Shown: piece by piece, positions 1-64,000 of the stretch | Numbering within the stretch: the stretch's first letter is position 1 | Layout of the letters: every line of letters starts with the position of its first letter | Assembly (NCBI GenBank): GCA_014169315.1 | Contig: AP022133.1 | Span: forward strand, 2,356,001 to 2,420,000 | Origin: Enterobacter cloacae | GTDB lineage: Bacteria > Pseudomonadota > Gammaproteobacteria > Enterobacterales > Enterobacteriaceae | DNA: 64,000 bases | Direction of reading: 5' to 3' | Notes under the pieces: generated by a model | What the model was told of the DNA's origin: nothing | Seen by the model: only the letters and a program-made list of their open reading frames with translations | Databases searched by the model: none | Made by a program: the position numbers and the translations under genes

Positions 1-50
1 TAGAACTGCTGGTGCAGGCTGGCGTGACCGTCAACGTGAATAATCACTAA
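1..50 (+). CDS. C-terminal tail of an upstream gene (partial)
   Basis: The reading frame entering from the left edge encodes 15 residues (ending VNVNNH) and stops with TAA at 48-50. It lies about 46 bp before the OmpA-like gene on the same strand, so the two could be co-transcribed. Too little is present to name the product. Confidence 0.5.
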   Translation, partial: ELLVQAGVTVNVNNH

Positions 51-63
51 CTTAAACTTTTCC

Positions 64-85
64 AGGCCTCCTTTCGGGGAGGCCT
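64..85 (+). promoter_or_regulatory. intercistronic stem-loop upstream of the OmpA-like gene
   Basis: Perfect 8-bp inverted repeat AGGCCTCC/GGAGGCCT with a 6-nt loop, ending 2 nt before a purine-rich ribosome-binding site (GGAGG at 88-92). No T-run follows, so it is a poor terminator. It may instead stabilise a processed mRNA or modulate translation of the next gene. The role is inferred. Confidence 0.4.
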
Positions 86-96
86 CTGGAGGATTT

Positions 97-1005
97 ATGA
101 CTTTTTTCAAGACCTCTCTGTTTGCGGCGCTGTTTACCTCCTCCGCATTTTTCATGCACTCTGCCACCGCTGCGGAGAATTTTGGCAAAGCGTATCAGCC
201 TGTTGCGCCCGTCGGTCAGACGCAGGCACAAATTGTTTATTACCGTGACGCCAGCAACACTGTGGGCGGTGCGGCACATGTTTATGTCGATAATGAGTTC
301 CATGACGCACTGTTGCCAGGAGGGTATACCGTTTTCTGCCTGGCACCTGGCAAGCATAATCTGGGCGCGTACCAGAATGATGCGCCGGAATATCGCGGTA
401 AAGAGCAGGGCTACAATGTTGAGATGAGCGGCGGGCAGACCTATTTCGTGCGCGTCAACCACACCATGAATGCGGTGCCAGAAGCCCGCACGCGTGAACA
501 GGCGGAAAAAGATCTCGCTGGTCTGCGCGAACAGATCCACGTGCTGTCCCGCGCCTCCAGCGTAGAAGCTTGTAAAAACCTGCCTGCACCTCAGTTCAAA
601 GATTACACCTTATCTGGTGACGTCATGTTCCGCTTTGGCCAGTCCAGTGAGAAGGGTGTTTCCGCACAGGGTCGCCAGGCGGTAAAAGATCTGGTGGCAA
701 CGATTAAGCGTGAAAACGTCGAGCTGAAACAGATTCAGGTTATCGGCCACACCGATGCTATCGGTAGCGATCGCGGCAACTACGTGCTGGGCCTGAAGCG
801 TGCACAAACCATTCGTACCATGTTGGCTGAAAACGGCCTCCCAGCACGCCTGATGACGGCAACCAGCGTGGGTAGCAACGAGCCGGTGGTCAACGATTGC
901 GCCGCCTCCAGCAAGAGAGAACGGGTCTCCTGCTATGCCCCGAACCGTCGTGTTGTTGTGCGTGTGAGCGGTGATCAAAACATTCCTGCTACGGCACAAA
1001 AGTAA
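97..1005 (+). CDS. OmpA-family envelope protein
   Basis: A 302-residue exported protein. Residues 1-25 form a signal peptide (cleavage near ATAA-ENF). Residues 40-125 resemble small DUF2846-like beta domains (VYYRDASN, GKHNLGAY). Residues 175-292 are an OmpA-type peptidoglycan-binding domain, with the IGHTDAIGS segment, the GLKRAQTI helix and the closing NRRVVV strand. It is likely periplasmic or outer-membrane attached and binds the cell wall. The start has a strong GGAGG site 4 nt upstream. OmpA-like proteins often accompany type I adhesin secretion systems, and here one lies next to an adhesin gene read in the opposite direction. A contribution to anchoring the secretion apparatus is inferred. 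Confidence 0.85.
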   Translation: MTFFKTSLFAALFTSSAFFMHSATAAENFGKAYQPVAPVGQTQAQIVYYRDASNTVGGAAHVYVDNEFHDALLPGGYTVFCLAPGKHNLGAYQNDAPEYRGKEQGYNVEMSGGQTYFVRVNHTMNAVPEARTREQAEKDLAGLREQIHVLSRASSVEACKNLPAPQFKDYTLSGDVMFRFGQSSEKGVSAQGRQAVKDLVATIKRENVELKQIQVIGHTDAIGSDRGNYVLGLKRAQTIRTMLAENGLPARLMTATSVGSNEPVVNDCAASSKRERVSCYAPNRRVVVRVSGDQNIPATAQK

Positions 1006-1010
1006 TCCTC

Positions 1011-1043
1011 AACGCATGCTCTGATTATGACGGAGCATGCGTT
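1011..1043 (+). terminator. hairpin after the OmpA-like gene
   Basis: Perfect 11-bp stem AACGCATGCTC/GAGCATGCGTT with an 11-nt loop, starting 6 nt after the stop codon. It is followed by a pyrimidine-rich but T-poor stretch, so it is probably a weak terminator backed up by the next hairpin. Confidence 0.55.
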
Positions 1044-1097
1044 ATCTCTTCCTCTTCATCTTTCCCACATTTCCTGCGTGTTTATCGTAACCACAAA

Positions 1098-1130
1098 AAA
1101 ACCGTAACAACATGATGCTGTTACGGTTTT
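1098..1130. terminator. bidirectional terminator between convergent genes
   Basis: A 12-bp perfect stem (AAAACCGTAACA/TGTTACGGTTTT), with A-tract and T-tract arms giving a U-run on both strands. It lies between the OmpA-like gene and the 3' end of the adhesin gene, so it can stop transcription from both sides. Confidence 0.8.
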
Positions 1131-1142
1131 GAGTGGCAGATT

Positions 1143-1170
1143 GCCCCCCTGTAAAACAGGGGGGCTTTTT
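1143..1170 (+). terminator. GC-rich terminator hairpin
   Basis: 10-bp stem GCCCCCCTGT/ACAGGGGGGC, 3-nt loop, followed by five T. It directly abuts the adhesin stop codon on the other strand and would stop + strand read-through into that gene. Confidence 0.7.
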
Positions 1171-4100
1171 TACTGTAATTGGATCTGTATCCCTTGTTGA
1201 ATCAGGACTTCCGCATCGTGGCTGTCGTTCTGGTAGACGTGATACACCACGCCTCCCACCGTGACATCCTCCTGCGCATTCCATTTTTCAACCCCGTGTT
1301 CACCCGCGATGGACTCCAGCGTCACTTTGTCGCCTTTGTCACCCTGAACCATCAACTGTTTAGTACCATCGTCCAGGAACTGGTTTTCCTGTCCCAGCGT
1401 CAGAACATCATCAATACGAATGTTTAGCTGGTTCTGACCATGACCTTTGAGCGAAACGGCGTGAAGATCCTGCGCCGCAGTGTGGGACAGTTCAGCCGCT
1501 CTGGAAAGGTCGATGCTATCGACGGTGTCTGTCAGCGCCAGGACATGTTCGACCAGGCTGAATGGCGAGTGCGTCGCTTCATCCTCGCTGAAGAGCGCGC
1601 TCACCGGTGCGCCCTGACCCCTGACCGTAAAGTTATCCAGAACAATCCATGAACCGACGCCGTTGGTGTCGGTACTGTCAGAAATCGTGATCACCACATT
1701 TCCCGAGGTGCTGGCCGTCCAGCTCCCGCCGTAAATGCCGTTAACAACCTGCACGTTATCGACGACCTTTACGCCGTCTACCGTGATGGTCAGGTAGTGT
1801 GATGGGTTATCAATAGGGATACCCGTCGTCGCCCACACTATGCTTCTGACGCTAAAGTTATAGGTATGTCCCGCCTCGACATGGAAGGTGCGCGACATAA
1901 TATCGCCAGCGGTAGAGTGCCCAGCACTTCTGCCCCCGGAAAGCTGTACCTGCTGACCGTCGAACACACCGACGCCGCTCCAGGCGCTGGCAAACGTCCA
2001 GCCCTGTCCGGTGGTATCGTTAAAATCGTTCACGGTTGTCGCAACGTTGAAGACCTGCGGCGGGCTTGCTGCGCTGGTATTTCCTGCGGCATCCGTCTGT
2101 TTCGCCGTGAATTGATAATTACCCTCGCTCAGCGCCGGGCTGGGGTGCCATGTCCAGCTACCATCAGCATTTGCGGAAAACGAGGCCACTGGGGCCGTGC
2201 CGTTGTAGATCGTCACCAGCGCATGAGGTTCCACACTGCCCACGCTTCCTGTCAGGGTAGGGGTGTTATCGGTTAGGGAAAATAACGGTGCTTCTGCAAC
2301 AGTGTCCAGATCGACGGTAACAGGCGCAGACCTTTCACTTTCGTTACCCGCCGGATCGGTGAAGGTGGCGTTCAGATTATGATTGCCGTCCCCGCCAATA
2401 AGATCACCGGATACGCTCCAGCTACCCTCCGCGTTAACAATGGAGGAGCCAATCAGGGTGTTGCCGTCATACAGCTTTACGATGTCTCCTGCTGCGCCAT
2501 TTTTCCCGGCCATGTTCACATGATCATCGTTGCTTAACCCTTGCAGGATGAGGTCTTTCCCGACGCTGTTTTTCAGTACGTCTGGCACAGGCGCATCTGG
2601 GCTGGTGATGTCATAGTCCACAACGATAGGATCGCTTTTCGCACCCACATTACCCGCCGGATCGCGGAAGCCGACCTGCAGGTTGTGGTCACCTTCCGAT
2701 GGCAGGGTTATCTCCGCACGCCAGTTGCCGCTGGCATCCACCACCGTGGAGCCAGTCAGTTTATCGCCGTCATAGAGAAGTACCGTATCACCCGGCTCAC
2801 CTTTACCGCTCAGGTGCAACGGGTTGGTGTTGGTCACGCCACCAGCGGAGAGATCCCTGGCGTTGTCGTCGGTAATCTCAATAGCGCCAGGGGCATCGGG
2901 GGGAGTGATGTCGTAATCCACAGTGACAGGGTCACTTTTCGCACCCACATTACCCGCCGGATCGCGGAAGCCGACCTGCAGGTTATGATCGCCTTCCGAC
3001 GGCAGGGTTATCTCTGCACGCCAGTTGCCGCTGGCATCCACCACCGTGGAGCCAGTCAGTTTATCGCCGTCATAGAGAAGTACCGTATCGCCCGGTTCAC
3101 CTTTACCGCTCAGGTGCAACGGGTTGGTGTTGGTCACGCCACCAGCGGAGAGATCCCTGGCGTTGTCGTCGGTAATCTCAATAGCGCCAGGGGCATCGGG
3201 GGGAGTGATGTCGTAATCCACAGTGACAGGGTCACTTTTCGCACCCACATTACCCGCCGGATCGCGGAAGCCGACCTGCAGGTTATGATCGTCTTCCGAC
3301 GGCAGGGTTATCTCTGCACGCCAGTTGCCGCTGGCATCCACCACCGTGGAGGCAGTCAGTTTATCGCCGTCATAGAGAAGTACCGTATCGCCCGGTTCAC
3401 CTTTACCGCTCAGCTGTAGCGGATTGGTGTTGGTCACGCCACCAGCGGAGAGATCCTTATCGTTGCCGTCGGTAATGCTGATATTGACGGGTTTATCCGG
3501 CGGTGTCAGATCGACAGTAAAATTCAGTGAGGGGCTTTTGGCGCTCTGCTTACCTCTCGCCAGCGCTGCAAACTGAAAATCGTGTTTACCCTCTGGCAGT
3601 GCGACCTCAGGTTGCCAGTACCACTTTCCTTCGAAGTTAACCGTCGCGCTCCCGACCAGCCTGCCATTATCGTACACCTGGATCAGGCTTCCGGGGGTTC
3701 CACTGCCGTTGAGAACGGGGAGGGCATCATCTGTGCTCACACCAGGTACTAGCGCACCAGTAATGATCCCCACGTTGTCTGTCGCCTGTATATCTGAGGG
3801 AACTGCCGGTACAGGCGTGTTCTGACTACTGCTTCCTCCATTCAGTGCGGCAACAATACCCGTCAACAACCCCACCGCCGCAACGGCACCCGCGGCCATC
3901 ATCCCGTGTGAAAGCTCGCTGGACGTGACGTCCGTCAGGGCCAGAGTTCCACTCTGACTGAGATGCAGTGCATCATTACCGCCTTCTTTCAGCAACAGGA
4001 AGGCTTCTTTGTCGGAGTCACTGCTCTCATAACGGTGATAACTGCCATCTTGCGCCATGCCGTACAGCATGCCCTGCTGTGTATAAAAGTCTTCAATGAT

Positions 4101-4331
4101 AATTTCCGCAGTATCATCCTCCTCCTGCGTAAATATCATCAAATCGTCGCCATCGCGTTTTACAACAATATTTTCTGGTGCAGGTTCATTTGTGCCGCGA
4201 ACCAGCAAAAATTTTCCGCCTTTAAGTGATTTTACCCGTACCGGTGCGCCCTCGGCCTGTACCGGGAGTTCCGCGATACGTACGATATTGTCGCCATCAA
4301 TGACGAGTAAGTTGATTTTTGAAGTATCCAT
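1170..4331 (-). CDS. BapA-like type I-secreted repeat adhesin
   Basis: About 1053 residues. The N-terminal 150 residues match the BapA/LapF-type prefix domain, followed by a Gly/Ala-rich hydrophobic stretch (MMAAGAVAAVG) that could be buried in the outer-membrane channel. Then come bacterial Ig-like domains of about 100 residues, three nearly identical (each with DLSAGGVTN and GEPGDTVLLYDG), further divergent Ig-like domains, a beta-rich domain, and a type I secretion C-terminal target (ending VYQNDSHDAEVL... IQLQ). The protein would be exported in one step by the divergent ABC/HlyD/TolC operon and act in biofilm or surface adhesion. A start 45 bp upstream (4376) is open, but the chosen ATG fits the family N-terminus better. 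It is small for an adhesin of this class. Confidence 0.85.
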   Translation of the reverse strand: MDTSKINLLVIDGDNIVRIAELPVQAEGAPVRVKSLKGGKFLLVRGTNEPAPENIVVKRDGDDLMIFTQEEDDTAEIIIEDFYTQQGMLYGMAQDGSYHRYESSDSDKEAFLLLKEGGNDALHLSQSGTLALTDVTSSELSHGMMAAGAVAAVGLLTGIVAALNGGSSSQNTPVPAVPSDIQATDNVGIITGALVPGVSTDDALPVLNGSGTPGSLIQVYDNGRLVGSATVNFEGKWYWQPEVALPEGKHDFQFAALARGKQSAKSPSLNFTVDLTPPDKPVNISITDGNDKDLSAGGVTNTNPLQLSGKGEPGDTVLLYDGDKLTASTVVDASGNWRAEITLPSEDDHNLQVGFRDPAGNVGAKSDPVTVDYDITPPDAPGAIEITDDNARDLSAGGVTNTNPLHLSGKGEPGDTVLLYDGDKLTGSTVVDASGNWRAEITLPSEGDHNLQVGFRDPAGNVGAKSDPVTVDYDITPPDAPGAIEITDDNARDLSAGGVTNTNPLHLSGKGEPGDTVLLYDGDKLTGSTVVDASGNWRAEITLPSEGDHNLQVGFRDPAGNVGAKSDPIVVDYDITSPDAPVPDVLKNSVGKDLILQGLSNDDHVNMAGKNGAAGDIVKLYDGNTLIGSSIVNAEGSWSVSGDLIGGDGNHNLNATFTDPAGNESERSAPVTVDLDTVAEAPLFSLTDNTPTLTGSVGSVEPHALVTIYNGTAPVASFSANADGSWTWHPSPALSEGNYQFTAKQTDAAGNTSAASPPQVFNVATTVNDFNDTTGQGWTFASAWSGVGVFDGQQVQLSGGRSAGHSTAGDIMSRTFHVEAGHTYNFSVRSIVWATTGIPIDNPSHYLTITVDGVKVVDNVQVVNGIYGGSWTASTSGNVVITISDSTDTNGVGSWIVLDNFTVRGQGAPVSALFSEDEATHSPFSLVEHVLALTDTVDSIDLSRAAELSHTAAQDLHAVSLKGHGQNQLNIRIDDVLTLGQENQFLDDGTKQLMVQGDKGDKVTLESIAGEHGVEKWNAQEDVTVGGVVYHVYQNDSHDAEVLIQQGIQIQLQ
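2601..3480 (-). repeat. three 300-bp tandem repeats inside the adhesin gene
   Basis: The sequence repeats with an exact 300-bp period. For example, the segment beginning gcacccacattacccgcc recurs at 2641, 2941 and 3241. The second and third copies differ by only a few bases; the first is more diverged at its edge. Each unit encodes one Ig-like domain, so recombination between copies would change adhesin length in frame. Confidence 0.95.
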
Positions 4332-4412
4332 AATATGTCTCAGGTTCTGATTTGTTGCAGATATAGGCTTTTTCATCAGTAGCCATTATCAGTTGTGGGC
4401 TTCATTAATCTC

Positions 4413-4426
4413 CGAGACCTGTCTCG
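4413..4426. promoter_or_regulatory. palindromic operator candidate 1
   Basis: CGAGACCTGTCTCG, a 14-bp interrupted palindrome (GAGAC-CT-GTCTC core). It lies between the adhesin gene and the exporter operon, 82 bp upstream of the preferred adhesin start. The same core recurs in inverse orientation at 4503-4514. Binding protein unknown; the neighbouring LuxR-type regulator is the obvious candidate. Confidence 0.6.
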
Positions 4427-4501
4427 AATTACCCCCTGAGTTTCCCTTTGATTTCTTCCGTGAGATCAACCTGTTTCGTGACGAAAAATAACCCATCCCA
4501 T

Positions 4502-4515
4502 TGAGACAGGTCTCA
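4502..4515. promoter_or_regulatory. palindromic operator candidate 2
   Basis: TGAGACAGGTCTCA, whose core is the exact reverse complement of the site at 4414-4425. Centres are 89 bp apart, compatible with cooperative binding or looping. It lies about 107 bp upstream of the exporter start in an AT-rich region. Confidence 0.6.
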
Positions 4516-4621
4516 TTAATTTAAGACCGTTCCGCGTGACAGAATATTCTTAATTTAAACCAATAAATCAATTTAATTCATTGATTTAAATGCAATTAAC
4601 CAATCAAGGAAAACGCGAAGT

Positions 4622-6904
4622 ATGGAATCCTCAACTGCACATTTACAGGAGGAACAGCTGCTCGCCGCCGCTCGCGATAACCGACAAAGTGATGACTCTC
4701 TGCTCAGAAGTATTGCCTGGGTGTGTGAGCATTACCGTCTCGGTAAAAGCGATGACGTTTTGCTGGCGGGTCTGCCTGTCGAACAACTCCTCACTCCCTC
4801 TTTAGCGCTTGATGCGCTTAAAAATGCCGGTATGACCGGAGGGCTCATCAGGCGTAATAGCGCAGAACTGCCGGAACAGATCTTCCCGGTGATTCTGTTG
4901 CGTAAGGGGGCTGGCGGGATGGTACTGCTGGCACGTGAGCGTCGTAAAAATGCCGAAGACAAATGGGATCTGTTCTATTCCCTGATCCTGCCAGATGTCT
5001 CCGATGAGCCGGTTGAACTTAACCATGAAGCGCTGAACGAGCTGTATGTTGGCTACGCGATTGCGGCTAAACCGACTGCGCGTATTGACAGCCGGGTTAG
5101 CGATATCACGCCGCCACAGCCGAAAGGGCACTGGTTGTTCAGCACGCTGTGGCGCTATCGCCGCTACTATCGCAGCGCGGCGCTGGCGTCGGTGCTGGTG
5201 AACGTGCTCGCATTGGCAACCGTATTCTTTACCATGAACGTTTATGACCGCGTTATCCCTAACCAGGCGTTTACCACGCTCTGGTCACTGGCGATTGGCG
5301 TACTGGTGGCAATGATTTTTGAAGCCATCACCCGTAGCGTACGTGCTCACCTGCTGGATACCGCAGGAAAAAAAGCGGATCTGATTGTGGGTAGCGTGCT
5401 GTTTCGTCAGGCGCTGGCCGTCAAAATGGAGCATAAGCCAGCCTCTTCAGGATCTTTTGCCAACCAGCTACGCGAATTCGAATCCGTGCGTGACTTCGTC
5501 TCGTCCGCTACGCTTGCGACCATTGCTGACCTGCCGTTCGTGCTGCTGTTTATCGGCATTATCTTTGCCATCGGCGGTCCGCTGGCCATTGTCCCGCTGC
5601 TGATGCTGCCGATGATCCTGCTGGTCAGTATGGCCATTCAATGGCCACTGGCGAAAGTGATGAAAGCCAGTTTGCAGGAAGCATCGCTGAAGCAGGGCGT
5701 GCTGATTGAATCCATCGAAGGGATGGAAACGCTGAAATCTGTGGGTGGCGAGGCCTGGATGCAGAGCCGGTGGCAGAAGTTCAGCGCCATGCAATCGTCC
5801 AGCTCAGCTGCGTCTAAGCACTACTCTACGCTGGCAATGAATTCGGTGAGTTTTCTGCAACAGCTGCAGACGGTAATGCTGATTGTCACCGGCGTGTATC
5901 TGATTGACGCCGGTAGTCTGACGCAAGGTGCGTTAATCGGTACGGTTATGCTGGCTGGACGCGTCACCGCGCCATTAAGCCAGGTCGTCGGTTTAGCCGT
6001 GCGTTATCAGCAGGCTAAAGCCGCGCTGACCTCGCTTAACAAGCTGATGGAGAACCCAACCGATCGCAGCAGTGAAATCGACTATATCAAACAGCCAGAA
6101 CTGAACGGCGATATCCAGCTTAAAGGCGTTACCTTCTCCTATCCGGCACCGCCTATGCAACCGAACCCGGACATTCTGAAAGACGTGAACCTCACGATAA
6201 AACCGGGCGAGCGCGTGGCGATTGTCGGGAAAATTGGCAGCGGAAAATCCACTCTGCTACGTATCATCGCGCGTCTTTACACGCCGGTTAAAGGGCAGCT
6301 TTTTAGCAGCGGTTTGGATGTGAATCAAATTGAGCCGTCCGACTGGCGGAACAACGTGGGATTTGTGGGGCAGGATGCGCGTCTGTTTTACGGCACATTG
6401 CGCGAAAACATCATGATTGGTCGTCAGAATGCCACTTCCGATGAGTTTCTCAAGGTACTGCGTTTAACCGGTCTGGATCACATTGCAGCGCGTCACCCGC
6501 GGGGAATTCACATGCCTGTGGGCGAGCAGGGTAACAGTTTATCCGGCGGCCAGCGCCAGCTGGTATCACTGGCGCGGACGCTGTTGGCACGTCCTAACTT
6601 GCTGCTACTGGACGAGCCTACCAGCGCGATGGATGCGCAGACCGAAGCCCTGTTCCTGCAACACCTGAAAATTGCGGCCGCCGGACACACGCTGGTTGTT
6701 GTCACTCATCGCCCGTCGTTGCTGGCACTGGTGGACAGGATGGTGATTATTGAGGACGGCAAAATTGTCGCGGATGGTCCGAAACAGCAGATTCTGGCTG
6801 CGCTCAACGGCTCGCCGACGGCGCAGCCAGAGCAAACGCCTGCTAATGACAGTACGTCAGCGCAAGCTGTGCCAGTAAAAGAGCAGGCGGAGGCCAGTGC
6901 ATGA
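4622..6904 (+). CDS. type I secretion ABC transporter (LapB-like, with permease and ATPase)
   Basis: A 760-residue fused exporter. Residues 15-140 form a C39-peptidase-like domain without the catalytic Cys context, as in LapB/HlyB exporters that do not cleave their cargo. Residues 160-450 carry about six membrane helices. Residues 480-720 form the nucleotide-binding domain, with Walker A GKIGSGKST, signature LSGGQRQ and Walker B LLLLDEPTSAMD. It would power export of the divergently encoded adhesin across the inner membrane. An AAGGA site precedes the ATG. Its stop overlaps the adaptor gene start (ATGA), which indicates translational coupling. The C-terminus has an extra Pro/Ala/Gln-rich tail of about 40 residues. 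Confidence 0.93.
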   Translation: MESSTAHLQEEQLLAAARDNRQSDDSLLRSIAWVCEHYRLGKSDDVLLAGLPVEQLLTPSLALDALKNAGMTGGLIRRNSAELPEQIFPVILLRKGAGGMVLLARERRKNAEDKWDLFYSLILPDVSDEPVELNHEALNELYVGYAIAAKPTARIDSRVSDITPPQPKGHWLFSTLWRYRRYYRSAALASVLVNVLALATVFFTMNVYDRVIPNQAFTTLWSLAIGVLVAMIFEAITRSVRAHLLDTAGKKADLIVGSVLFRQALAVKMEHKPASSGSFANQLREFESVRDFVSSATLATIADLPFVLLFIGIIFAIGGPLAIVPLLMLPMILLVSMAIQWPLAKVMKASLQEASLKQGVLIESIEGMETLKSVGGEAWMQSRWQKFSAMQSSSSAASKHYSTLAMNSVSFLQQLQTVMLIVTGVYLIDAGSLTQGALIGTVMLAGRVTAPLSQVVGLAVRYQQAKAALTSLNKLMENPTDRSSEIDYIKQPELNGDIQLKGVTFSYPAPPMQPNPDILKDVNLTIKPGERVAIVGKIGSGKSTLLRIIARLYTPVKGQLFSSGLDVNQIEPSDWRNNVGFVGQDARLFYGTLRENIMIGRQNATSDEFLKVLRLTGLDHIAARHPRGIHMPVGEQGNSLSGGQRQLVSLARTLLARPNLLLLDEPTSAMDAQTEALFLQHLKIAAAGHTLVVVTHRPSLLALVDRMVIIEDGKIVADGPKQQILAALNGSPTAQPEQTPANDSTSAQAVPVKEQAEASA

Positions 6905-8136
6905 AATGTTTAAAAAAGAACGAAAACAAACCGCTTTCAGCGCGTGATGCTGTCTGGATGAGCGATATCCAGGAGGCGCTATTTTCCCAGACCACACCTA
7001 AATCGCGCCTGGTGTTATGGCTGATTCTGGCGGTGTTCGTGGGTTTCTTAACCTGGGCGCATTTTGCCAAAGTGGAAGAGATCACCAAAGGTGATGCGAA
7101 GATCGTCTCGAAGAGTCGCGAGCAGATTATCCAGAGCCTTGAGGGCGGGATACTCGAAGAGTTGAATGTCCGTGAGGGCGACATTGTGGAACCGGGGCAA
7201 ATACTGCTGAAAATCGATCCGACGCGTGCGCAATCAAGTTACCTGGAGACGCTGCGTAAGGTTGTGGCACTGGAAGCGACCGTTAACCGTCTGCGTGCGG
7301 AAGCGTACGGTCTGCCGCTGACGTTTAGCGACCGCGTGAAACAGTATCCTTCTGAGGTGGAACTGGAAACCCGCGCCTACAACAGCCGTAAGCAAGCGCT
7401 GGAAGAGGGGGTCGCTTCGCTTGAGAAGAGCTATCGTCTGGCGCAGAACGAAATTGTCATGTCTGAGCCGCTGGCGGCGCGCGGATTGCTTTCTGAAGTT
7501 GAGTTGCTGCGTATGCGTCGTCAGGCAAACGATCTGCAATCGCAGATTGTGGAGCGCCGCAACCGCTACCAGGCGGATGCCAATACCGACCTGATCCGCC
7601 AGGAGCTGGATCTGGTACAGGCTGAAGAGAGTCTGACCGGTCGCGAAGATATTGTGAACCGTACGACCATTACGGCACTGGTAAAAGGCACGGTGAAAAA
7701 CGTGCGGGTCACCACCATTGGCGGGGTTATTCAGCCCGGTGAACACATCATGGAGATCGTGCCGCTGGAAGATCAACTGCTGGTGGAAGGGAAGATCAAA
7801 CCGTCTGACGTGGCCTTCCTGCATGCGGGGTTACCTGCGATGGTGAAAATTACCGCCTACGATTTTGCAATCTACGGTGGTCTGAAGGGGCAGGTTTCTC
7901 TCGTTAGCCCGGATACTTTAAAAGATGACGCTAAAGCCGCGGCGGGTCGCCCTGACGACACGTATTACCGGGTAATGGTATTGACCGACAGCAGCACGCT
8001 TAAAGCCGGTGACAAGGCTCTGCCGATTATTCCAGGCATGATTGCTACGGTGGAAATTCGCACGGGCGAAAAAACCATTCTTGATTATCTGCTGAAACCC
8101 ATTTTTAAAGCGAAAGAAGCTTTCCGAGAGCGTTAA
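6901..8136 (+). CDS. HlyD-family membrane fusion (adaptor) protein
   Basis: 411 residues. A single membrane helix near residues 38-56 is followed by a biotinyl-lipoyl-like segment (SLEGGILEELNVREGDIV), a long coiled-coil hairpin at 115-250, and a beta-barrel domain with the GGVIQPGEHIMEIVP motif typical of type I secretion adaptors. It bridges the ABC exporter and the outer-membrane channel. The start overlaps the exporter stop by 4 bp, and the channel gene starts 6 bp after its stop, so the three form one operon. Confidence 0.93.
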   Translation: MKCLKKNENKPLSARDAVWMSDIQEALFSQTTPKSRLVLWLILAVFVGFLTWAHFAKVEEITKGDAKIVSKSREQIIQSLEGGILEELNVREGDIVEPGQILLKIDPTRAQSSYLETLRKVVALEATVNRLRAEAYGLPLTFSDRVKQYPSEVELETRAYNSRKQALEEGVASLEKSYRLAQNEIVMSEPLAARGLLSEVELLRMRRQANDLQSQIVERRNRYQADANTDLIRQELDLVQAEESLTGREDIVNRTTITALVKGTVKNVRVTTIGGVIQPGEHIMEIVPLEDQLLVEGKIKPSDVAFLHAGLPAMVKITAYDFAIYGGLKGQVSLVSPDTLKDDAKAAAGRPDDTYYRVMVLTDSSTLKAGDKALPIIPGMIATVEIRTGEKTILDYLLKPIFKAKEAFRER

Positions 8137-8142
8137 TTTACT

Positions 8143-9603
8143 ATGAAGAATTATTCTCCTGTACAGCGTCGCCTGGCGGCGACGCTGACGGTACTCTCTT
8201 GCCTGATGTCAGGGAAAAGTGCCGCCAGTAATGAGGGGCTGTTAGCCTTTCAGCCTGCGACCCCGGTGGTTAAATCCGGCATGGTGATGGCCTCCACCCC
8301 TCCTGCGCCAGTCGCTCCACGGATGGCGCAGGAAAACGCAGCGGTCAACAAGACCAAAGACGTTGACCGTCAGGCCGCCCGAGCGCCTGGCGAGAATGAC
8401 ATCCGCATGCTGTTCAATGATGCCGTCAATACCGCGCTGAGTATGAGCCCTGAGGTTCGCGGTGCACAGTTCAATACCGCGGCGGCGCAGGCTAACGTCG
8501 ATGAAGCGAAAGGCCAGCGCTGGCCGCAGGTGGATGTTGGGACGCGTTCAAAAAACGTCCAGTTTGGTGGCGGAGAACGTGGCTATAGCGACAGTCGCCC
8601 GGCAGTGACCGTGAATGTAGCAACCACATTGCTCGATTTTGGTCGTACCAGCAACACCATTAAAAGCCGTGAAGCGCTGCATCAGGCCGCGAAAGAGAAT
8701 ACGGGCGCACAGGCGGAAAATATTGCCTGGCAGGTCAGTAGTGCGCTAATTGAGCTGAGTAAACAGCACCAGATCATCGCGCTCAGCCAAAAGTACGTGG
8801 CGCGTATGAACGAACTGGTTGAAATGCTGGACGGTATTGTGAAGGTTGACCAGGGGCGTCGCAGTGAGTTAACGCAGGCCAGAGGACGTTTATTACAGGC
8901 ACAATCTTCTCTGGATACTGCCGTATCACGTGCGCGTGATACGGAAATTATCCTGAACCGCCTGCTGGGAGATACCCGCGTTCCCCTGCCGAAAGCGCCG
9001 GTGTGGAACCTGAAACCGGGAGAGCTGAATAAGCAGTTATCCGCGATTGAAAGTCATCCCACCATTCGACAGGCACAGGCAGAAACCGCATCAGCGCTGG
9101 CGGATGCGGAAGCAGCACGTTCTGCCGCTTACCCGACCGTGACATGGAACGTTGGGAAAAGCACCGGGCGCGATGAGCTGGGGCGTGAACAGGCATGGGA
9201 AACCAATGTCAACTTAAGCTGGCCGATTTTCCGGGGCGGTTCACAACGGGCCGCTGAGCTTTCTGCCGCACGCCGTGCAGATGCCAGCAGAGAAGCTATC
9301 GAACAGCAATCCCGCGATCTGGATAACCGGGTGCGCGCGGCCGATCAGGATGCCCATAGCATGCTGGAGCGTGCTGAGCTGTACCATGACTTATCGATTG
9401 AATCCGATCGCATTCGCCATGATTTCTTCGATCAATGGTATCACCTTGGACGACGTACTCTGCTGGATGTGCTGAGCGCAGAAAGTGACTTTTACGGCAA
9501 CCAGGTAGCGGAAGTGACCAACCGTTTTGATGGCTATTCAGCTATTTTTCGTAGCTATGCCGGTTCCGGTACACTATTGTTATGGTTACGAAATAATAAA
9601 TAG
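8143..9603 (+). CDS. TolC-family outer-membrane channel for type I secretion
   Basis: 486 residues with a signal peptide (cleavage near SAAS) and a Pro/Ala-rich linker of about 60 residues. Two TolC repeats follow, with long amphipathic helices (for example ALSMSPEVRGAQFNTAAAQANVDEAKG and its second-half counterpart around SHPTIRQAQAETASALADAEAA). It is likely a LapE-type dedicated trimeric channel completing the exporter. The N-terminal linker is longer than in E. coli TolC. Confidence 0.9.
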   Translation: MKNYSPVQRRLAATLTVLSCLMSGKSAASNEGLLAFQPATPVVKSGMVMASTPPAPVAPRMAQENAAVNKTKDVDRQAARAPGENDIRMLFNDAVNTALSMSPEVRGAQFNTAAAQANVDEAKGQRWPQVDVGTRSKNVQFGGGERGYSDSRPAVTVNVATTLLDFGRTSNTIKSREALHQAAKENTGAQAENIAWQVSSALIELSKQHQIIALSQKYVARMNELVEMLDGIVKVDQGRRSELTQARGRLLQAQSSLDTAVSRARDTEIILNRLLGDTRVPLPKAPVWNLKPGELNKQLSAIESHPTIRQAQAETASALADAEAARSAAYPTVTWNVGKSTGRDELGREQAWETNVNLSWPIFRGGSQRAAELSAARRADASREAIEQQSRDLDNRVRAADQDAHSMLERAELYHDLSIESDRIRHDFFDQWYHLGRRTLLDVLSAESDFYGNQVAEVTNRFDGYSAIFRSYAGSGTLLLWLRNNK

Positions 9604-9653
9604 TTAAGTCTTTTTTAAGATGGCTCACACTGCAGGCATAAAAGAGAATATGT

Positions 9654-10352
9654 ATGAATCCGTTTTCAGGTAAAAAAATATACGTCGCCTTACTCGACGA
9701 TCACCCGATTGTCCGTAAGGGGATGGAGATTATATTTAGCCAGGAACCTGATTTCGAACTAAAAGGCAGCTTTGCCAGTCGTATCGAACTCATGAATTTC
9801 TTACGCAACAATCGTGTTGATGTGTTGGTTCTTGACTATCTGCTTGGTGATGAAGAGATCGACGGTTTACCGATGATCAAACAGCTCATGAGCAACTTCC
9901 CGTGGCTGAAAATTCTGCTTTCATCCACGCTGGAAAATACGGCGATTGTGCGCATGGCATTAAAAATCGGCGTGCGGGGGCATGTTGGTAAAAGCCGCGA
10001 TTTATCCGAGGTGGTTAATGCGGCGCGTCAGGTCGCGGCGGGGCGCATCTCTCTGTCAGAAAGTATGGAGAAAGAGTTCTACCTGATTTCAGAGCCTTGT
10101 GCAGGCCCGAAAACGGGGCCAGACGGTGACAATGAACCGCAGGTGATTGATGGCATCGGTCGTCTGGATCAGCTGTCACCCAAGGAGCTTGAAGTGCTGC
10201 GCCTGTTTACCGGGGGAATGTCTGTCTTACAGATTTCAGAGAAGTTCCAGCGTAGCCGTAAGACGGTAAGCGGGCAGAAGAAGTCGGCCATGAAAAAACT
10301 GGGCGTGAAAACGGACTCCGAACTGTTTCTTTGGCACGACCAACTGCTTTAA
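9654..10352 (+). CDS. LuxR/NarL-type response regulator
   Basis: 232 residues. The receiver domain (1-125) has acidic DDH near residues 14-16 and a probable phospho-acceptor Asp61 (LVLDYLLGD). A C-terminal LuxR HTH (170-225) contains LSPKELEVLRLF and the recognition helix around SRKTVSGQKKSAMKKLG. It resembles EvgA/BvgA/RcsB-type regulators that partner hybrid kinases, and two EvgS-like kinases lie just downstream. It follows the channel gene by 50 bp and may be part of that operon. It is the best local candidate to bind the GAGACNNGTCTC palindromes, which is inferred from position only. Confidence 0.9.
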   Translation: MNPFSGKKIYVALLDDHPIVRKGMEIIFSQEPDFELKGSFASRIELMNFLRNNRVDVLVLDYLLGDEEIDGLPMIKQLMSNFPWLKILLSSTLENTAIVRMALKIGVRGHVGKSRDLSEVVNAARQVAAGRISLSESMEKEFYLISEPCAGPKTGPDGDNEPQVIDGIGRLDQLSPKELEVLRLFTGGMSVLQISEKFQRSRKTVSGQKKSAMKKLGVKTDSELFLWHDQLL

Positions 10353-10374
10353 TGCCTTCACTCATTCCTTTATC

Positions 10375-10401
10375 AGGAGCCTTTTACAGGCTCCTTTTTT
10401 T
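10375..10401 (+). terminator. intrinsic terminator after the response regulator
   Basis: 7-bp stem AGGAGCC/GGCTCCT with a 7-nt loop, followed by a run of T. It ends just before the convergent kinase stop codon. Confidence 0.85.
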
Positions 10402-10408
10402 ATCTCAG

Positions 10409-13354
10409 TTATACCGTTTCGCCCGATGCTTCGTGTCTGACTGGGTGAATATTTCGCAGTGCAGCCGCAAGATGATTGATTGAGCAGGGCTTAAACAGGC
10501 AGTCATTCATACCCGCCTGTAAACAACGCTCCGTAATCTCATGCATGGCATTCGCGGTAAAACCGATAATCCAGGCAGACGCGCTGTTTTGTTCACGCTC
10601 ACGCTTGCGAATCAACTGTGTAAGCTGATAGCCATTCATGCCGGGCATGTTACAGTCGGTAATGATCACATCGATATCTGCTTTTTCCCAGATAGCCAGC
10701 GCCTCATGTCCCGCCGACGCAAGGTAAGCCTGCTGTCCTAACCAGGCTAACTGTTTAGCCAGCAGGATCCGGTTAGCAGGGTTATCGTCCACCACCAGGA
10801 TCTTCAGGGCGGGAATTTTGTCCTCGTCTTCATGCTGCCGGACATCGGCAACGGCCGCCGTTTTCACTTTCGGCAACGTAAAGGTCGCTCTCACAGTGGT
10901 ACCCACGTTTTTCTCACTGCTCAGCGTGAGCGTACCGCCCATGCTTTCGCAAATGGTCCGACTGATATAGAGCCCCAGCCCAGTTCCTGCACGGCGGTTT
11001 TCTGCCTGGCTAAACGGCCTGAACAAGGCCGCCTGCTGGCTGGCGTCAATCCCGACGCCGCTGTCCTGGACATCGATAATATAGTGGACGCTGTCATTGT
11101 CCGGGCCTTCAGACTGTTGAAGCGTCAGTGATACGTTCCCGATGTCGGTAAACTTAATGGCGTTACTTAACAGGTTCGACAGAACCTGTTTAATGCGTAA
11201 TGGGTCGGCATAGACATCTGTCAGCGGTTCCGTCGGGAATGTTCGGGTTAGCTCTATATTTTTCTCGATGGCAACGCCCTGGAAAACCCGCATCATATTG
11301 TTAATCAGGGTGCCGGGGTTGGTGGCTTCGGGATTGAAATCGAGATGCCCACCCTCAATACGGGAAATGTCCAGAATATCGCCAATTAAACCCACCAGTC
11401 CTTCCGCTGATTCATAAGCCACTTCCAGCGCCTGAATATCTTGCTCACCGCGACGTCCTTTTTTCAGCACAATATCCAGCATGCCAATAATTGCATTCAT
11501 TGGCGTGCGGATTTCATGACTCATGGTTGACAGGAAAACAGATTTCGCCCGGTTAGAATCTTCCGCCCTGTCTTTGGCTTCCCTGAGTTCGACCAGGAGT
11601 GTTTCACGCTCGGTGATGACCTCACGCAATTGCACAAGCTGCGTGTTCATCTGACGGCGAAGTGCCGCTTTACGCGCGATTTGTCGGTTCAGGTAGAGAG
11701 CCCATCCCAGCGCCAGAATAATCAATACGGCGCTGAAGATTGCGGTGGCGATCAATACTTCCCGGTAGCGATACCAGAAACTGTCGACAACCACCAGTTC
11801 GTTTGGCCTCCAGCGGTTGGCCAGATTTTCCAGTTCAATAGGGGGAATGCTCAGTAAAATTTTATCCAGAATGCCCTGAAGCTCCGGGTTGGCCAGCCCT
11901 ACACCGAAGGAGACCCAGACGGGGGCATCGCCCACAATGGACACCACTTTGAGCTTGTCCTGAAAGTTGGAGACGATCTGATAGTCCGTCATGATCAGAA
12001 TACCCACGGCGGCGTCCGCTTTCCCCTCAAGAACGGTGGAAAGCAGCTGTGATTCATTACCCACATGAACAATTTCAATTTCCGGGTAACGCTGACGCAC
12101 CATACTCTCCACGCCAATGTTTTTTACCATTGCCAGCCGCTTGCCACGCAGGTCTGCCAGCATATGAATGTCGTGACGATTTGCCGCTGTTGCCAGGGAA
12201 AAGGCACTGCGCAGATAGGGGCGGGTGAAGAGTATTTTGTTTTTACGCGCCTCACTTGGTGTTATCGATGCGAGCATATCCGCGCTTGACTCGTTGACCT
12301 TCTGAATCAATTCCTCTGTGGTACTGCCCGTTTCAAAACGGAACTGCAAACCTGTTCTGAGTGACACAACGGAAAACAGATCGGCGGCAATACCGCGCAG
12401 AACACCTTTATTATCAATAAATGAGACCGGGGCTGCATTGTCCTGACTGTAGATCAGGACGTTAACGACTGGGTGTTTTTTGATCCACTCTTTCTCTTGC
12501 CCGGTAAAGGAAAGGGATTTTGACCCCTGTGCGAGATCGATACGGTCAGGCTGCCAGAGACGATAAAGCTCCTGTTTTTCATCTTCTGGCACAGCCCTGA
12601 TTGCGGCATTAATCAGTTTGAGGAGTTGCGGATTTTTTTGGCTAACAGCAAACCCCACTTCGCGACTGGCCAGTCGTGATAATCGCTCGACATGAATGTT
12701 GTTCAGGTAGTTTCGGCTGAGCGAGTAGCTGTTGCCCAGGTAAACCCGTGACTGACCAAATGCCACCGCGCTGAGTGCTTCCTGATAACTATCAAACAGG
12801 CGAAAACGGGCGTTAGGGTAGGTAGCTTTAGCCTGTGACAGGGGGAGATAGTCCCTCGGCATCGCGACGTCGGTGTCATGCAGATCTTCTGCCAGTGCTG
12901 CAGTATCGCTATCATTGAGGCCCAGCACCGGTTTATCACTGGCATAAGGTAAGGAAAAGGCAAAGGTTTCGTTATCCTGGAATGCTGCGACAGAAGGGAT
13001 CAGATCAATATCGCCGCGTGCCAGCGCCTGCCATGCCTCTTCGGAGGAGCTGAACACCTTCACGTTAACCGGCAGGTTGAGCTGCCAGGCGACCAACCCC
13101 GTATAATCGGCACTCAAGCCTTCATACTCATTGCGAATGTTACGCATGCCAAAAGGTGGCACATCATAATGGGTCACACCCACATTCAACTGCCGTTGTT
13201 GTTTGATAAACGCGGCTTGATCGGGGGTGAGAGATAAGCGCTGCAGGCTCTGGACAGACGTTCTCATCAGGATCTTATATTCATCGCCTATCGCTGAAGG
13301 CATTGAAAGCGAGAGTAAAACCAGCAGCAAAAAATGGCGAAAATAGTGACGCAT
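10409..13354 (-). CDS. EvgS/BvgS-like hybrid sensor kinase lacking an Hpt domain
   Basis: 981 residues. It has a signal peptide and two tandem periplasmic solute-binding-like (SBP_bac_3) domains at about 45-275 and 285-520. A membrane helix near 540-560 is followed by a short coiled coil. HisKA has His613 in MSHEIRTP. The HATPase is complete, with N box SNLLSNAIKF, G1 DSGVGID and G2 GTGLGL. The receiver has Asp900 (ITDCNMPG) and the conserved Lys in CLFKPC. The protein ends soon after the receiver, so it has no Hpt domain to hand phosphate to a response regulator. It is convergent with the LuxR-type regulator gene. Signal unknown. Confidence 0.92.
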   Translation of the reverse strand: MRHYFRHFLLLVLLSLSMPSAIGDEYKILMRTSVQSLQRLSLTPDQAAFIKQQRQLNVGVTHYDVPPFGMRNIRNEYEGLSADYTGLVAWQLNLPVNVKVFSSSEEAWQALARGDIDLIPSVAAFQDNETFAFSLPYASDKPVLGLNDSDTAALAEDLHDTDVAMPRDYLPLSQAKATYPNARFRLFDSYQEALSAVAFGQSRVYLGNSYSLSRNYLNNIHVERLSRLASREVGFAVSQKNPQLLKLINAAIRAVPEDEKQELYRLWQPDRIDLAQGSKSLSFTGQEKEWIKKHPVVNVLIYSQDNAAPVSFIDNKGVLRGIAADLFSVVSLRTGLQFRFETGSTTEELIQKVNESSADMLASITPSEARKNKILFTRPYLRSAFSLATAANRHDIHMLADLRGKRLAMVKNIGVESMVRQRYPEIEIVHVGNESQLLSTVLEGKADAAVGILIMTDYQIVSNFQDKLKVVSIVGDAPVWVSFGVGLANPELQGILDKILLSIPPIELENLANRWRPNELVVVDSFWYRYREVLIATAIFSAVLIILALGWALYLNRQIARKAALRRQMNTQLVQLREVITERETLLVELREAKDRAEDSNRAKSVFLSTMSHEIRTPMNAIIGMLDIVLKKGRRGEQDIQALEVAYESAEGLVGLIGDILDISRIEGGHLDFNPEATNPGTLINNMMRVFQGVAIEKNIELTRTFPTEPLTDVYADPLRIKQVLSNLLSNAIKFTDIGNVSLTLQQSEGPDNDSVHYIIDVQDSGVGIDASQQAALFRPFSQAENRRAGTGLGLYISRTICESMGGTLTLSSEKNVGTTVRATFTLPKVKTAAVADVRQHEDEDKIPALKILVVDDNPANRILLAKQLAWLGQQAYLASAGHEALAIWEKADIDVIITDCNMPGMNGYQLTQLIRKREREQNSASAWIIGFTANAMHEITERCLQAGMNDCLFKPCSINHLAAALRNIHPVRHEASGETV

Positions 13355-13822
13355 ATCTCTTTAACTGACTCCTACAGACGAAGTGACCAAGGGGATTCAT
13401 TACCCGTGCATCTGGTGTGCTGTGAGTGAAACATAACAAAACAACCGTTATGAGTTACCCCATAACTTACTGTATAGCTGATGAAAAGACATCCTTCATA
13501 GAGGATTTCAACCATTCCGTGGCCGGAGCCTGCCGAGGTAATACATCATTGATGTGCGCGCATGATGACGAAACCAGCGGGAAATTGTTATAAGACCTGA
13601 CTTGGTTGTTTTTGTAATGAAATAACAATGTCGTTGAAAAATTTAATGATTATTATTTGTTTACTGCGAAAACACCCCTTAAGTGAAATTCAAAAGGGCT
13701 GAATACGCACTTTTCCTTCCTGCCATCGTGCGGGAATATCGAGACGGGTCTTATCGTGAGCAATCAGAAACAGTGAAAAAATTGACTTAATTTTTTCTGA
13801 TTAATTAATTGAACGGATTATT
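13355..13822. promoter_or_regulatory. divergent promoter region between kinase 1 and the glycosyltransferase-like gene
   Basis: 468 bp without a gene. It holds an inverted repeat GTTATG-8 nt-CATAAC at 13447-13466, an AT-rich stretch (13615-13665) and a near-copy of the exporter operator at 13741-13752. I see no RNA gene or coding remnant. Confidence 0.5.
13741..13752. promoter_or_regulatory. palindromic operator candidate 3 (one mismatch)
   Basis: GAGACGGGTCTT fits the GAGACNNGTCTC pattern with one mismatch. It lies 71 bp upstream of the glycosyltransferase-like start codon. Its presence suggests co-regulation with the adhesin and its exporter. Confidence 0.45.
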
Positions 13823-15097
13823 ATGCGCCCAGCGTCTCAACGTCGACCCGTAAACCACGCCGCGATAAACCAGCAATTTAATTCACTGGCGGAAATATAT
13901 CGCCAGTCTATGGCAACGGGGGATTATGCCCGGGCCTCGCTCTGCTGTGAAAAAGCCTTGTCCGTATTGCCAAAAAATATGTCTGTGCAGAGTGACTATG
14001 CCCTGAGCCTGATGCGCCAGGGAAAGCACGATCGGGCGTATAAGGTGTACCGAAAAATATACCAGTCGCCGCAGCGGCATGAAGCCTCTGAAACCTGGCT
14101 GGATGGTTTTGCCGAACTGTGTGGGCACATGGGAAAAACCCAGGAGATGCATCTCTATGGGCTTGAATCGCTGACGTTGTCCGATCAACGCTTTGGTCAT
14201 GGAAAATGTTGGCCGCTACCTTCAACGCCACCGCGCCCGTTTGATACCATGCAGCGGGAAAAGAACATTATCGCCTTCAGCCTGTACGGTGACCAGCCGC
14301 GCTACTGCGAAACGCTGATTAAAAATATTGAAACCGCAAAATCACTGTTTCCTGGCTGGTGCTGCCGTGTGTATCTGGATAATTCCGTGCCTCAGCATGT
14401 CTGGCAACGTCTGCAAGGGGCAGGGGCTCAACTGGTCGACATGAGTCATGAAAAAGGTATCTATCCCACATTATGGCGATTTCTGGTGATGGACGACCCG
14501 ACGGTTGAGCGCTTTTTAGTTCGCGATGCCGACTCGCTGCTCTCTGAGCGCGAGCAGGTCTGTGTAGAGGCGTGGCTCTGTTCGCCCTGGTACTTTCACC
14601 ATATGCGTGACTATTTTACCCATACCGAGCTTTTACTGGCCGGGATGTGGGCAGGTTGCGGTGGTATATTCCCGAATGTTGCAGGAATGATGCGTGATTT
14701 TGTTGCGCAATATCAGGGCAATGCCCGCTTCACAGACCAGTATTTCCTGAAGGCGGTGTTGTGGTCTACTGTGCGGCAAAGTCTTCTTAGCCATGATGAT
14801 ATTTTTGGTTTTCATCATGCCGAGCCGTGGCCTGCGCATCCACCCGTTTGCTGGAAGGCAGAACATTTCCATGTGGGGAGCAACGCCGGGTTTACGGTAA
14901 TGGCGGGGCCCAGCCAGAAACAGGACGGGGAAAAACAGGTTGTGTTACTGAAAATGGACGGTAATGCCTGGCGCTATACGGCTCCCGTGCGGCAGGGGCA
15001 GTGGAAGCTGCCGGTCCCTTTTTTCCTTGCTGATAGATTTCGTCTTGGTGACGTAAAGGTTGAGATGGTCAACGACGATGACCGTCGCGGAATGTAA
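13823..15097 (+). CDS. TPR plus glycosyltransferase-like protein
   Basis: 424 residues, no signal peptide, so probably cytoplasmic. Residues 15-110 form about three TPR-like helical pairs (DYARASLCCEKALSVLPK, HDRAYKVYRKIYQ). Residues 150-350 look like a GT-A-fold transferase. They include IIAFSLYGDQPRYCETLIKN, then FLVRDADSLLSERE with a DxD-type metal/nucleotide-sugar motif (DAD), and TDQYFLKAVLW. The substrate is unknown. Its place between two sensor kinases in an adhesin locus suggests modification of the adhesin or another surface polymer (inference). The gene stands alone on its strand, 211 bp before kinase 2. Confidence 0.6.
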   Translation: MRPASQRRPVNHAAINQQFNSLAEIYRQSMATGDYARASLCCEKALSVLPKNMSVQSDYALSLMRQGKHDRAYKVYRKIYQSPQRHEASETWLDGFAELCGHMGKTQEMHLYGLESLTLSDQRFGHGKCWPLPSTPPRPFDTMQREKNIIAFSLYGDQPRYCETLIKNIETAKSLFPGWCCRVYLDNSVPQHVWQRLQGAGAQLVDMSHEKGIYPTLWRFLVMDDPTVERFLVRDADSLLSEREQVCVEAWLCSPWYFHHMRDYFTHTELLLAGMWAGCGGIFPNVAGMMRDFVAQYQGNARFTDQYFLKAVLWSTVRQSLLSHDDIFGFHHAEPWPAHPPVCWKAEHFHVGSNAGFTVMAGPSQKQDGEKQVVLLKMDGNAWRYTAPVRQGQWKLPVPFFLADRFRLGDVKVEMVNDDDRRGM

Positions 15098-15308
15098 TGT
15101 TGGCGGCCTGCATTCCTGCCTGAACCACATGAAGGGGAATTTTTACCGGGACGAAACAGGCGCGACAATCAGTCCGGTCTTATACTGTCTGGGTCTTGTC
15201 TGCCCCGGAGGCTTCTCAGCAGAACAAGACAAAGCTTACTCAGGGTAAGCCGGGTCATCGGTATAATTTTATTTTCCAGCATGTTTTATTCAGGGAACGA
15301 CTCTTACG

Positions 15309-18300
15309 ATGCGTTTTTTATCAGCCCGGTTAATTAGCTTTCTTTTTACCTTGTGTTGTATGTGGCAACTGCACGCCCAGCCACTGGAACTGCAACGTCG
15401 TGCTCAGGTTAACGCACCACATGTCCAGTTTAGTGAGGCCGCGCAACGATGGCTGGATAACCATTCGACGCTGAATGTGGGTGTTTGGGGACAAGAACAG
15501 CCGCCGCTAAGCGAAGGGATGGGGCACGGCGTCTTTGGCGGTATTGCCGCTGATTACCTGGCACTGCTGGAAGACAGTCTGAAGGTAAAAATTAAGCTGC
15601 ATTACTACGAACACAGTAGTGAGGCATTACTGGCATTGCAGCGTCAGGAAATTCAGATGGTGGCTATCTGGAATCCGGCGCTGTGGCCAAGCCCGGATCT
15701 GCAAGCTTCACCACCGTGGTTACTGGATAAAGCGGTTCTGATGACCCAGAAAACGCCGGGGGAAACGCCTGTTGATCTGCGCAATAAAGTGATTGGGGTG
15801 GTCTCGGGAAGCCAGGCCAGCACGGCGCTGCAACGTCAGTACCCGGAGAGTACGCTGCGTTTTCAGTCATGGTATACCACCGCCATCAGTGCGCTAGCCT
15901 TTAAACAAATCGATGCGCTGTGGATTAACCGGGCCAGTGCGGAATATCTTACGCAATACCATCAGGTCAGAGACCTGAGCTGGACGTTCAGCCCGACGAT
16001 ACCTAATCTGAACATGAGTTTTGGCATTGACCGACAGCTCCCGTTGCTGGCGGAATCCATCGATACCGTATTTAAACATGTGTCCTTAGCCAGCCGTTTG
16101 CGCATTGCGACCAGTTGGGGTCTGAACCGTAGCTTTGTCATCACCACGAATCCACTGGGGTTAGATCCCAGGGAGGAAAGCTGGCTTCGCGAGCACGGAC
16201 AAATTCAGGTCATTATTGACCGTCGTCAAAGGCCAGTCTCGTTTGTCAGTGAGGGGGAACCCCAGGGGCTGGTGGTCGACTTGCTTAATCAGTTTAACGA
16301 TCAATACGGCATTCGCTTTTCGATCCTGAGCGTTGAAAACGATACCGAATTTCTGGCAATGAAGCGCGCTCATCCTGACGCGCTTTTTGTTGAACAGGTT
16401 GTCGATACGCCGCAGCAGACCAAAAGCGGTGCGGCCAAAACGCCCCCTTTACTGACCACGCCAGCCGTGGTGGTGATGGATCAGGGCATCAAGCGCCCGA
16501 GTGATTTTTCACAGCTGAAAGGTGAGAAAATTGCCATTCAGGCGAACGACCCGCTGTTGCCCTGGCTGGAAACCTGGTATCCCACCATTAAACTGGTGAA
16601 AGTCCCTCATATGGACGATGCCCTTGAACGGTTAAAGCGCGGTGAAGTACGTGGGGTGATTGCACCGCAGTTCATTGCCAGCTACCTCGTGACTCTCCAC
16701 CACCCAACCCGTTTTCATCTGGCGGTAACCCTTCCTGTGACACCTGTCGACCTGGTGTTGTCAGCGCAGACGGAAAGCAGCCAGCCGATTAATATCATGA
16801 ACAAAGCGCTGGCCGATATGCAGCCACGCGCACTGATGCAGATGGCGGGTGACTGGCGTCAGGCGGCGCTAGAAAACAGTGAAATCTGGAATAAAAGCAC
16901 GTTAGTGAACTCGCTGCTATGGAGCATATTGCTATTGCTGGTTGTGGTGGGCTGTTGGCTGTGGATCCAGTATTTACGCCGTGCATTACGCCGCGGCACT
17001 GTCTGGCAGCAGAAGCTGGCAGAGCAGCTGAAATTTACGCAATCGTTAATTGACGCTTCACCTGTTGCGCTTTATGTCCGCGATCGACAGGGGAATTTAC
17101 TGCGTTATAACCAGGCCTGGAGCGATACCATCGGTCTGTCAGGACAGGATCTGATAGGTTTGCCGATCACCGCCATTGATACGATTGAACCTTCGGAGTT
17201 AGCGGTGATCGAAAGCCGGTACCGCCAGGCGCTCCAGGATGGCCAGCCGCAGAACTGGTCCGCCAGATTTCAGATTGATGAGCAACCGCGATACTTACAG
17301 GGTTGGGTTGTGCCGTGGCATGACGGTCAGGGAGAGATTGGTGGGTTAATTGGCGGCTGGCTGGATATCACAGAAAAAGAGCTGTTGATTGCCCAACTTT
17401 CTGAAACAAAAAGTAATCTGGAACAGGCTATTGCCAGCAAAAACGCCTTCATGCTGAGCATGGGGCATGAAGTTCGCACACCGCTCAACGTGATTACGGG
17501 GTTGCTGGAACTGGAACTTCAGGCGCTGGACGAACGCCAGGAGCGCAATGAGAATCTGAATCTTATTTGGGAGTCATCCCTTAGTTTGCTCTCGCTAATC
17601 GGCGACATGTTTGATGTTTTCCGTGCTGATAACCCGCAACTACTTGGTTTAACGCGCAGCACGAATCTGCCGCAGCTGATCCACAGCACGGTAGCACTCT
17701 ATCGCCAGCAGGCTGAAGCTAAAGGCATTAGCCTGAACGTGTTGATTGAGCTTTCAGCGCAGCGCTACGATACCGACCCGCTGTTAATTATCCGTATCCT
17801 CTCCAGCCTCCTGCGTAATGCCATCAAACACGCTGACGGCGACGCAATTGATGTCGAGGTGTACGAGGGAAGCAGTGACCCACGCGTTGAAAGTGTCCGG
17901 CTGGTGATTGAGGTGTGCGATCGGGGGAGGGGCATTTCTGAACAAACGCAGGCACAGATCATCGAACGCACGAACAATGTGACGCTCAAATCAGAGTGGA
18001 CCGACACCGGTTTTAGCTTACCCGCTTGTCTGCATATGGCGCGTGCCGCAGGAGCCGAAGTGCGTATTGAAAGCGAGCCACACGAAGGGTGCGTGGTGAG
18101 TTTCCTCTTTGACGCCACGCCATCCGCGAAAATTACCCTGCATCACCCGACGCCGGACAGCCTTGCCAGCCTGCACATTCTGGTGGTGGATGATTATCCT
18201 CCCGCGCGTCAGACTTTACAGCAGCGGCTTGAGGCGTGGGGACATCGCGTCTCTTTAGCCACGCAGGGTGAAGAGGCACTGGCAATGTGGAAAGAGCAGC

Positions 18301-18857
18301 CTGAGGGCTATTCCGCCATTATTACGGACTGTACTATGCCGGTGATGGATGGTTACGAACTGACCCGGCAGATCCGCCAGCATGAACAACGGGAAGGGTA
18401 CCGGGCGATCCCCATTTTTGGTTTAACTGCCATGAGTGGTACAGAAGCGGCGGCATGTTGTATTGATGCCGGGATGAATGAATATCTGGAAAAACCGCTT
18501 ATGCCGCAAAAATTGCAGGAAATCCTGGAGCGGTATTTCGCCAGTCCCCGAAAAGCTGAAGTTGTCGCTGACGATAAAACACGTCAGCTTCAGCTCGAAA
18601 TGATAAAGGTGAATAACCAGGACGCCGACCAGCTTAAGCTGCGACTTGAACAGCGAGATCGCGATAAGGTTGGCCGCATGGCACACCGGATTAACGGCGG
18701 TGCGCGGATGATGCATTTTATGTCGCTGAAAGAGACATGTGAGGCGCTGGAAGTTGCCTGCAACAATGCGCAGGGCTGGGACACGATTGAGCCGCTGGTC
18801 GAACGTGTGCTGGAAGAGATGGAACAGTTTAATGAGTGGCTGGCACATCAGGAGTGA
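15309..18857 (+). CDS. EvgS/BvgS-like hybrid sensor kinase with PAS, receiver and Hpt
   Basis: 1182 residues. It has a signal peptide, two SBP_bac_3-like periplasmic domains (about 40-270 and 280-515), a membrane helix near 535-555 and a PAS domain (about 575-700). HisKA has His720 in MGHEVRTP. The HATPase has a recognisable N box (SSLLRNAIKHAD) and G1 (DRGRGIS), but the G2 box is degenerate: DTGFSL at 899-904 replaces GTGLGL. The receiver has Asp1007 (ITDCTMPV) and the Hpt has His1126 (MAHRINGG). The modules suit a phosphorelay, but its own ATP use may be impaired. It reads rightward and ends at a strong terminator. Confidence 0.92.
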   Translation: MRFLSARLISFLFTLCCMWQLHAQPLELQRRAQVNAPHVQFSEAAQRWLDNHSTLNVGVWGQEQPPLSEGMGHGVFGGIAADYLALLEDSLKVKIKLHYYEHSSEALLALQRQEIQMVAIWNPALWPSPDLQASPPWLLDKAVLMTQKTPGETPVDLRNKVIGVVSGSQASTALQRQYPESTLRFQSWYTTAISALAFKQIDALWINRASAEYLTQYHQVRDLSWTFSPTIPNLNMSFGIDRQLPLLAESIDTVFKHVSLASRLRIATSWGLNRSFVITTNPLGLDPREESWLREHGQIQVIIDRRQRPVSFVSEGEPQGLVVDLLNQFNDQYGIRFSILSVENDTEFLAMKRAHPDALFVEQVVDTPQQTKSGAAKTPPLLTTPAVVVMDQGIKRPSDFSQLKGEKIAIQANDPLLPWLETWYPTIKLVKVPHMDDALERLKRGEVRGVIAPQFIASYLVTLHHPTRFHLAVTLPVTPVDLVLSAQTESSQPINIMNKALADMQPRALMQMAGDWRQAALENSEIWNKSTLVNSLLWSILLLLVVVGCWLWIQYLRRALRRGTVWQQKLAEQLKFTQSLIDASPVALYVRDRQGNLLRYNQAWSDTIGLSGQDLIGLPITAIDTIEPSELAVIESRYRQALQDGQPQNWSARFQIDEQPRYLQGWVVPWHDGQGEIGGLIGGWLDITEKELLIAQLSETKSNLEQAIASKNAFMLSMGHEVRTPLNVITGLLELELQALDERQERNENLNLIWESSLSLLSLIGDMFDVFRADNPQLLGLTRSTNLPQLIHSTVALYRQQAEAKGISLNVLIELSAQRYDTDPLLIIRILSSLLRNAIKHADGDAIDVEVYEGSSDPRVESVRLVIEVCDRGRGISEQTQAQIIERTNNVTLKSEWTDTGFSLPACLHMARAAGAEVRIESEPHEGCVVSFLFDATPSAKITLHHPTPDSLASLHILVVDDYPPARQTLQQRLEAWGHRVSLATQGEEALAMWKEQPEGYSAIITDCTMPVMDGYELTRQIRQHEQREGYRAIPIFGLTAMSGTEAAACCIDAGMNEYLEKPLMPQKLQEILERYFASPRKAEVVADDKTRQLQLEMIKVNNQDADQLKLRLEQRDRDKVGRMAHRINGGARMMHFMSLKETCEALEVACNNAQGWDTIEPLVERVLEEMEQFNEWLAHQE

Positions 18858-18896
18858 GGCGTCAGCATATTTTTTGCAGAATGGCCGACGATCAAT

Positions 18897-18927
18897 AAGG
18901 GGGCAATCGCCCCCTTCATTTTTATTT
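18897..18927 (+). terminator. terminator after kinase 2
   Basis: 8-bp stem AAGGGGGC/GCCCCCTT, 4-nt loop, followed by CATTTTTATTT. It lies between the convergent kinase 2 and arsC genes. Confidence 0.85.
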
Positions 18928-19347
18928 CAGTCTCTTGCCGGTATCATCAACAACTTTCTCGCCATCTTCCTTTGCGAAAGCCCCTTTCTGTGCATCTGGG
19001 AGGATATCCAGCACCACTTCGGAAGGGCGGCACAGACGCGAGCCCAACGGTGTCACCACAATCGGACGGTTAATCAGGATCGGATGCTGCAGCATAAAGT
19101 CGATTAGCTGATCGTCAGTAAATTTATCTTCCGCGAGTCCCAGCTCTTCATAGGGTTCAACATTTTTACGTAGCAGTGCCCGTACAGTGATCCCCATATC
19201 GGCAATGAGTTTAACCAGTTCATCGCGTGACGGTGGGTTCTCAAGGTAATGAATTACCGTTGGTTCAGTACCACTGTTGCGGATCATCTCCAGCGTGTTA
19301 CGCGACGTACCGCAGGCCGGGTTGTGATAAATAGTGATGTTGCTCAT
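18922..19347 (-). CDS. arsC: arsenate reductase (glutaredoxin-dependent)
   Basis: 141 residues, the usual length for R773-type ArsC. The active-site Cys12 sits in HNPACGTSRNTL, and the family arginines are present (for example in INRPIVVTPLGSRLCRPS). It reduces arsenate to arsenite using glutathione/glutaredoxin in the cytosol, so that ArsB can export it. Last gene of the leftward arsRDABC operon, 12 bp after arsB. Confidence 0.97.
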   Translation of the reverse strand: MSNITIYHNPACGTSRNTLEMIRNSGTEPTVIHYLENPPSRDELVKLIADMGITVRALLRKNVEPYEELGLAEDKFTDDQLIDFMLQHPILINRPIVVTPLGSRLCRPSEVVLDILPDAQKGAFAKEDGEKVVDDTGKRLK

Positions 19348-19359
19348 ATCTGTATCTCA

Positions 19360-20649
19360 TTACAAAGTGAAAGAGAGACGTAGCGCCAGTGCGACCAGCG
19401 TTACAAACAGCACAGGCAGAGTCATGATAATTCCGGTGCGGAAATAATAGCCCCAGGTGATCGTCATATTCTTCTGTGAAAGTACATGCAGCCAGAGCAG
19501 TGTTGCCAGGCTACCAATAGGGGTGATTTTCGGGCCCAGGTCGCAGCCAATCACGTTGGCATAAACCATCGCTTCTTTGATAACGCCGGTTGCCGTGCTG
19601 CCATCAATCGAGAGTGCGCCAACCAGCACGGTAGGCATGTTGTTCATGATGGAAGACAGGAACGCCGTCAGGAAGCCAGTACCCAACGTCGCGGTCCAAA
19701 GCCCTTTATCCGCCAACATGTTCAGCACACCTGAGAGGTATTCGGTTAGCCCGGCGTTCCGCAGCCCATAAACCACCAGATACATCCCCAGTGAGAAGAT
19801 AACGATCTGCCAGGGGGCACCATGCAGCACTTTGCCGGTGTTAATGGCATGACCTCGTTTCGCCACGGCAAACAGAATTACCGCCCCAACTGCCGCAATT
19901 GCGCTAACGGGAATACCGAGCGGCTCGAGGACGAAGAAACCAACCAGCAGAAGAATCAAAACAATCCAGCCAGTGCGGAATGTAGCCGGATCTTTAATTG
20001 CTTTTGCCGGTGTCTTAAGGAGCGCCAGATCGTAAGCCTGTGGGATATCCTTGCGGAAGAACAGATGCAGCATAGCAAGCGTGGCAACAATGGCGGCAAT
20101 ATCAACCGGAACCATTACCGACGCATATTTGGTGAATCCCAGACCAAAGAAATCCGCTGAAACGATATTCACCAGGTTCGACACGATAAGCGGCAGGCTG
20201 GCAGTATCGGCAATAAACCCGGCAGCCATAACGAATGCCAGTGTCGTGCTTTTACTGAAGCCTAATGCCAGCAGCATGGCAATAACGATGGGTGTCAGAA
20301 TTAACGCCGCGCCATCGTTGGCAAATAATGCAGCCACTGCAGCACCGAGCAAAACAATATAGGTAAACAGCAGGCGGCCACGACCATTTCCCCAACGGGA
20401 AACGTGCAATGCAGCCCATTCGAAAAAGCCGGATTCATCGAGCAGCAGGCTGATAATAATCACGGCAATAAACGTTGCCGTCGCGTTCCAGACGATATTC
20501 CACACCACCGGGATATCACTTAAATGTACAACGCCAGAAATCAACGCCAGTCCCGCACCCAGCATTGCACTCCAGCCGATCCCTAATCCCTTCGGTTGCC
20601 AGATAACCAACACAATGGTCAGGACAAAAATAGCACCTGCCAGTAACAT
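19360..20649 (-). CDS. arsB: arsenite efflux permease
   Basis: 429 residues, polytopic, about 12 hydrophobic helices, matching ArsB in length. The chosen ATG begins [14 protein letters not shown] and is preceded by AGGAGG 5 nt upstream; an earlier in-frame ATG would add 14 unrelated residues. It exports arsenite or antimonite, alone by proton antiport or with ArsA as an ATP-driven pump. Confidence 0.97.
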
Positions 20650-20660
20650 ACATCCTCCTG

Positions 20661-20683
20661 ACAGGGCGGCAGAGCCGCCCTGT
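20661..20683 (-). promoter_or_regulatory. stem-loop between arsA and arsB
   Basis: Perfect 10-bp stem ACAGGGCGGC/GCCGCCCTGT with a 3-nt loop, ending just before the arsB ribosome-binding site. There is no T-run downstream. It probably tunes relative ArsA and ArsB output through mRNA stability or partial termination. Confidence 0.6.
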
Positions 20684-20696
20684 ATATACAAAAAAA

Positions 20697-22448
20697 TTAA
20701 CTCGTCAGCTCTCTGAGTTTTTTGATACCGGCAGGCTCAGACGCCAGTACCGGAACGAGCGCTATACGGTCAGCGTGCTGTTGCTTAACGGCCTCAATCT
20801 GAGGCTGTTCCTGCCGGGCGCGCAGGCAAAGCAACGGAGAACGCGTATCCGCAATGGAAAGGCAGTTATTGATAATCCAGCCCCACGGATGGATCCCCGC
20901 TCTTTCGAGATCGGCCTGCAGGTTCGCCGCTTCCAGCACCGGTGTGGTTTCTGGCAGCGTAACCAGTAGCACTTTGGTTCTGTCCGGGTCCTGAAGCTGC
21001 ATCATTGGGGTAGTAAAATGACCTTTATTCCCCATTTTTTTAGCAATCTCGCGGTGATAGGCCCCGGTTGCGTCCAGCAACAACAACGTGTGCCCCGTGG
21101 GAGCCGTATCCATCACCACAAACCGCTTACCGGCTTCGCGGATCACGCGGGAGAAGGCCTGGAACACGGCAATTTCTTCGGTGCAGGGGGAACGTAAATC
21201 TTCTTCCAGCAGGCGTTTCCCCGCGTCGTCCAGGTCTTTCCCCTTCGTCTCAAGAACATGCTGGCGATAGCGTTCGGTTTCATCGTGGGGGTTGATCCTG
21301 CTGACCTGCAGGTTATTCAGGCAGCCGTTTAGCGTGGTACTGAGATGCGCGGCAGGATCTGAGGTTGTGAGATGCACATCGAACCCCATATCCGCCAGCC
21401 TGACGGCGATAGCAGCAGCCATCGTGGTTTTACCGACGCCACCTTTGCCCATCAGCATAATCAGGCCGTGTCCATCGCGGGCGATTTCATCAACCAGGTC
21501 AGAGAGTGACGGATTTTCAGGTCGGTAAGCTATGTTTTGTTCAGGGCGTGAATAAGCCTCAGAACGGACATCAAGCAGTCCTTTTAATGCGGACACGCCA
21601 ACCATGTTCACCGGCTGCAGGAACAGAGTATCTGTCGGCAATTCTGATACACCAGCGGGAAGATTTGCCAGCGTCTCCTGTTCCCGTTGCCATATCGCAG
21701 CCGCTAATACGTCATGTTCTGCTTCGGCTGCAGGTAAAACACCATTAATAATCAGATACTGGTTTTTCAGGCCAATCGTAGCCAGCTCTTCATGGGTGCG
21801 GGCGACTTCCTGCAGCGTTGATTTTTGCAGCCGTGCAACCAAAACAAGCCGGGTACGTTCAGGATCTGATAACGCCTCAACCGCATGAGCGTACTGCTCA
21901 CGTTGCTTTTCCAGCCCAGCCATCGGGCCGAGGCAGGAAGCACCGTCCGGGTTACTTTCAATAAAGTTACTCCAGGCTCCGGGAAGCTGGAGGAGGCGGA
22001 TAGTGTGGCCCGTTGGTGCAGTATCAAAAATGATGTGATCAAAACGCGTCAGCAGAGAAGCGTCCGTCAATAAGCCAGTGAATTCATCGAACGCCGCAAT
22101 CTCAGTGGTGCATGCTCCCGAAAGCTGCTCGCTGATACTGTTAACAACATCCTCGGGCAGAAGACCCTTGACAGGATCAACGATTCTGGCCCGATATTGC
22201 TGGGCGGCTTCCTGCGGGTCGATCTCCAGTGCGGAAAGTCCGGGAACTGCAGTCACAGGGTGAATAGTATTACCGATAGTCTGATCGAATACCTGGCCGA
22301 CATTGGAGGCAGGATCGGTACTGACCAACAACACACGCTGACCTTGTTCTGCCAGGCGGATAGCCGTCGCACACGAAATGGAGGTTTTGCCCACTCCTCC
22401 CTTACCGGTAAAAAACAGGTAAGGTGGGATATTCTGTAAGAATTTCAT
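20697..22448 (-). CDS. arsA: arsenite-stimulated pump ATPase
   Basis: 583 residues, made of two homologous halves. Each has a deviant Walker A (GKGGVGKTS near residue 15, [13 protein letters not shown] near 335) and a signature DTAPTGHT segment. It forms the catalytic subunit that energises ArsB. The start [10 protein letters not shown] is preceded by AGGAGG, and an upstream ATG adds only eight residues. arsD ends 17 bp upstream. Confidence 0.97.
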
Positions 22449-22465
22449 ATGTCCTCCTGACATAC

Positions 22466-22828
22466 TCAACAACAGGAAGTATTACCACCACAGCAACGGG
22501 TGGGAGCCAGACCTACTTTCTCCAGCGGAATGCCAAACCAGCGAGCCAGCTCAGCACGTTTTGGGTATCGCCCAGCCATCACCGTTTCACCGTCCAGCAA
22601 CAGCAGCGGAAGACCTTCTGCACCAGATGCTTCGAGGAATGCTTTCGCTTTCTCGTTCTGAACGAAGCTCATAGGTTGCTGTGCCAGGTTGTATCGTTCA
22701 ACCTGCACGCCGCGTTCTTTCAGCCACTGGACATCAGCAGAGAAATCCACCAGAACCTGATCGACATCGGAACCACATACACCGGTACTGCAGCACATTG
22801 CCGGGTCAAACACCGTTAACATTTTCAT
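22466..22828 (-). CDS. arsD: arsenite metallochaperone / weak repressor
   Basis: 120 residues, typical length. It has the Cys12-Cys13-Cys18 arsenite site (PAMCCSTGVCG) and the two C-terminal vicinal pairs (Cys112-113 and Cys119-120, CCGGNTSCC) found in R773 ArsD. It delivers arsenite to ArsA and also has weak regulatory activity in characterised homologues. Confidence 0.96.
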   Translation of the reverse strand: MKMLTVFDPAMCCSTGVCGSDVDQVLVDFSADVQWLKERGVQVERYNLAQQPMSFVQNEKAKAFLEASGAEGLPLLLLDGETVMAGRYPKRAELARWFGIPLEKVGLAPTRCCGGNTSCC

Positions 22829-22876
22829 TCTGAATACCTCACATTCGAAAAATCACATATGTTCAGGCAAATTTTT

Positions 22877-23227
22877 TTAGATACAAATAGCTTTACCGCT
22901 ACCAGAGCAGTTTGCCGATGCCAGCTTACGGGCGATGGCCTGTACGTCGTCCTGTTGGCTTAACCAGGCTTGCTCAATCACCTGAGCAGCCCAGGAAGGA
23001 ATATGCGGGGATAGGCGGTAGTGAACCCATTTGCCCTGTTTACGATCCAGTAATAAACCGCTTTCACGCAGCATTGCCAGGTGGCGGGAGATCTTGGGTT
23101 GTGACTGATCCAGCGCCGTGCAGAGATCGCACACGCACAGCTCTCCCATTTCTCTGAGTAGTAGGACGATACTCAAACGAGTTTCATCGGACAAGTTTTT
23201 GAAAAGCTGCAGGGCTGTCAGAGACAT
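22877..23227 (-). CDS. arsR: arsenite-responsive ArsR/SmtB repressor
   Basis: 116 residues. A winged helix carries the metalloid site CVCDLC in the recognition region (ELCVCDLCTALDQSQPKISRHLAML). It releases operator DNA on binding arsenite. First gene of the operon, with an AAGGAGG site before the ATG and 48 bp ahead of arsD. Confidence 0.96.
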   Translation of the reverse strand: MSLTALQLFKNLSDETRLSIVLLLREMGELCVCDLCTALDQSQPKISRHLAMLRESGLLLDRKQGKWVHYRLSPHIPSWAAQVIEQAWLSQQDDVQAIARKLASANCSGSGKAICI

Positions 23228-23340
23228 TATTCCTCCTTCTTATTTAGGTCCATGGTACACGTCAGCATCATAAAATCAATAACACATACGATAATTCGAA
23301 TATATAAATATAGTGGGCATTACCGACAATTCCATGCCTT
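23228..23340 (-). promoter_or_regulatory. probable ars operon promoter/operator region
   Basis: AT-rich sequence upstream of arsR. On the - strand, TTGTCG (about 23325-23330) is followed after 17 nt by TATATA, and TTCGAA lies just downstream, close to where an ArsR operator is expected. Promoter elements are assigned by eye only. Confidence 0.4.
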
Positions 23341-23376
23341 TCGGTCAGCGTTGTACCGCATCGGAAGTGGGGGAGG

Positions 23377-25674
23377 CTAATTCTGAAGACCGCTAAATAA
23401 TTCTTCTTCCTGAGCAAAATGCAATCTCAGAATTGCTTCAAGGCCATAAAGACACTGCTGAATATCCTGAACAGTACCAGGAGAGCCGTCTGTGCTTTGT
23501 AGAAGGATGCTCAACTGGCCCAGTTTTCTGACAAGCAGATAAATCTCCTGGTGACTTCTGCTCATCGCAGCCAGCGGGTCATCACCGGCCAGCATCAACG
23601 TCATGGTGGGGTACAGTCCCTGTTCATCCTGCTGCTCATGAGCAAGTATATCCTGGGTCAGTTGATCATGGAGTGTCTTCATGAGCGTTCGTCGTTCTTC
23701 CGGACTTGCCTGGGGTAACAGTGTTGCAACCTCGGTCAAACGCTGGAGTAATGGCTGCAACCTGTGGTGTTCATTGCGCAATGCAGCAACCTGCTCTGCA
23801 CTCATTGTCCTGTCCGCCGGGCGAGTTATCCCACTCGCAAGAACCCGTAATGCCGACATAATGGCAAGCAGATCAATGAACTCCTGCAAGAGGGCACCTT
23901 CAAAGGGGAGAAGCAGACCCAGCGCGGCAAAGACCATAGCAACACAGCACAGCCCCATACCGAGCCAGACACTTTGTCTGGCAATACGAATTGACAGCCT
24001 GGCGATGACTTTGGCCTCAGCCAGCCGGTCTAAACGGTCTGTCAGTAGCACGACATCTGCACTTTCTGCTGCGGCAGCCGTACCTCTTGCCCCCATTGCA
24101 ACACCGACATCCGCAGCCGCCAGAGCAGGGGCATCATTCACCCCATCACCAACCATCATCGTGCAGTGAGCGGATGACGCTTTTGAGACGTACTTCAGTT
24201 TCATTTCAGGAGTCAATTCTGCCAGTACCTGATCTACACCGAGGCCGGTGCCAATACTTTCCGCCACCTCCTGCTTGTCACCTGTCAGCATGACGATCTC
24301 GTGAACGCCTGATTTGCGCAACATGCGCAAAGCCCGGGGGGTTTCAAGTCGCAACTGATCAGAAAATAACAACCAGCCGACCAGTTCCGAATTAACTGCA
24401 ATCGCAACTACCGTCGAGTTCTCAATTAACAGGCGCTGGCGGGCAGACTCCAGCCAGTTGCCCGCGTGTGACTGGCTCAGGACAAAATCCAGTGTCCCAA
24501 TACATACCTGTTGTCCGTTCACCTTTCCCGTTAACCCGGCCCCAGCCACTTCCTGTACTGACTCTGGCATCGGTAATGATCCAAGTCCTTGCTCTTGTGC
24601 AGCCTGCAAAATAGCACTGGCAATAACATGGCAGGAAAGCTGGTCCATGCTGGCTGCCAGTTTGAGCAAATCAGGTTGTGTGAACTGGGGGGAGAAACTG
24701 TGAATCGACATCAGTTTTGCCATACCGCCAGTCAGAGTGCCGGTCTTGTCAAAAAACAAATAATCAGCCCGGGCAAGTTGTTCCAGCGCAGAGCTGCCTT
24801 TGATCAAAATTCCCCGCTTTGCGCAACGAGAAATACCGGATACCAGTGCCACCGGCACCGCCAGGAGGAGGGGACAAGGCGTTGCAACAACCAGAACGGC
24901 CAGTGCGCGTAATGGATCATGGCTCACCATCCCGGCCAGCCAGGCAACGCCAAGGGTGAAAGGGATGAACCAGGCAGCATAACGATCAGCGAGTCTGACC
25001 GCGGGCGCACGTGCCTGGCCTGCTTGTTCAACCACGCTGATGATACCCTGAAGTGTGCTGTCTTTAGCGGCACGGGCAGCGTGCATTTTCAGTGCGTCAC
25101 CGGCATTAATTGTACCACTTAACAGTAATTCACCGGTTTGTCTGGTGACCGGCAACGATTCCCCGGTAATAGAGGATTCGTTCAGCACTGCGCTCACACT
25201 CACCAACGGGCCATCTACTGGAATGGTTTCCCCCAGCTTAACCAGAAGCAAGTAACCAGGTTGAATGGATTCAACGGGAATAACCTGGATGCCATTCTCA
25301 GTCAGTCGGTTGGCAAAACGGGGTACCCTGGAAAGTAGCGCGACCATTTCACGTTCTGCGCGACCCCGGGCGTAGTTTTCTAAAAATCGGCCTGAAGCCG
25401 TCATGGCGGCAATCACGGCCGCAGTGGCCGGTTCATCCATCCACAGAGCCCCGGACATTGAAAGAATGGCGAGTAAATCTACCCCAAACTTATGACTTAA
25501 TAATGACTTAACCACTTCATAAGTTAACAAAAGTAAAGAAGGGATAGTCGAAATGATTAATATAACGGAGGTATTCTGTCCCCACGTAGTATCCTGATTG
25601 ACGATGTATAGCGTCAACGCCAGTAGGGGGAAAATTAGCAGCATAATATCGAGTAAGAACCGGCTGTTTTTCAT
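23377..25674 (-). CDS. P1B-type metal ATPase with C-terminal hemerythrin-like domain
   Basis: 765 residues. Membrane helices, actuator motif TGES, the transmembrane metal motif TPCPLL, the phosphorylation motif DKTGT (Asp309) and the hinge GDGVNDAPA are all present. There is no N-terminal CxxC domain. Residues about 620-765 form a hemerythrin/HHE-like four-helix domain (HDQLTQDILAHEQQDE, HQEIY, LHFAQEEELF). The TPC motif plus hemerythrin domain is the hallmark of P1B-5 ATPases, for which nickel/iron transport has been reported in rhizobial Nia. It therefore probably exports iron or nickel rather than arsenic. GGAGG precedes the start. Divergent from the VIT-family gene. Confidence 0.88.
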   Translation of the reverse strand: MKNSRFLLDIMLLIFPLLALTLYIVNQDTTWGQNTSVILIISTIPSLLLLTYEVVKSLLSHKFGVDLLAILSMSGALWMDEPATAAVIAAMTASGRFLENYARGRAEREMVALLSRVPRFANRLTENGIQVIPVESIQPGYLLLVKLGETIPVDGPLVSVSAVLNESSITGESLPVTRQTGELLLSGTINAGDALKMHAARAAKDSTLQGIISVVEQAGQARAPAVRLADRYAAWFIPFTLGVAWLAGMVSHDPLRALAVLVVATPCPLLLAVPVALVSGISRCAKRGILIKGSSALEQLARADYLFFDKTGTLTGGMAKLMSIHSFSPQFTQPDLLKLAASMDQLSCHVIASAILQAAQEQGLGSLPMPESVQEVAGAGLTGKVNGQQVCIGTLDFVLSQSHAGNWLESARQRLLIENSTVVAIAVNSELVGWLLFSDQLRLETPRALRMLRKSGVHEIVMLTGDKQEVAESIGTGLGVDQVLAELTPEMKLKYVSKASSAHCTMMVGDGVNDAPALAAADVGVAMGARGTAAAAESADVVLLTDRLDRLAEAKVIARLSIRIARQSVWLGMGLCCVAMVFAALGLLLPFEGALLQEFIDLLAIMSALRVLASGITRPADRTMSAEQVAALRNEHHRLQPLLQRLTEVATLLPQASPEERRTLMKTLHDQLTQDILAHEQQDEQGLYPTMTLMLAGDDPLAAMSRSHQEIYLLVRKLGQLSILLQSTDGSPGTVQDIQQCLYGLEAILRLHFAQEEELFSGLQN

Positions 25675-25855
25675 GGTTTTTTCCTCCAGTATTATGCGCC
25701 TGGGGCGGTTAAAAGTGGATCATATGAACCATTAACCGTTATCTGGTTTGGTATTGTCTCCTGAATAAACAGACATGTATCTTTTAATTTAAACGATGAA
25801 CGTTATCTTATTCACATATCTACCAACAAAGCGAACGTAACAGGAAAACAGGAAC
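25675..25855. promoter_or_regulatory. divergent promoter region of the ATPase and VIT-family genes
   Basis: 181 bp, AT-rich toward the VIT side, with an AACCA-TTAACCGTTATC-TGGTT imperfect inverted repeat near 25727-25748. No known metal-regulator box is recognised with confidence. Confidence 0.35.
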
Positions 25856-26545
25856 ATGCATCTTGAACGACACAGTATTGAAAGCGTTGGATGGTTAAGG
25901 GCTGCCGTGCTGGGGGCAAATGACGGTATTGTGTCGACAGCGAGCCTTGTCCTTGGCGTCGCGTCGGCAAATACCGGTCCCTCAGGTGTTTTACTGGCGG
26001 GGGTTGCCGGCCTGGTTGCGGGGGCGATGTCGATGGCGACAGGGGAATATGTTTCAGTTTCATCACAGGCGGATACAGAAAACGCAGCTCTGGCACAGGA
26101 ACAAAAGGAACTGGAAGCAGATTATCAGGGAGAGGTGCGGGAGCTTACGTCATTGTATATACAACGTGGAGTGGAGCCGGTACTTGCTCACCAGGTTGCA
26201 GAGCAGTTAATGGTGAAGGATGCACTGGATGCTCATGCCCGGGAAGAGCTCGGGTTGACAGGTACGAATTCTGCGCGGCCTCTACAGGCAGCTCTCTTTT
26301 CAGCACTGAGTTTTTCTGCCGGCGCGGTGTTGCCTTTATTCGTTGCCTGGTTATCACCACCAACGCTGGTTTCTTTGTTTATTATTCTGTCCACTCTTTG
26401 TTCGCTGGCTGCACTTGGTTATATATCTTCGGTTGTAAGCAAAGCCTCTCCTGTAAGGGCGATCGTCAGAATTACGTTCTGGAGTACTATGGCAATGGCT
26501 TTGTCGATGGGGGTTGGCCATCTTGCCGGACAAGCGCTGCTTTAA
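25856..26545 (+). CDS. VIT1/CCC1-family iron/manganese transporter
   Basis: 229 residues. It begins with the conserved VGWLRAAVLGANDGIVSTASLVLGV helix (family motif GANDGIVS), followed by the MSMATGEYVSVSSQ segment, a charged cytosolic metal-binding helix pair (about 70-130) and three more helices. The family moves Fe2+ or Mn2+ out of the cytosol. It is divergent from the hemerythrin-domain ATPase, and together they suggest a cytosolic iron-lowering pair. Confidence 0.9.
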   Translation: MHLERHSIESVGWLRAAVLGANDGIVSTASLVLGVASANTGPSGVLLAGVAGLVAGAMSMATGEYVSVSSQADTENAALAQEQKELEADYQGEVRELTSLYIQRGVEPVLAHQVAEQLMVKDALDAHAREELGLTGTNSARPLQAALFSALSFSAGAVLPLFVAWLSPPTLVSLFIILSTLCSLAALGYISSVVSKASPVRAIVRITFWSTMAMALSMGVGHLAGQALL

Positions 26546-27019
26546 AATGCCGTTTTAATTCTCAGAAATAATAGTAGGGAAGAGCCGTTCCGTTAAGCCG
26601 GAGCTTTTCCTGTTATATATCGTTGATGAATGGAGTAATGAGCGAGCATCTTTACCCAACGAAATGATAATAAAGCAGGATAAGGAATTTCGGGATATGC
26701 CTGTCAGGATGACAGAGATCCGTCGGAAACCGAGTGCGCACAAAAATAAGAGGAATTCCTGGCACGGTGCGGACTAAAGCAACGTTATCAGATCCACTAT
26801 GAACCAGGAGTGGACATGCCTCAGCAAAGTGCAGGTGAATTTCCTGTGTAACTGGAGCATGCACGCCGTGAACGCGATGCCTGGAAAACTGGAAAAACAG
26901 TTGTCAGGTGGTCAGCCTGATTATCTGATGGCAAGTGTGATGGTATCAGCGCTGGAAAAGGACTTTCAGAGGTCATCAACTACGACCACAAAACACCAGA
27001 TTTCACCTGAATCTATGTT
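26546..27019. other. gene-poor stretch before the dif-like site
   Basis: 474 bp. A weak GC hairpin with a G-U pair (about 26578-26610) may end the VIT transcript. A + strand frame of 79 codons (26799-27038) runs into the dif-like sequence, but it has no recognisable domain and no clear ribosome-binding site. I treat it as non-coding or a decayed remnant. Confidence 0.4.
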
Positions 27020-27049
27020 AGTGCGCATAATGTGTTGAACATGTTAAAT
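27020..27049 (+). repeat. degenerate dif-like Xer site
   Basis: The XerC arm AGTGCGCATAA differs from dif at one of 11 positions. An 8-bp centre (TGTGTTGA) is followed by ACATGTTAAAT, which matches 9 of 11 positions of the XerD arm. About 25 bp upstream also resemble the sequence upstream of the canonical dif at 30252. It probably marks the left junction of an element inserted by Xer recombination. Confidence 0.65.
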
Positions 27050-27230
27050 GACTGCACGAAGTGCTGGCATTTAGCCTTCTGCAATGAACTGCCAGACGTT
27101 GTTGCTTGTTTTCTGGCATAGAAAATCGCTGCAACAGCGGAATTACAGATACATCCTGAATGTTCGTTTTTTCTTATTAATAGATAGCATTGTGAAATGC
27201 CGGTTATTTTATGACTATTTTATAGCATCA

Positions 27231-28178
27231 TCAACAGGTTGTGGCAACACAGTTTATGTCGGGATTTCTGTTTTCCCACTGAAGTATGAGCCAGCGCAGG
27301 TAATGAACATAAACCTGTACATCACCATCAATCATGTAGCAATTACGCTGAATCTTTTTCGTGAGAGGCCAGAACAACACTGTGCCATAAGGGGTTTCAG
27401 ACAGGATTACTTTCATATTCCCGTTAAGAACAACTTCATAATTAATTTGATTGTTTTTTAATTCATCTTCAGCCTCCGTTAATATCTCATCTCGAATTTT
27501 ATTTATTTCATGATAATGCCCGGAAGGAATCTTCATGGCAACGCGTCGTAATCCAGCTTCCCTGGCATTTTCTTCTGTGCTGATAAATGCCACCGTGTCA
27601 GCAGAATAAATGCGCCGATGTGAATAATCTTTATCCAGCTCAAACTCTCCCGGATTATCCTTCCATTTGTTGTAGCCATGCAATTTTGGAAGGTCATTGC
27701 AGAAGTTCTGAAAGTTATGCCATCGCTCGCATACAGTGACACCTTTGTAGCCTTTAAAATACTGCTTTCCTTTGGTTGTCATGTAGCACCTTGCCAGCAT
27801 GTTATGCCAGAGTATGAATGCTCTCGTTCTTTGGTGTGTTCGGGTGTTTTCAATGGTTGAATGACATCCATTACCAATATATCCGACGCCGTAATATTTT
27901 GGTGTCATCAGTAACTTTCGTCGTTCTTCCTCCGATGATGGAAAAGCTTCGTCTGATACAGAACCAGTTTTAATATGCGAGCCATAGGCTTCCTTGATGA
28001 TGCCACTGTCTTTGAATTCCACGACATAATAGCCTCGCCTTGATTTATCATCAGAGCGACCAAGAATGGCGCATTCTCCATTATGTCGGGTTCTGAATGT
28101 TGCACCGGGAAACAATACGTCATGAGTATAATTTTGATGAAAGCAATTATTACGGATGCCTTTTTTGTGGTGGGGCAT
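27231..28178 (-). CDS. phage-type HNH/AP2-like protein
   Basis: 315 residues, preferred ATG at 28178 with AGGAG upstream; an in-frame ATG 42 bp earlier lacks one. The central part (about 125-195) has the pattern of phage homing-type HNH/AP2 proteins: LWHNMLARCY, GYKGVTVCERWHNFQNF, then ELDKDYSHRRIYS. I do not see a clear catalytic HNH triad, so nuclease activity is uncertain. Function unproven; such genes are frequent in phage and island DNA. Confidence 0.6.
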   Translation of the reverse strand: MPHHKKGIRNNCFHQNYTHDVLFPGATFRTRHNGECAILGRSDDKSRRGYYVVEFKDSGIIKEAYGSHIKTGSVSDEAFPSSEEERRKLLMTPKYYGVGYIGNGCHSTIENTRTHQRTRAFILWHNMLARCYMTTKGKQYFKGYKGVTVCERWHNFQNFCNDLPKLHGYNKWKDNPGEFELDKDYSHRRIYSADTVAFISTEENAREAGLRRVAMKIPSGHYHEINKIRDEILTEAEDELKNNQINYEVVLNGNMKVILSETPYGTVLFWPLTKKIQRNCYMIDGDVQVYVHYLRWLILQWENRNPDINCVATTC

Positions 28179-29001
28179 GATATTTCTCCTGCGTGATTTA
28201 ACTGAAAGGGAAGGGAGCAAAAAGAATCGGGGCGGGTCCTTCTTTTTCGATTCACCTTCAGTCAGGCACTCATGCCGGAGAGATGGATTATATTTATGTA
28301 ATCACTTCAAAAAAAATAAAATATAAAATTTTTCAAACAATGAATTGTGACAGATGATGGTACAAACCGTCAGGCGCTCTGTGTGGCATCATTAATACGG
28401 CACATACAAATGCGTCAGGTTGCAGCCGGATGCGCTCAGATGGCTGTACAGATGCAATAAACAGGGCGGAACAGGGGGGGGGTTGCCAGTGTGAGAGGGC
28501 GCATATGCCTGACAATTGCAGGGCTGTTTATTTATACAGTATCTGGTATTTTGCTTACATCGTGACCGCTGACTGCCTGTATGCGGTTTTGGGGTGATTT
28601 TGCCCTTAGTCATGGTTTTGCATTGCCACTGACTCTGGCGTTGCGCATGGTGCATTACAGGGAGCGCACTCAGGGTCAGGACTGCGCCGGAATCACCCGA
28701 CAGGGTGGGGGGAATAAAAAAATAAATATAACCGTTTTACAGATTTAAATATTCGTGCTACCATCGCCAAATCGCCAACCGGGGTTAATTCTTTTATATA
28801 TCTGTTCTGTTGTTCTCTTATATAGACTTACTGTTTAATTGTTATTATCGGTTTTCTGTACTTATCTGCATCTGTCTTTGATGTTTCAATATTATCCCAA
28901 TATTAAGCCCTCCGCAGGAGAGCCATGCGGCTTGAGCTGACAATAACAACAAAAAGAAAATAAGAATCCCCACAAAAGTGAAGACTCTTACCCGGCATGA
29001 A
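28179..29001. other. non-coding stretch between the two insert genes
   Basis: 823 bp. It includes AT-rich blocks (28280-28340, 28720-28860), an eight-G run near 28478 and no reading frame with a plausible start and domain. I see nothing coding in it. Confidence 0.45.
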
Positions 29002-30093
29002 CTAGAATTTAAAATTGAGGGATGGATTACGGAACACTCCGTAAACTTCATTACTCATAGGGCTAAGCCTCATTCCCTTCGATGCCTGCAATACCACAGA
29101 GCAAAGCTCTTCATCTCCGGATTTCTTCCTGGCTGACAGAACCTCACCTTTCTGTGACATCCAGACATTTATTGAGCATTCTTTTCCTGAAAAACGCGTC
29201 GCATCACCAATTCGCCGCATAAATTCATTTCTGAGTGAAGACTGAAAGCGTTGAAAATCGGGGGAGTCAAGGCGAGCACTCTTGGATTTATAATCGTCAG
29301 CCTGCTTTGTTTTGTTGGTGGCACTTTGTTTTCCGGCTGCATCTGCTTTCTTCTTTGCAGCCGCTTTCTCCCTTGCTGTAGCATCACTTTTTTCTGTGTT
29401 GTTTTTGCTGCGAGGCTTTGGGTATTCCGAACCAGAACGATAAGCACTTAAATACACTTCTTTGCCAATATCATTCATTCCAGCCAATATTTTTGAGTCA
29501 ACCGACTGGCGATTGTTACCCGCCATAATTCCCGCAAAACACACCATCTGAAACTCGCCTTTGATTTGATTCCACTCAGCTAATGAAATCTGCACTTGTG
29601 GGGGGAGATTCGAGGTTGAATATTTGGCTGCTTTAGATGATATGTCATCGCATATTTCATTTGGATTAAATGTGCTTACTGGTTTTTCTTTTTGCTCGGG
29701 CGGCCTCGGATAGTCAAAACCAGAGAATCCATTCAGCATTGCATAGTAAAGCAGGCTCCCCATGGCTGCTGAAAATTTTTTCTGCTCTTCATTTCCCCCG
29801 GGAAGACTGGAGTCAGTCCATTTCCTTGCTTCAGCAAGAGAGTGAGCATTGGCAGCTTCAAATCCCATGTCGCCCATGGTTCTGCCTTTATTGCAGAACG
29901 CAGTCAGTGCATCTTTAAATTTTTTCGATTCCGTCTTGTACTGACTGAATGCGGTAATGGTGTCCATGCCGTACTGGCTGACAGGATGGTTATCGCAGTC
30001 TTTATTGATACCCAGTGAGTCGGCATTTGCCGAACAGGTAAATGGCAGCAGGCTTGCACTTATTACAGTCGCAGCAAGTATTAATCGTTTCAT
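29002..30093 (-). CDS. secreted protein with TolA domain III-like C-terminus
   Basis: 363 residues. Signal peptide 1-24 (cleavage near ANA-DS). An unknown Cys-containing domain covers 25-215, then a Lys/Ala-rich linker at about 225-265 (AREKAAAKKKADAAGK). Residues 270-363 align with TolA domain III: the FSGKECSINV... segment parallels YAGKTCTLRI, the second Cys falls in GDEELCSVVLQASK, and the end EVYGVFRNPSLNFKF parallels AVYEVFKNAPLDFKP. TolA-III binds TolB, colicins and filamentous-phage pIII. This protein lacks a membrane anchor, so it could be a soluble periplasmic decoy or modulator (inference). Confidence 0.75.
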   Translation of the reverse strand: MKRLILAATVISASLLPFTCSANADSLGINKDCDNHPVSQYGMDTITAFSQYKTESKKFKDALTAFCNKGRTMGDMGFEAANAHSLAEARKWTDSSLPGGNEEQKKFSAAMGSLLYYAMLNGFSGFDYPRPPEQKEKPVSTFNPNEICDDISSKAAKYSTSNLPPQVQISLAEWNQIKGEFQMVCFAGIMAGNNRQSVDSKILAGMNDIGKEVYLSAYRSGSEYPKPRSKNNTEKSDATAREKAAAKKKADAAGKQSATNKTKQADDYKSKSARLDSPDFQRFQSSLRNEFMRRIGDATRFSGKECSINVWMSQKGEVLSARKKSGDEELCSVVLQASKGMRLSPMSNEVYGVFRNPSLNFKF

Positions 30094-30251
30094 TTGAATC
30101 AGTCCCGAAGAGAAACTTCAGGGTGAGCTGTAATTCTGTGAAAGGCCGCAAGACATTTCAACCGTTAGGCGAACCAACCAGACTCAGCACATCCATATTC
30201 TGCGAGAACAAGGATGCCCACAAATCACTGGATTCTGCCTGAATCCAGGTT

Positions 30252-30279
30252 GGTGCGCATAATGTATATTATGTTAAAT
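30252..30279 (+). other. dif: chromosome dimer resolution site dif
   Basis: Exact match to the E. coli 28-bp dif: XerC arm GGTGCGCATAA, 6-bp centre TGTATA, XerD arm TTATGTTAAAT. This is where XerC/XerD, activated by FtsK, resolve chromosome dimers. FtsK-orienting octamers seen by eye point toward it from both sides. It sits at the boundary between the 3.2-kb insert and the prophage. Confidence 0.95.
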
Positions 30280-30471
30280 AAGGCGTGGTAACGAGTAAAC
30301 CGCTTGTTAACTGCTTTAAAACCAGGAAACCCTGATTCCCCATGCAGTTAAGCCTATATGTAGTTCGAACTAAAAGCAACTACAAACAAGCGTCATACAT
30401 CACACCCCCGCCCTTTTCATTCACTCATAACCCGCATCAATGATAAACGGGCATTAATTGATCCGTTTCGA

Positions 30472-31005
30472 TCACTCAACAGATCGCGTTACCGCGTCAT
30501 AGGTGCGCTCGCAGACGCTCCCGGCGCTGACTGCTGCATCAGCATATTGAGCGAGTTCTCCCGCGCGGCGGTCAGATTCTTCGTACAGGTCGGCAAGCAT
30601 ATTGATGGCCTCGGCGGCTGTCTGCCTGCCGGCGACATTTGCGGAAAGCCTGCCTGTCTCACTGGCTGCGAGTTTATGCCGGATATCTGCGATCGCTCCG
30701 CGCAACCGGCCAGCAACATCATTAGCGGCAGCAGCCTCAGCCAGCGCGTTCTGTTTCTCTGTTTCTGCATTCCTGACAATCTCCTCAGTTTCATCCTTCC
30801 TGCGGCGTTCTTCGTCGCGCTGTGCTTTTTCCTGTGCCAATCGTGCGGCTTTATCTGCCAGATCCCGGTTAGCCCATTTGGTTTTCCATTCCTGGTCGCT
30901 GGCGCTTTTGCCTGCCTCATAGCTGTTGTGATGGATAGCCCAGCCAATACCACCCAACGACGCGCCTACGAACAGACAAATAGCAACGGCGTATTTAGCT
31001 TTCAT
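30472..31005 (-). CDS. i-spanin (Rz-like, DUF2514 type)
   Basis: 177 residues. An N-terminal signal-anchor (about 5-23, VAICLFVGASLGGIGWAI) and a periplasmic coiled coil rich in Ala/Glu/Arg (40-130) match inner-membrane spanin subunits that fuse inner and outer membranes at lysis. It overlaps the endolysin stop by 4 bp. A second lysis gene is nested inside it in another frame. Confidence 0.85.
   Translation of the reverse strand: MKAKYAVAICLFVGASLGGIGWAIHHNSYEAGKSASDQEWKTKWANRDLADKAARLAQEKAQRDEERRRKDETEEIVRNAETEKQNALAEAAAANDVAGRLRGAIADIRHKLAASETGRLSANVAGRQTAAEAINMLADLYEESDRRAGELAQYADAAVSAGSVCERTYDAVTRSVE
30489..30770 (-). CDS. o-spanin lipoprotein (Rz1-like), nested in the Rz-like gene
   Basis: 93 residues read in a different frame entirely inside the i-spanin gene. 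After a basic N-terminus comes a hydrophobic segment ending in a lipobox, LLAGC, with Cys at residue 23. The mature part is Pro/Gln/Ser-rich, as in Rz1. The chosen ATG has GAGGAG about 11 nt upstream. The nested layout is the one known from lambda Rz/Rz1. Confidence 0.8.
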   Translation of the reverse strand: MQKQRNRTRWLRLLPLMMLLAGCAERSQISGINSQPVRQAGFPQMSPAGRQPPRPSICLPTCTKNLTAARENSLNMLMQQSAPGASASAPMTR

Positions 31006-31538
31006 TTATCTAATCCCCAGCACGTTAATTCCGACTCCTGGTCACGCCGGATAACCTGCCCAAAGCAGTTATTTTCCCGCACACGACAATCACGCCCGGC
31101 ATCATGCACCCAGCGTTTTATTTCTGCGCATGCCCCTAATCTGTCTCCTGCGTTTAGCTTTCGGTAAAACGTAGAAGTAAAGCATTTGCCGGGGCCAATA
31201 TTCCACGGACAGAATGAAGCTATGCCAACCTTTTGCGGCTCGGTTAATTGCACCCTGACATTTTTATCCACCCATGCCAGCGCCTTTTCTTGTTCCGCTT
31301 TATCAATTTTGTCGCACTGCGCTTGCGTTAATTTCATGCCTCTGATTACCGGCTTTCCGTCAACGTAAGTAACTCCGCCGCAAATAGTCCAGATCCCCCG
31401 GCTTTTATCCTGATAGGCTATTAAACTGGTTCCTTCTTTTTCATGCTGGAATTGAGACATTAAAACCGGGGCGCTCGCTCCAGCTGCAATTAACGCCAGC
31501 ATAGCGGCGCTTAGTTTTGATTTATTTCCCACCTTCAC
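31002..31538 (-). CDS. SAR endolysin (glycoside hydrolase 24 lysozyme)
   Basis: 178 residues. The N-terminal weakly hydrophobic segment (10-27, Ala/Gly-rich) is typical of a signal-arrest-release domain. Catalytic-type residues Glu35, Asp44 and Thr51 occur in HEKEGTSLIAYQDKSRGIWT. Several Cys residues could control activation after release. It degrades peptidoglycan at lysis. It overlaps the holin gene by 17 bp. Confidence 0.93.
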   Translation of the reverse strand: MKVGNKSKLSAAMLALIAAGASAPVLMSQFQHEKEGTSLIAYQDKSRGIWTICGGVTYVDGKPVIRGMKLTQAQCDKIDKAEQEKALAWVDKNVRVQLTEPQKVGIASFCPWNIGPGKCFTSTFYRKLNAGDRLGACAEIKRWVHDAGRDCRVRENNCFGQVIRRDQESELTCWGLDK

Positions 31539-31803
31539 CCCCGGCCTGTAAGAGGTATTTTTTCCTTTCGTAATACCAGTTCACCATGCATGTTATGACA
31601 GTGCATAAAATACCAATAATCACAGCCCACTCATTCAGGGAAAACATTGCCAGCATTGCGGTAATCAGCCCTATACGATATTTTAACCAGTTCCAGAATT
31701 TTACCGCGCTGACTGCAACGCTGATGCACAGCGCAAGCGCGATCGCCAATCCCAGGCGCTTTTGGTCTAATAATTCATTAACCCTTTTGCGCAGACTCCC
31801 CAC
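31522..31803 (-). CDS. holin / pinholin-like membrane protein
   Basis: 93 residues with two to three hydrophobic segments (about 17-33, 43-56, 60-75) and a basic C-terminus (YYERKKYLLQ). Position directly before the SAR endolysin supports a holin role: depolarising the membrane and triggering endolysin release. Confidence 0.85.
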   Translation of the reverse strand: MGSLRKRVNELLDQKRLGLAIALALCISVAVSAVKFWNWLKYRIGLITAMLAMFSLNEWAVIIGILCTVITCMVNWYYERKKYLLQAGGEGGK

Positions 31804-32142
31804 TTAATCACTCTCCACTTCGTCGTATAGATAAAGGCCAAACGACCCATTAAAGGCGTCCACGCTGCCGAACGGAACATTAGGACGCAGACGCGCAACA
31901 CCCACCGCACCCGCACCGGAATAGCCTGGCATCCGACCACTTAACGGATGCCAGATGCCCGGACGCATGCAAATATGTGACAACGTAACGGTACGATCTG
32001 AATTAGAAATAGCCAGCCACCACAGCTTTGTGGTGTCGGAAAAATACAGTCTCATGTTCAAAATGAGGCCGTTTAAAGAGGTGGTAAATTCCTGGTCTGG
32101 GATGTCAGGGATTATGTTGATTTCGTAGTAAGCCACAGCCAT
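31804..32142 (-). CDS. baseplate plug-like protein (DUF6983 type)
   Basis: 112 residues, all-beta, with the pattern YYEINIIPDIPDQEFTTSLNG seen in baseplate plug/OB-like proteins of small contractile phages. Its start overlaps the stop of the preceding Dit-like gene. In related phages this gene is followed by the hub gene; here the lysis cassette follows instead. Confidence 0.65.
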   Translation of the reverse strand: MAVAYYEINIIPDIPDQEFTTSLNGLILNMRLYFSDTTKLWWLAISNSDRTVTLSHICMRPGIWHPLSGRMPGYSGAGAVGVARLRPNVPFGSVDAFNGSFGLYLYDEVESD

Positions 32143-32753
32143 CAGAATAACCCTCCAACGGCGCGTTTTAACTTCTCAAGGGCAAATACCTTTTGCGGCT
32201 CTTTAGCAGCATCCACGGGCGCTGCGGTCTTTTTACCTGCCGAGGTTCTCCCCTGCCCTGCCGTGCTGGAACTTTTCGATTTAATGGATCTGGAGCGTTG
32301 AAACGTCACCGTATCCACTTTTTCAGCCGTCAGTTTAACGGTCAGATAATTTTGCTTGGGTTCGCGGGAAATACTGAGTGAGGTGATTACAGCCTGCGGC
32401 ATTGCATTGAATGAGGTGTAAACGGACACGAACTCTTTGATGTCATACGCGGCTTCAATCTGCTGCGCCTGGTTCATTGCCAGAATCATATTTTGTGTGG
32501 CACTGAGAAGGCCGAACGTATACGGCAGCATGGCACCGGTAATGATGCCCTCTATGGAAATCATCTTCGGATCGTCAACAGTTCCGTCAGCGATTTTATA
32601 ACCAGTCTCAACCTTGCCTTTAGCAACGGTACGCTTGACGCTCAGCACTTCGCGCTTTTTGAGCCTTAGTGACACTGTAACGCCTGACTCAAAGACCATT
32701 ACAGCCCTTTCATCACGCGGCGCAGCAATCGCGGCAATACCCATGTCAGACAT
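32142..32753 (-). CDS. baseplate protein, Dit-like
   Basis: 203 residues. The N-terminal region (DERAVMVFESGVTVSLRLKKREVLS) and MISIEGIITGAMLPYTFG fit distal-tail/baseplate proteins located after the tape measure gene. The C-terminus is a low-complexity Ser/Lys/Ala-rich tail. It likely forms part of the ring joining tube to baseplate. Confidence 0.65.
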   Translation of the reverse strand: MSDMGIAAIAAPRDERAVMVFESGVTVSLRLKKREVLSVKRTVAKGKVETGYKIADGTVDDPKMISIEGIITGAMLPYTFGLLSATQNMILAMNQAQQIEAAYDIKEFVSVYTSFNAMPQAVITSLSISREPKQNYLTVKLTAEKVDTVTFQRSRSIKSKSSSTAGQGRTSAGKKTAAPVDAAKEPQKVFALEKLKRAVGGLF

Positions 32754-32762
32754 AAAAACCCC

Positions 32763-32789
32763 AAAAAAAATCCCCTGATAAAGGGGATT
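32763..32789 (-). terminator. terminator after the DUF4282-like gene
   Basis: Stem AATCCCC/GGGGATT with a 7-nt loop, followed on the - strand by a T-run. It separates the tape-measure block from the last two baseplate genes and the lysis cassette. Confidence 0.8.
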
Positions 32790-32832
32790 CTTTCATCTTC
32801 GCTGACGCGGTTACATCGCGTTACCGCTGAGG

Positions 32833-33090
32833 CTATTCTTTCGCCCTGGCTTCCACTGCTTCACATATACGGCGCAGATATTCATTGTTTTTAAAGCTCA
32901 CCATAACCAGCTCAAAACCAATGCGCACCAGAACCAGCGCGATAACCATTCCCACCATGCTTGGCATAGTCCAAAGGAATGTACCCACACCGACAATAAC
33001 CAGGTTGAGCAACCAGTAAGAGATTGTGATTAATTGCGGTGTAATCAGTGAAGTAAATGTTGCGAACTTCTTAAACTCACTATCAGCCAT
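32833..33090 (-). CDS. DUF4282-like small membrane protein
   Basis: 85 residues with two membrane helices (about 18-40 and 46-66). Its position between tape measure and baseplate genes is unusual for a membrane protein. It may affect DNA entry or superinfection, but nothing in the sequence shows this. A terminator follows. Confidence 0.75.
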   Translation of the reverse strand: MADSEFKKFATFTSLITPQLITISYWLLNLVIVGVGTFLWTMPSMVGMVIALVLVRIGFELVMVSFKNNEYLRRICEAVEARAKE

Positions 33091-33105
33091 TTTTATTGTC
33101 CTGTT

Positions 33106-35046
33106 TTATAACGCTCCTGACGATTCAGCAATGTTACCAGATAAATCACCTGAGATTGTACCTGGGTTGTCTAAATTATTCGCGGCCTCAGCAGCCTCTT
33201 TGACGCTATTTACGTGGATATCAACCTGCCTGTTGCCGCTATTGGTATTGTTAACCACAACGCCGCCTTTTGAAGGCGTGGCTAATCCTGTAGCTGCAGC
33301 CTGATTATTATCCCCACTGAAAAGGTTAAAAAATGACTCGATACCATCCAGAGGATTAAAATTATTCCCCCTTCCCTTGAGAAAATCGAAAGCGTTCGGG
33401 AACAGGTTTTGCGGTTTCCACAACTCACCCCATGTGCTTTCATTTTTCTGTTGTGACCAAACTCCGCCGTCGTTATTTACATTCCCGGTGGCTTCGTCGG
33501 CAGTGCCACTTAATGCCCTCAGCATTTTCATGATGGTCGGATAGCGTTTTTCAAACGCGTCAAAGCTACCGAACAGGCTTTCGAATATTGTTCCGCCCTC
33601 GCCATTCATCCAGGCTTTCCACTCTACGAACGCCTCATAGACAACCCACACGGCAGCGCCAATCGCAAGGAACGGCGACAGCGCCGCCACTACCGGAATA
33701 GCCAGCGCCGTAAATGCTGCGCCGACTGCACCCAGGATGCCAATCAGGATCGCCGCCTTGCTTTCGTCGGCCATAGTAGACCAGAACTCAGCTATCTCTT
33801 TCTCCGCGCTTCTGGCTACCGGAATAAGGGTATTTGCCGCCCAGTCAGTGAACCGCTGCCATTCTCCGCCGATGGTGGCTTTAGCCAGGAACGCCTGCCA
33901 GTCATTCGCCATGACGGTAGTTACCTGCCCCCACGTCCAGCCCTGTTTTTTAAGCAGGTCTGCGTTGCTCGCAGCCATTTTCTCGAATGCCTTGAACATG
34001 GTTTCAGCCGTGAGTTTCCCGGCTGTTGACATTTCTCTGAGCCCCTTAACATCCGTTCCGAACGCCTCAGCGACCTTAGGAGCCTGCGTGCCGATCGCCT
34101 CCATGAACGAGCGGAATTCATCGCCGCCGAACCGGTCGGAAGAGAACGCCTGGCCCATCTGGTAAAGCGCTGCGCTTTTCGCCGCTTCGCTACCCCCACC
34201 CAACTGCAAAGCCCCCACCAGCCCCTGCGTTGCTTTGATGGTTCGTTCCTGGGAAAAGCCCAGTTTCTGCGTGGCCGTCGCCATATTGGTATAGGTGGAA
34301 ATAAACGAGCCGCTATCGCTTCGCATATCGCTGGCCGCAGCATTTAGCGCAAAGAACGCCTCTTTAGCGTCACCCGTCGTCTGTGCCAGGCGGGCTATTT
34401 GTGCCTGCTGACGCTGGATAGTGTCGAGACTGTCAGCCATTGCATTAGCGCCGGCCACCACCCCAGCAGTGAGGCCAGCACCCGCCAAAAGGTTATCCAT
34501 TCCAAACCGGAAACCGCCTGCAGTGGCTTTTTTAATTGATTCAGCAGCTGGCGTGAGAGGCATATTTGAAAAACTTTTGGCTGAGGTGTCATATTTTGAC
34601 AGCGGATTTCCAGCACTAGGATCCATTAACCCACCAGCTCGCCCGGCAGACCATCCTCCTCGCGGTGGGGGTGGCAACCCTAACCCCCCGCCACCCGGAG
34701 GAGATAGCAATCCTGCAACTCCGCCACCAGCCCCCTGTACGGCTGCACGTGCGACTTTTTGAGCCTCTTTCCTGACCGTGTCAGCCAGTGGAGTACGGCT
34801 TATTAAATTTACGCCTGTGGCGGTGATAGCGGCGACGGCTGCGGTTGTCGTTGCCGATGGCATTGCTGACGTACCGGACGGCGCATACGGGCTGGCAGGC
34901 TTCAAATTATTGACACGCTTGATAGCAGCGTCCAGTTGGTTAACTTTGGCGATCGCCTTATCAATGGCCGCATCAAAGCTATTTAAGCCGTCCAGGTCAG
35001 GCAATACGTCAATTTTCGTTACGAGGTCAGCAGACGTGTCTGTCAT
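33106..35046 (-). CDS. tail tape measure protein
   Basis: 646 residues. It has an N-terminal coiled coil (FDAAIDKAIAKVNQLDAAIKRV), a Gly/Pro-rich linker (about 115-145) and a tape-measure core (DAKEAFFALNAAASDM through GDEFRSFMEAIGTQAPKVAEAFG). A hydrophobic stretch near 435-470 probably inserts into the host membrane. It sets tail length; at 646 residues the tail would be short to medium. Its start overlaps the chaperone frame by 4 bp. Confidence 0.9.
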   Translation of the reverse strand: MTDTSADLVTKIDVLPDLDGLNSFDAAIDKAIAKVNQLDAAIKRVNNLKPASPYAPSGTSAMPSATTTAAVAAITATGVNLISRTPLADTVRKEAQKVARAAVQGAGGGVAGLLSPPGGGGLGLPPPPRGGWSAGRAGGLMDPSAGNPLSKYDTSAKSFSNMPLTPAAESIKKATAGGFRFGMDNLLAGAGLTAGVVAGANAMADSLDTIQRQQAQIARLAQTTGDAKEAFFALNAAASDMRSDSGSFISTYTNMATATQKLGFSQERTIKATQGLVGALQLGGGSEAAKSAALYQMGQAFSSDRFGGDEFRSFMEAIGTQAPKVAEAFGTDVKGLREMSTAGKLTAETMFKAFEKMAASNADLLKKQGWTWGQVTTVMANDWQAFLAKATIGGEWQRFTDWAANTLIPVARSAEKEIAEFWSTMADESKAAILIGILGAVGAAFTALAIPVVAALSPFLAIGAAVWVVYEAFVEWKAWMNGEGGTIFESLFGSFDAFEKRYPTIMKMLRALSGTADEATGNVNNDGGVWSQQKNESTWGELWKPQNLFPNAFDFLKGRGNNFNPLDGIESFFNLFSGDNNQAAATGLATPSKGGVVVNNTNSGNRQVDIHVNSVKEAAEAANNLDNPGTISGDLSGNIAESSGAL

Positions 35047-35659
35047 TTTTTCACCTTGCTAAGCGCGTGCTGAACCGCGTTATCAAACTGGATAACGGCG
35101 GAAGCTCTCATGATGGAATCAAAGGAGGCGCGGCCTGTCACTACGTCTGCGTAGCTTATCAGGCCGCTTTCAATCACTCGCCAGATGACGAGTTCTGTGC
35201 GGACGGCGGGGTTAAGGTTTTCAACAAGGCGCTGAACAGTTGCCGCATGGCTCCCTGCATCGTTTCCGCTGTGTCCAGACCAATATTTTTTTTTAACCCT
35301 GCGGTGACGGGCAGAATGGAGAGCTTGAGGCACTCCAGCGCCAGCAGGTAAACATCAGCGATGTTGTCCGGGGTAAAGTGGAGGTTTACTTCATCCCAAC
35401 TGGTCAGGAAATTGCCGCTTTCCACGTCCTGAGCACGGGATTTCTCCAGCAGCGTGAAGAGCAGCTCGTCGTGGTCTGCCCGGTTAAGCACGCCGAAAAT
35501 CTTGGATGACATCGTCAGGATGCTTTCGACCTGGCTGATACCATGCTTAGACAGGATTTCCGCCACGCGCAGGTTAAAGTGGATCGCATCAAAAGCACTC
35601 ATGCGAATGATGCAGTAGGCTTTGTCGTTGACTTCAACGTGTTTGATTCCGTTATCCAT
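35043..35659 (-). CDS. tail assembly chaperone, frameshifted long form (G-T type)
   Basis: The short chaperone frame contains nine consecutive A on the coding strand (35294-35286), read as TTA AAA AAA AAT. A -1 slip there enters a second frame that continues to 35043 without its own plausible start. The fusion would be about 205 residues (124 shared plus 81 new). Such -1 products at this position are a known conserved feature of tailed phages. The second frame ends exactly at the tape measure start, as expected. Confidence 0.75.
35174..35659 (-). CDS. tail assembly chaperone, short form (G type)
   Basis: 161 residues, mostly alpha-helical, with no membrane segment. It lies between tail tube and tape measure, the conserved place for the chaperone that coats the tape measure during assembly. 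It starts one base into the stop of the tube gene. It contains the A-rich slip site used to make the longer form. Confidence 0.75.
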   Translation of the reverse strand: MDNGIKHVEVNDKAYCIIRMSAFDAIHFNLRVAEILSKHGISQVESILTMSSKIFGVLNRADHDELLFTLLEKSRAQDVESGNFLTSWDEVNLHFTPDNIADVYLLALECLKLSILPVTAGLKKNIGLDTAETMQGAMRQLFSALLKTLTPPSAQNSSSGE

Positions 35660-36078
35660 CAGACAGTTACCCCATTAATAACCGAATCCACCTCGCCCGT
35701 TACCAGCTTCCATTCAAGCGTCTGAGCGCCAGCTCCGTTATTCGCACCATCGGTAGGCTGGCGCGTAAACATGGCGTGGGTGAAGCGGTGGACCGTCTTA
35801 TTACGGGTATTGGTCAACGTCACCGGAATAACAGCTTTGGTTTTCTGCATAAGCGCCAGAGCTGTGTTAGATGGGGAGTTACGCTGTGTCACGAACGTCA
35901 GCGAGCCCTCATCAGTGGGATTGTCCACAAAAGACCAGTCGCCGCCGATCCCCGATGTAACCGTGACCTGGTCATCAGCCATTTCCAGTGTGATGTTACT
36001 GTCTTTCGCCAGGCCAATTACCGGAAGCACGCCAACGGTAATCAGCCAGTCTTTGGATGACATTACGCCCAAATACAT
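35659..36078 (-). CDS. tail tube protein (DUF3277-like)
   Basis: 139 residues, beta-rich (ITLEMADDQVTVTSGIGGDW, GSLTFVTQRNSPSN). It follows the sheath gene with 2 bp between them. This family forms the inner tube of DUF3383-type contractile tails. Confidence 0.85.
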   Translation of the reverse strand: MYLGVMSSKDWLITVGVLPVIGLAKDSNITLEMADDQVTVTSGIGGDWSFVDNPTDEGSLTFVTQRNSPSNTALALMQKTKAVIPVTLTNTRNKTVHRFTHAMFTRQPTDGANNGAGAQTLEWKLVTGEVDSVINGVTV

Positions 36079-36080
36079 AA

Positions 36081-37448
36081 TTAAACTCCGTAAGTCATGG
36101 CTGAGCCAACAGCATCAACATGCTTAATGGCGTAGCGGAGGTAGAATTCGAACAGGATAGTGATATCACCGTTAATGCGCTGTGTTGCGCTGACCTGCGC
36201 CATAGTTGGGCGCGTTACGGTAAAGCCACGAACCAGATCGCCGTTTTCGTCGGTGAAGTCCTGGAGGATCCCGCCCGCATCTTTACCGGCTTGCAGGGAG
36301 CTTTCCATTTTGGCGCAGACAACCTCGTAGCCCGGTAGGTCATGACCGATTTTGTTACGGTTCACGAACAGGGTTGCGAGGTCTTTTTGCATGCGGTCTG
36401 CCTGCCAGTAGGCGAAGCGGATAACCTCGATTGACTCACCGTCACCCGTCAGGCCGGGATAAGTCACCGTGATGCCAGAACCGTAGTCCTCAAACGTGTT
36501 GCCGTTGAGCGCACGGATTTTCTGGTAATCGGTTTCGGTGAAGTCATCCGCCTGCACTGCGTTAAGCGTCTTAAGCGCCCAGGTCTCAGAACCCGGCTGC
36601 ATAACAAGGCAACGCCCGGCCAGGGCCGCATCAAGGAAGTTTTTAGCCCGCTTTGTGCTGACTGCAAACGATCCGGCCATGTTCTTATCGTGGATGTATT
36701 TGGTAATGTTATCCGTTGCCCAGGTGGAAACGGTGTAATCATCAATAAACACGCCCATCTTGTCGATTTGGGCTTCTACCCAGTCAGCGATCGCCTTCTG
36801 CACCGACAGAATACGAACCGGTGTCATGCACATGAAAAACTTGTTGTACTGGTTTTTGATGGCCGCAATAGCTGTCGGAACAGCAGCAGCTGTCGCCGTT
36901 GATTCAGCGTGAACAACCTCAGCGCCCTCCAGATAGACAATGCGTCCGTCCACAGTGAATCGCCCTGACCCGCCAGAATCCGCCACAATGTCCGCTGCCG
37001 CGCCAGTGCTTCCTGACCAGGCGGTTCCGTTGTAGCTGGCATAGCGGTAATCGTTGCCTTTGATATACCCAATGGTCGCTTTCGTAGCCGATGGCGCACC
37101 AGCAACCGGAACGCCGTTAAGTGCAATCATGGTTTTGGTGTAGACCGCCGACAAATCACCGACGACCAGGGTATCCGGCGCGGGCTTCTGTGAGAAGTAC
37201 GCCTGAACCGCCAGCAGGTTATCGCCGGAAATCCCATCCGTGGCCGCGTCGTTCGCCGCGTTAGCGCCACTGTAAACGCGGTACAAATCAGTAAATTTGC
37301 TGATATCTGCGCTATCGTAATTTGAGTATTTCAGCCCAAAGAACGCCGCAGCAGGCGCAAGGATAATCCCCACGCCGAAAACCCCATATTGGGCCGCAGT
37401 CGCCTGCCGCCCAATCTTCACGCTAAAAAGCCTGCTTAAATCTGCCAT
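36081..37448 (-). CDS. tail sheath protein (DUF3383)
   Basis: 455 residues. The start MADLSRLFSVKIGRQ and the C-terminal FVNRNKIGHDLPGYEVVCAKMESSLQ ... RGFTVTRPTMAQVSATQR fit DUF3383 sheath proteins. It contracts to drive the tube through the envelope, so the phage has a contractile tail. Confidence 0.88.
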   Translation of the reverse strand: MADLSRLFSVKIGRQATAAQYGVFGVGIILAPAAAFFGLKYSNYDSADISKFTDLYRVYSGANAANDAATDGISGDNLLAVQAYFSQKPAPDTLVVGDLSAVYTKTMIALNGVPVAGAPSATKATIGYIKGNDYRYASYNGTAWSGSTGAAADIVADSGGSGRFTVDGRIVYLEGAEVVHAESTATAAAVPTAIAAIKNQYNKFFMCMTPVRILSVQKAIADWVEAQIDKMGVFIDDYTVSTWATDNITKYIHDKNMAGSFAVSTKRAKNFLDAALAGRCLVMQPGSETWALKTLNAVQADDFTETDYQKIRALNGNTFEDYGSGITVTYPGLTGDGESIEVIRFAYWQADRMQKDLATLFVNRNKIGHDLPGYEVVCAKMESSLQAGKDAGGILQDFTDENGDLVRGFTVTRPTMAQVSATQRINGDITILFEFYLRYAIKHVDAVGSAMTYGV

Positions 37449-38234
37449 TTATGCACCTTTGATGACGATCGTCACCTTGTTGCCCTTTTCCACTGTTGCG
37501 CTTTCAAGCCAGCGCTCCCGTTTGTAGTGCTGGTAAACAAATTGCAGTGACAGTGTCACCTGAGCCATTTGCTGGTAAACGAGGTTATCAATTAGCGGTG
37601 AGCTATTCTCGAAATCGCCTGAGCGGTCAATACTGCAGTTGTTATTAAACTGCCAGAAATCACCATCGGTGCTGTCCACCTCCAGCATGAAGTTTTCCAT
37701 GAACTCCTGCGCGTCGTCAGCAGAACGGATAACCAGCACGCTGGCGTAACAGTTGTAGTGATACACCCGATAATCGCCGTCCCACGTTTTCGCAAAGGGC
37801 TGCGGCTCCCGGCCAGAACTGAGCAGGTGAAGCGCGGTAAACGGATCCTTTGGCTCGGGTAGCTTCTGCATCGCATAGAGAGGGTTATCACCCACCAGTT
37901 GCATCAGCGCCTGGCGCAGGCGAACCAGCGCGACGTATGGCGCACCCGTCATGATTAACGCCCTGGCCTGGGTGTCAGTGGGCTTTAACGTGCCAGTGGG
38001 GAACTTCACTACACAGCCGACCGACAGCGCGAAATCGGCGGGTATCGTAATCGCCGGGGCGCTGCCGTCAGAGAGTTCGATTGCCGTTATGAAAGCAATA
38101 TCGCTGCCGTTGTAAGGTGTGAAGAGAATATCTTTGATATTGCCGTTAGCATTGAATGTCGCCTTTTCCGCCCGGTAATCCGGGTAAGCAACCTCCCCGC
38201 TAACGGCCATTAATTTAACCGTATAGCCAGCCAT
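37449..38234 (-). CDS. neck/tail terminator-like protein
   Basis: 261 residues. The C-terminal two thirds (ALIMTGAPYVALVRLRQALMQL onward) resemble neck or tail terminator proteins encoded before the sheath in related phages. The N-terminal 85 residues are an additional beta-rich segment. Exact role inferred from position. Confidence 0.55.
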   Translation of the reverse strand: MAGYTVKLMAVSGEVAYPDYRAEKATFNANGNIKDILFTPYNGSDIAFITAIELSDGSAPAITIPADFALSVGCVVKFPTGTLKPTDTQARALIMTGAPYVALVRLRQALMQLVGDNPLYAMQKLPEPKDPFTALHLLSSGREPQPFAKTWDGDYRVYHYNCYASVLVIRSADDAQEFMENFMLEVDSTDGDFWQFNNNCSIDRSGDFENSSPLIDNLVYQQMAQVTLSLQFVYQHYKRERWLESATVEKGNKVTIVIKGA

Positions 38235-38587
38235 TATCCCACCAGCGCCAGCGCGTCCTGTTCTTTCATGACAAACAGCAGGTACTCATAGTGGTTAATC
38301 ACGCCGTTAAGCCACTCCTGGCGCTGCACCACTTCGTAATATCTGCCACCACAGAGCACGATCGCCCCGTTATGCTCGCCCTCCTCAGTGACAAGGAGAT
38401 CCGCTTCGCCGATAGCCTCCAGATAGTCATGGGGTTTGCGGCCAGCCAGGTACTGCCGGAACGAGCCATTACCATCAACCGGCTGCATGCTGAGAAACGC
38501 GGTTTGCTGGTCTGTGTATTCCTGGCGGGTAATGCCTCCCACGTTCTCAGCAGGTAGAGGTTGCCAGTATTGAATTAATCGCCTCAT
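38234..38587 (-). CDS. head-tail connector-region protein
   Basis: 117 residues, no domain that I recognise. It shares start/stop overlaps with both neighbours, in a tight run of connector genes. A head-completion or neck role is inferred from location only. Confidence 0.55.
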   Translation of the reverse strand: MRRLIQYWQPLPAENVGGITRQEYTDQQTAFLSMQPVDGNGSFRQYLAGRKPHDYLEAIGEADLLVTEEGEHNGAIVLCGGRYYEVVQRQEWLNGVINHYEYLLFVMKEQDALALVG

Positions 38588-39057
38588 CAGGACGCCTTAA
38601 AGTTAACGGTCTGGATTAGCACGCCGCTGTGTATGAGCGGCTTTGTGCTGCCCTTGCGTGCAATGGTGATGTCGGAGTTCGGACGGTATAGCGCAGAATC
38701 GGTAATGGTCTTGCGGGTGATAGCGACAGCCTGAGCGCCGATTCTGGCAATGGCCTGCTGCGGGGTAATGCGTCCACGCGCCACATCGCGCAACACCTCT
38801 TTGTAAGCATCTGAGCGCATCCAGTCGGCAATGCGATCGGATGCAAACTTCATAAACGGACGCTCGGGTATCAATTCCCACCCCATCGCGTTTTTAGTGC
38901 CGAAGTTGTTCCAGGCACCGTACATCGCAACGTCAACGCCCTTATTGGTTTTACCGCGATGTATACCGACCGTGAGGGTTACACCCGCCAGCGACTGGAT
39001 ACGCTGGCGGATAACACGATCAGCGCCGCGGGTTTCGAACTTCGCGCCGCCTCTCAT
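38587..39057 (-). CDS. tail completion/neck-like protein (HK97 gp10-like position)
   Basis: 156 residues. The segment VDVAMYGAWNNFGTKN followed by IPERPFMK is the typical 'NNFGT ... I P x R P F' pattern of phage neck proteins of the gp10 or Mu gpG kind. Confidence 0.65.
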   Translation of the reverse strand: MRGGAKFETRGADRVIRQRIQSLAGVTLTVGIHRGKTNKGVDVAMYGAWNNFGTKNAMGWELIPERPFMKFASDRIADWMRSDAYKEVLRDVARGRITPQQAIARIGAQAVAITRKTITDSALYRPNSDITIARKGSTKPLIHSGVLIQTVNFKAS

Positions 39058-39059
39058 GG

Positions 39060-39272
39060 TTAAGCCTGGGCCAGCCGTATTTCGTTACACTCGACTGCAA
39101 TAATGGCGTCACCGCGAACAAAGATGCTGGGCTGGGTATCTGTAGGCATTTTCGTGAGGTGATAAGCAACGCAATGCTCACCGAACGGCGCAGCCAGCTT
39201 TACAGGCGCAAAGCCAGTGAACTTACCTACTGCCGTGTGAATGATGTACTCAAAAACCTTTTTTTGTTCCAT
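39060..39272 (-). CDS. small conserved phage protein
   Basis: 70 residues from the ATG at 39272, which has GGAG 10 nt upstream; a TTG start 15 bp earlier is less likely. Function not recognised. It lies inside the connector gene run. Confidence 0.55.
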   Translation of the reverse strand: MEQKKVFEYIIHTAVGKFTGFAPVKLAAPFGEHCVAYHLTKMPTDTQPSIFVRGDAIIAVECNEIRLAQA

Positions 39273-39394
39273 GAGATCAGACTCCAAAACTGAAAGTTAG
39301 AAAATGGAATATTCACCTGACATGGCCAGCGTTAGCGTTTTTAAAGTGCTGAAAATCGCAGCTGGCCAACGTGTGTTTTCAGCAGAATATCCCG

Positions 39395-39754
39395 TTAAGA
39401 GGCATGACTGATAACAATGCAGCCACCGGACAGATTACCCATCGCTTCGAGGAACTCCTGCCCCCACTGCGTACCTTCCCAGCCAGCCTTTTGCGCTGCG
39501 GTGGTAAAGGTCATTGCTACCTTACCTTCACGCCTGCTGGCGACACCTCGCACGCTGGCGCTGATTCCTTCCACTGCTATCGGGGCAAGATTAGCGGCCA
39601 CGTACAGCGCTTTAAGGCGGTCTGTGTCGTAACCGTATTCCGCAGCGGCCCGCAGGTCATAGAGCCGCTCACACTGAGAAGAAAGGGCGCTAATAGCGCC
39701 CTCATCAAGTGATATCCCCGGTAGCAGAATGGCTAACCATTCTTTTACCGTCAT
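39395..39754 (-). CDS. head-tail connector-like protein (DUF4054-like position)
   Basis: 119 residues, mostly helical in the first 70. Its place after capsid genes, and a beginning of the type WLAILLPGISLDEGAIS, are like small head-tail adaptors. The 122 bp before the next gene hold nothing evident. Confidence 0.5.
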   Translation of the reverse strand: MTVKEWLAILLPGISLDEGAISALSSQCERLYDLRAAAEYGYDTDRLKALYVAANLAPIAVEGISASVRGVASRREGKVAMTFTTAAQKAGWEGTQWGQEFLEAMGNLSGGCIVISHAS

Positions 39755-39763
39755 GAGATCGCC

Positions 39764-40018
39764 TTACTCGTCTTCTGACTCAATGATGCCGTCATGCTCT
39801 TTGTTGAGCTTTTTGGCCTCTGCAGCTGAGATAACTTTCAGCTTCTTCTCGTCCAGGAACTGTTTAACGCCGCCAATGTTCAGCGTGGCTTTATCAACTT
39901 CCACCGCTTCCAGCGGGGCAACGGTGATAGTGATTACCGTGCCTTCGTCGTTTTTAGCACCGATGTGGATCGGCGCTTCGGTGGTGTTGGTCAGGAATGC
40001 CGTTTCTTTCTCAGCCAT
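39764..40018 (-). CDS. small head-region protein
   Basis: 84 residues, with a beta-rich N-terminal half (APIHIGAKNDEGTVITITVAP) and an acidic, Lys-rich C-terminus (HDGIIESEDE). It begins 3 bp after the capsid gene stop. It may be a head decoration or Ig-less accessory protein; function not established. Confidence 0.5.
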   Translation of the reverse strand: MAEKETAFLTNTTEAPIHIGAKNDEGTVITITVAPLEAVEVDKATLNIGGVKQFLDEKKLKVISAAEAKKLNKEHDGIIESEDE

Positions 40019-40021
40019 GAT

Positions 40022-40960
40022 TTAGATAACCTTCGAGGATTTAGCCGCAGCCAGCGGAGCGCGAACAATCACGCCAGCAGTTTTGGACAGGCAAGGGATA
40101 GACAGGTCGAGGCCAGAACGCTGAACCGGTAACTGACGGAACAGGATCGGCGTAGCCTGGGCGAAGTGACGACGGGTGTTATCCAGCGCAATGCAGATGC
40201 CGTCATCATCCAGATCGGAGTTTTTGCGGAAGGTGATTTCCGGGTACGACGCACGCAGGAACGACAGCACAGTACCCAGCGTACCGGACAGGCGCAGACC
40301 CTGAATGCGTGACCAGGCTTTGGACGGCATATGGAACTCATTCACCTGGTAGATTTTGGTGGAGTTAACCGCCGAAATCAGCGCAGAGGCGTCATCACAG
40401 ATTTTGTCACCGTCAGCTGCAGCCCAGCCACCAGCCAGCGCCACCAGCGGGATGTTTGGATGCTCGATAAAGCCGACAATCTGGTATTCCTTGTTGCCGC
40501 GCCACAGCAGGTTGCTGACGGTGCGCTCATGCGCTTCGCGGGTATTCAGCGCCAGGATGTTATCAAGCGGTGTGCCGGACATTGCCGCCGCCAGAACGTC
40601 AGAGTAGGTGTAACCATAGCCCAGGCCAATGTCGTACATCAGCGCGAAGAACTCGCGGCCTTTGGCGCTCATCATCGGCATATCAGTGCCGTAAGCAGCC
40701 ATGATTTTAGCCATGCCTGCGGCGGAGTACATGCGATAACCTGCCCACTTCGCCCCTTCACTGATGCCAGGCTCCTGCGCAAACATGGTCAGCGCCACAG
40801 GTGCTGGCATTTCTTCCATGTAAACGTCATTGGACATGGAAATCAGGTCGCGGGCGAAAATCAGCCCCTGCTCATCCGTGTTGAGGTTCGGAATGGAGCC
40901 GCCCGCCTGCGCTTCCGCCAGCAGCTGCTGCATCATTTGAGCAATTAATTTCTCGTTCAT
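40022..40960 (-). CDS. major capsid protein (DUF2184)
   Basis: 312 residues. It contains the family-typical EEMPAPVALTMFAQEPGISEGAKWAGY and GYGYTYSDVLAAAMSG segments. HK97-fold capsid proteins of this family need no long N-terminal delta domain. It lies directly after the cement and DUF2213 genes. Confidence 0.88.
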   Translation of the reverse strand: MNEKLIAQMMQQLLAEAQAGGSIPNLNTDEQGLIFARDLISMSNDVYMEEMPAPVALTMFAQEPGISEGAKWAGYRMYSAAGMAKIMAAYGTDMPMMSAKGREFFALMYDIGLGYGYTYSDVLAAAMSGTPLDNILALNTREAHERTVSNLLWRGNKEYQIVGFIEHPNIPLVALAGGWAAADGDKICDDASALISAVNSTKIYQVNEFHMPSKAWSRIQGLRLSGTLGTVLSFLRASYPEITFRKNSDLDDDGICIALDNTRRHFAQATPILFRQLPVQRSGLDLSIPCLSKTAGVIVRAPLAAAKSSKVI

Positions 40961-40977
40961 TGGTTTTTTGTTCCCTG

Positions 40978-41769
40978 TTAGCTGACGGTAATTACAGAAG
41001 TGTCAGTAAAGCCGCCATCATCGGTTTTAACGGTGATGGTTGCGGTCTGTCCGGTAGTTGCGCCAGCAGCAACAGTAACCAGACCGCTGGCATCAACCGT
41101 GGCAACGTTGGCATTGCTGGACTGGTAGGTAACGCCTTTATTGGTTGCACCGGACGGGGTAATGGTTGGCGTTAACTGCTGAGTACCGCCTACAGCTTTG
41201 GAAGCGTTTTTAGGGGCGACGGCCACACCAGTCACAGGTACGTCATGCGGATAACCAGCCGCCAGTGAGTCACCATCAGTGACCATTACGATCGCAGTGC
41301 CGCCACGCTGAACAGGCGACTCGAAACGGAAACGGCTTTTTTCGCTGGCACCGGCCACACCCCACTCCATCCAGCCAGTAGTTGTGTTGCGGCCTTTCGG
41401 CACTGCCAGATCGCCAACTTTCGGAGATTCACCGGATTTAACCTGAACGCGGATCGGCCCTTCCTCAACGATGCCAATTGGACAGTTGAGCGTGACCACA
41501 CCAATTTTGGTATTGCTGCCAAAGCCCGGCATAGCTGGCATGTTGGAATGTGCGCCAACAGCAATCCCGATCGCATCGGTTGCCGCGCCACCGTTCGGCA
41601 GTGCAACGACAGTCGAATCATTGCCGGAGGTCAGCTTGACGGCATCACCCGGCGCAATCTCGCCGCCTGCGCGGTGTGAGGAAACGCGGGCAGACGAACG
41701 GAAAGATGGCAGCACGGCCAGGTCGCCCGGCAAGCCAGCGTCAAAATCACCTTTGATAGTGGTCTGCAT
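40978..41769 (-). CDS. head cement/decoration protein with BIG_2 Ig-like domain
   Basis: 263 residues. Residues 1-165 resemble phage structural cement proteins (GDAVKLTSGNDSTVV, AIGIAVGAHSN). Residues 178-263 are a bacterial Ig-like BIG_2 domain (VTGVAVAPKNASKAVGG, GVTYQSSNANVATVDASGLV). It probably stabilises the capsid and displays Ig domains on the outside, which may bind surfaces weakly. It starts where the DUF2213 gene ends. Confidence 0.8.
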   Translation of the reverse strand: MQTTIKGDFDAGLPGDLAVLPSFRSSARVSSHRAGGEIAPGDAVKLTSGNDSTVVALPNGGAATDAIGIAVGAHSNMPAMPGFGSNTKIGVVTLNCPIGIVEEGPIRVQVKSGESPKVGDLAVPKGRNTTTGWMEWGVAGASEKSRFRFESPVQRGGTAIVMVTDGDSLAAGYPHDVPVTGVAVAPKNASKAVGGTQQLTPTITPSGATNKGVTYQSSNANVATVDASGLVTVAAGATTGQTATITVKTDDGGFTDTSVITVS

Positions 41770-42785
41770 TATTTACCCGCCTCTTTTTTGTGACCGAAGG
41801 TGCGAGCCTGATAATTCAGGTGCGCGGAATTAGCGCCTGAACCCTGCTCGTCGGTGTTAGTGGTGCGCGGGTTGCGCGGGGTTTGTTCAAACTTCTTACC
41901 GCAGGCCACCAGCGCCATAGACAGGGCAACATCAGTCTGTTCGTCGCTCCAGCCGTCCATGTTCACTTCCGGGTGGGCTTTACGGATGATGGCCTGCTTA
42001 ACCAGGTTGATATCACCCAGGCTGTCGGTATTGATGTTCAGGCGCTTCGCCGCTTCTTTAAGCTGATGCTCCTGACGGCCGTCGTTAACGCCACGCTCAT
42101 ACGCTTCGTTGCTGGCGGAATCCATATTGACCAGGCGGGTGTTTGCCTTAATCAGGTCGCCGCGGGTTTTGCTGAGGTCACTGGTAAGCGTCTGTTTCTC
42201 CGCCTCCAGCTCATTGATTTTGGCTAACGCCTCATCAAGTTCCATATCTTCACCATCCAGATTAAATTTTGCCGTTTTAACTCGTGGGTTACGCACAATG
42301 CTCAGGTGGTTGTAATTAATCCCCTTCTGCTCTGTGTCGTACTCTTGCCCGTCAGGAGATCGCCCCGTTACTTTGGGTTTTTCGTCACACTGATAACCCG
42401 CCGACGCGCCCCGCAATGTCTTATCCTGCTGAATCAGCCGGATAGACTTTTCGTCCTGAACCAGTGCGCGTGCAAAAAGCTCGTCGCCCTGGCGCATGAC
42501 GGCGGTGACAACCCCGGCAGCAACGGAACGGTAATTTTTGGAAGTAACCAGACCATTGCGCGGATGTGACACCGTCACAGGCTTGCCAACTAAGGTATTC
42601 ATTGAGTCCTGGTTAAACAATTCATCAGCTGAGCGGTACTCTTTAGCCGTGAATGCATCACCGCGTTTGCGGTCATAAACCAGCACGCCCGGGCGGGCGA
42701 TCGGGATATCAATCTGGAGATAACCCTCCGGGGTTATCGTCCATTGTCTGATTGCGTCATTGTTGACTGGGGTTTCTTGCTGCAA
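41769..42785 (-). CDS. DUF2213 head maturation/scaffold protein
   Basis: 338 residues. The N-terminal domain (VLVYDRKRGDAFTAKEY, VSHPRNGLV, RGASAGYQCD, NHLSIVRNPR) is DUF2213, thought to act as prohead protease/scaffold in related phages. It is followed by a coiled coil at about 185-225 and an acidic/helical C-terminus. The start overlaps the head morphogenesis gene by 29 bp. Confidence 0.8.
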   Translation of the reverse strand: MQQETPVNNDAIRQWTITPEGYLQIDIPIARPGVLVYDRKRGDAFTAKEYRSADELFNQDSMNTLVGKPVTVSHPRNGLVTSKNYRSVAAGVVTAVMRQGDELFARALVQDEKSIRLIQQDKTLRGASAGYQCDEKPKVTGRSPDGQEYDTEQKGINYNHLSIVRNPRVKTAKFNLDGEDMELDEALAKINELEAEKQTLTSDLSKTRGDLIKANTRLVNMDSASNEAYERGVNDGRQEHQLKEAAKRLNINTDSLGDINLVKQAIIRKAHPEVNMDGWSDEQTDVALSMALVACGKKFEQTPRNPRTTNTDEQGSGANSAHLNYQARTFGHKKEAGK

Positions 42786-44118
42786 TTTCTCTCTCCGCGT
42801 CTGCTACATCCGACGCAGAGAACAACCATTCAGGGTAACAGCGGCAACCGTGAGGCTGGCCGGGGTTTCCGTCTCGTGGCGGTCTGGTCGGCGTATAGGC
42901 CTGTCCTTCCCGCACAACATGCAGTTTTCGCTCGCGCTCGTCTAACATCCCGCGCCAGCGGTAATATTTCATCCCGGCAACGCGGGCGTTGGCCTCTTCC
43001 AGATTCCAGGCCTGATTGCCAATCTCATTGCGGGCGACGTTGCGGGCCCGTCGCCAGGGGATCTCCATTTCGTCAGCAAGTTTGTTGGCGATATCGTCAA
43101 CGCCCCGGCCCTCGCGTAGCCCCTGCTGCATGGTCTTGATGCCACGCTGCAATGCCTCTTCGCTGACGTTCTGCATCCTGCCCATGCTGGCGTCCAGCCA
43201 GTCAGAGGTTTGTTGCAACAGCTTTTTATCGCCGTCATAGATATCAATCGAAATCAGGTCGGCCATGCTTTCATGCGGCAGCGTGATGCCGGGGGCGAGA
43301 TCCACATCAGCAGCAGCGCGGATAATCAGCCTGAAATCGTCAACCGCTGAGTTGAGCACCTGCGTGCTGGCAGCGTCCATTGCAGCCAGTGACGGGGCCG
43401 CGCTGGCCTCGCGCATGGTTTCGGTAAGTGACAGAAGCTGTTTTGATACCGCCCCGGCTGTGTCTGCTGTTGCCGCTGCGCCCGTTTTCAGGTCGATAAG
43501 CGGCACGCCGTCAACACGGAAACGCTGGTAATAGGTTTCGTAATAAGCGTCGGTAAAACCAAACTTACCGTTGACGATCGCCGCCTGCACATCATCGGCG
43601 GTTTTGTTGATAGCGCGGATAAAAGCGTCAGGCGTGGTGTTATTGGCCTTTGATACGGCTTTCGCCAGGCTGATAGCTGATTGCCTGCGTACCTCGCTGA
43701 TAGCGTAAGCCGGTACAGCGCCGAACTCGCCATCTTTCAGCAGTGCGGGAATGGCCCGCAGAAATAGCGCCGAATCCGGCGCAATCTCCATCGCAACGGC
43801 GCGGATAATGGATTTCTGCTTTGCGCGGGTCAGCTTCGAGAAGTTTCTCCCCATCTGCTGGCGTATATAAACGCGCACTTTTTTAACCGTTGCCGCCGTG
43901 ACCAGCTCGCCCAGCAGGTCATCAACTGAAATATCCCGACCGTCTGCCGCGTCAGTATTCACGACCGCGCCGGATTTCCCGATCGCGCGGTACGTCTTTA
44001 AACAGGCATCACGAACCCATTTACCGTATTGTCGGGCGCTGTCACCCAGGCGCTGAGCGTAGACCGACTCGATCGCCAGCGGATAACCCGCGTCATACCG
44101 TGGCTCACTCTTTGCCAT
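42757..44118 (-). CDS. head morphogenesis protein (SPP1 gp7 / Mu gpF family)
   Basis: 453 residues from the ATG at 44118 (GAGG upstream); a longer frame to 44202 would overlap the portal gene further. The C-terminal domain has the family pattern: RNEIGNQAWNLEEANARVAGMKYYRWRGMLDERER ... HGCRCYPEWLFS. It takes part in capsid assembly and DNA packaging or ejection. A truncated paralogue of the C-terminal domain lies at 47664-48089. Confidence 0.88.
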   Translation of the reverse strand: MAKSEPRYDAGYPLAIESVYAQRLGDSARQYGKWVRDACLKTYRAIGKSGAVVNTDAADGRDISVDDLLGELVTAATVKKVRVYIRQQMGRNFSKLTRAKQKSIIRAVAMEIAPDSALFLRAIPALLKDGEFGAVPAYAISEVRRQSAISLAKAVSKANNTTPDAFIRAINKTADDVQAAIVNGKFGFTDAYYETYYQRFRVDGVPLIDLKTGAAATADTAGAVSKQLLSLTETMREASAAPSLAAMDAASTQVLNSAVDDFRLIIRAAADVDLAPGITLPHESMADLISIDIYDGDKKLLQQTSDWLDASMGRMQNVSEEALQRGIKTMQQGLREGRGVDDIANKLADEMEIPWRRARNVARNEIGNQAWNLEEANARVAGMKYYRWRGMLDERERKLHVVREGQAYTPTRPPRDGNPGQPHGCRCYPEWLFSASDVADAEREIAARNPSQQ

Positions 44119-45484
44119 TGTTGGCCTCGCTCTGGCCCTCTTTGGTGCCTCCCTGGTTCGATTTATCCTGATTCTGGTCTGAATCGTCGTCGTTCTGGTC
44201 ATCTATGGTGCCAGTGGCGGGCGGAGTGGTAGAGAGCAACTTAATGGCCCCGGTTTCCTGTGCCGTTGCCCGCACCTCTTCACTGGTGATTGCACGCATG
44301 GCGTAGTAAAGCTGAGCCGTCTCAGCGACTTTCTTATCCCGCTCAACCTCACGGTCAATCTGCCCCTGGCTCTTGTTCGGCACGAACTCGGCCCGGATAC
44401 CCAGGTAGCGCAGCGCCAGCTTTTTCAGTGCCGGAATGATGTCATTGGTGGTGATGTGCGAAACCAGATTCTGCCATTGCGCGTCTGCGCTGGTATCGCT
44501 GTTCGACAGCCCACCCTTACGCTCGGCCAGCATTGCGATCGGGAAACCTGTTTCGGCGCAGACCAGCTTTATAGCCATATCGACCAGGTCAGCCGTTCCG
44601 GTCATGACGGTTTGCAGGCGCTCAATAGACTCATCCTTATCCACTGCAATCATGTCGTTTAGCTGCCGCGTTGCCGCGATGCCGCCAATGCGCCGGGCTA
44701 CCTGCGCTTCACCTTTGGCAGTTTTTAAATCCTCCGCCAGCTCCTCCTTTTTGTAGATGTCCTGAACCGACAGCGAGAGGATGCTGATTATCAGCTCATG
44801 GGAGAGGCCCAGCCGCTGCAATGAGGCGTAAGGCTTGCTGAGTAGCGGTGCGCCAAATTCAATGCCTGCGCAGGCGTAAATGGGCTGGTATTCTGGATCC
44901 CCGAAAAGGATAGAATCGCCCTGCTCAATGAATACCTCGCCACCGACCGGGCTTTTTAACTGGATGCGCCAGCCCTCCGGCAGGCCGAACATCGGTGAAT
45001 TGTAATCGGTGAACCAGTCATCAGACGGGGTAATCCAGTTCGCGCCGTGGCTGCGCACCCACTCTTCCCCCATGACCAGCACAGACCACCCCATGTGACG
45101 CTTAAGGACAACGGCCTTTTCAACGCACTGCCACACCCGCATGTCGCCAAACAGGTCTTTAATTTTCTCAGCATCATCCGGGTTATCAGTAACCACCGTG
45201 AACTGGTTCAGCATTGCCGCCGCAACAGGCTCAGTGATAATGCGCCAGCCAATCCCTGACGTTTCCCCGGCCATTGCCGCCACCAGCGGAATCATCCCCT
45301 CAGCAGAACGGGCTTTCATGCGGTTTGCCGTTGGCGACCCCATCCCGGCAGCGCCCTGCGAAAGACCGCCCGCCGCAACGCTGGTCATCATGCTGACGTA
45401 GCCGTCATGGTTGTACTGCGCGGGCATTACGCCCTCTTTGGTCAGGATCCCCTCTACGGGAATCAGGCTTGCTTTACTCGTCAT
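44105..45484 (-). CDS. portal protein (DUF1073)
   Basis: 459 residues, Phage_portal_3/DUF1073 type. It has YDGYVSMM, the ADLVDMAIKLVCAETGFPIAMLAERKGG region and a C-terminal Asp/Asn/Gln-rich tail. Some database names for this family mention an Acb1-like domain, but the position between terminase and head morphogenesis genes supports a portal. It overlaps the terminase stop by 4 bp. Confidence 0.88.
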   Translation of the reverse strand: MTSKASLIPVEGILTKEGVMPAQYNHDGYVSMMTSVAAGGLSQGAAGMGSPTANRMKARSAEGMIPLVAAMAGETSGIGWRIITEPVAAAMLNQFTVVTDNPDDAEKIKDLFGDMRVWQCVEKAVVLKRHMGWSVLVMGEEWVRSHGANWITPSDDWFTDYNSPMFGLPEGWRIQLKSPVGGEVFIEQGDSILFGDPEYQPIYACAGIEFGAPLLSKPYASLQRLGLSHELIISILSLSVQDIYKKEELAEDLKTAKGEAQVARRIGGIAATRQLNDMIAVDKDESIERLQTVMTGTADLVDMAIKLVCAETGFPIAMLAERKGGLSNSDTSADAQWQNLVSHITTNDIIPALKKLALRYLGIRAEFVPNKSQGQIDREVERDKKVAETAQLYYAMRAITSEEVRATAQETGAIKLLSTTPPATGTIDDQNDDDSDQNQDKSNQGGTKEGQSEANNGKE

Positions 45485-46890
45485 TGGATAATTCCTGATT
45501 TCATGCGTACCAGATGCGGGAAAATGGCGTCGGCGTAGTCCGTGGACACGCCCAGCCGCTGCTTAACTTTTTTCTTCGCTTCAATGATGATTTTGTCCTC
45601 TGGGGTGGTTTCCCACATAACGCCAGTGGAGTCAGAGAGGATGCGATCGAGATAGCGGCGCGGGATATCGCTGGAGATGGCGAACAGTCCATCAGGCGGC
45701 ATGATGTCACTATCCAGCCAGCGCACCGTATCATTGACCGCGTCGCGGTATGACCACCACGCCTGGGCGCGGAGGTTATGGAATGTCTCTTCGTTGTTGC
45801 GGCCACCGCGATAGCGTGATTTTTTACGCAGCACCTCGCCCTGGGCAACGAACTTACGGAACTCAATTTCTGAGTCATCAAACTTATTCAGCTCACCTTT
45901 AACGCCGGAACCAACGCCCACAGAGTCATAAATCAGTACGGCGCAACCTTCCTCTGTTGCCAGTTTCAGCGCCTGCTGCGCCAGCTGCACGGTGTCACGC
46001 GCTTTGAGTCGCTCCATACGGTAAAGAAAACGACCGTTAAAGAACGCCAGCACAGAATCGTCATCGCCATCGTCGGCAACGTCGAGCACTGCCGTTTTAA
46101 CGCCAGTGCGACATGCTTTCGCCAGGCGTGAATCAGGTTTAACAACCAGCCTTTCGAGATTACCGCGATGCACTACCGCGCCCGGTAGGTCATTGACCGG
46201 AACGCCATTCCAGATGTTGTCGTAGCGATCAGGGTAATATTTCAGGGTGTAGAGGCGCTCTTTATCCAGCGTCGAGTTAAAGAACGGGTTGTGATACCAG
46301 TTCACCTCTTCAACGAACCAGTCATCTTCTGCATTGAGCACGAACCGCACATAGGTTTCATCCCAGGCAAACGCCGGGTTAAAGGTAATCCACAGCTCCG
46401 CACCTTCACGGCGTAGCGTTGGTGCCAGGGTTTCCCATGCCTCAGCAGAAATGGCGTGAGCCTCTTCCACCCAGCAAATGTCGATACCCTCAATGGATTT
46501 GATGCTGTCCAGGTTCGACTGGAACCCCAAAAACCTGAACTCAGCGCCAGATTTAGCCTTGATGCTGTTCTGCGTTATCGTGAACTCAGCTTCATAGCCC
46601 AGACGGCGAATCGTGTCGGCCAGCAACTTATGGGATGAAGCGTCGATAGATTTCTGCACCCGGCGCAAGCACAGCACGCGCAGGTCATAACGTACAGTCA
46701 GCTCAATCAGCGCCTCAGCGATTCGCCACGACTTACTGGAACCACGGCCACCACGCAGGCATTTAACGCGGTGCGGTTTGGTGGTTAACGCACGCATAGT
46801 GCGCCGCCACTCGGCCATTTTCTTTTTTTCGGTTAGCCAGTAGCTGCGCCGTTCTAAGTCATGCTCTGGTGTTGTCTCAATCGCTGTCAT
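45481..46890 (-). CDS. large terminase subunit
   Basis: 469 residues. The packaging ATPase motif is Walker A-like CLRGGRGSSKSW, with Walker B-like IDICWVEEAHAIS. The C-terminal RNaseH-fold nuclease is indicated by the acidic TAVLDVADDGDDDS and later LIYDSVGVGSG segments. It cuts and packages DNA into proheads through the portal. Confidence 0.93.
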   Translation of the reverse strand: MTAIETTPEHDLERRSYWLTEKKKMAEWRRTMRALTTKPHRVKCLRGGRGSSKSWRIAEALIELTVRYDLRVLCLRRVQKSIDASSHKLLADTIRRLGYEAEFTITQNSIKAKSGAEFRFLGFQSNLDSIKSIEGIDICWVEEAHAISAEAWETLAPTLRREGAELWITFNPAFAWDETYVRFVLNAEDDWFVEEVNWYHNPFFNSTLDKERLYTLKYYPDRYDNIWNGVPVNDLPGAVVHRGNLERLVVKPDSRLAKACRTGVKTAVLDVADDGDDDSVLAFFNGRFLYRMERLKARDTVQLAQQALKLATEEGCAVLIYDSVGVGSGVKGELNKFDDSEIEFRKFVAQGEVLRKKSRYRGGRNNEETFHNLRAQAWWSYRDAVNDTVRWLDSDIMPPDGLFAISSDIPRRYLDRILSDSTGVMWETTPEDKIIIEAKKKVKQRLGVSTDYADAIFPHLVRMKSGIIQ

Positions 46891-47422
46891 CGCCGCCTAT
46901 ATCCCGGTAAATCTCGGTCAGAGTTTCACGCGCAATCCGTTTGCCCTCGTCTGAAATCGGCTTACTGATATCGACACCTGCCAGCGTGAGGATCCGCGCA
47001 GCGAGGTTCGACTTATCCAGTCCCTCTACCTGCCAGCCGTGTTTGGTTCGCTTTATGTTTTTGACGGCTCTGGTGTCGATCGCCGCCAGGCGGCTACGAA
47101 ATACTTCTGGCTCCATCCTCAGCTTTTCCAGCGCCTGTAGCTCCAGCATCACAGCGGCTGCATCCGGCGCGCGGAAACGTGCCGACAGGTCAATCAGTGC
47201 CTCCTGCCGGCCAACAATGTCTTTGGCAATAATGTGCTTTCGGTAAACGCTAACCGCCTGCTGGATGTCGTTGTCTTTGAGCAACTTTTCAGCCTGAAAA
47301 TCATCGTTAAACCCCTTGTAGTCTCTGCTGCGTGATTTCGCATAGCTAAAGCCCGGCGCTTCCCGCTCCTCGGCTACCAGCTTTGCAAAAGCATCATCTC
47401 GCTTACTTATCTTTATGGTCAC
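46877..47422 (-). CDS. probable small terminase subunit
   Basis: 181 residues, helical and charged, overlapping the large terminase start by 14 bp. No clear HTH is visible, so the call rests mainly on position. The C-terminus (SDEGKRIARETLTEIYRDIG) is probably the contact with the large subunit. Confidence 0.65.
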   Translation of the reverse strand: MTIKISKRDDAFAKLVAEEREAPGFSYAKSRSRDYKGFNDDFQAEKLLKDNDIQQAVSVYRKHIIAKDIVGRQEALIDLSARFRAPDAAAVMLELQALEKLRMEPEVFRSRLAAIDTRAVKNIKRTKHGWQVEGLDKSNLAARILTLAGVDISKPISDEGKRIARETLTEIYRDIGGDDSD

Positions 47423-47501
47423 AACGCCCCCTTTGTGAGGCTTGAAGCGTATCGGGGAAATGGGAGGATCAAAAACGGCGTTACCGCTGGCATGTAGTAC
47501 A

Positions 47502-47535
47502 AATAAAAAAAAGCCACTCCGGGGGCGGAATGGCT
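47502..47535 (-). terminator. terminator after the truncated head-morphogenesis paralogue
   Basis: 10-bp stem with one G-U pair (on the - strand AGCCATTCCG/CGGAGTGGCT, loop CCCC) followed by eight T. It insulates the terminase operon from the gene upstream. Confidence 0.75.
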
Positions 47536-47557
47536 CAACATCACAAAGAGTAAAACA

Positions 47558-47716
47558 ATGGCTATATCAACAAAGCAAAGGCAAAGACCGATGAGAGCAA
47601 ACGGCAGTTCGCAACCGCCTGCTACGGGAGTGATTATGCTGATTTGTCAGAAAGACAACAAAATTAGGTGTGAGCGGTACTCTTTCTTAAGGCGATCTCT
47701 TTTATCGCCTGGCTAA
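47558..47716 (+). CDS. possible small ORF (52 residues)
   Basis: ATG with a weak AAAGAG 7 nt upstream. The product is basic, with a short hydrophobic piece (GVIMLICQK). It overlaps the 3' end of the opposing 141-residue gene. Not recognised; may be spurious. Confidence 0.2.
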   Translation: MAISTKQRQRPMRANGSSQPPATGVIMLICQKDNKIRCERYSFLRRSLLSPG

Positions 47717-48089
47717 CGTCGCTCTCACTGAAAAGCCATTCAGGAAAGCAGCAGCGGCAGGTGAAAACCTCAGTTATGCGGAAGGCCACGCCCTCCAGCT
47801 TTGCATGTTCAGGATTTAGTTCAGGCAAAAAGCATCGCAATCTGAAATAATGCATGCCTGCTATACGGGCATTTTTTCGCTCATTGCGCCATGATTCATT
47901 GCCCGCCAACACAGCGACAGCACAGGTCGCTGCCCACTGCCTGGTTATTTTCGCTTCCCCTGCTGAATTCACCTTGATGACCGCATAGCTCGGTGTTTTC
48001 ACATTTCTATCCCTGATACTTGCCGATGTGCTTGATTCTAATTTGTAGTTGAAATAAGATCTATACAGGTGCTCAAAACACCCATACAC
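47664..48089 (-). CDS. truncated head-morphogenesis-like protein (C-terminal domain only)
   Basis: 141 residues. The C-terminal 90 parallel the full-length head morphogenesis protein at 42757: GNESWRNERKNARIAGMHYFRLRCFLPE against GNQAWNLEEANARVAGMKYYRWRGMLDE, then CRCCFPEWLFSESDVSQAIKEIA against CRCYPEWLFSASDVADAEREIA. The portal-side N-terminal 330 residues are missing and the first 50 residues are unrelated. It is either a remnant of recombination or an independent accessory. The frame is intact and has its own terminator. Confidence 0.6.
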   Translation of the reverse strand: MYGCFEHLYRSYFNYKLESSTSASIRDRNVKTPSYAVIKVNSAGEAKITRQWAATCAVAVLAGNESWRNERKNARIAGMHYFRLRCFLPELNPEHAKLEGVAFRITEVFTCRCCFPEWLFSESDVSQAIKEIALRKSTAHT

Positions 48090-48292
48090 AGCGGCATATC
48101 ACCCCGTCAGCGTGATTTTTTTGTACCCAGAATTTATGCTCTGGTGGCCCGTGCTACGTGAGTGCTGAGTTATGGGGTGGAGTGCGGCTAATAGCGCCTT
48201 GTGCGTAATACGCCCGCCGACTGTGTACGGTTTTGAGCTCCACCCCGCCCATCTCAAAAGTGGGCTTCAGTCTCATACACAGGAGCACCAAA
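48090..48292. promoter_or_regulatory. divergent intergenic region before the ERF gene
   Basis: 203 bp. It contains a 9-bp inverted repeat GGGGTGGAG (48174-48182) / CTCCACCCC (48238-48246) that could fold the ERF leader into a long stem-loop. An AGGAG site lies 8 nt before the ERF ATG. Confidence 0.45.
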
Positions 48293-49858
48293 ATGGCTAC
48301 ATTCTTATCTATCCCAGACGCTGCCGAACTGCTGGCGCAAACCCTCACCTGCCTTAAATCTGCTGGCTATGCCAGTGCTGCAATGATTCCTGCCGCTAAA
48401 AATCCCTCAAATCATGGTGAAAAACAGGAAGTGCAATCAGCTACCGCGCCAGAGGTGTATGTCGCGCCCGGTAAGCAGTACGCCAACGTTAACGAAGCGC
48501 TGGCACACATGATTCACGAACTGAAAAACCCGTTGCGCGATCGCTATAACGAAACGCTGGATTTTACCCACGCAAGCCTGGCGCAGATGCTGGACATGTT
48601 GCGTGACCCGATTTATCAGCATGGCCTGATGCTTAAGCAGGAGTTTGAGAAAGGCGACGAGCTGCCGCTGGCGATGGTGACTACCTTCCTGCATATCCCG
48701 ACCAACACAGAAGTGTCGTTCCGTCTCCCGGCCTTCATGAAAGAAGATAAGCGCCTGGATGAATGCCAGAAGGTGGGCGCGACGTTCACCTATTTCCGCC
48801 GTTATGGTCTGCGCCAGGCTCTGGATATCACTGATGGTGATGACGATATCGACCAGGCCAGCCGCAAGCAGGAACGCCGGAAAGCACGTGCGCTCAACAC
48901 CAGCCGCGAATGGAAACCGACCACCAGCGCCCGAACCAAACCAGAGGCGATCCTCAATATGCTGGTTGCCTCTGGAGAGTTTACCGGATCCGCTGCCATC
49001 GCCCAGGCGAAAGCGCGTAACCCGTTTTTACGCACTCCCGCAGAAGTCGCTGAGGACACAATCACCCGCCTTGATGGGCTGAAAAGTGATGCAGAGCAGG
49101 CGCGTGATATTGTTCTGCGCTACGGGCTCACGGATGTTCACTGGCAGAGTTTTTACCAGGACGCCGGACAGTTTAAGGTTGATGGCGACCATCTTATCAA
49201 CACCCTGTCAGGCCAGCCTGTTGATGCGCACACTGCTATGGATATTGCCGAATCACTGACAACCGTTGCGCTTTCTACCGCTGATAACAGTAACGTCCAC
49301 GACTCCAGTGACCGAATCGTGCCACCGCGCACGTTCGTTCCTGACTGCTCTCCACTGAGCGAAGAGGAAGAGGCTTTCGTCCTGGCTGTTGAATCAGGCC
49401 ACGACGATGAAATCATGGATATTGCCATGCGCCTGATGGAGTCCCATGTTAACGCCGGGCTCAACATGCGTGAGGTTCAGAACGATACACGCTACCACCG
49501 CCGCAACTGGTATAACGCCTGCCGCGAGTTCTACACTTTGGCTCTGATGACCGGGAATATTAATTTTGAGGCGCTGGCAAAGCCTGAAATGACAATCGCC
49601 TGCGGACTGGCCGATGATGTGGATACTGACGAACCGGCCACTGATGCCGACCAGATGAACCAGAAAGCGGCGATCGCCATTGAGATTGCACGCGGCAACG
49701 CCAGCACTGACATAAAGCTCCAGCAGCTCCATGAAATAGCCAGCCGTTGCAATGCCTACACAGCAGGCTTTATCGACATGCTTATCCTGTATGTGGAGAC
49801 GGACGGGCTTGCTAACGATCTTCCGGTATACGTTCCTGAATCTGACCTTCCTTACTGA
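48293..49858 (+). CDS. ERF-family single-strand annealing protein with long C-terminal extension
   Basis: 521 residues from the ATG with AGGAG upstream; an earlier frame start at 48233 lacks one. Residues 60-185 are the ERF domain (VNEALAHMIHELKNPLRD, then the signature VGATFTYFRRYGLRQALDITDGDDDID). ERF proteins anneal ssDNA and promote RecA-independent recombination. Typical members have 180-250 residues; here about 330 more follow, helical and acidic, with no domain I recognise. The Ref-like nuclease gene starts 17 bp downstream. Confidence 0.8.
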   Translation: MATFLSIPDAAELLAQTLTCLKSAGYASAAMIPAAKNPSNHGEKQEVQSATAPEVYVAPGKQYANVNEALAHMIHELKNPLRDRYNETLDFTHASLAQMLDMLRDPIYQHGLMLKQEFEKGDELPLAMVTTFLHIPTNTEVSFRLPAFMKEDKRLDECQKVGATFTYFRRYGLRQALDITDGDDDIDQASRKQERRKARALNTSREWKPTTSARTKPEAILNMLVASGEFTGSAAIAQAKARNPFLRTPAEVAEDTITRLDGLKSDAEQARDIVLRYGLTDVHWQSFYQDAGQFKVDGDHLINTLSGQPVDAHTAMDIAESLTTVALSTADNSNVHDSSDRIVPPRTFVPDCSPLSEEEEAFVLAVESGHDDEIMDIAMRLMESHVNAGLNMREVQNDTRYHRRNWYNACREFYTLALMTGNINFEALAKPEMTIACGLADDVDTDEPATDADQMNQKAAIAIEIARGNASTDIKLQQLHEIASRCNAYTAGFIDMLILYVETDGLANDLPVYVPESDLPY

Positions 49859-49875
49859 CATGTGGGGTAACGGTC

Positions 49876-50394
49876 ATGAAAACCGAACAGGAAAAGTTAC
49901 AGTGTCACTTTGAAAAGCAACGTGAGTATCAGGCGCGGGCAATCTCCCGCCAGCGTGCGAAGCAGGCAGACCCGGAATGGCGGGCCGAACAGTACGAAAA
50001 GCAGCGGGAACGCCAGATTAAAAGTTCTGAACGGGCAAAAAACAAGCCGATTAAGTGCCGTGGATTAAAAGGCAGGACGCCGACAGCAGCGGAACGACGC
50101 ATGATGGACAAAATCGGATCCCTGCCCTGTATCGCCTGCTATGTGCATGGCGTGACGAATGAGAACGCCACCATTCACCACATCAGTGGCAGAACAGCAG
50201 ACGGCGCTCACGCTTATGTTCTTTCGCTATGTGACTGCCATCACCAGCACGCCGCGCCAGTAGCAGTACGCGCGATTTATCCCTGGCTTGTTCCGGTTCA
50301 TGCTGACGGAACCTGCGGCGGAAAGGCGGAATTTGAGGCGCTAAATGGCACACAGGAGCATCTCTATTCGCTTTGCATTGAAATGATAGCCTGA
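49876..50394 (+). CDS. Ref-like RecA-dependent nuclease
   Basis: 172 residues. The N-terminal 65 are basic and Lys/Arg/Gln-rich (DNA/RecA-binding type). The C-terminal domain has IGSLPCIACYVHG, HHISGRT and LSLCDCHHQH, the zinc/HNH-like pattern of phage P1 Ref. P1 Ref cuts DNA at RecA-made D-loops. Directly downstream of the ERF gene, it gives a recombination pair. Confidence 0.8.
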   Translation: MKTEQEKLQCHFEKQREYQARAISRQRAKQADPEWRAEQYEKQRERQIKSSERAKNKPIKCRGLKGRTPTAAERRMMDKIGSLPCIACYVHGVTNENATIHHISGRTADGAHAYVLSLCDCHHQHAAPVAVRAIYPWLVPVHADGTCGGKAEFEALNGTQEHLYSLCIEMIA

Positions 50395-50505
50395 ACCCCT
50401 CCCAGAGCCGCCAGCATCGCCTGGCGGCGTTACCGCTCAGCCCTTTACTGTATTGGCTATTCCCCATTCGGTCTAATCACCCCTGTTAACAAACAAGAGG
50501 TGCTT

Positions 50506-53007
50506 ATGTCCGAAAATAATTATGGTGCGCTGATGATGAAATCGGGAATCAGCGCCAATTCTGATATCGACGCAATACTTTCTCCTGGCATTTATCTTAT
50601 TCCGGCTGGCAACAGTTCGTCGCCAGATCCAGATGGGGGCACATTAACAGTTTATTCAGGCACACCAATACGTCGCTCCTTTTCCTCTGAACTTCTGATT
50701 TTGGTGGTTTCTTCATATGATAATGTCTTATCTACATGGAGTAGCTGGAGCGGAGATTTACGCCCTGAGCTCGAAAAAAAAGGCGTGCTGGCTCGATTTG
50801 GCTCTCGGTCGGAATTAGTCAGTTACGCGCCAGGGAATAACATTGCTGATGGGATGAGTGTTATCGCGGGCGGACTTGAATACATCCGTGATAGCACAGC
50901 GACTAGCATTCCGGATCTTCTTGGTTTTAAGCCCCCATACCTGGCGACCCTCGACCACTGGGGCGCTCCTTTGGACCCAACCGCAGACGCTACATCCTAT
51001 GCTCAACTTGCTTTGAACTGGATGGCTTTGAGCCCGCAGAACAAAATTTACGAACCAATAGCGAGAACTCGTAAATTTGGCGGCTCTCTGAACACCACCG
51101 GACACGTCAACTGGGATGCCGGGGATGCCACCTATTTGTTAGATGCTGCAAATGACTGGCTCACAGCAAATGGTAACGCTAATCCAACATTCTATCCACT
51201 TTCCGGGGATTATGTCGCCGGGTCAAAGGCTCTATCGGTGAACCTGCCGCGCGCACCTAAGCGCGGTGAGTGGGTGCGTATCGTTTCTAATGCGGTGAAT
51301 CCTGCCGATCGTTCGCGTTTAGGTAATGCAGCAAAATACCGTGTCCAGGAATATGCTCGCGTTGGCGCGGGTAGTACTGCAACAAGCCTGGTGCTGGATA
51401 AACCGCTGCGCTTCATCGAAGGGGTAAACTACGATGAAACCACCGTGGTAAACCCGTATAGCATAGCCTGGAATGCGCGAGTGGTTCTTGTTGATACATC
51501 GAAGAAGTTCCGCTTTGTTGGAGGAAACTTTGAGTATCCTGAAGGGAAGGCTTACGCGCCAACGATCCTGAATATTAAGGCATATCACAAACCTGTGATT
51601 CGGAGAGTCAATATGACTCGCGCCTACGCCTCTGGTGTATATCTTGACGGCACACTTTACGCGTATGTCGAAGGATGCAACATGCAGGAGTTTGCTGATA
51701 ACGAGAACGGCGTGCAAAACGGGTATGGCATCTGTGATGGTGGGTACTTCTCTCGCGTAGAGAACTGCACCTTTGGTAAATGCCGTCATTCGTACACCAC
51801 GCTACGAGTGTCTCTCGCGGATAATTCGTTGGAAGCCTTTTCGGCGGGCAATACCGTCGGCGGACGTGTTATTGGCTGTAAATCTCAGGGTGCGACAGCT
51901 TCGCATTTCGATACGCACCACGGTGCGGTTGATATCAGATTTATTGACTGTGAAGCGGAAGGTGGAACATCTATTGGCTTTAGTGGTAGGGGTATCGACT
52001 GCGCGATTATTCAGTGCATTTCACTCGGAATTGACGGGAACGCAGTATATATACAAACCGAAACAACGGGAATTGCTGGGGTATTGGATCGTTATACCCC
52101 TTCCTGGATCATTAAAGATTGTGATCTGCATGGCACTCGCGAGGTAGCCGCCTTCCGTTGGTGTCGGGTAAAAATAAAAGATACTACTTTCCGGTCCAAC
52201 ACTCTCCGCCAATTAATCATTTCAAGTTCGAACGTGAAGACACAAGGTACGGTCAAGTTCCTGACTGAGGATATGAACGGGTCGTACCCTATCGTTCAGC
52301 CCACTTCGTCATTCCCGGTAGCTATCTCAATCGATGCAACTAAGCCTTTGCTGAATACTCAAACACGTCTGGAGGTAGAGCATACTGCTCAACTAGATTT
52401 CTCGTTGAATAAATTCACCACGCTCCCGAACGCATTTATGAACATTGCGGCCGGCTCCGAATTCCATCTGTTTGGTAAGCTCCGCCTGGATTTACCTCCG
52501 AATGTACTGCTGAATGGACAAGGTCCTGACCGGATAAACACTGTTCCGAGTTCTGAGATCGAACTTGTGGATGCATCAGCCGATTTCGGGACGTGGGTCA
52601 ACAAAGCTCGCGCATACACTACGGCTGGTGTGCAGTTAATTAGCGGTACTGAGTACAGCGGACCAGCGGGGGACGGATACATCGTAAAAGAGCCATCAGG
52701 TGCCATGAGGGCTTATGGAGATAAAGACCTCGGATCAAGAAAGTTCGCCGGTGCGGGATCCTTTGCTGACCCGTATACCACCACTGTAATGGCCATCTCT
52801 CTCGGTGCGACATTTATATCAGCACCAACTGTGGCGCTACAATACAAAGTCACCACTGGATCTCCAAGCGACCTGCGCCGCGGGTCTGTCGCTTTTGACG
52901 CAGTCAACACCAACACGATTGGTGGTGTTCGAGGGCATTCTCTATCTGCTGCTGCAACAGATGCCTCAGTTATTATTGGTTATCATGCGGAGGGGCGATG
53001 GAAATGA
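50506..53007 (+). CDS. tailspike protein (right-handed beta-helix)
   Basis: 833 residues from the ATG preceded by AAGAGG at 5 nt. After an N-terminal head-binding/adaptor part (1-230), a repetitive region at about 330-560 shows the beta-helix rhythm (FRFVGGNFEYPEG, RVENCTFGKC, DIRFIDCEAEGGTSIGFSGRG, WIIKDCDLHG). A C-terminal beta-rich receptor-binding or trimerisation part follows. Such spikes bind and often cleave host O-antigen or capsule. Catalytic residues cannot be assigned. Confidence 0.85.
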   Translation: MSENNYGALMMKSGISANSDIDAILSPGIYLIPAGNSSSPDPDGGTLTVYSGTPIRRSFSSELLILVVSSYDNVLSTWSSWSGDLRPELEKKGVLARFGSRSELVSYAPGNNIADGMSVIAGGLEYIRDSTATSIPDLLGFKPPYLATLDHWGAPLDPTADATSYAQLALNWMALSPQNKIYEPIARTRKFGGSLNTTGHVNWDAGDATYLLDAANDWLTANGNANPTFYPLSGDYVAGSKALSVNLPRAPKRGEWVRIVSNAVNPADRSRLGNAAKYRVQEYARVGAGSTATSLVLDKPLRFIEGVNYDETTVVNPYSIAWNARVVLVDTSKKFRFVGGNFEYPEGKAYAPTILNIKAYHKPVIRRVNMTRAYASGVYLDGTLYAYVEGCNMQEFADNENGVQNGYGICDGGYFSRVENCTFGKCRHSYTTLRVSLADNSLEAFSAGNTVGGRVIGCKSQGATASHFDTHHGAVDIRFIDCEAEGGTSIGFSGRGIDCAIIQCISLGIDGNAVYIQTETTGIAGVLDRYTPSWIIKDCDLHGTREVAAFRWCRVKIKDTTFRSNTLRQLIISSSNVKTQGTVKFLTEDMNGSYPIVQPTSSFPVAISIDATKPLLNTQTRLEVEHTAQLDFSLNKFTTLPNAFMNIAAGSEFHLFGKLRLDLPPNVLLNGQGPDRINTVPSSEIELVDASADFGTWVNKARAYTTAGVQLISGTEYSGPAGDGYIVKEPSGAMRAYGDKDLGSRKFAGAGSFADPYTTTVMAISLGATFISAPTVALQYKVTTGSPSDLRRGSVAFDAVNTNTIGGVRGHSLSAAATDASVIIGYHAEGRWK

Positions 53008-53297
53008 AATTGGATTTTTCGCCGTTGGGGCATGCTCTTGCAGCCATGTCTATTCAATGCTTGATAGGACTAATAACCGGCATGTGGGGCGTCGGTGGCG
53101 CACTTGGTTGCCTCTGGTATATTTCCCGAGAGCATACCCAGGCCGAATATCGGTGGATAACGCAGTACGGCGCAGGCAAACGGGCAAACATGCCTTGGTG
53201 GGGAGGTTTCGACTGGCGGGTGTGGAATTTGGCCAGCTTGCTTGATTGGCTTGTTCCCTTACCCTTCTGTTTTACCCTCTGGTTACTGTTAGCATAA
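52998..53297 (+). CDS. small membrane protein downstream of the tailspike
   Basis: 99 residues, two membrane segments (about 12-42 and 78-98) around a basic loop (SREHTQAEYRWITQYG). The start overlaps the tailspike end by 10 bp in another frame. Possible roles are seroconversion or superinfection exclusion, inferred only from location beside a spike gene. A bidirectional terminator follows. Confidence 0.7.
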   Translation: MEMKLDFSPLGHALAAMSIQCLIGLITGMWGVGGALGCLWYISREHTQAEYRWITQYGAGKRANMPWWGGFDWRVWNLASLLDWLVPLPFCFTLWLLLA

Positions 53298-53300
53298 TAA

Positions 53301-53325
53301 AGGCCGCTTATGCGGCCTCTTCTTT
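53301..53325. terminator. bidirectional terminator after the tailspike block
   Basis: Stem AGGCCGC/GCGGCCT, 4-nt loop, followed on + by CTTCTTTTCTT and on - by TTTATTAT. It separates converging transcripts. Confidence 0.8.
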
Positions 53326-53577
53326 TCTTGCCGCTTTATGGTGAACCTCCCACAGCGTAACCCCTATCGAATCGCAGAAATCACCCAAGTGGTTTAAGCC
53401 TGACCACTCACGAATTCCGCCGCGCGCAGCCTCGACAAAGACCGCAGCATCCGCAGAACGGTGGAGCCCGAACAGACGCCATTTACCGGCCTCTGTTTTG
53501 GTCGCCACTACGCGGGCAAACATGCCGTTGCGGTAAAAGTCGGTGAAAACTGGCTTTTTTCTTGTCGTCACTTTCAT
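53308..53577 (-). CDS. small phage protein of unknown function
   Basis: 89 residues from the ATG at 53577. An earlier ATG at 53628 is open but would run through a 7-bp GC hairpin (53588-53618), which I read as leader. Basic N-terminus, no domain recognised. Last gene of the leftward baseplate block. Confidence 0.55.
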   Translation of the reverse strand: MKVTTRKKPVFTDFYRNGMFARVVATKTEAGKWRLFGLHRSADAAVFVEAARGGIREWSGLNHLGDFCDSIGVTLWEVHHKAARKEEAA

Positions 53578-53662
53578 AAAAAGACAAACCCCCGAAATGT
53601 TGATAACAAAACGGGGGTATGTTGGCACAAATCATCAGAATGACTTTTTTATTTCTGAGCGG

Positions 53663-54295
53663 TCACGATGCCTGAGCGATATCTCGCGCTGACGGTAACG
53701 GGTTGCTGTACACCATGCCGCTTATAATTGGCGCGGTTGTCATTTGTGATTCGTTTTTACGCTTGAGGGTGACAGACAGAGCGCGGCTGGTTTCTTGGCT
53801 GGTCAATGCTCGGGTAGACAGCAAAATCAGCGTCAGCGGAATCACCACCAGCCCTGACTGCTCCAAGAATCGACGTTTACCACCCAGCTTATAGACAGGC
53901 GTTACGCCGGACACCGTCAGCCCAAAATAATTGGCTGGGGCTGCATCGGTAGCTGTCTTGGCTGGGCAGAAGATTACCGCCTTATCGAAACCGGAAACGG
54001 TCAACTGCAGAGCGGATAAGTCAGGCGCAGCGTTTACCGGAGCGTTTTCACCGTGGAATATCTCCAGATCGCACACAACGCGCTGTAACGGGTTCTGAAA
54101 CTTCAATGACCATGTGCCAGCCAGTAAGCCGCCAAACACGTCTATCGTCTGCTGTGGGTACGGAATACCGTTAATTGGCGCTGCGCTGCCTCTGACCTCA
54201 GCAGGAAGTACCCAATCCGGCACAACGCTTGTGTCTGCGATCGCCGCTTTGGTCAGGTCGGATATGGCAACCAGTTCATCAGATGTTAAGGCCAT
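53663..54295 (-). CDS. tail/baseplate accessory protein
   Basis: 210 residues, mixed alpha/beta. It starts at the stop of the small paralogue upstream (shared bases), so it is translated with the baseplate genes. Not recognised; a tail fibre-connection or baseplate periphery role is inferred from its position after DUF2612. Confidence 0.5.
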   Translation of the reverse strand: MALTSDELVAISDLTKAAIADTSVVPDWVLPAEVRGSAAPINGIPYPQQTIDVFGGLLAGTWSLKFQNPLQRVVCDLEIFHGENAPVNAAPDLSALQLTVSGFDKAVIFCPAKTATDAAPANYFGLTVSGVTPVYKLGGKRRFLEQSGLVVIPLTLILLSTRALTSQETSRALSVTLKRKNESQMTTAPIISGMVYSNPLPSARDIAQAS

Positions 54296-54531
54296 TATTT
54301 CCCCTTAGCCGTTAAAATTCGGTCAATGTTTGCGGCCTGTTCGTACAGGTCGTTGAAGATGTAATTGAGTTCAGCAACATCAATCGGATCCCCCGGCACC
54401 AGCTTATTGCTGGCGTCGATATAGGTCGGCTTAAACCCCACGGATCGCGCTGTGGTTGATGGCTGTTTTTTACTGGCGAACACCCCACCGTTAAACGGAT
54501 AAACCCGGTCAATCGTCGCAAAGCTGTTCAT
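54295..54531 (-). CDS. small baseplate-region protein, paralogue B
   Basis: 78 residues. It shares a pattern with the gene before it: VGFKPTYIDASNKLVPGDPI ... ELNYIFNDLYEQ. It overlaps that gene by 4 bp. Probably arisen by tandem duplication. Confidence 0.6.
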   Translation of the reverse strand: MNSFATIDRVYPFNGGVFASKKQPSTTARSVGFKPTYIDASNKLVPGDPIDVAELNYIFNDLYEQAANIDRILTAKGK

Positions 54532-54761
54532 GGCTGATTCGCCCGTGCCAGCAGCGCTTTGTATTTGGCGTACAGGTCATTAAGGATGAAGTTCATCTCC
54601 TGCGCACTGATGCCATCGCCAAAAACCAGGTTGCCCCTGGCATCAAAATAGGTCGGCGCAAAGCCAGTCGCCTGCTTTTCCTGTGATGGTTCTTCTTTAT
54701 TAGGAATATCCGCGCCACCTTGCCCGGAATAGGTTTTATCTGTTGCTGCCCAGCTATCCAT
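54528..54761 (-). CDS. small baseplate-region protein, paralogue A
   Basis: 77 residues with TGFAPTYFDARGNLVFGDGI ... EMNFILNDLYAK, matching the adjacent paralogue at 54295-54531 at about half of the aligned positions. Function unknown. Confidence 0.6.
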   Translation of the reverse strand: MDSWAATDKTYSGQGGADIPNKEEPSQEKQATGFAPTYFDARGNLVFGDGISAQEMNFILNDLYAKYKALLARANQP

Positions 54762-55512
54762 TCAGCACCTTCACTTTTTTTACTGTTACGAGTGTATTGA
54801 ACGGCTCCACAAGGTCCGTTCCGCTCTGTGTTTTTGTTCCAGTTACGCGCGTTAAAAGCGACTGTGTTGCATTAACACGGATCCCCTTCGTTGCCGTCGC
54901 CATGATGGTTCTTTGTGTTTTCTCGTATTTGATACCCCCCCATACCGCCGGGAACACATTACCTGGGAACATTGGCGCGTGCTGCACCAGCTTTACGTTT
55001 GGAGGCGTGGCGGCGCTGTATATGTCAGCGCCAAACGTGGCAGAAACCAGTGATTCAGGCAGTTCAATATCCGGGGCCATGCCGCCGCACTGCACAAAAA
55101 CCATGCGGAAAGGTACACGGTTGAATGCTGCGCCTACCGCACCAGTAGTTAGCCCGACCTTATCCAGCGTCAACCAGGTCAGATTATAAAGCTGGCGAAT
55201 GTATGCCCCGATGGATGGCCTGGATTGCGCAGACACTGACTGACTACCCATCGCCTGGCGTATTTCCTTGCGGTATTCATCATCGTCACGCCCCTCGCGG
55301 TTCACGTCATACTCTTCCCCGCGGGCGTCGAGCAACTTCCCGGTTGAGTCATCCAGCGAGTAGCCTTTTTTGAGATATTCTATCGCTGCAGCCATGCTCG
55401 CATTACTGGACTTCAACCCGGCGACGAGGTCGATATTGCGCTGTTTGCGCACCTTTGAGGTAAAGCGCTCTTTTGCCAGCTGTGCTGGGCTTTTGATTAC
55501 CGGCTCCATCAC
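54754..55512 (-). CDS. baseplate protein (DUF2612-like)
   Basis: 252 residues. The LLDARGEEYDVNREGRDDDEYRKEI segment is typical of proteins encoded directly after baseplate J. The start overlaps the J gene by 4 bp. Likely part of the baseplate wedge. Confidence 0.8.
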   Translation of the reverse strand: MMEPVIKSPAQLAKERFTSKVRKQRNIDLVAGLKSSNASMAAAIEYLKKGYSLDDSTGKLLDARGEEYDVNREGRDDDEYRKEIRQAMGSQSVSAQSRPSIGAYIRQLYNLTWLTLDKVGLTTGAVGAAFNRVPFRMVFVQCGGMAPDIELPESLVSATFGADIYSAATPPNVKLVQHAPMFPGNVFPAVWGGIKYEKTQRTIMATATKGIRVNATQSLLTRVTGTKTQSGTDLVEPFNTLVTVKKVKVLNG

Positions 55513-56918
55513 GACACCGCCACAGATGAATTGTTAGTAACGGCAATTATCCCGCTACCGATCGCAACTGTGGTATCAGTTGGCGTGGAAGTTTCGCCTA
55601 CTTTAACGGTGATATCCGTAAGCGTCGGAAATGCGGATAACAAACGAGCATAAATTTGACCAGAAAACACATCGCGCCCCACCTGCAACTGTGAGAAATA
55701 TGCGGTTACGGTGTTTTTCGCCACACTGAGGTAATCCGCAGGCTTGCCAGTTGTTTCCGCATCCCACTTGGCACCAGACACCGATACGTAAACCAGCTGA
55801 TAGCTCTGACGGCTGAAATACACGGTTTCCGTTGTCGTTCCGTCTGTGGCCGTGCCGGAAACGTCGCCATAAAAGCCGCACTCACCTGCCGCCGCGTTGT
55901 AAATCGCCTGGGCGATGTCGTTATCCGCGCCACCAGCGACAAAGGCGTGTATTGATTTGCCCGGCACCCCATCAGCATTGGTCTGGAATCCGCGATTAAC
56001 CTCAACGTCTGCATACGTCACACCATCAACAGCCAGGATCGCATTTTTGATGCCTGGGCGTGATGAACTGATGCTCACGCGCCTCGCCGCAGCAGCAGCC
56101 TGTATGCGCGGTCTGTAAATCTCGTCATCCTCAATCAGGTAGCCTTTCAAACCGTTTGAAAGCACCAGGATGTCATCAGTGGCGATATAGCCGAAAAGCG
56201 CCTGCGGGAACTCTGTATCGCTCTGATACCAGGCCGTCGTCGGAATGCCTGTGCGCACAATCTGGAATACGTCATCAGCGAAAGAGAACTGAATCAGCGA
56301 ACGACCGTCAGCCGCATAGAGCAACTGCCCGTAAGCGGTCGTATAGGTCGCCAGTGAGGGCTCACGCGCCACGATATCGGCGTACAAACGGCTGGTGATA
56401 GTGTCGGAGGTGTCACCCGCCCGGTATTGAGTGGAATACGGATTGCCGGAGATCGAGATTGTGAAAGTGTTGCCCGTAGTGATAGCTGCCTGCTTCACCG
56501 ACAACACAAATCCTGCTGCCGTCTTGCCGTTCTCTTTTACATCCCCGGTCGTTGTCCAGTCGCCCGAACTACCGGAAATTGTGAACAGCTCACCCGCGTT
56601 AACGGTCTGCCCTGGCTGCAGCAGATAGATGACGTAAGCGGAGGATCGCGTTAAGCCGTTGCGTGGAAGGTTAAAACGCTCACCAAACGCATCAAGCTGG
56701 GCTTTCTCTGCCTGAGAAATGAAGAACCCAGCAAACACCCAGCCGATCGCCTCAATGATGTTCAGGTCATCCTCTGCCACCACCGCGATTGTCTGTCCGA
56801 CGAGTGAATCCCCATCAGGGTTAACGTTGCCCAGCGCCCCCTTTAACTTCTCGTACTTGTCGCCGCGTATCTCGGGCAACCTGGCACCGTGCCAGCCGCT
56901 GTCGTTAACTAATTCCAC
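55509..56918 (-). CDS. baseplate J-like wedge protein
   Basis: 469 residues, gpJ/gp47-like, with the N-terminal GDSLVGQTIAVVAEDDLNIIEAIGWV and a long C-terminal beta/alpha domain (YADVEVNRGFQTNADGVPGKSIHAFV). It forms the wedge ring of the baseplate. It overlaps the gp25-like gene by 14 bp. Confidence 0.9.
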   Translation of the reverse strand: MELVNDSGWHGARLPEIRGDKYEKLKGALGNVNPDGDSLVGQTIAVVAEDDLNIIEAIGWVFAGFFISQAEKAQLDAFGERFNLPRNGLTRSSAYVIYLLQPGQTVNAGELFTISGSSGDWTTTGDVKENGKTAAGFVLSVKQAAITTGNTFTISISGNPYSTQYRAGDTSDTITSRLYADIVAREPSLATYTTAYGQLLYAADGRSLIQFSFADDVFQIVRTGIPTTAWYQSDTEFPQALFGYIATDDILVLSNGLKGYLIEDDEIYRPRIQAAAAARRVSISSSRPGIKNAILAVDGVTYADVEVNRGFQTNADGVPGKSIHAFVAGGADNDIAQAIYNAAAGECGFYGDVSGTATDGTTTETVYFSRQSYQLVYVSVSGAKWDAETTGKPADYLSVAKNTVTAYFSQLQVGRDVFSGQIYARLLSAFPTLTDITVKVGETSTPTDTTVAIGSGIIAVTNNSSVAVS

Positions 56919-57252
56919 TGCTCACCTCTTTGGTTTCATTGCCGATGTAAACAGCAAAAAGGATTTTGTAATCGCCCTTCACATCGCTGATGTTTGTTGC
57001 CCTGGCATCGGTGACACCTGGCGTGCGTTTGGCCTCGGCGTTAATCATGTTGGAGACGATAGAGGCCGGGAGTTTTGAGCCCATGATGCCTGGTAGCCAC
57101 GGCAGACCCTGCGACGTGTCCAGCCACCACTCACCCCTGTTAGTAGCGACGCGGATCTCCGCCTGCTGCGCAACGCCATCAATGCCGCCATCCAGAACAA
57201 AATCACCATTGACGAGGATTACCCCGTCATCGTCCTGCATTATGTCCAGCAT
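56905..57252 (-). CDS. gp25/gpW-like baseplate protein
   Basis: 115 residues. LDGGIDGVAQQAEIRVATNRGEWWLDTSQGLPWLPGIMG carries the lysozyme-like gp25 signature (RxxLxTxxGE...D...G). It nucleates sheath assembly on the baseplate. Confidence 0.88.
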   Translation of the reverse strand: MLDIMQDDDGVILVNGDFVLDGGIDGVAQQAEIRVATNRGEWWLDTSQGLPWLPGIMGSKLPASIVSNMINAEAKRTPGVTDARATNISDVKGDYKILFAVYIGNETKEVSSGIS

Positions 57253-57470
57253 CAGTAGTCCATCCCCTCAACGGCTGTCAGCTTCGACACCCAAACGAGA
57301 CAGCGGGCCTCGCCCACCGCCTCTATGCGCTCAACATACCCGACCGGGATTATTCGCTTACCCCGGCACGTAGGCATGACCAGTGTTAACGGTTCGCCAG
57401 GGGCCGGGCGCTCATTCGAAATGAAGCACCCTTTAACACTCTGGCGATACTGAACGGTTGTGATGTTCAT
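57252..57470 (-). CDS. small baseplate-region protein
   Basis: 72 residues from the ATG that overlaps the upstream stop (ATGA); an ATG 15 bp earlier is possible. Beta-rich, with PAPGEPLTLVMPTCRGKRIIPVG. Not recognised. Confidence 0.55.
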   Translation of the reverse strand: MNITTVQYRQSVKGCFISNERPAPGEPLTLVMPTCRGKRIIPVGYVERIEAVGEARCLVWVSKLTAVEGMDY

Positions 57471-57847
57471 TCGGTGTGCCGCCATTGCTCCAGGTGAACG
57501 ATCGTCACCGCAGCGTCAAGTGACTCGATATCCAGCAGGTCATCCAGGTCAAAGCCCTCGCCCGCATCGTTCAGCATCTGCGCCATAGCCGCCTGGTGCG
57601 GCAGCTCGAAAGGCAGATCGCAATAAAACGGCATGTACTGGTCTTTGCAGTCACGGCAGGTCGCCATCACCATTGCCAGCGGCGCATTAATGAGAGGCAC
57701 GCACTCCACGCGCTCGACTACCAGCCCGGTGCGTTCGGTTACGCTGATAATGTCGCCTTTGGTGATTTCCGTGGTGTAGTCGCCAGCCATCAGAAAACCG
57801 CGATTAGAAAGAGCAATTTGTGCAGCCTGGTCGTTTAGTTTCATCAT
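57467..57847 (-). CDS. baseplate-region hypothetical protein
   Basis: 126 residues. It contains two Cys in ATCRDCKDQY that could bind metal. It sits between spike and gp25 genes, close to both. No known family recognised; two adjacent ATG codons make the exact start uncertain. Confidence 0.55.
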   Translation of the reverse strand: MMKLNDQAAQIALSNRGFLMAGDYTTEITKGDIISVTERTGLVVERVECVPLINAPLAMVMATCRDCKDQYMPFYCDLPFELPHQAAMAQMLNDAGEGFDLDDLLDIESLDAAVTIVHLEQWRHTE

Positions 57848-57853
57848 TGATTC

Positions 57854-58564
57854 CTATTGTGGTTTGCTGGTGGACTTGCCGTCGCCCTGCTCCAGATGGG
57901 TGTGATTGTTGAAGGACTTACCGCCGCTGATGTGGTCAGCCGCTTCGCTGGTTCCGGTGACTGTTACGTTGCCGCCGAACGTGGCATTAGACTTGCCGCC
58001 AGCGCCCTGGCTGATGGATCCCGAAATGGTCAAATTGCCGTTTATGGTGGTCATGGGGGCGGTTATATCCATGCCGCCTGGCGCGTTAATGGATGCTTTA
58101 TTGCCCGTTAACTCAAATGTTGCGCCCTGCCCGGTGTTGCCTTTGATGGTGCCGTCATCCATTTCGATGAAGGCGCTACCGCTGAACAAACGCAGCCCTG
58201 CGCCATCCGGCATCTGATGACTGGCGAAGTCGGAAAAGCCGCAGAACGCCACGGCTGAGGACAGTGTTTTGTGGTCTGGTTCGTCGTCGTCACCGTGGGA
58301 TAAGGCGACAAGCAGACACTCATCACCAGGCTTAACCCGACCGGATACGCCGGACTTGCCGCCATCCCAGACGAGAGACACCAAACGGACGTTTTCGACC
58401 TCGGCGTACTCAATGGGATCCGGGTTATCACCAAATGTGCGTTTAGGCGTTGGCTTGACGGTGGCCCGGCCACCTTTGACGGAGACGATTCTTGCCTCAA
58501 GCGCGAACAGCGCAGAGTTAAGCGCCTGGTCAACGATGGCCGCGATTTGGCTTGCCGCTCTCAT
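57854..58564 (-). CDS. baseplate spike protein (gp138/gpV-like)
   Basis: 236 residues from the ATG that overlaps the hub stop (ATGA). The N-terminal OB-like domain (ARIVSVKGGRATVKPTPKR, GVSGRVKPGDECLLVALSHG) is followed by a triple-beta-helix repeat region (NGNLTISGSI, FGGNVTVTGTSE). It ends in an iron-binding-type HTHLEQGDG apex. It punctures the outer membrane. Confidence 0.85.
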   Translation of the reverse strand: MRAASQIAAIVDQALNSALFALEARIVSVKGGRATVKPTPKRTFGDNPDPIEYAEVENVRLVSLVWDGGKSGVSGRVKPGDECLLVALSHGDDDEPDHKTLSSAVAFCGFSDFASHQMPDGAGLRLFSGSAFIEMDDGTIKGNTGQGATFELTGNKASINAPGGMDITAPMTTINGNLTISGSISQGAGGKSNATFGGNVTVTGTSEAADHISGGKSFNNHTHLEQGDGKSTSKPQ

Positions 58565-59511
58565 GCGATAATTCCCTCCCATGACGTGGTGCGGGGCTGG
58601 GAATCTCTGGTGCTGAACCGGTGCGAGATTTTTTTGACGATAATCTCCCAGTTCTCACCCATCGACGGGGAAGAGAGCACCACCTTTTCACCTATCTCCA
58701 CACCACCGCGTAGCAGTGACTCCCACGTGATGGCCTCGATTACACCTATCTGGCGGCGTGCGCCTTTGCTGTAATCCACCTGTGAGTTTTTCGGGGGCCA
58801 GGCATACGTTTTGATGCTCTTTTCGTGTTTGGCCTGGATCTGCTCTTTCTCTGACGGCTTTTTCTTTTTCCGTTTCGGGGTATGGATTTTGAGAAGCGGA
58901 ACGCCCAGCAACCCGCTGTCAGGAGAGAACGCGGCAGCACCATCAAAAATGGAATCACCAGCTGTGACAGCAATCGTCTGGTACTGGAGTGACCACGTGG
59001 CGTTTACCGGGCGGCAAAGGCTCGTCAGAACGTCGCGGGATAGCGCCGCAGCGCTGATGTTTTTGGGGAGCGTTAGCGCAGCAGCCGCTTTTGACAGCTG
59101 GCAACCCAGCCCCATATCAGAGGCGACCTGCGCGATCGCCTCCTTGAGGGATTGCCCCTTACGGAACTTGCGTGATGTGACGCTGGCGCGGAACGGAATC
59201 AGGGCCTCGTACAGCTTCATTTTCAGGCCGTAAACCTCGCCGGGTTTAACGTTCACGGCGCTGATGAGTTCACCCTGGAACAGCGTGAACATCCCTTCAT
59301 CTATATAGCCACCTGCAAACGTGACCATAGAGCCAGCCTGGACGATCGCGTTATGCGTTTCAGGCGTCAGCCCCCAGATAGTTAAGTCGGCCTCGTTCGG
59401 CTCTTTCTCGTCATCGCGCACACAGGAAAAATCCACATCAACGCCGTCAATGTGGATCGTCTCACCATCGGTGCAGAAAACAGTTATCTCGTACTGCCAG
59501 CCGTAAGCCAT
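58561..59511 (-). CDS. baseplate hub protein (gp27/gp44-like)
   Basis: 316 residues from the ATG at 59511, preceded by AAGGAGG. Hub pattern DEKEPNEADLTIWGLTPETHNAI, followed by QSLKEAIAQVASDMGLGCQ and a Lys-rich loop near 215-235. It connects the tail tube and spike. Promoter(s) for this leftward baseplate operon must lie in the AT-rich stretch upstream. Confidence 0.85.
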   Translation of the reverse strand: MAYGWQYEITVFCTDGETIHIDGVDVDFSCVRDDEKEPNEADLTIWGLTPETHNAIVQAGSMVTFAGGYIDEGMFTLFQGELISAVNVKPGEVYGLKMKLYEALIPFRASVTSRKFRKGQSLKEAIAQVASDMGLGCQLSKAAAALTLPKNISAAALSRDVLTSLCRPVNATWSLQYQTIAVTAGDSIFDGAAAFSPDSGLLGVPLLKIHTPKRKKKKPSEKEQIQAKHEKSIKTYAWPPKNSQVDYSKGARRQIGVIEAITWESLLRGGVEIGEKVVLSSPSMGENWEIIVKKISHRFSTRDSQPRTTSWEGIIA

Positions 59512-60549
59512 AAATCGCCTCCTTATATAGGAGTGATTTTTAGGCATGCACCCGGCTAATTACAGAAACGCCGCCAGCGGTAACGATTGTCAATATATGG
59601 CGCAAGGTTTGAACTGTGGATAACCGCCAAATAATTGCACCCTGCATGATTCATGTTAGTGGTCAATATCGCCCTGATGCCGCGCCAGCATTGTCTTTCA
59701 ATGTGGATAACATTAATCGTGCCAACTTTATTGTTGTTATTTTGTTGGTTTTGTAGTGCTCGCTTTTCGCTCAAATAATATGTAACAGCGCTAACATAAT
59801 TAAACGGATAATTTATTGCTCGTTTCGCCGGAACGCTTAAAAATGATTATCCGACCCCAGCAGGCGACGGAAACAAGCCCGGTGCGGGTTTAATGGGTTT
59901 CGCCTCCTCCTCTCTCTCCACCTCTCCATTTTTCGCCCTGGCTGCATGATGGCGTGTCAATATGTTAACTAAGCTGGTCGTACCATAGCGCAGAAACATA
60001 TCAGAGCGAAACCATTATCAAAAGTCGCGTAATTGCATCTATATATTTGATTGGCATGCATTTTGTAGTGTTTCGATTTTCCCGGCTTTGTTTCTGCCTG
60101 AAATACTTATTAATACTTTGGCCTTTTTTGCTGGTTTAATGACCCCTTTCCGACATTAGGTCGCACTGTCAAACCTTATATATCCGTTTGCCTCACCTCT
60201 CTATCCTTCTGAAATATCTGCTACTTTTCACAGCCAAAACTTTTTAATTTTCTGCCGTCTCAAATTACAAGTTGTGGACATCAAAAAATGACCATAAATC
60301 GCATACAAAACAATCAATTTATATATGCTATTGAAAATATTGATATTAATTATTTTTGGCGTTTATTTTCGAATTGTTGATATACATCACCGTTTACCAC
60401 TTTGATTTGTGGTTCGTTTATTTTTATCCACATAACAATTTATTCACTTCTTACGTTACATTTGTAACATTAAGATGTTGAATTTATGTTGCCATGAATT
60501 TAACAATATTGTCACATGCTCAGGTCGCCGCCTGGCGTTTTTTAGGTAC
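59512..60549. promoter_or_regulatory. 1-kb AT-rich stretch without a supported gene
   Basis: Lies between the baseplate operon and the early operon. A 72-codon - strand frame (59556-59774) has no convincing ribosome-binding site or domain. The right half (60050-60540) is rich in A/T runs and TTTATT-type motifs. It likely carries the late promoter for the hub operon; origin or regulatory RNA functions are possible but not shown. Confidence 0.45.
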
Positions 60550-60574
60550 AAAAAAACCCGGCATTAGCCGGGCT
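60550..60574 (-). terminator. terminator of the leftward early operon
   Basis: Stem CCCGGC/GCCGGG, 4-nt loop, followed on the - strand by seven T. It ends the transcript carrying the recombinase and regulator genes. Confidence 0.85.
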
Positions 60575-60594
60575 GTTATCACATCTGCGAAGTG

Positions 60595-60852
60595 TTAGCA
60601 CATGCTGGAGAACGCCACCTCAACCTCTGAGGCGTTGAGCGTGCATAAATCGGTATAGAGCGCCATTGCGTCAGCCAGAAGCTGGCGACCACCCATTAAT
60701 ATCTTCTCGTTGTTCCGGTCGATTAATTCCACGCGGTAAATAGATGGCGCTGCTTTTAAATTAGTGCGCAACTGGAGGCATTTAAATACGCATCCGCGCG
60801 GATAATTCGTTTTATACATTACGTCATTGTCTTTAATAGCCGCTGTTTTCAT
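60595..60852 (-). CDS. early phage hypothetical protein
   Basis: 85 residues, overlapping the recombinase stop by 4 bp. No recognised domain. Probably co-translated. Confidence 0.55.
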   Translation of the reverse strand: MKTAAIKDNDVMYKTNYPRGCVFKCLQLRTNLKAAPSIYRVELIDRNNEKILMGGRQLLADAMALYTDLCTLNASEVEVAFSSMC

Positions 60853-61742
60853 TTTTCTACCTTAACGCTGAGGTAATCATCAATAGAGTTTTTTAACGCT
60901 TTGCGCATCGCTGAATATGGCGGAGACTGCAAATAAGCAGCTGGCACATCTTTAACTGCATGGTTAAGAATTAACTCCACCGCTAAATAATCCTCTCCAC
61001 GAACGGCTGAGGCTGTACGGAATACCTTTCTTAGGTCATGGCTGCGCCATTTAATCCCGGCGCGAGACACCACCGTATTAAGCGTGTTGTATTTGATTTC
61101 TGAGTCCTCAATCACCCCTATCCACTCAGTTACCAAAGGTACGTATTCCAGAGGAACGGGCAGCAGCAGATCCGAATGCGTTTTCGTGTGTCTGTCAGGC
61201 ACGAACAGGCGACCGCCAGCCAGCATGGATGTGCGCTTGAGCGATAGTGTTTCTGATACCCTGAAACCAAAGCACAGCATCAGGCGCAGGACGCACCTGT
61301 AAGGCTCCCTGACCGATTCGATATCGCGTACCACATCAACGTATTCAGTAACGCTAACCCGGCCCGGCTTGCTTAGTGCGCGGTGCCGTTTAATGCGTTT
61401 TCCGATTGACCGGGCGGCGGTGCGCATGGCATCCAACATGCGCCCTAGCGAACCCGGCGCGGCGGGTTTGAATTTAATATCAGCGTGAATCACCCAGGCC
61501 ACAACTGCAGCAACACAGTCAATACGCTGGCGAACCGTGGAGGCCGCAAGGCCAAGATCGATACAGCGGTCGGCGTACCGGATCCATGTATCCGGTACGC
61601 TGGCGGCGCGAACCCCCAGCGACAGAACCGGCTCTAGCATACGCACGGCGTGGCGTTCGTTAATGATGGTTTTTTCGCGCAAACTGACCGCCCTGGCGCG
61701 GCGGTCAACCATTACCAGTAAATCACTAAGCATTGCTGACAC
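60849..61742 (-). CDS. tyrosine recombinase (phage integrase family)
   Basis: 297 residues. The N-terminal SAM-like core-binding half is followed by a catalytic domain with Arg in CFGFRVSETLSL, the Lys region at RHTKTHSDLLL, HDLRK, the NHA box and a candidate nucleophile Tyr in DVPAAYLQ. A start three codons later is also possible. It lies amid early genes, about 30 kb from the dif-proximal end of the prophage, so a role other than dif integration is possible, or the other att lies nearby beyond the window. Confidence 0.85.
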   Translation of the reverse strand: MSAMLSDLLVMVDRRARAVSLREKTIINERHAVRMLEPVLSLGVRAASVPDTWIRYADRCIDLGLAASTVRQRIDCVAAVVAWVIHADIKFKPAAPGSLGRMLDAMRTAARSIGKRIKRHRALSKPGRVSVTEYVDVVRDIESVREPYRCVLRLMLCFGFRVSETLSLKRTSMLAGGRLFVPDRHTKTHSDLLLPVPLEYVPLVTEWIGVIEDSEIKYNTLNTVVSRAGIKWRSHDLRKVFRTASAVRGEDYLAVELILNHAVKDVPAAYLQSPPYSAMRKALKNSIDDYLSVKVEK

Positions 61743-62151
61743 CTTTTGAATTATTCAGCGTCACAGCATAGGCAAACAACTTTTTGTGAACCCATGCCCT
61801 GTACTGCGCCTCAGCCTCTTCATTAGTGCCGCCCAAATCGACAAGGTTTTCTACAATTTCAGCCGCCAGCGCATCAATATCTGGCACTGGTGCGGTAAGC
61901 ACCGCTAGGGCAATTTCTGCCTGCCGCAGGCGCATTGCAGTTTGCAGGGATGGTATTAGCTCGTCACGCTCCCGCCAGAGCTGGACATCTTCGCTGGTCA
62001 GCTCTATTAACTGCTCTTTTGTGAAATGCATTTTGTCACCTGCCGTCTCTTCTGCGTGAGCGTCGGCGCAATTGGTAAACCCCGAACCACCTCCAACCTG
62101 CGGCACACACTCGGCGCAAATGCCGCATTGCATCTGGGTTAACTTAGTCAT
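61726..62151 (-). CDS. early phage protein with Cys motif
   Basis: 141 residues from the ATG at 62151 (GGAGG upstream). CGICAEC near the N-terminus may bind zinc; the rest is helical and acidic. Overlaps both neighbours slightly. Function unknown. Confidence 0.55.
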   Translation of the reverse strand: MTKLTQMQCGICAECVPQVGGGSGFTNCADAHAEETAGDKMHFTKEQLIELTSEDVQLWRERDELIPSLQTAMRLRQAEIALAVLTAPVPDIDALAAEIVENLVDLGGTNEEAEAQYRAWVHKKLFAYAVTLNNSKGVSNA

Positions 62152-62488
62152 TCCACGCCTCCAATTCGTTTTGAATTTCTTCATCGATCTCGTCGTTAGT
62201 GGCATCCTCATTGAGATAGCTCATGGCTTCTTTTCGGTACTGATCGCGACGGGTGGCGTACCATGCGGAAAACTCTGGAGTCCAACCCGGCTCACTTCCG
62301 GGAAAATCCACTCTGGCGTTACCTTCGGCCATGCGCTCCACCATGCAATGAGCAGTTGTCCGGGCACACTCACGGATGCAGCCACTAAGATGATGCTTAC
62401 GCCACCAGGGGCTTACTTTCGAATCGCACACACCTTTAAATTCAACTTCCCAGCGCCGTATACAGCGGGCATTTAATGATTTACTCAT
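62144..62488 (-). CDS. early phage hypothetical protein
   Basis: 114 residues. Trp- and Cys-rich N-terminal half (SPWWRKHHLSGC), acidic C-terminus. Overlaps both neighbours by 4-8 bp. Not recognised. Confidence 0.5.
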   Translation of the reverse strand: MSKSLNARCIRRWEVEFKGVCDSKVSPWWRKHHLSGCIRECARTTAHCMVERMAEGNARVDFPGSEPGWTPEFSAWYATRRDQYRKEAMSYLNEDATNDEIDEEIQNELEAWND

Positions 62489-62856
62489 TGAGTGGTTTCC
62501 CCTCGCACCGCCAGAGCAGTGCGGATCGCCTTTGCAATGCGAGCGTAAAGGCCCGCATTTTCATAGTCCTGTTCGCCTGCCCATTCAAAGATGACGGCGG
62601 TAAACTTCATGTTGCTGATTACCGTAGAGGTGGCATCACTGCGGGCGTACAGAGCCACCCACGCGCCCGGATTCGTTACACGGGTTTTAACTCCACCCAA
62701 CGCCGGAGTAACGCCACGGATAGCGGCAGCGTGACGGCTGGCAGTGCCTTTACTCACGCCCTCACGTTCGGCGCGATCGGCTACCAGCTTCAAACCCTCT
62801 TCAATGAAGCTCTTGGAGAGGCGGCGCTCGTTGCGTTTGGTCTTAATCTTGTCCAT
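62485..62856 (-). CDS. early phage basic/helical protein
   Basis: 123 residues. The N-terminal half is basic, with a possible HTH (EGVSKGTASRHAAAIRG). The C-terminal half (AGEQDYENAGLYARIAKAIRTAL) is helical. Overlaps the next gene by 14 bp. Confidence 0.5.
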   Translation of the reverse strand: MDKIKTKRNERRLSKSFIEEGLKLVADRAEREGVSKGTASRHAAAIRGVTPALGGVKTRVTNPGAWVALYARSDATSTVISNMKFTAVIFEWAGEQDYENAGLYARIAKAIRTALAVRGETTQ

Positions 62857-63109
62857 TTAAATCACCTTGCGTAATCATCCAGGCTGTTGCGTTCGGGGCC
62901 AGGCGCACCTCTGTAACCAGACCGCGTGTCGCCATACTTTTCATCTTCTGGCGCACGTCATACTGGAGGATCGCTTTATCTGGATGTTGGCGGCACAGCG
63001 CCTCACGGATGAAGCTGGTGTGCATCTTCTGATTCTTTAAATCAGGGCTCGACCAGCGTTGGAACACCTGGAATATGTCGGCGTCCGTTATGATGTATCT
63101 GCGCATCAT
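62843..63109 (-). CDS. winged-helix-like early protein
   Basis: 88 residues, with ILQYDVRQKMKSMATRGLVTEVR resembling a small winged helix. Overlaps the HTH regulator stop by 4 bp. Possible transcriptional accessory. Confidence 0.5.
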   Translation of the reverse strand: MMRRYIITDADIFQVFQRWSSPDLKNQKMHTSFIREALCRQHPDKAILQYDVRQKMKSMATRGLVTEVRLAPNATAWMITQGDLNGQD

Positions 63110-63387
63110 TTGGCCCTTCTCGGCACTACTTCAACTTTCCCGCATTCCGGGAAATCAATCCCAATACGCAGAGCAGCAGCTGTGTTAAGCACCATGCGCA
63201 TGCTCGGCGTACCCTCAAATCCTTCCACCCGGCGAACCGTGGCACGCATAACACCTACCAGCGCGGAAAAATCTTCCTTGCTCATGCGCAGTTCACGACG
63301 CAGATTCCCACTTATCAAAAGGTCAGTTAATTGACCAATGGTCATGCGGCGCTTTTCTGCCATTACCTGTTTAACGTTTTCATTCAT
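63106..63387 (-). CDS. HTH-type phage regulator
   Basis: 93 residues with a Cro/CI-type HTH (RRELRMSKEDFSALVGVMRATVRRVEGFEGTPS). Likely a transcriptional regulator of the early operon; operator not identified. Confidence 0.65.
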   Translation of the reverse strand: MNENVKQVMAEKRRMTIGQLTDLLISGNLRRELRMSKEDFSALVGVMRATVRRVEGFEGTPSMRMVLNTAAALRIGIDFPECGKVEVVPRRAK

Positions 63388-63398
63388 CGTGAAACCCC

Positions 63399-64000
63399 TT
63401 ATGAAATACTCAGAACAAACTGGTTATCGCCAATCTTCAAAGCGTGAATTGCCGTGCGTGAAGTGCTCCAGCCATCCTCACCGCGCAGGTGTAGCGGGAT
63501 TGTTTGCCCTCTGTTAATCAATCGCTCAATAGCACCATTTGCCTGAGCGTCATTATTTGTGCTGAAAACAACGGCCCTTTGCTTTCCCGTGCAAATGTCG
63601 ATCTTTTCAGATCCTGACAAATACTTTGTTAAGACAACTTCTCGCACCTCAATTGGGTTTAATACGAGGTTGTCTATATTGTGCTTGCCATTAACCCGGC
63701 TTGGATTCTTATAGATAACTTCCCCGGAAATACTGCCGTTAGCCATCAGCCAGATAATGTCTTTCAGTGGATAATAATTTCCCTGAATCAAGATATGCTC
63801 TTCACCGCCGCGAATACGCACATATGCCGCTGTGCCTTGCTCGCCCATACCTTTTCTTGATTTACGCAGCAACTGCCCGGTTTTATATTCGAAAAGCTCA
63901 TGGCATTTGTGGTAGAGCCATGCCTGATTAGCTTCATCACCGTTGCGCTCAGACTCACCAATGATGTCAGCGAACGGGGTTACATCCCCTTCTGCGATGG
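63399..64000 (-). CDS. HNH-like phage protein (5' end beyond window)
   Basis: The frame is open to the right edge, so the N-terminus is missing; at least 200 residues are present. GNYYPLKDIIWLMANGSISGEVIYKNPSRVNGKHNIDNL has the layout of AP2/HNH-type phage proteins, but key His residues of a catalytic HNH are not evident. An ATG inside (about 63845) is not the likely start. Confidence 0.55.
   Translation of the reverse strand, partial: IAEGDVTPFADIIGESERNGDEANQAWLYHKCHELFEYKTGQLLRKSRKGMGEQGTAAYVRIRGGEEHILIQGNYYPLKDIIWLMANGSISGEVIYKNPSRVNGKHNIDNLVLNPIEVREVVLTKYLSGSEKIDICTGKQRAVVFSTNNDAQANGAIERLINRGQTIPLHLRGEDGWSTSRTAIHALKIGDNQFVLSIS

Follow-up and report, generated by a model that had tools for sequence, protein, structure and literature searches.

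Tailed prophages at dif that probably integrate by their own tyrosine integrase and carry the XerD half of the site

Introduction

It is well known that mobile elements reside at dif, the site that is required for chromosome dimer resolution and that lies in a single fixed orientation at the terminus. According to the portions of the published descriptions available, the VGJ and TLC types of V. cholerae and the UP-phi phages of Enterobacterales insert at dif and rebuild it at one junction, a degenerate dif-like site remaining at the second; TLC retains the XerC side and the centre, and the UP-phi repeats correspond to the first 15 bases of dif (PMC5357621, PMC4246890, PMC7307601). Enterogokushoviruses form prophages at dif that are flanked by one conserved and one variable dif motif (PMC7062461). 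Tailless Vibrio prophages at dif carry integrase genes, and their authors leave open, in the text available, whether the host or the phage recombinase acts (PMC11630473). The NO16/PM2 phages are non-filamentous and also lie at dif (PMC9966536); in the part of the PM2 description available, the presumptive dif retains TTATGTTAAAT and its XerC side is poor.

The locus analysed here, a 64,000-nucleotide stretch of the Enterobacter cloacae chromosome (positions 2,356,001-2,420,000) referred to as the window, carries a prophage that resembles each of these systems in some respects. Within the same limits of the sources, it shares with the VGJ, TLC and UP-phi elements insertion at dif, a rebuilt dif at one end and a degenerate site at the other; those elements, however, are small filamentous phages or satellites that use host XerCD and keep the XerC side, whereas the present 35-kb phage is tailed, retains the XerD side and encodes an integrase of its own. 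With the enterogokushoviruses it shares one conserved and one variable flanking dif motif, but these phages are described as being about 4.5 kb long, as having no integrase and as varying in the spacer and XerD arm of the downstream motif, which is the opposite side (PMC7062461). With the tailless Vibrio prophages and NO16/PM2 it shares a non-filamentous nature, location at dif and, for some, an integrase; as far as their available descriptions go, they are small, lack tails and infect Vibrio and marine bacteria, and those descriptions contain no junction analysis of the present kind. In the portions of the open-access literature searched, no lineage of tailed phages was found that encodes an integrase and copies the XerD half of dif.

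Results

An intact dif between two elements

The 28-bp dif GGTGCGCATAATGTATATTATGTTAAAT has a single exact match in the window, compared with none in 100 shuffles, and is single copy in the whole 4,998,275-base genome with up to three mismatches allowed, which bears out the original prediction of a canonical E. coli dif at this place. Its half-sites were assigned by what we take to be the E. coli layout of 11+6+11. This layout agrees with the available portions of published descriptions of Xer-exploiting elements. The same 28-mer is found in E. coli 2017-02-1CC (L208:9256-9283), with hipA on one side and a recombinase pair on the other. In the present genome, the cumulative GC skew reaches its maximum just left of dif. 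A VIT-family protein encoded nearby has 95% identity to Enterobacter records, so that this single gene points to Enterobacter as the probable host. The features at and around the site are as follows.

30252-30279, + strand: dif, which is also attL of the prophage; XerC arm 30252-30262, centre 30263-30268, XerD arm 30269-30279; exact match
27020-27049, + strand: dif-like site with XerC arm AGTGCGCATAA, 8-bp centre TGTGTTGA and ACATGTTAAAT; left edge of the 3.2-kb element
27020-30251, no strand assigned: 3.2-kb XerC-side element with HNH-endonuclease-like and TolA C-terminal domain genes
27231-28220, - strand: HNH-endonuclease-like gene, 329 aa
29002-30093, - strand: TolA C-terminal domain gene
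30280-65014 (30280-64000 inside the window): prophage, 34,735 bp, delimited by its junctions, the empty site and gene content
30290-30309, + strand: phage-side motif AACGAGTAAACCGCTTGTTA beside attL, similar in most relatives

As had been predicted, dif lies exactly between a 3.2-kb insert on its left and contractile-tail phage genes on its right, both directly abutting. The XerC arm of dif is variable in the genus: among 30 loci (L178-L207) it reads AGTGCGCATAA in 15 and GGTGCGCATAA in 9, and five further forms account for the other 6.

The 3.2-kb insert looks like an ordinary XerC-side element, in which the XerC arm is kept at the left edge, the centre and XerD side differ, and dif stands at the right. 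Similar DNA is present in 97 of 5426 E. coli genomes, and in 29 of them a single place spans 80% or more of the query. In 2017-02-1CC, two dif-like sites between hipA and dif each open a copy of the element with the same hypothetical protein; the copies are in tandem (L208:2592-9255) and have the same dif-like site at each left edge. Since the element keeps the XerC side with dif on its right, dif is occupied on both sides, XerC-side elements coming in on the left and the phage on the right. The TolA-domain protein of the element might have a bearing on filamentous phage entry.

Both prophage junctions and the empty site

The right junction was found at window coordinate 65014, 1 kb past the window end. 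An exact 19-bp repeat, AATGTATATTATGTTAAAT, occupies 30261-30279 (+) and 64996-65014 (L002:2996-3014, outside the window) and comprises the centre and XerD arm of dif. At attR it is preceded by ACCTTATCG in place of GGTGCGCAT, and none of the first nine XerC-arm bases matches; the prophage thus ends in an intact dif at attL and in a half-dif with a replaced XerC arm at attR. Scored as a 28-mer, attR matches dif at 19 positions and the next best place in the same 40 kb at 18; because this score is near background, the evidence for attR is the unbroken 19-bp run. The longest other exact word common to 26901-30420 and the right-hand 40 kb is at most 12 bp, and a 19-bp exact repeat is expected by chance in 35 kb with a probability of about 3e-7. 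The word TATATTATGTTAAAT is present in 59 of 60 genus genomes and occurs twice only in that of the window; the one genome of the 60 in which it was not found in exact form (G075) has either a gap in its 200-contig assembly or an altered dif.

An uninterrupted site is provided by three genus genomes (G001, G025 and G078), in which the DNA right of the intact dif matches the DNA right of attR, beginning in all three at the same 47-bp offset with identities of 68%, 68% and 72%. Eight genus genomes, that of the window included, match the sequence right of attR; the match spans only 30 bases in G016, G069 and G008 and 72 bases in G086, and it is placed at dif in G001, G025, G078 and the window's own genome. 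Likewise, beyond attR of the prophage in E. coli ECONIH4 the sequence agrees with that found right after the empty dif of 2017-02-1CC, the first 29 bases differing at two positions. The dif homology at the right junction and the empty dif loci, in the three relatives and one E. coli, are the outcomes that the original prediction had called for, a right junction devoid of dif homology being the result that it named as contrary.

Phage gene content and relatedness

The prophage has head, tail, packaging and lysis genes together with an integrase gene and an attL/attR core, and on this gene content it is classed as a putative temperate contractile-tailed phage. The assigned genes include the following.

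60849-61742, - strand: tyrosine recombinase (integrase), 297 aa (PF00589, PHROG integrase, alignment, model)
36081-37448, - strand: tail sheath of a contractile tail (phrog_205, DUF3383)
45481-46890, - strand: terminase large subunit (PF04466)
44105-45484, - strand: portal protein (phrog_146, PF06381)
40022-40960, - strand: major head protein (phrog_264)
30472-31803, - strand: lysis genes (DUF2514, lysozyme, HP1-type holin)

Tape measure, neck, head protease, head morphogenesis, Erf, Ref, spike-like and baseplate genes are also present. The sheath, portal, terminase and major head proteins of the prophages in K. spallanzanii and in E. coli ECONIH4 and CX12 are 77-91% identical to those of the window phage; in CX12 and ECONIH4 the head protein is divided between two loci, each of which gave a match. 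A megablast comparison of 24 kb of the phage with 50,697 phage records gave no match; the best terminase match among those listed has 36.9% identity, all 1305 matching records lie below 60%, and the best integrase match has 32.5%. The integrase was sought in 60 relatives and in 392 family genomes and turned up each time in the window's genome only, so the phage is rare per species. A PADLOC search with six proteins gave no match.

That a contractile-tailed prophage abutting dif is unusual, as had been proposed, is in keeping with the open-access literature in the portions searched: they yielded no description of a tailed phage that sits at dif and encodes an integrase, and prophage catalogues may list such phages without naming dif.

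The integrase

Residues R161, K187, H235, R238, H261 and Y270 of the integrase are the six catalytic positions and are invariant in 27 aligned sequences, so that the protein is a complete tyrosine integrase with all catalytic residues. Its structure model has the tyrosine-recombinase fold, and full-length fold matches include archaeal Xer and XerA; a sequence search of solved structures gave no match. Its length is about that of a Xer protein. The best NCBIfam match is XerA at 18.6 bits versus a cut-off of 220, and by curated cut-offs the integrase does not belong to the Xer family. A XerD model detects 10 places in the genome, the phage integrase not being among them; the host has one XerD above the family cut-off and a second Xer-like gene. 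The Brujita mycobacteriophage integrase and lambda Int share 15-17% identity with the phage integrase, and their attachment sites differ from that of this phage. Because the model begins with core-binding helices, the lambda-type arm-binding domain of lambda Int is not seen in it. The gene lies approximately 3.3-4.2 kb from attR and does not adjoin it.

The original prediction had implied that the prophage belongs with Xer-exploiting elements. Its location exactly at dif was upheld; the implied membership fared less well, in view of a complete tyrosine integrase of its own and an attP that is XerD-sided and has no good XerC arm, which is the reverse of the Xer-exploiting elements in the available portions of the published descriptions.

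Recurrence of the arrangement across the phage lineage

Integrase relatives, which were gathered without reference to dif, lead to dif in K. spallanzanii, B. gaviniae, Buttiauxella sp. B2, and E. coli ECONIH4 and CX12. Seven prophages were seen to have both ends of this arrangement on a single contig, and two more to have them on separate contigs; the former include that of K. spallanzanii, with 34.6 kb between attR and attL, and the latter are those of B. gaviniae and Buttiauxella sp. B2. At the Y. pekkanenii integrase locus dif is present and attR was not found. Of 5426 E. coli genomes, three contain the integrase and these three also contain the terminase; ECONIH4 and CX12 were read at both ends, and CX08 is the third.

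Among 32 viral records whose integrases have 44-98% identity, 19 contain the XerD-side core TATTATGTTAAAT, at 22 places that fall, by position relative to the integrase, into 15 far-end sites (attL) and 7 near-end sites (attR). XerC-arm bases are matched at 9-11 of 11 positions at all 15 viral attL sites, within the spread of the genus (9-11 of 11 over the 30 loci), and at 2-8 of 11 at the viral attR sites, four having 2-5 and the other three 6, 6 and 8. Four attR sites in genomes match 0-4 of the first nine XerC-arm bases (0-2 in the window, K. spallanzanii and B. gaviniae). Three viral records hold both ends, 34.0-35.1 kb apart, and the reversed pattern occurs in 0 of the 32. The 13 viral records in which no half-site was found include five that were inspected, all of which break off where a gene ends, before the expected attL is reached. 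The XerD-side core was absent from all 32 sister-clade records (terminase identities of 33-38%), hand-picked from the 69 less related terminase loci among 80 retained from the matches listed, and from all 10 distant-integrase loci within the stretch retrieved. One phage with a 79%-identical integrase carries a variant core, AAGCTATATTATGTTAAAT (L025:6326), which indicates that core drift does not simply follow the integrase clade.

A proposed route of integration and its alternatives

Both junctions, the repeat, the empty site and the recurrence across the phage lineage are direct observations. We consider it likely that this temperate tailed phage uses dif as attB by means of its own tyrosine integrase. 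The attP would carry dif's centre and XerD arm, a stretch of 19 bp in the present case, and no good XerC arm; recombination inside the common stretch would place the phage directly right of dif, where the host XerC arm and the phage's centre and XerD arm would rebuild a full dif (attL), attR being left with a half-dif only. The exchange is probably catalysed by the phage integrase, and the rebuilt dif presumably still works; lack of a XerC arm at attR would protect the prophage against XerCD/FtsK excision between attL and attR. In favour of this reading are the exact repeat, the collinear empty site, the recurrence among integrase relatives together with the negative controls, the co-occurrence of integrase and terminase, the invariant catalytic residues and fold of the integrase, and the poor XerC arm at attR. 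Against it count the partial XerC arms of a few attR sites, the distance between the integrase gene and attR, the Y. pekkanenii locus and the 13 viral records in which no half-site was found.

An unlikely alternative is that host XerC and XerD alone integrate the phage through a XerD-side exchange, as a mirror of the XerC-first VGJ-type route, the integrase being a helper or having another role. Consistent with such a route, all attL and attR sites found have an intact XerD arm, these sites having been selected partly by that stretch, and some attR sites retain phage bases in the XerC-proximal centre (AAGCTATA..., AACGGTTA...). Retention of these bases places the exchange there within TATATTATGTTAAAT, and in one record within TATTATGTTAAAT; they would be left equally by the phage integrase or by a XerD-side exchange. 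The host, moreover, has the XerD above the family cut-off and the second Xer-like gene, the three viral attR sites with 6, 6 and 8 XerC-arm bases are perhaps still XerC-bound, and XerD-first integration without FtsK by the TLC phage provides a precedent in the published text available. However, a recognisable XerC arm is missing from most attP sites, whereas published elements, in the portions available, retain the XerC side, and a complete integrase is conserved together with the site over 44-98% identity.

A mixed complex, in which the integrase replaces XerC on the left half of attP and host XerD occupies the XerD arm, is very doubtful. A tyrosine recombinase needs an overlap of about 7 bp, and the invariant XerD arm is, at 11 bp, longer than needed, in sites that were selected partly by that stretch; the Xer-like length of the integrase and its fold matches to archaeal Xer and XerA also fit. 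However, the integrase falls below the curated Xer cut-offs and could equally bind a XerD-like arm itself, and no precedent was found in the literature searched. If such a complex did form, dif would have two insertion ports, each rebuilding the one functional dif between them, with XerC-side elements stacking on the left and XerD-side tailed phages on the right. An assembly error, or chance proximity of dif and an unrelated prophage, might be entertained from the presence of the window's own copy in one genome only, and is refuted, to the point of being exceedingly improbable, by the same junctions in complete E. coli chromosomes, Klebsiella, Buttiauxella and several viral contigs.

A dyad around the attP core (TTACTCGTT and its relatives) is suggestive only and is not claimed to mark arm sites: in nine attP sites, own pairs score a mean of 7.4, cross pairs 5.9 and shuffled ones 5.6, a score of 7 being reached in 17% of shuffles.

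Sparing of dif and KOPS polarity

Since dif is needed for dimer resolution and its orientation is fixed, a resident phage must spare it. The present lineage apparently manages this with a copy of the XerD half, in mirror image of the published elements as far as the available text describes them. It offers a system for asking whether a phage integrase acts at dif without Xer, a question left open for the tailless Vibrio phages in the available part of that report (PMC11630473), and what consequences a 35-kb prophage next to dif has for FtsK and dimer resolution.

KOPS were counted with the sequence that we take to be the motif. Forward and reverse sites number 6 and 0 left of the 3.2-kb element, 1 and 0 inside it, 0 and 4 in the window phage and 0 and 4 right of attR; the phages of K. 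spallanzanii, ECONIH4 and CX12 have 0 and 3, 0 and 4, and 0 and 3, respectively. All KOPS sites in these phages point to dif, but the phages are related, and the motif may follow the coding strand. The left flank of K. spallanzanii, with 2 forward and 3 reverse sites, goes against a simple polarity picture.

Other features near dif

Right of attR (L002:3537-8198), ORFs resembling a peptide-exporting ABC transporter, an HlyD-like partner and a CPBP protease were noticed by eye, together with small, microcin-like double-glycine precursors. Two large ORFs farther on (L002:9220-19963) resemble GTPases, and others there are very large, at 665 and 1309 aa. Two EvgS-like hybrid sensor kinases with periplasmic solute-binding domains lie near dif, at 10409-13354 (-) and 15309-18857 (+). 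The left flanks of dif in the genus loci, judged by eye, are of a few recurring types. In three E. coli, a site-specific integrase gene pair followed by a 2.4-kb hypothetical gene stands right of dif and is possibly another dif-resident element.

L208:9430-14727, L209:10988-16285 and L210:10338-16383: integrase pair and 2.4-kb hypothetical gene in the three E. coli
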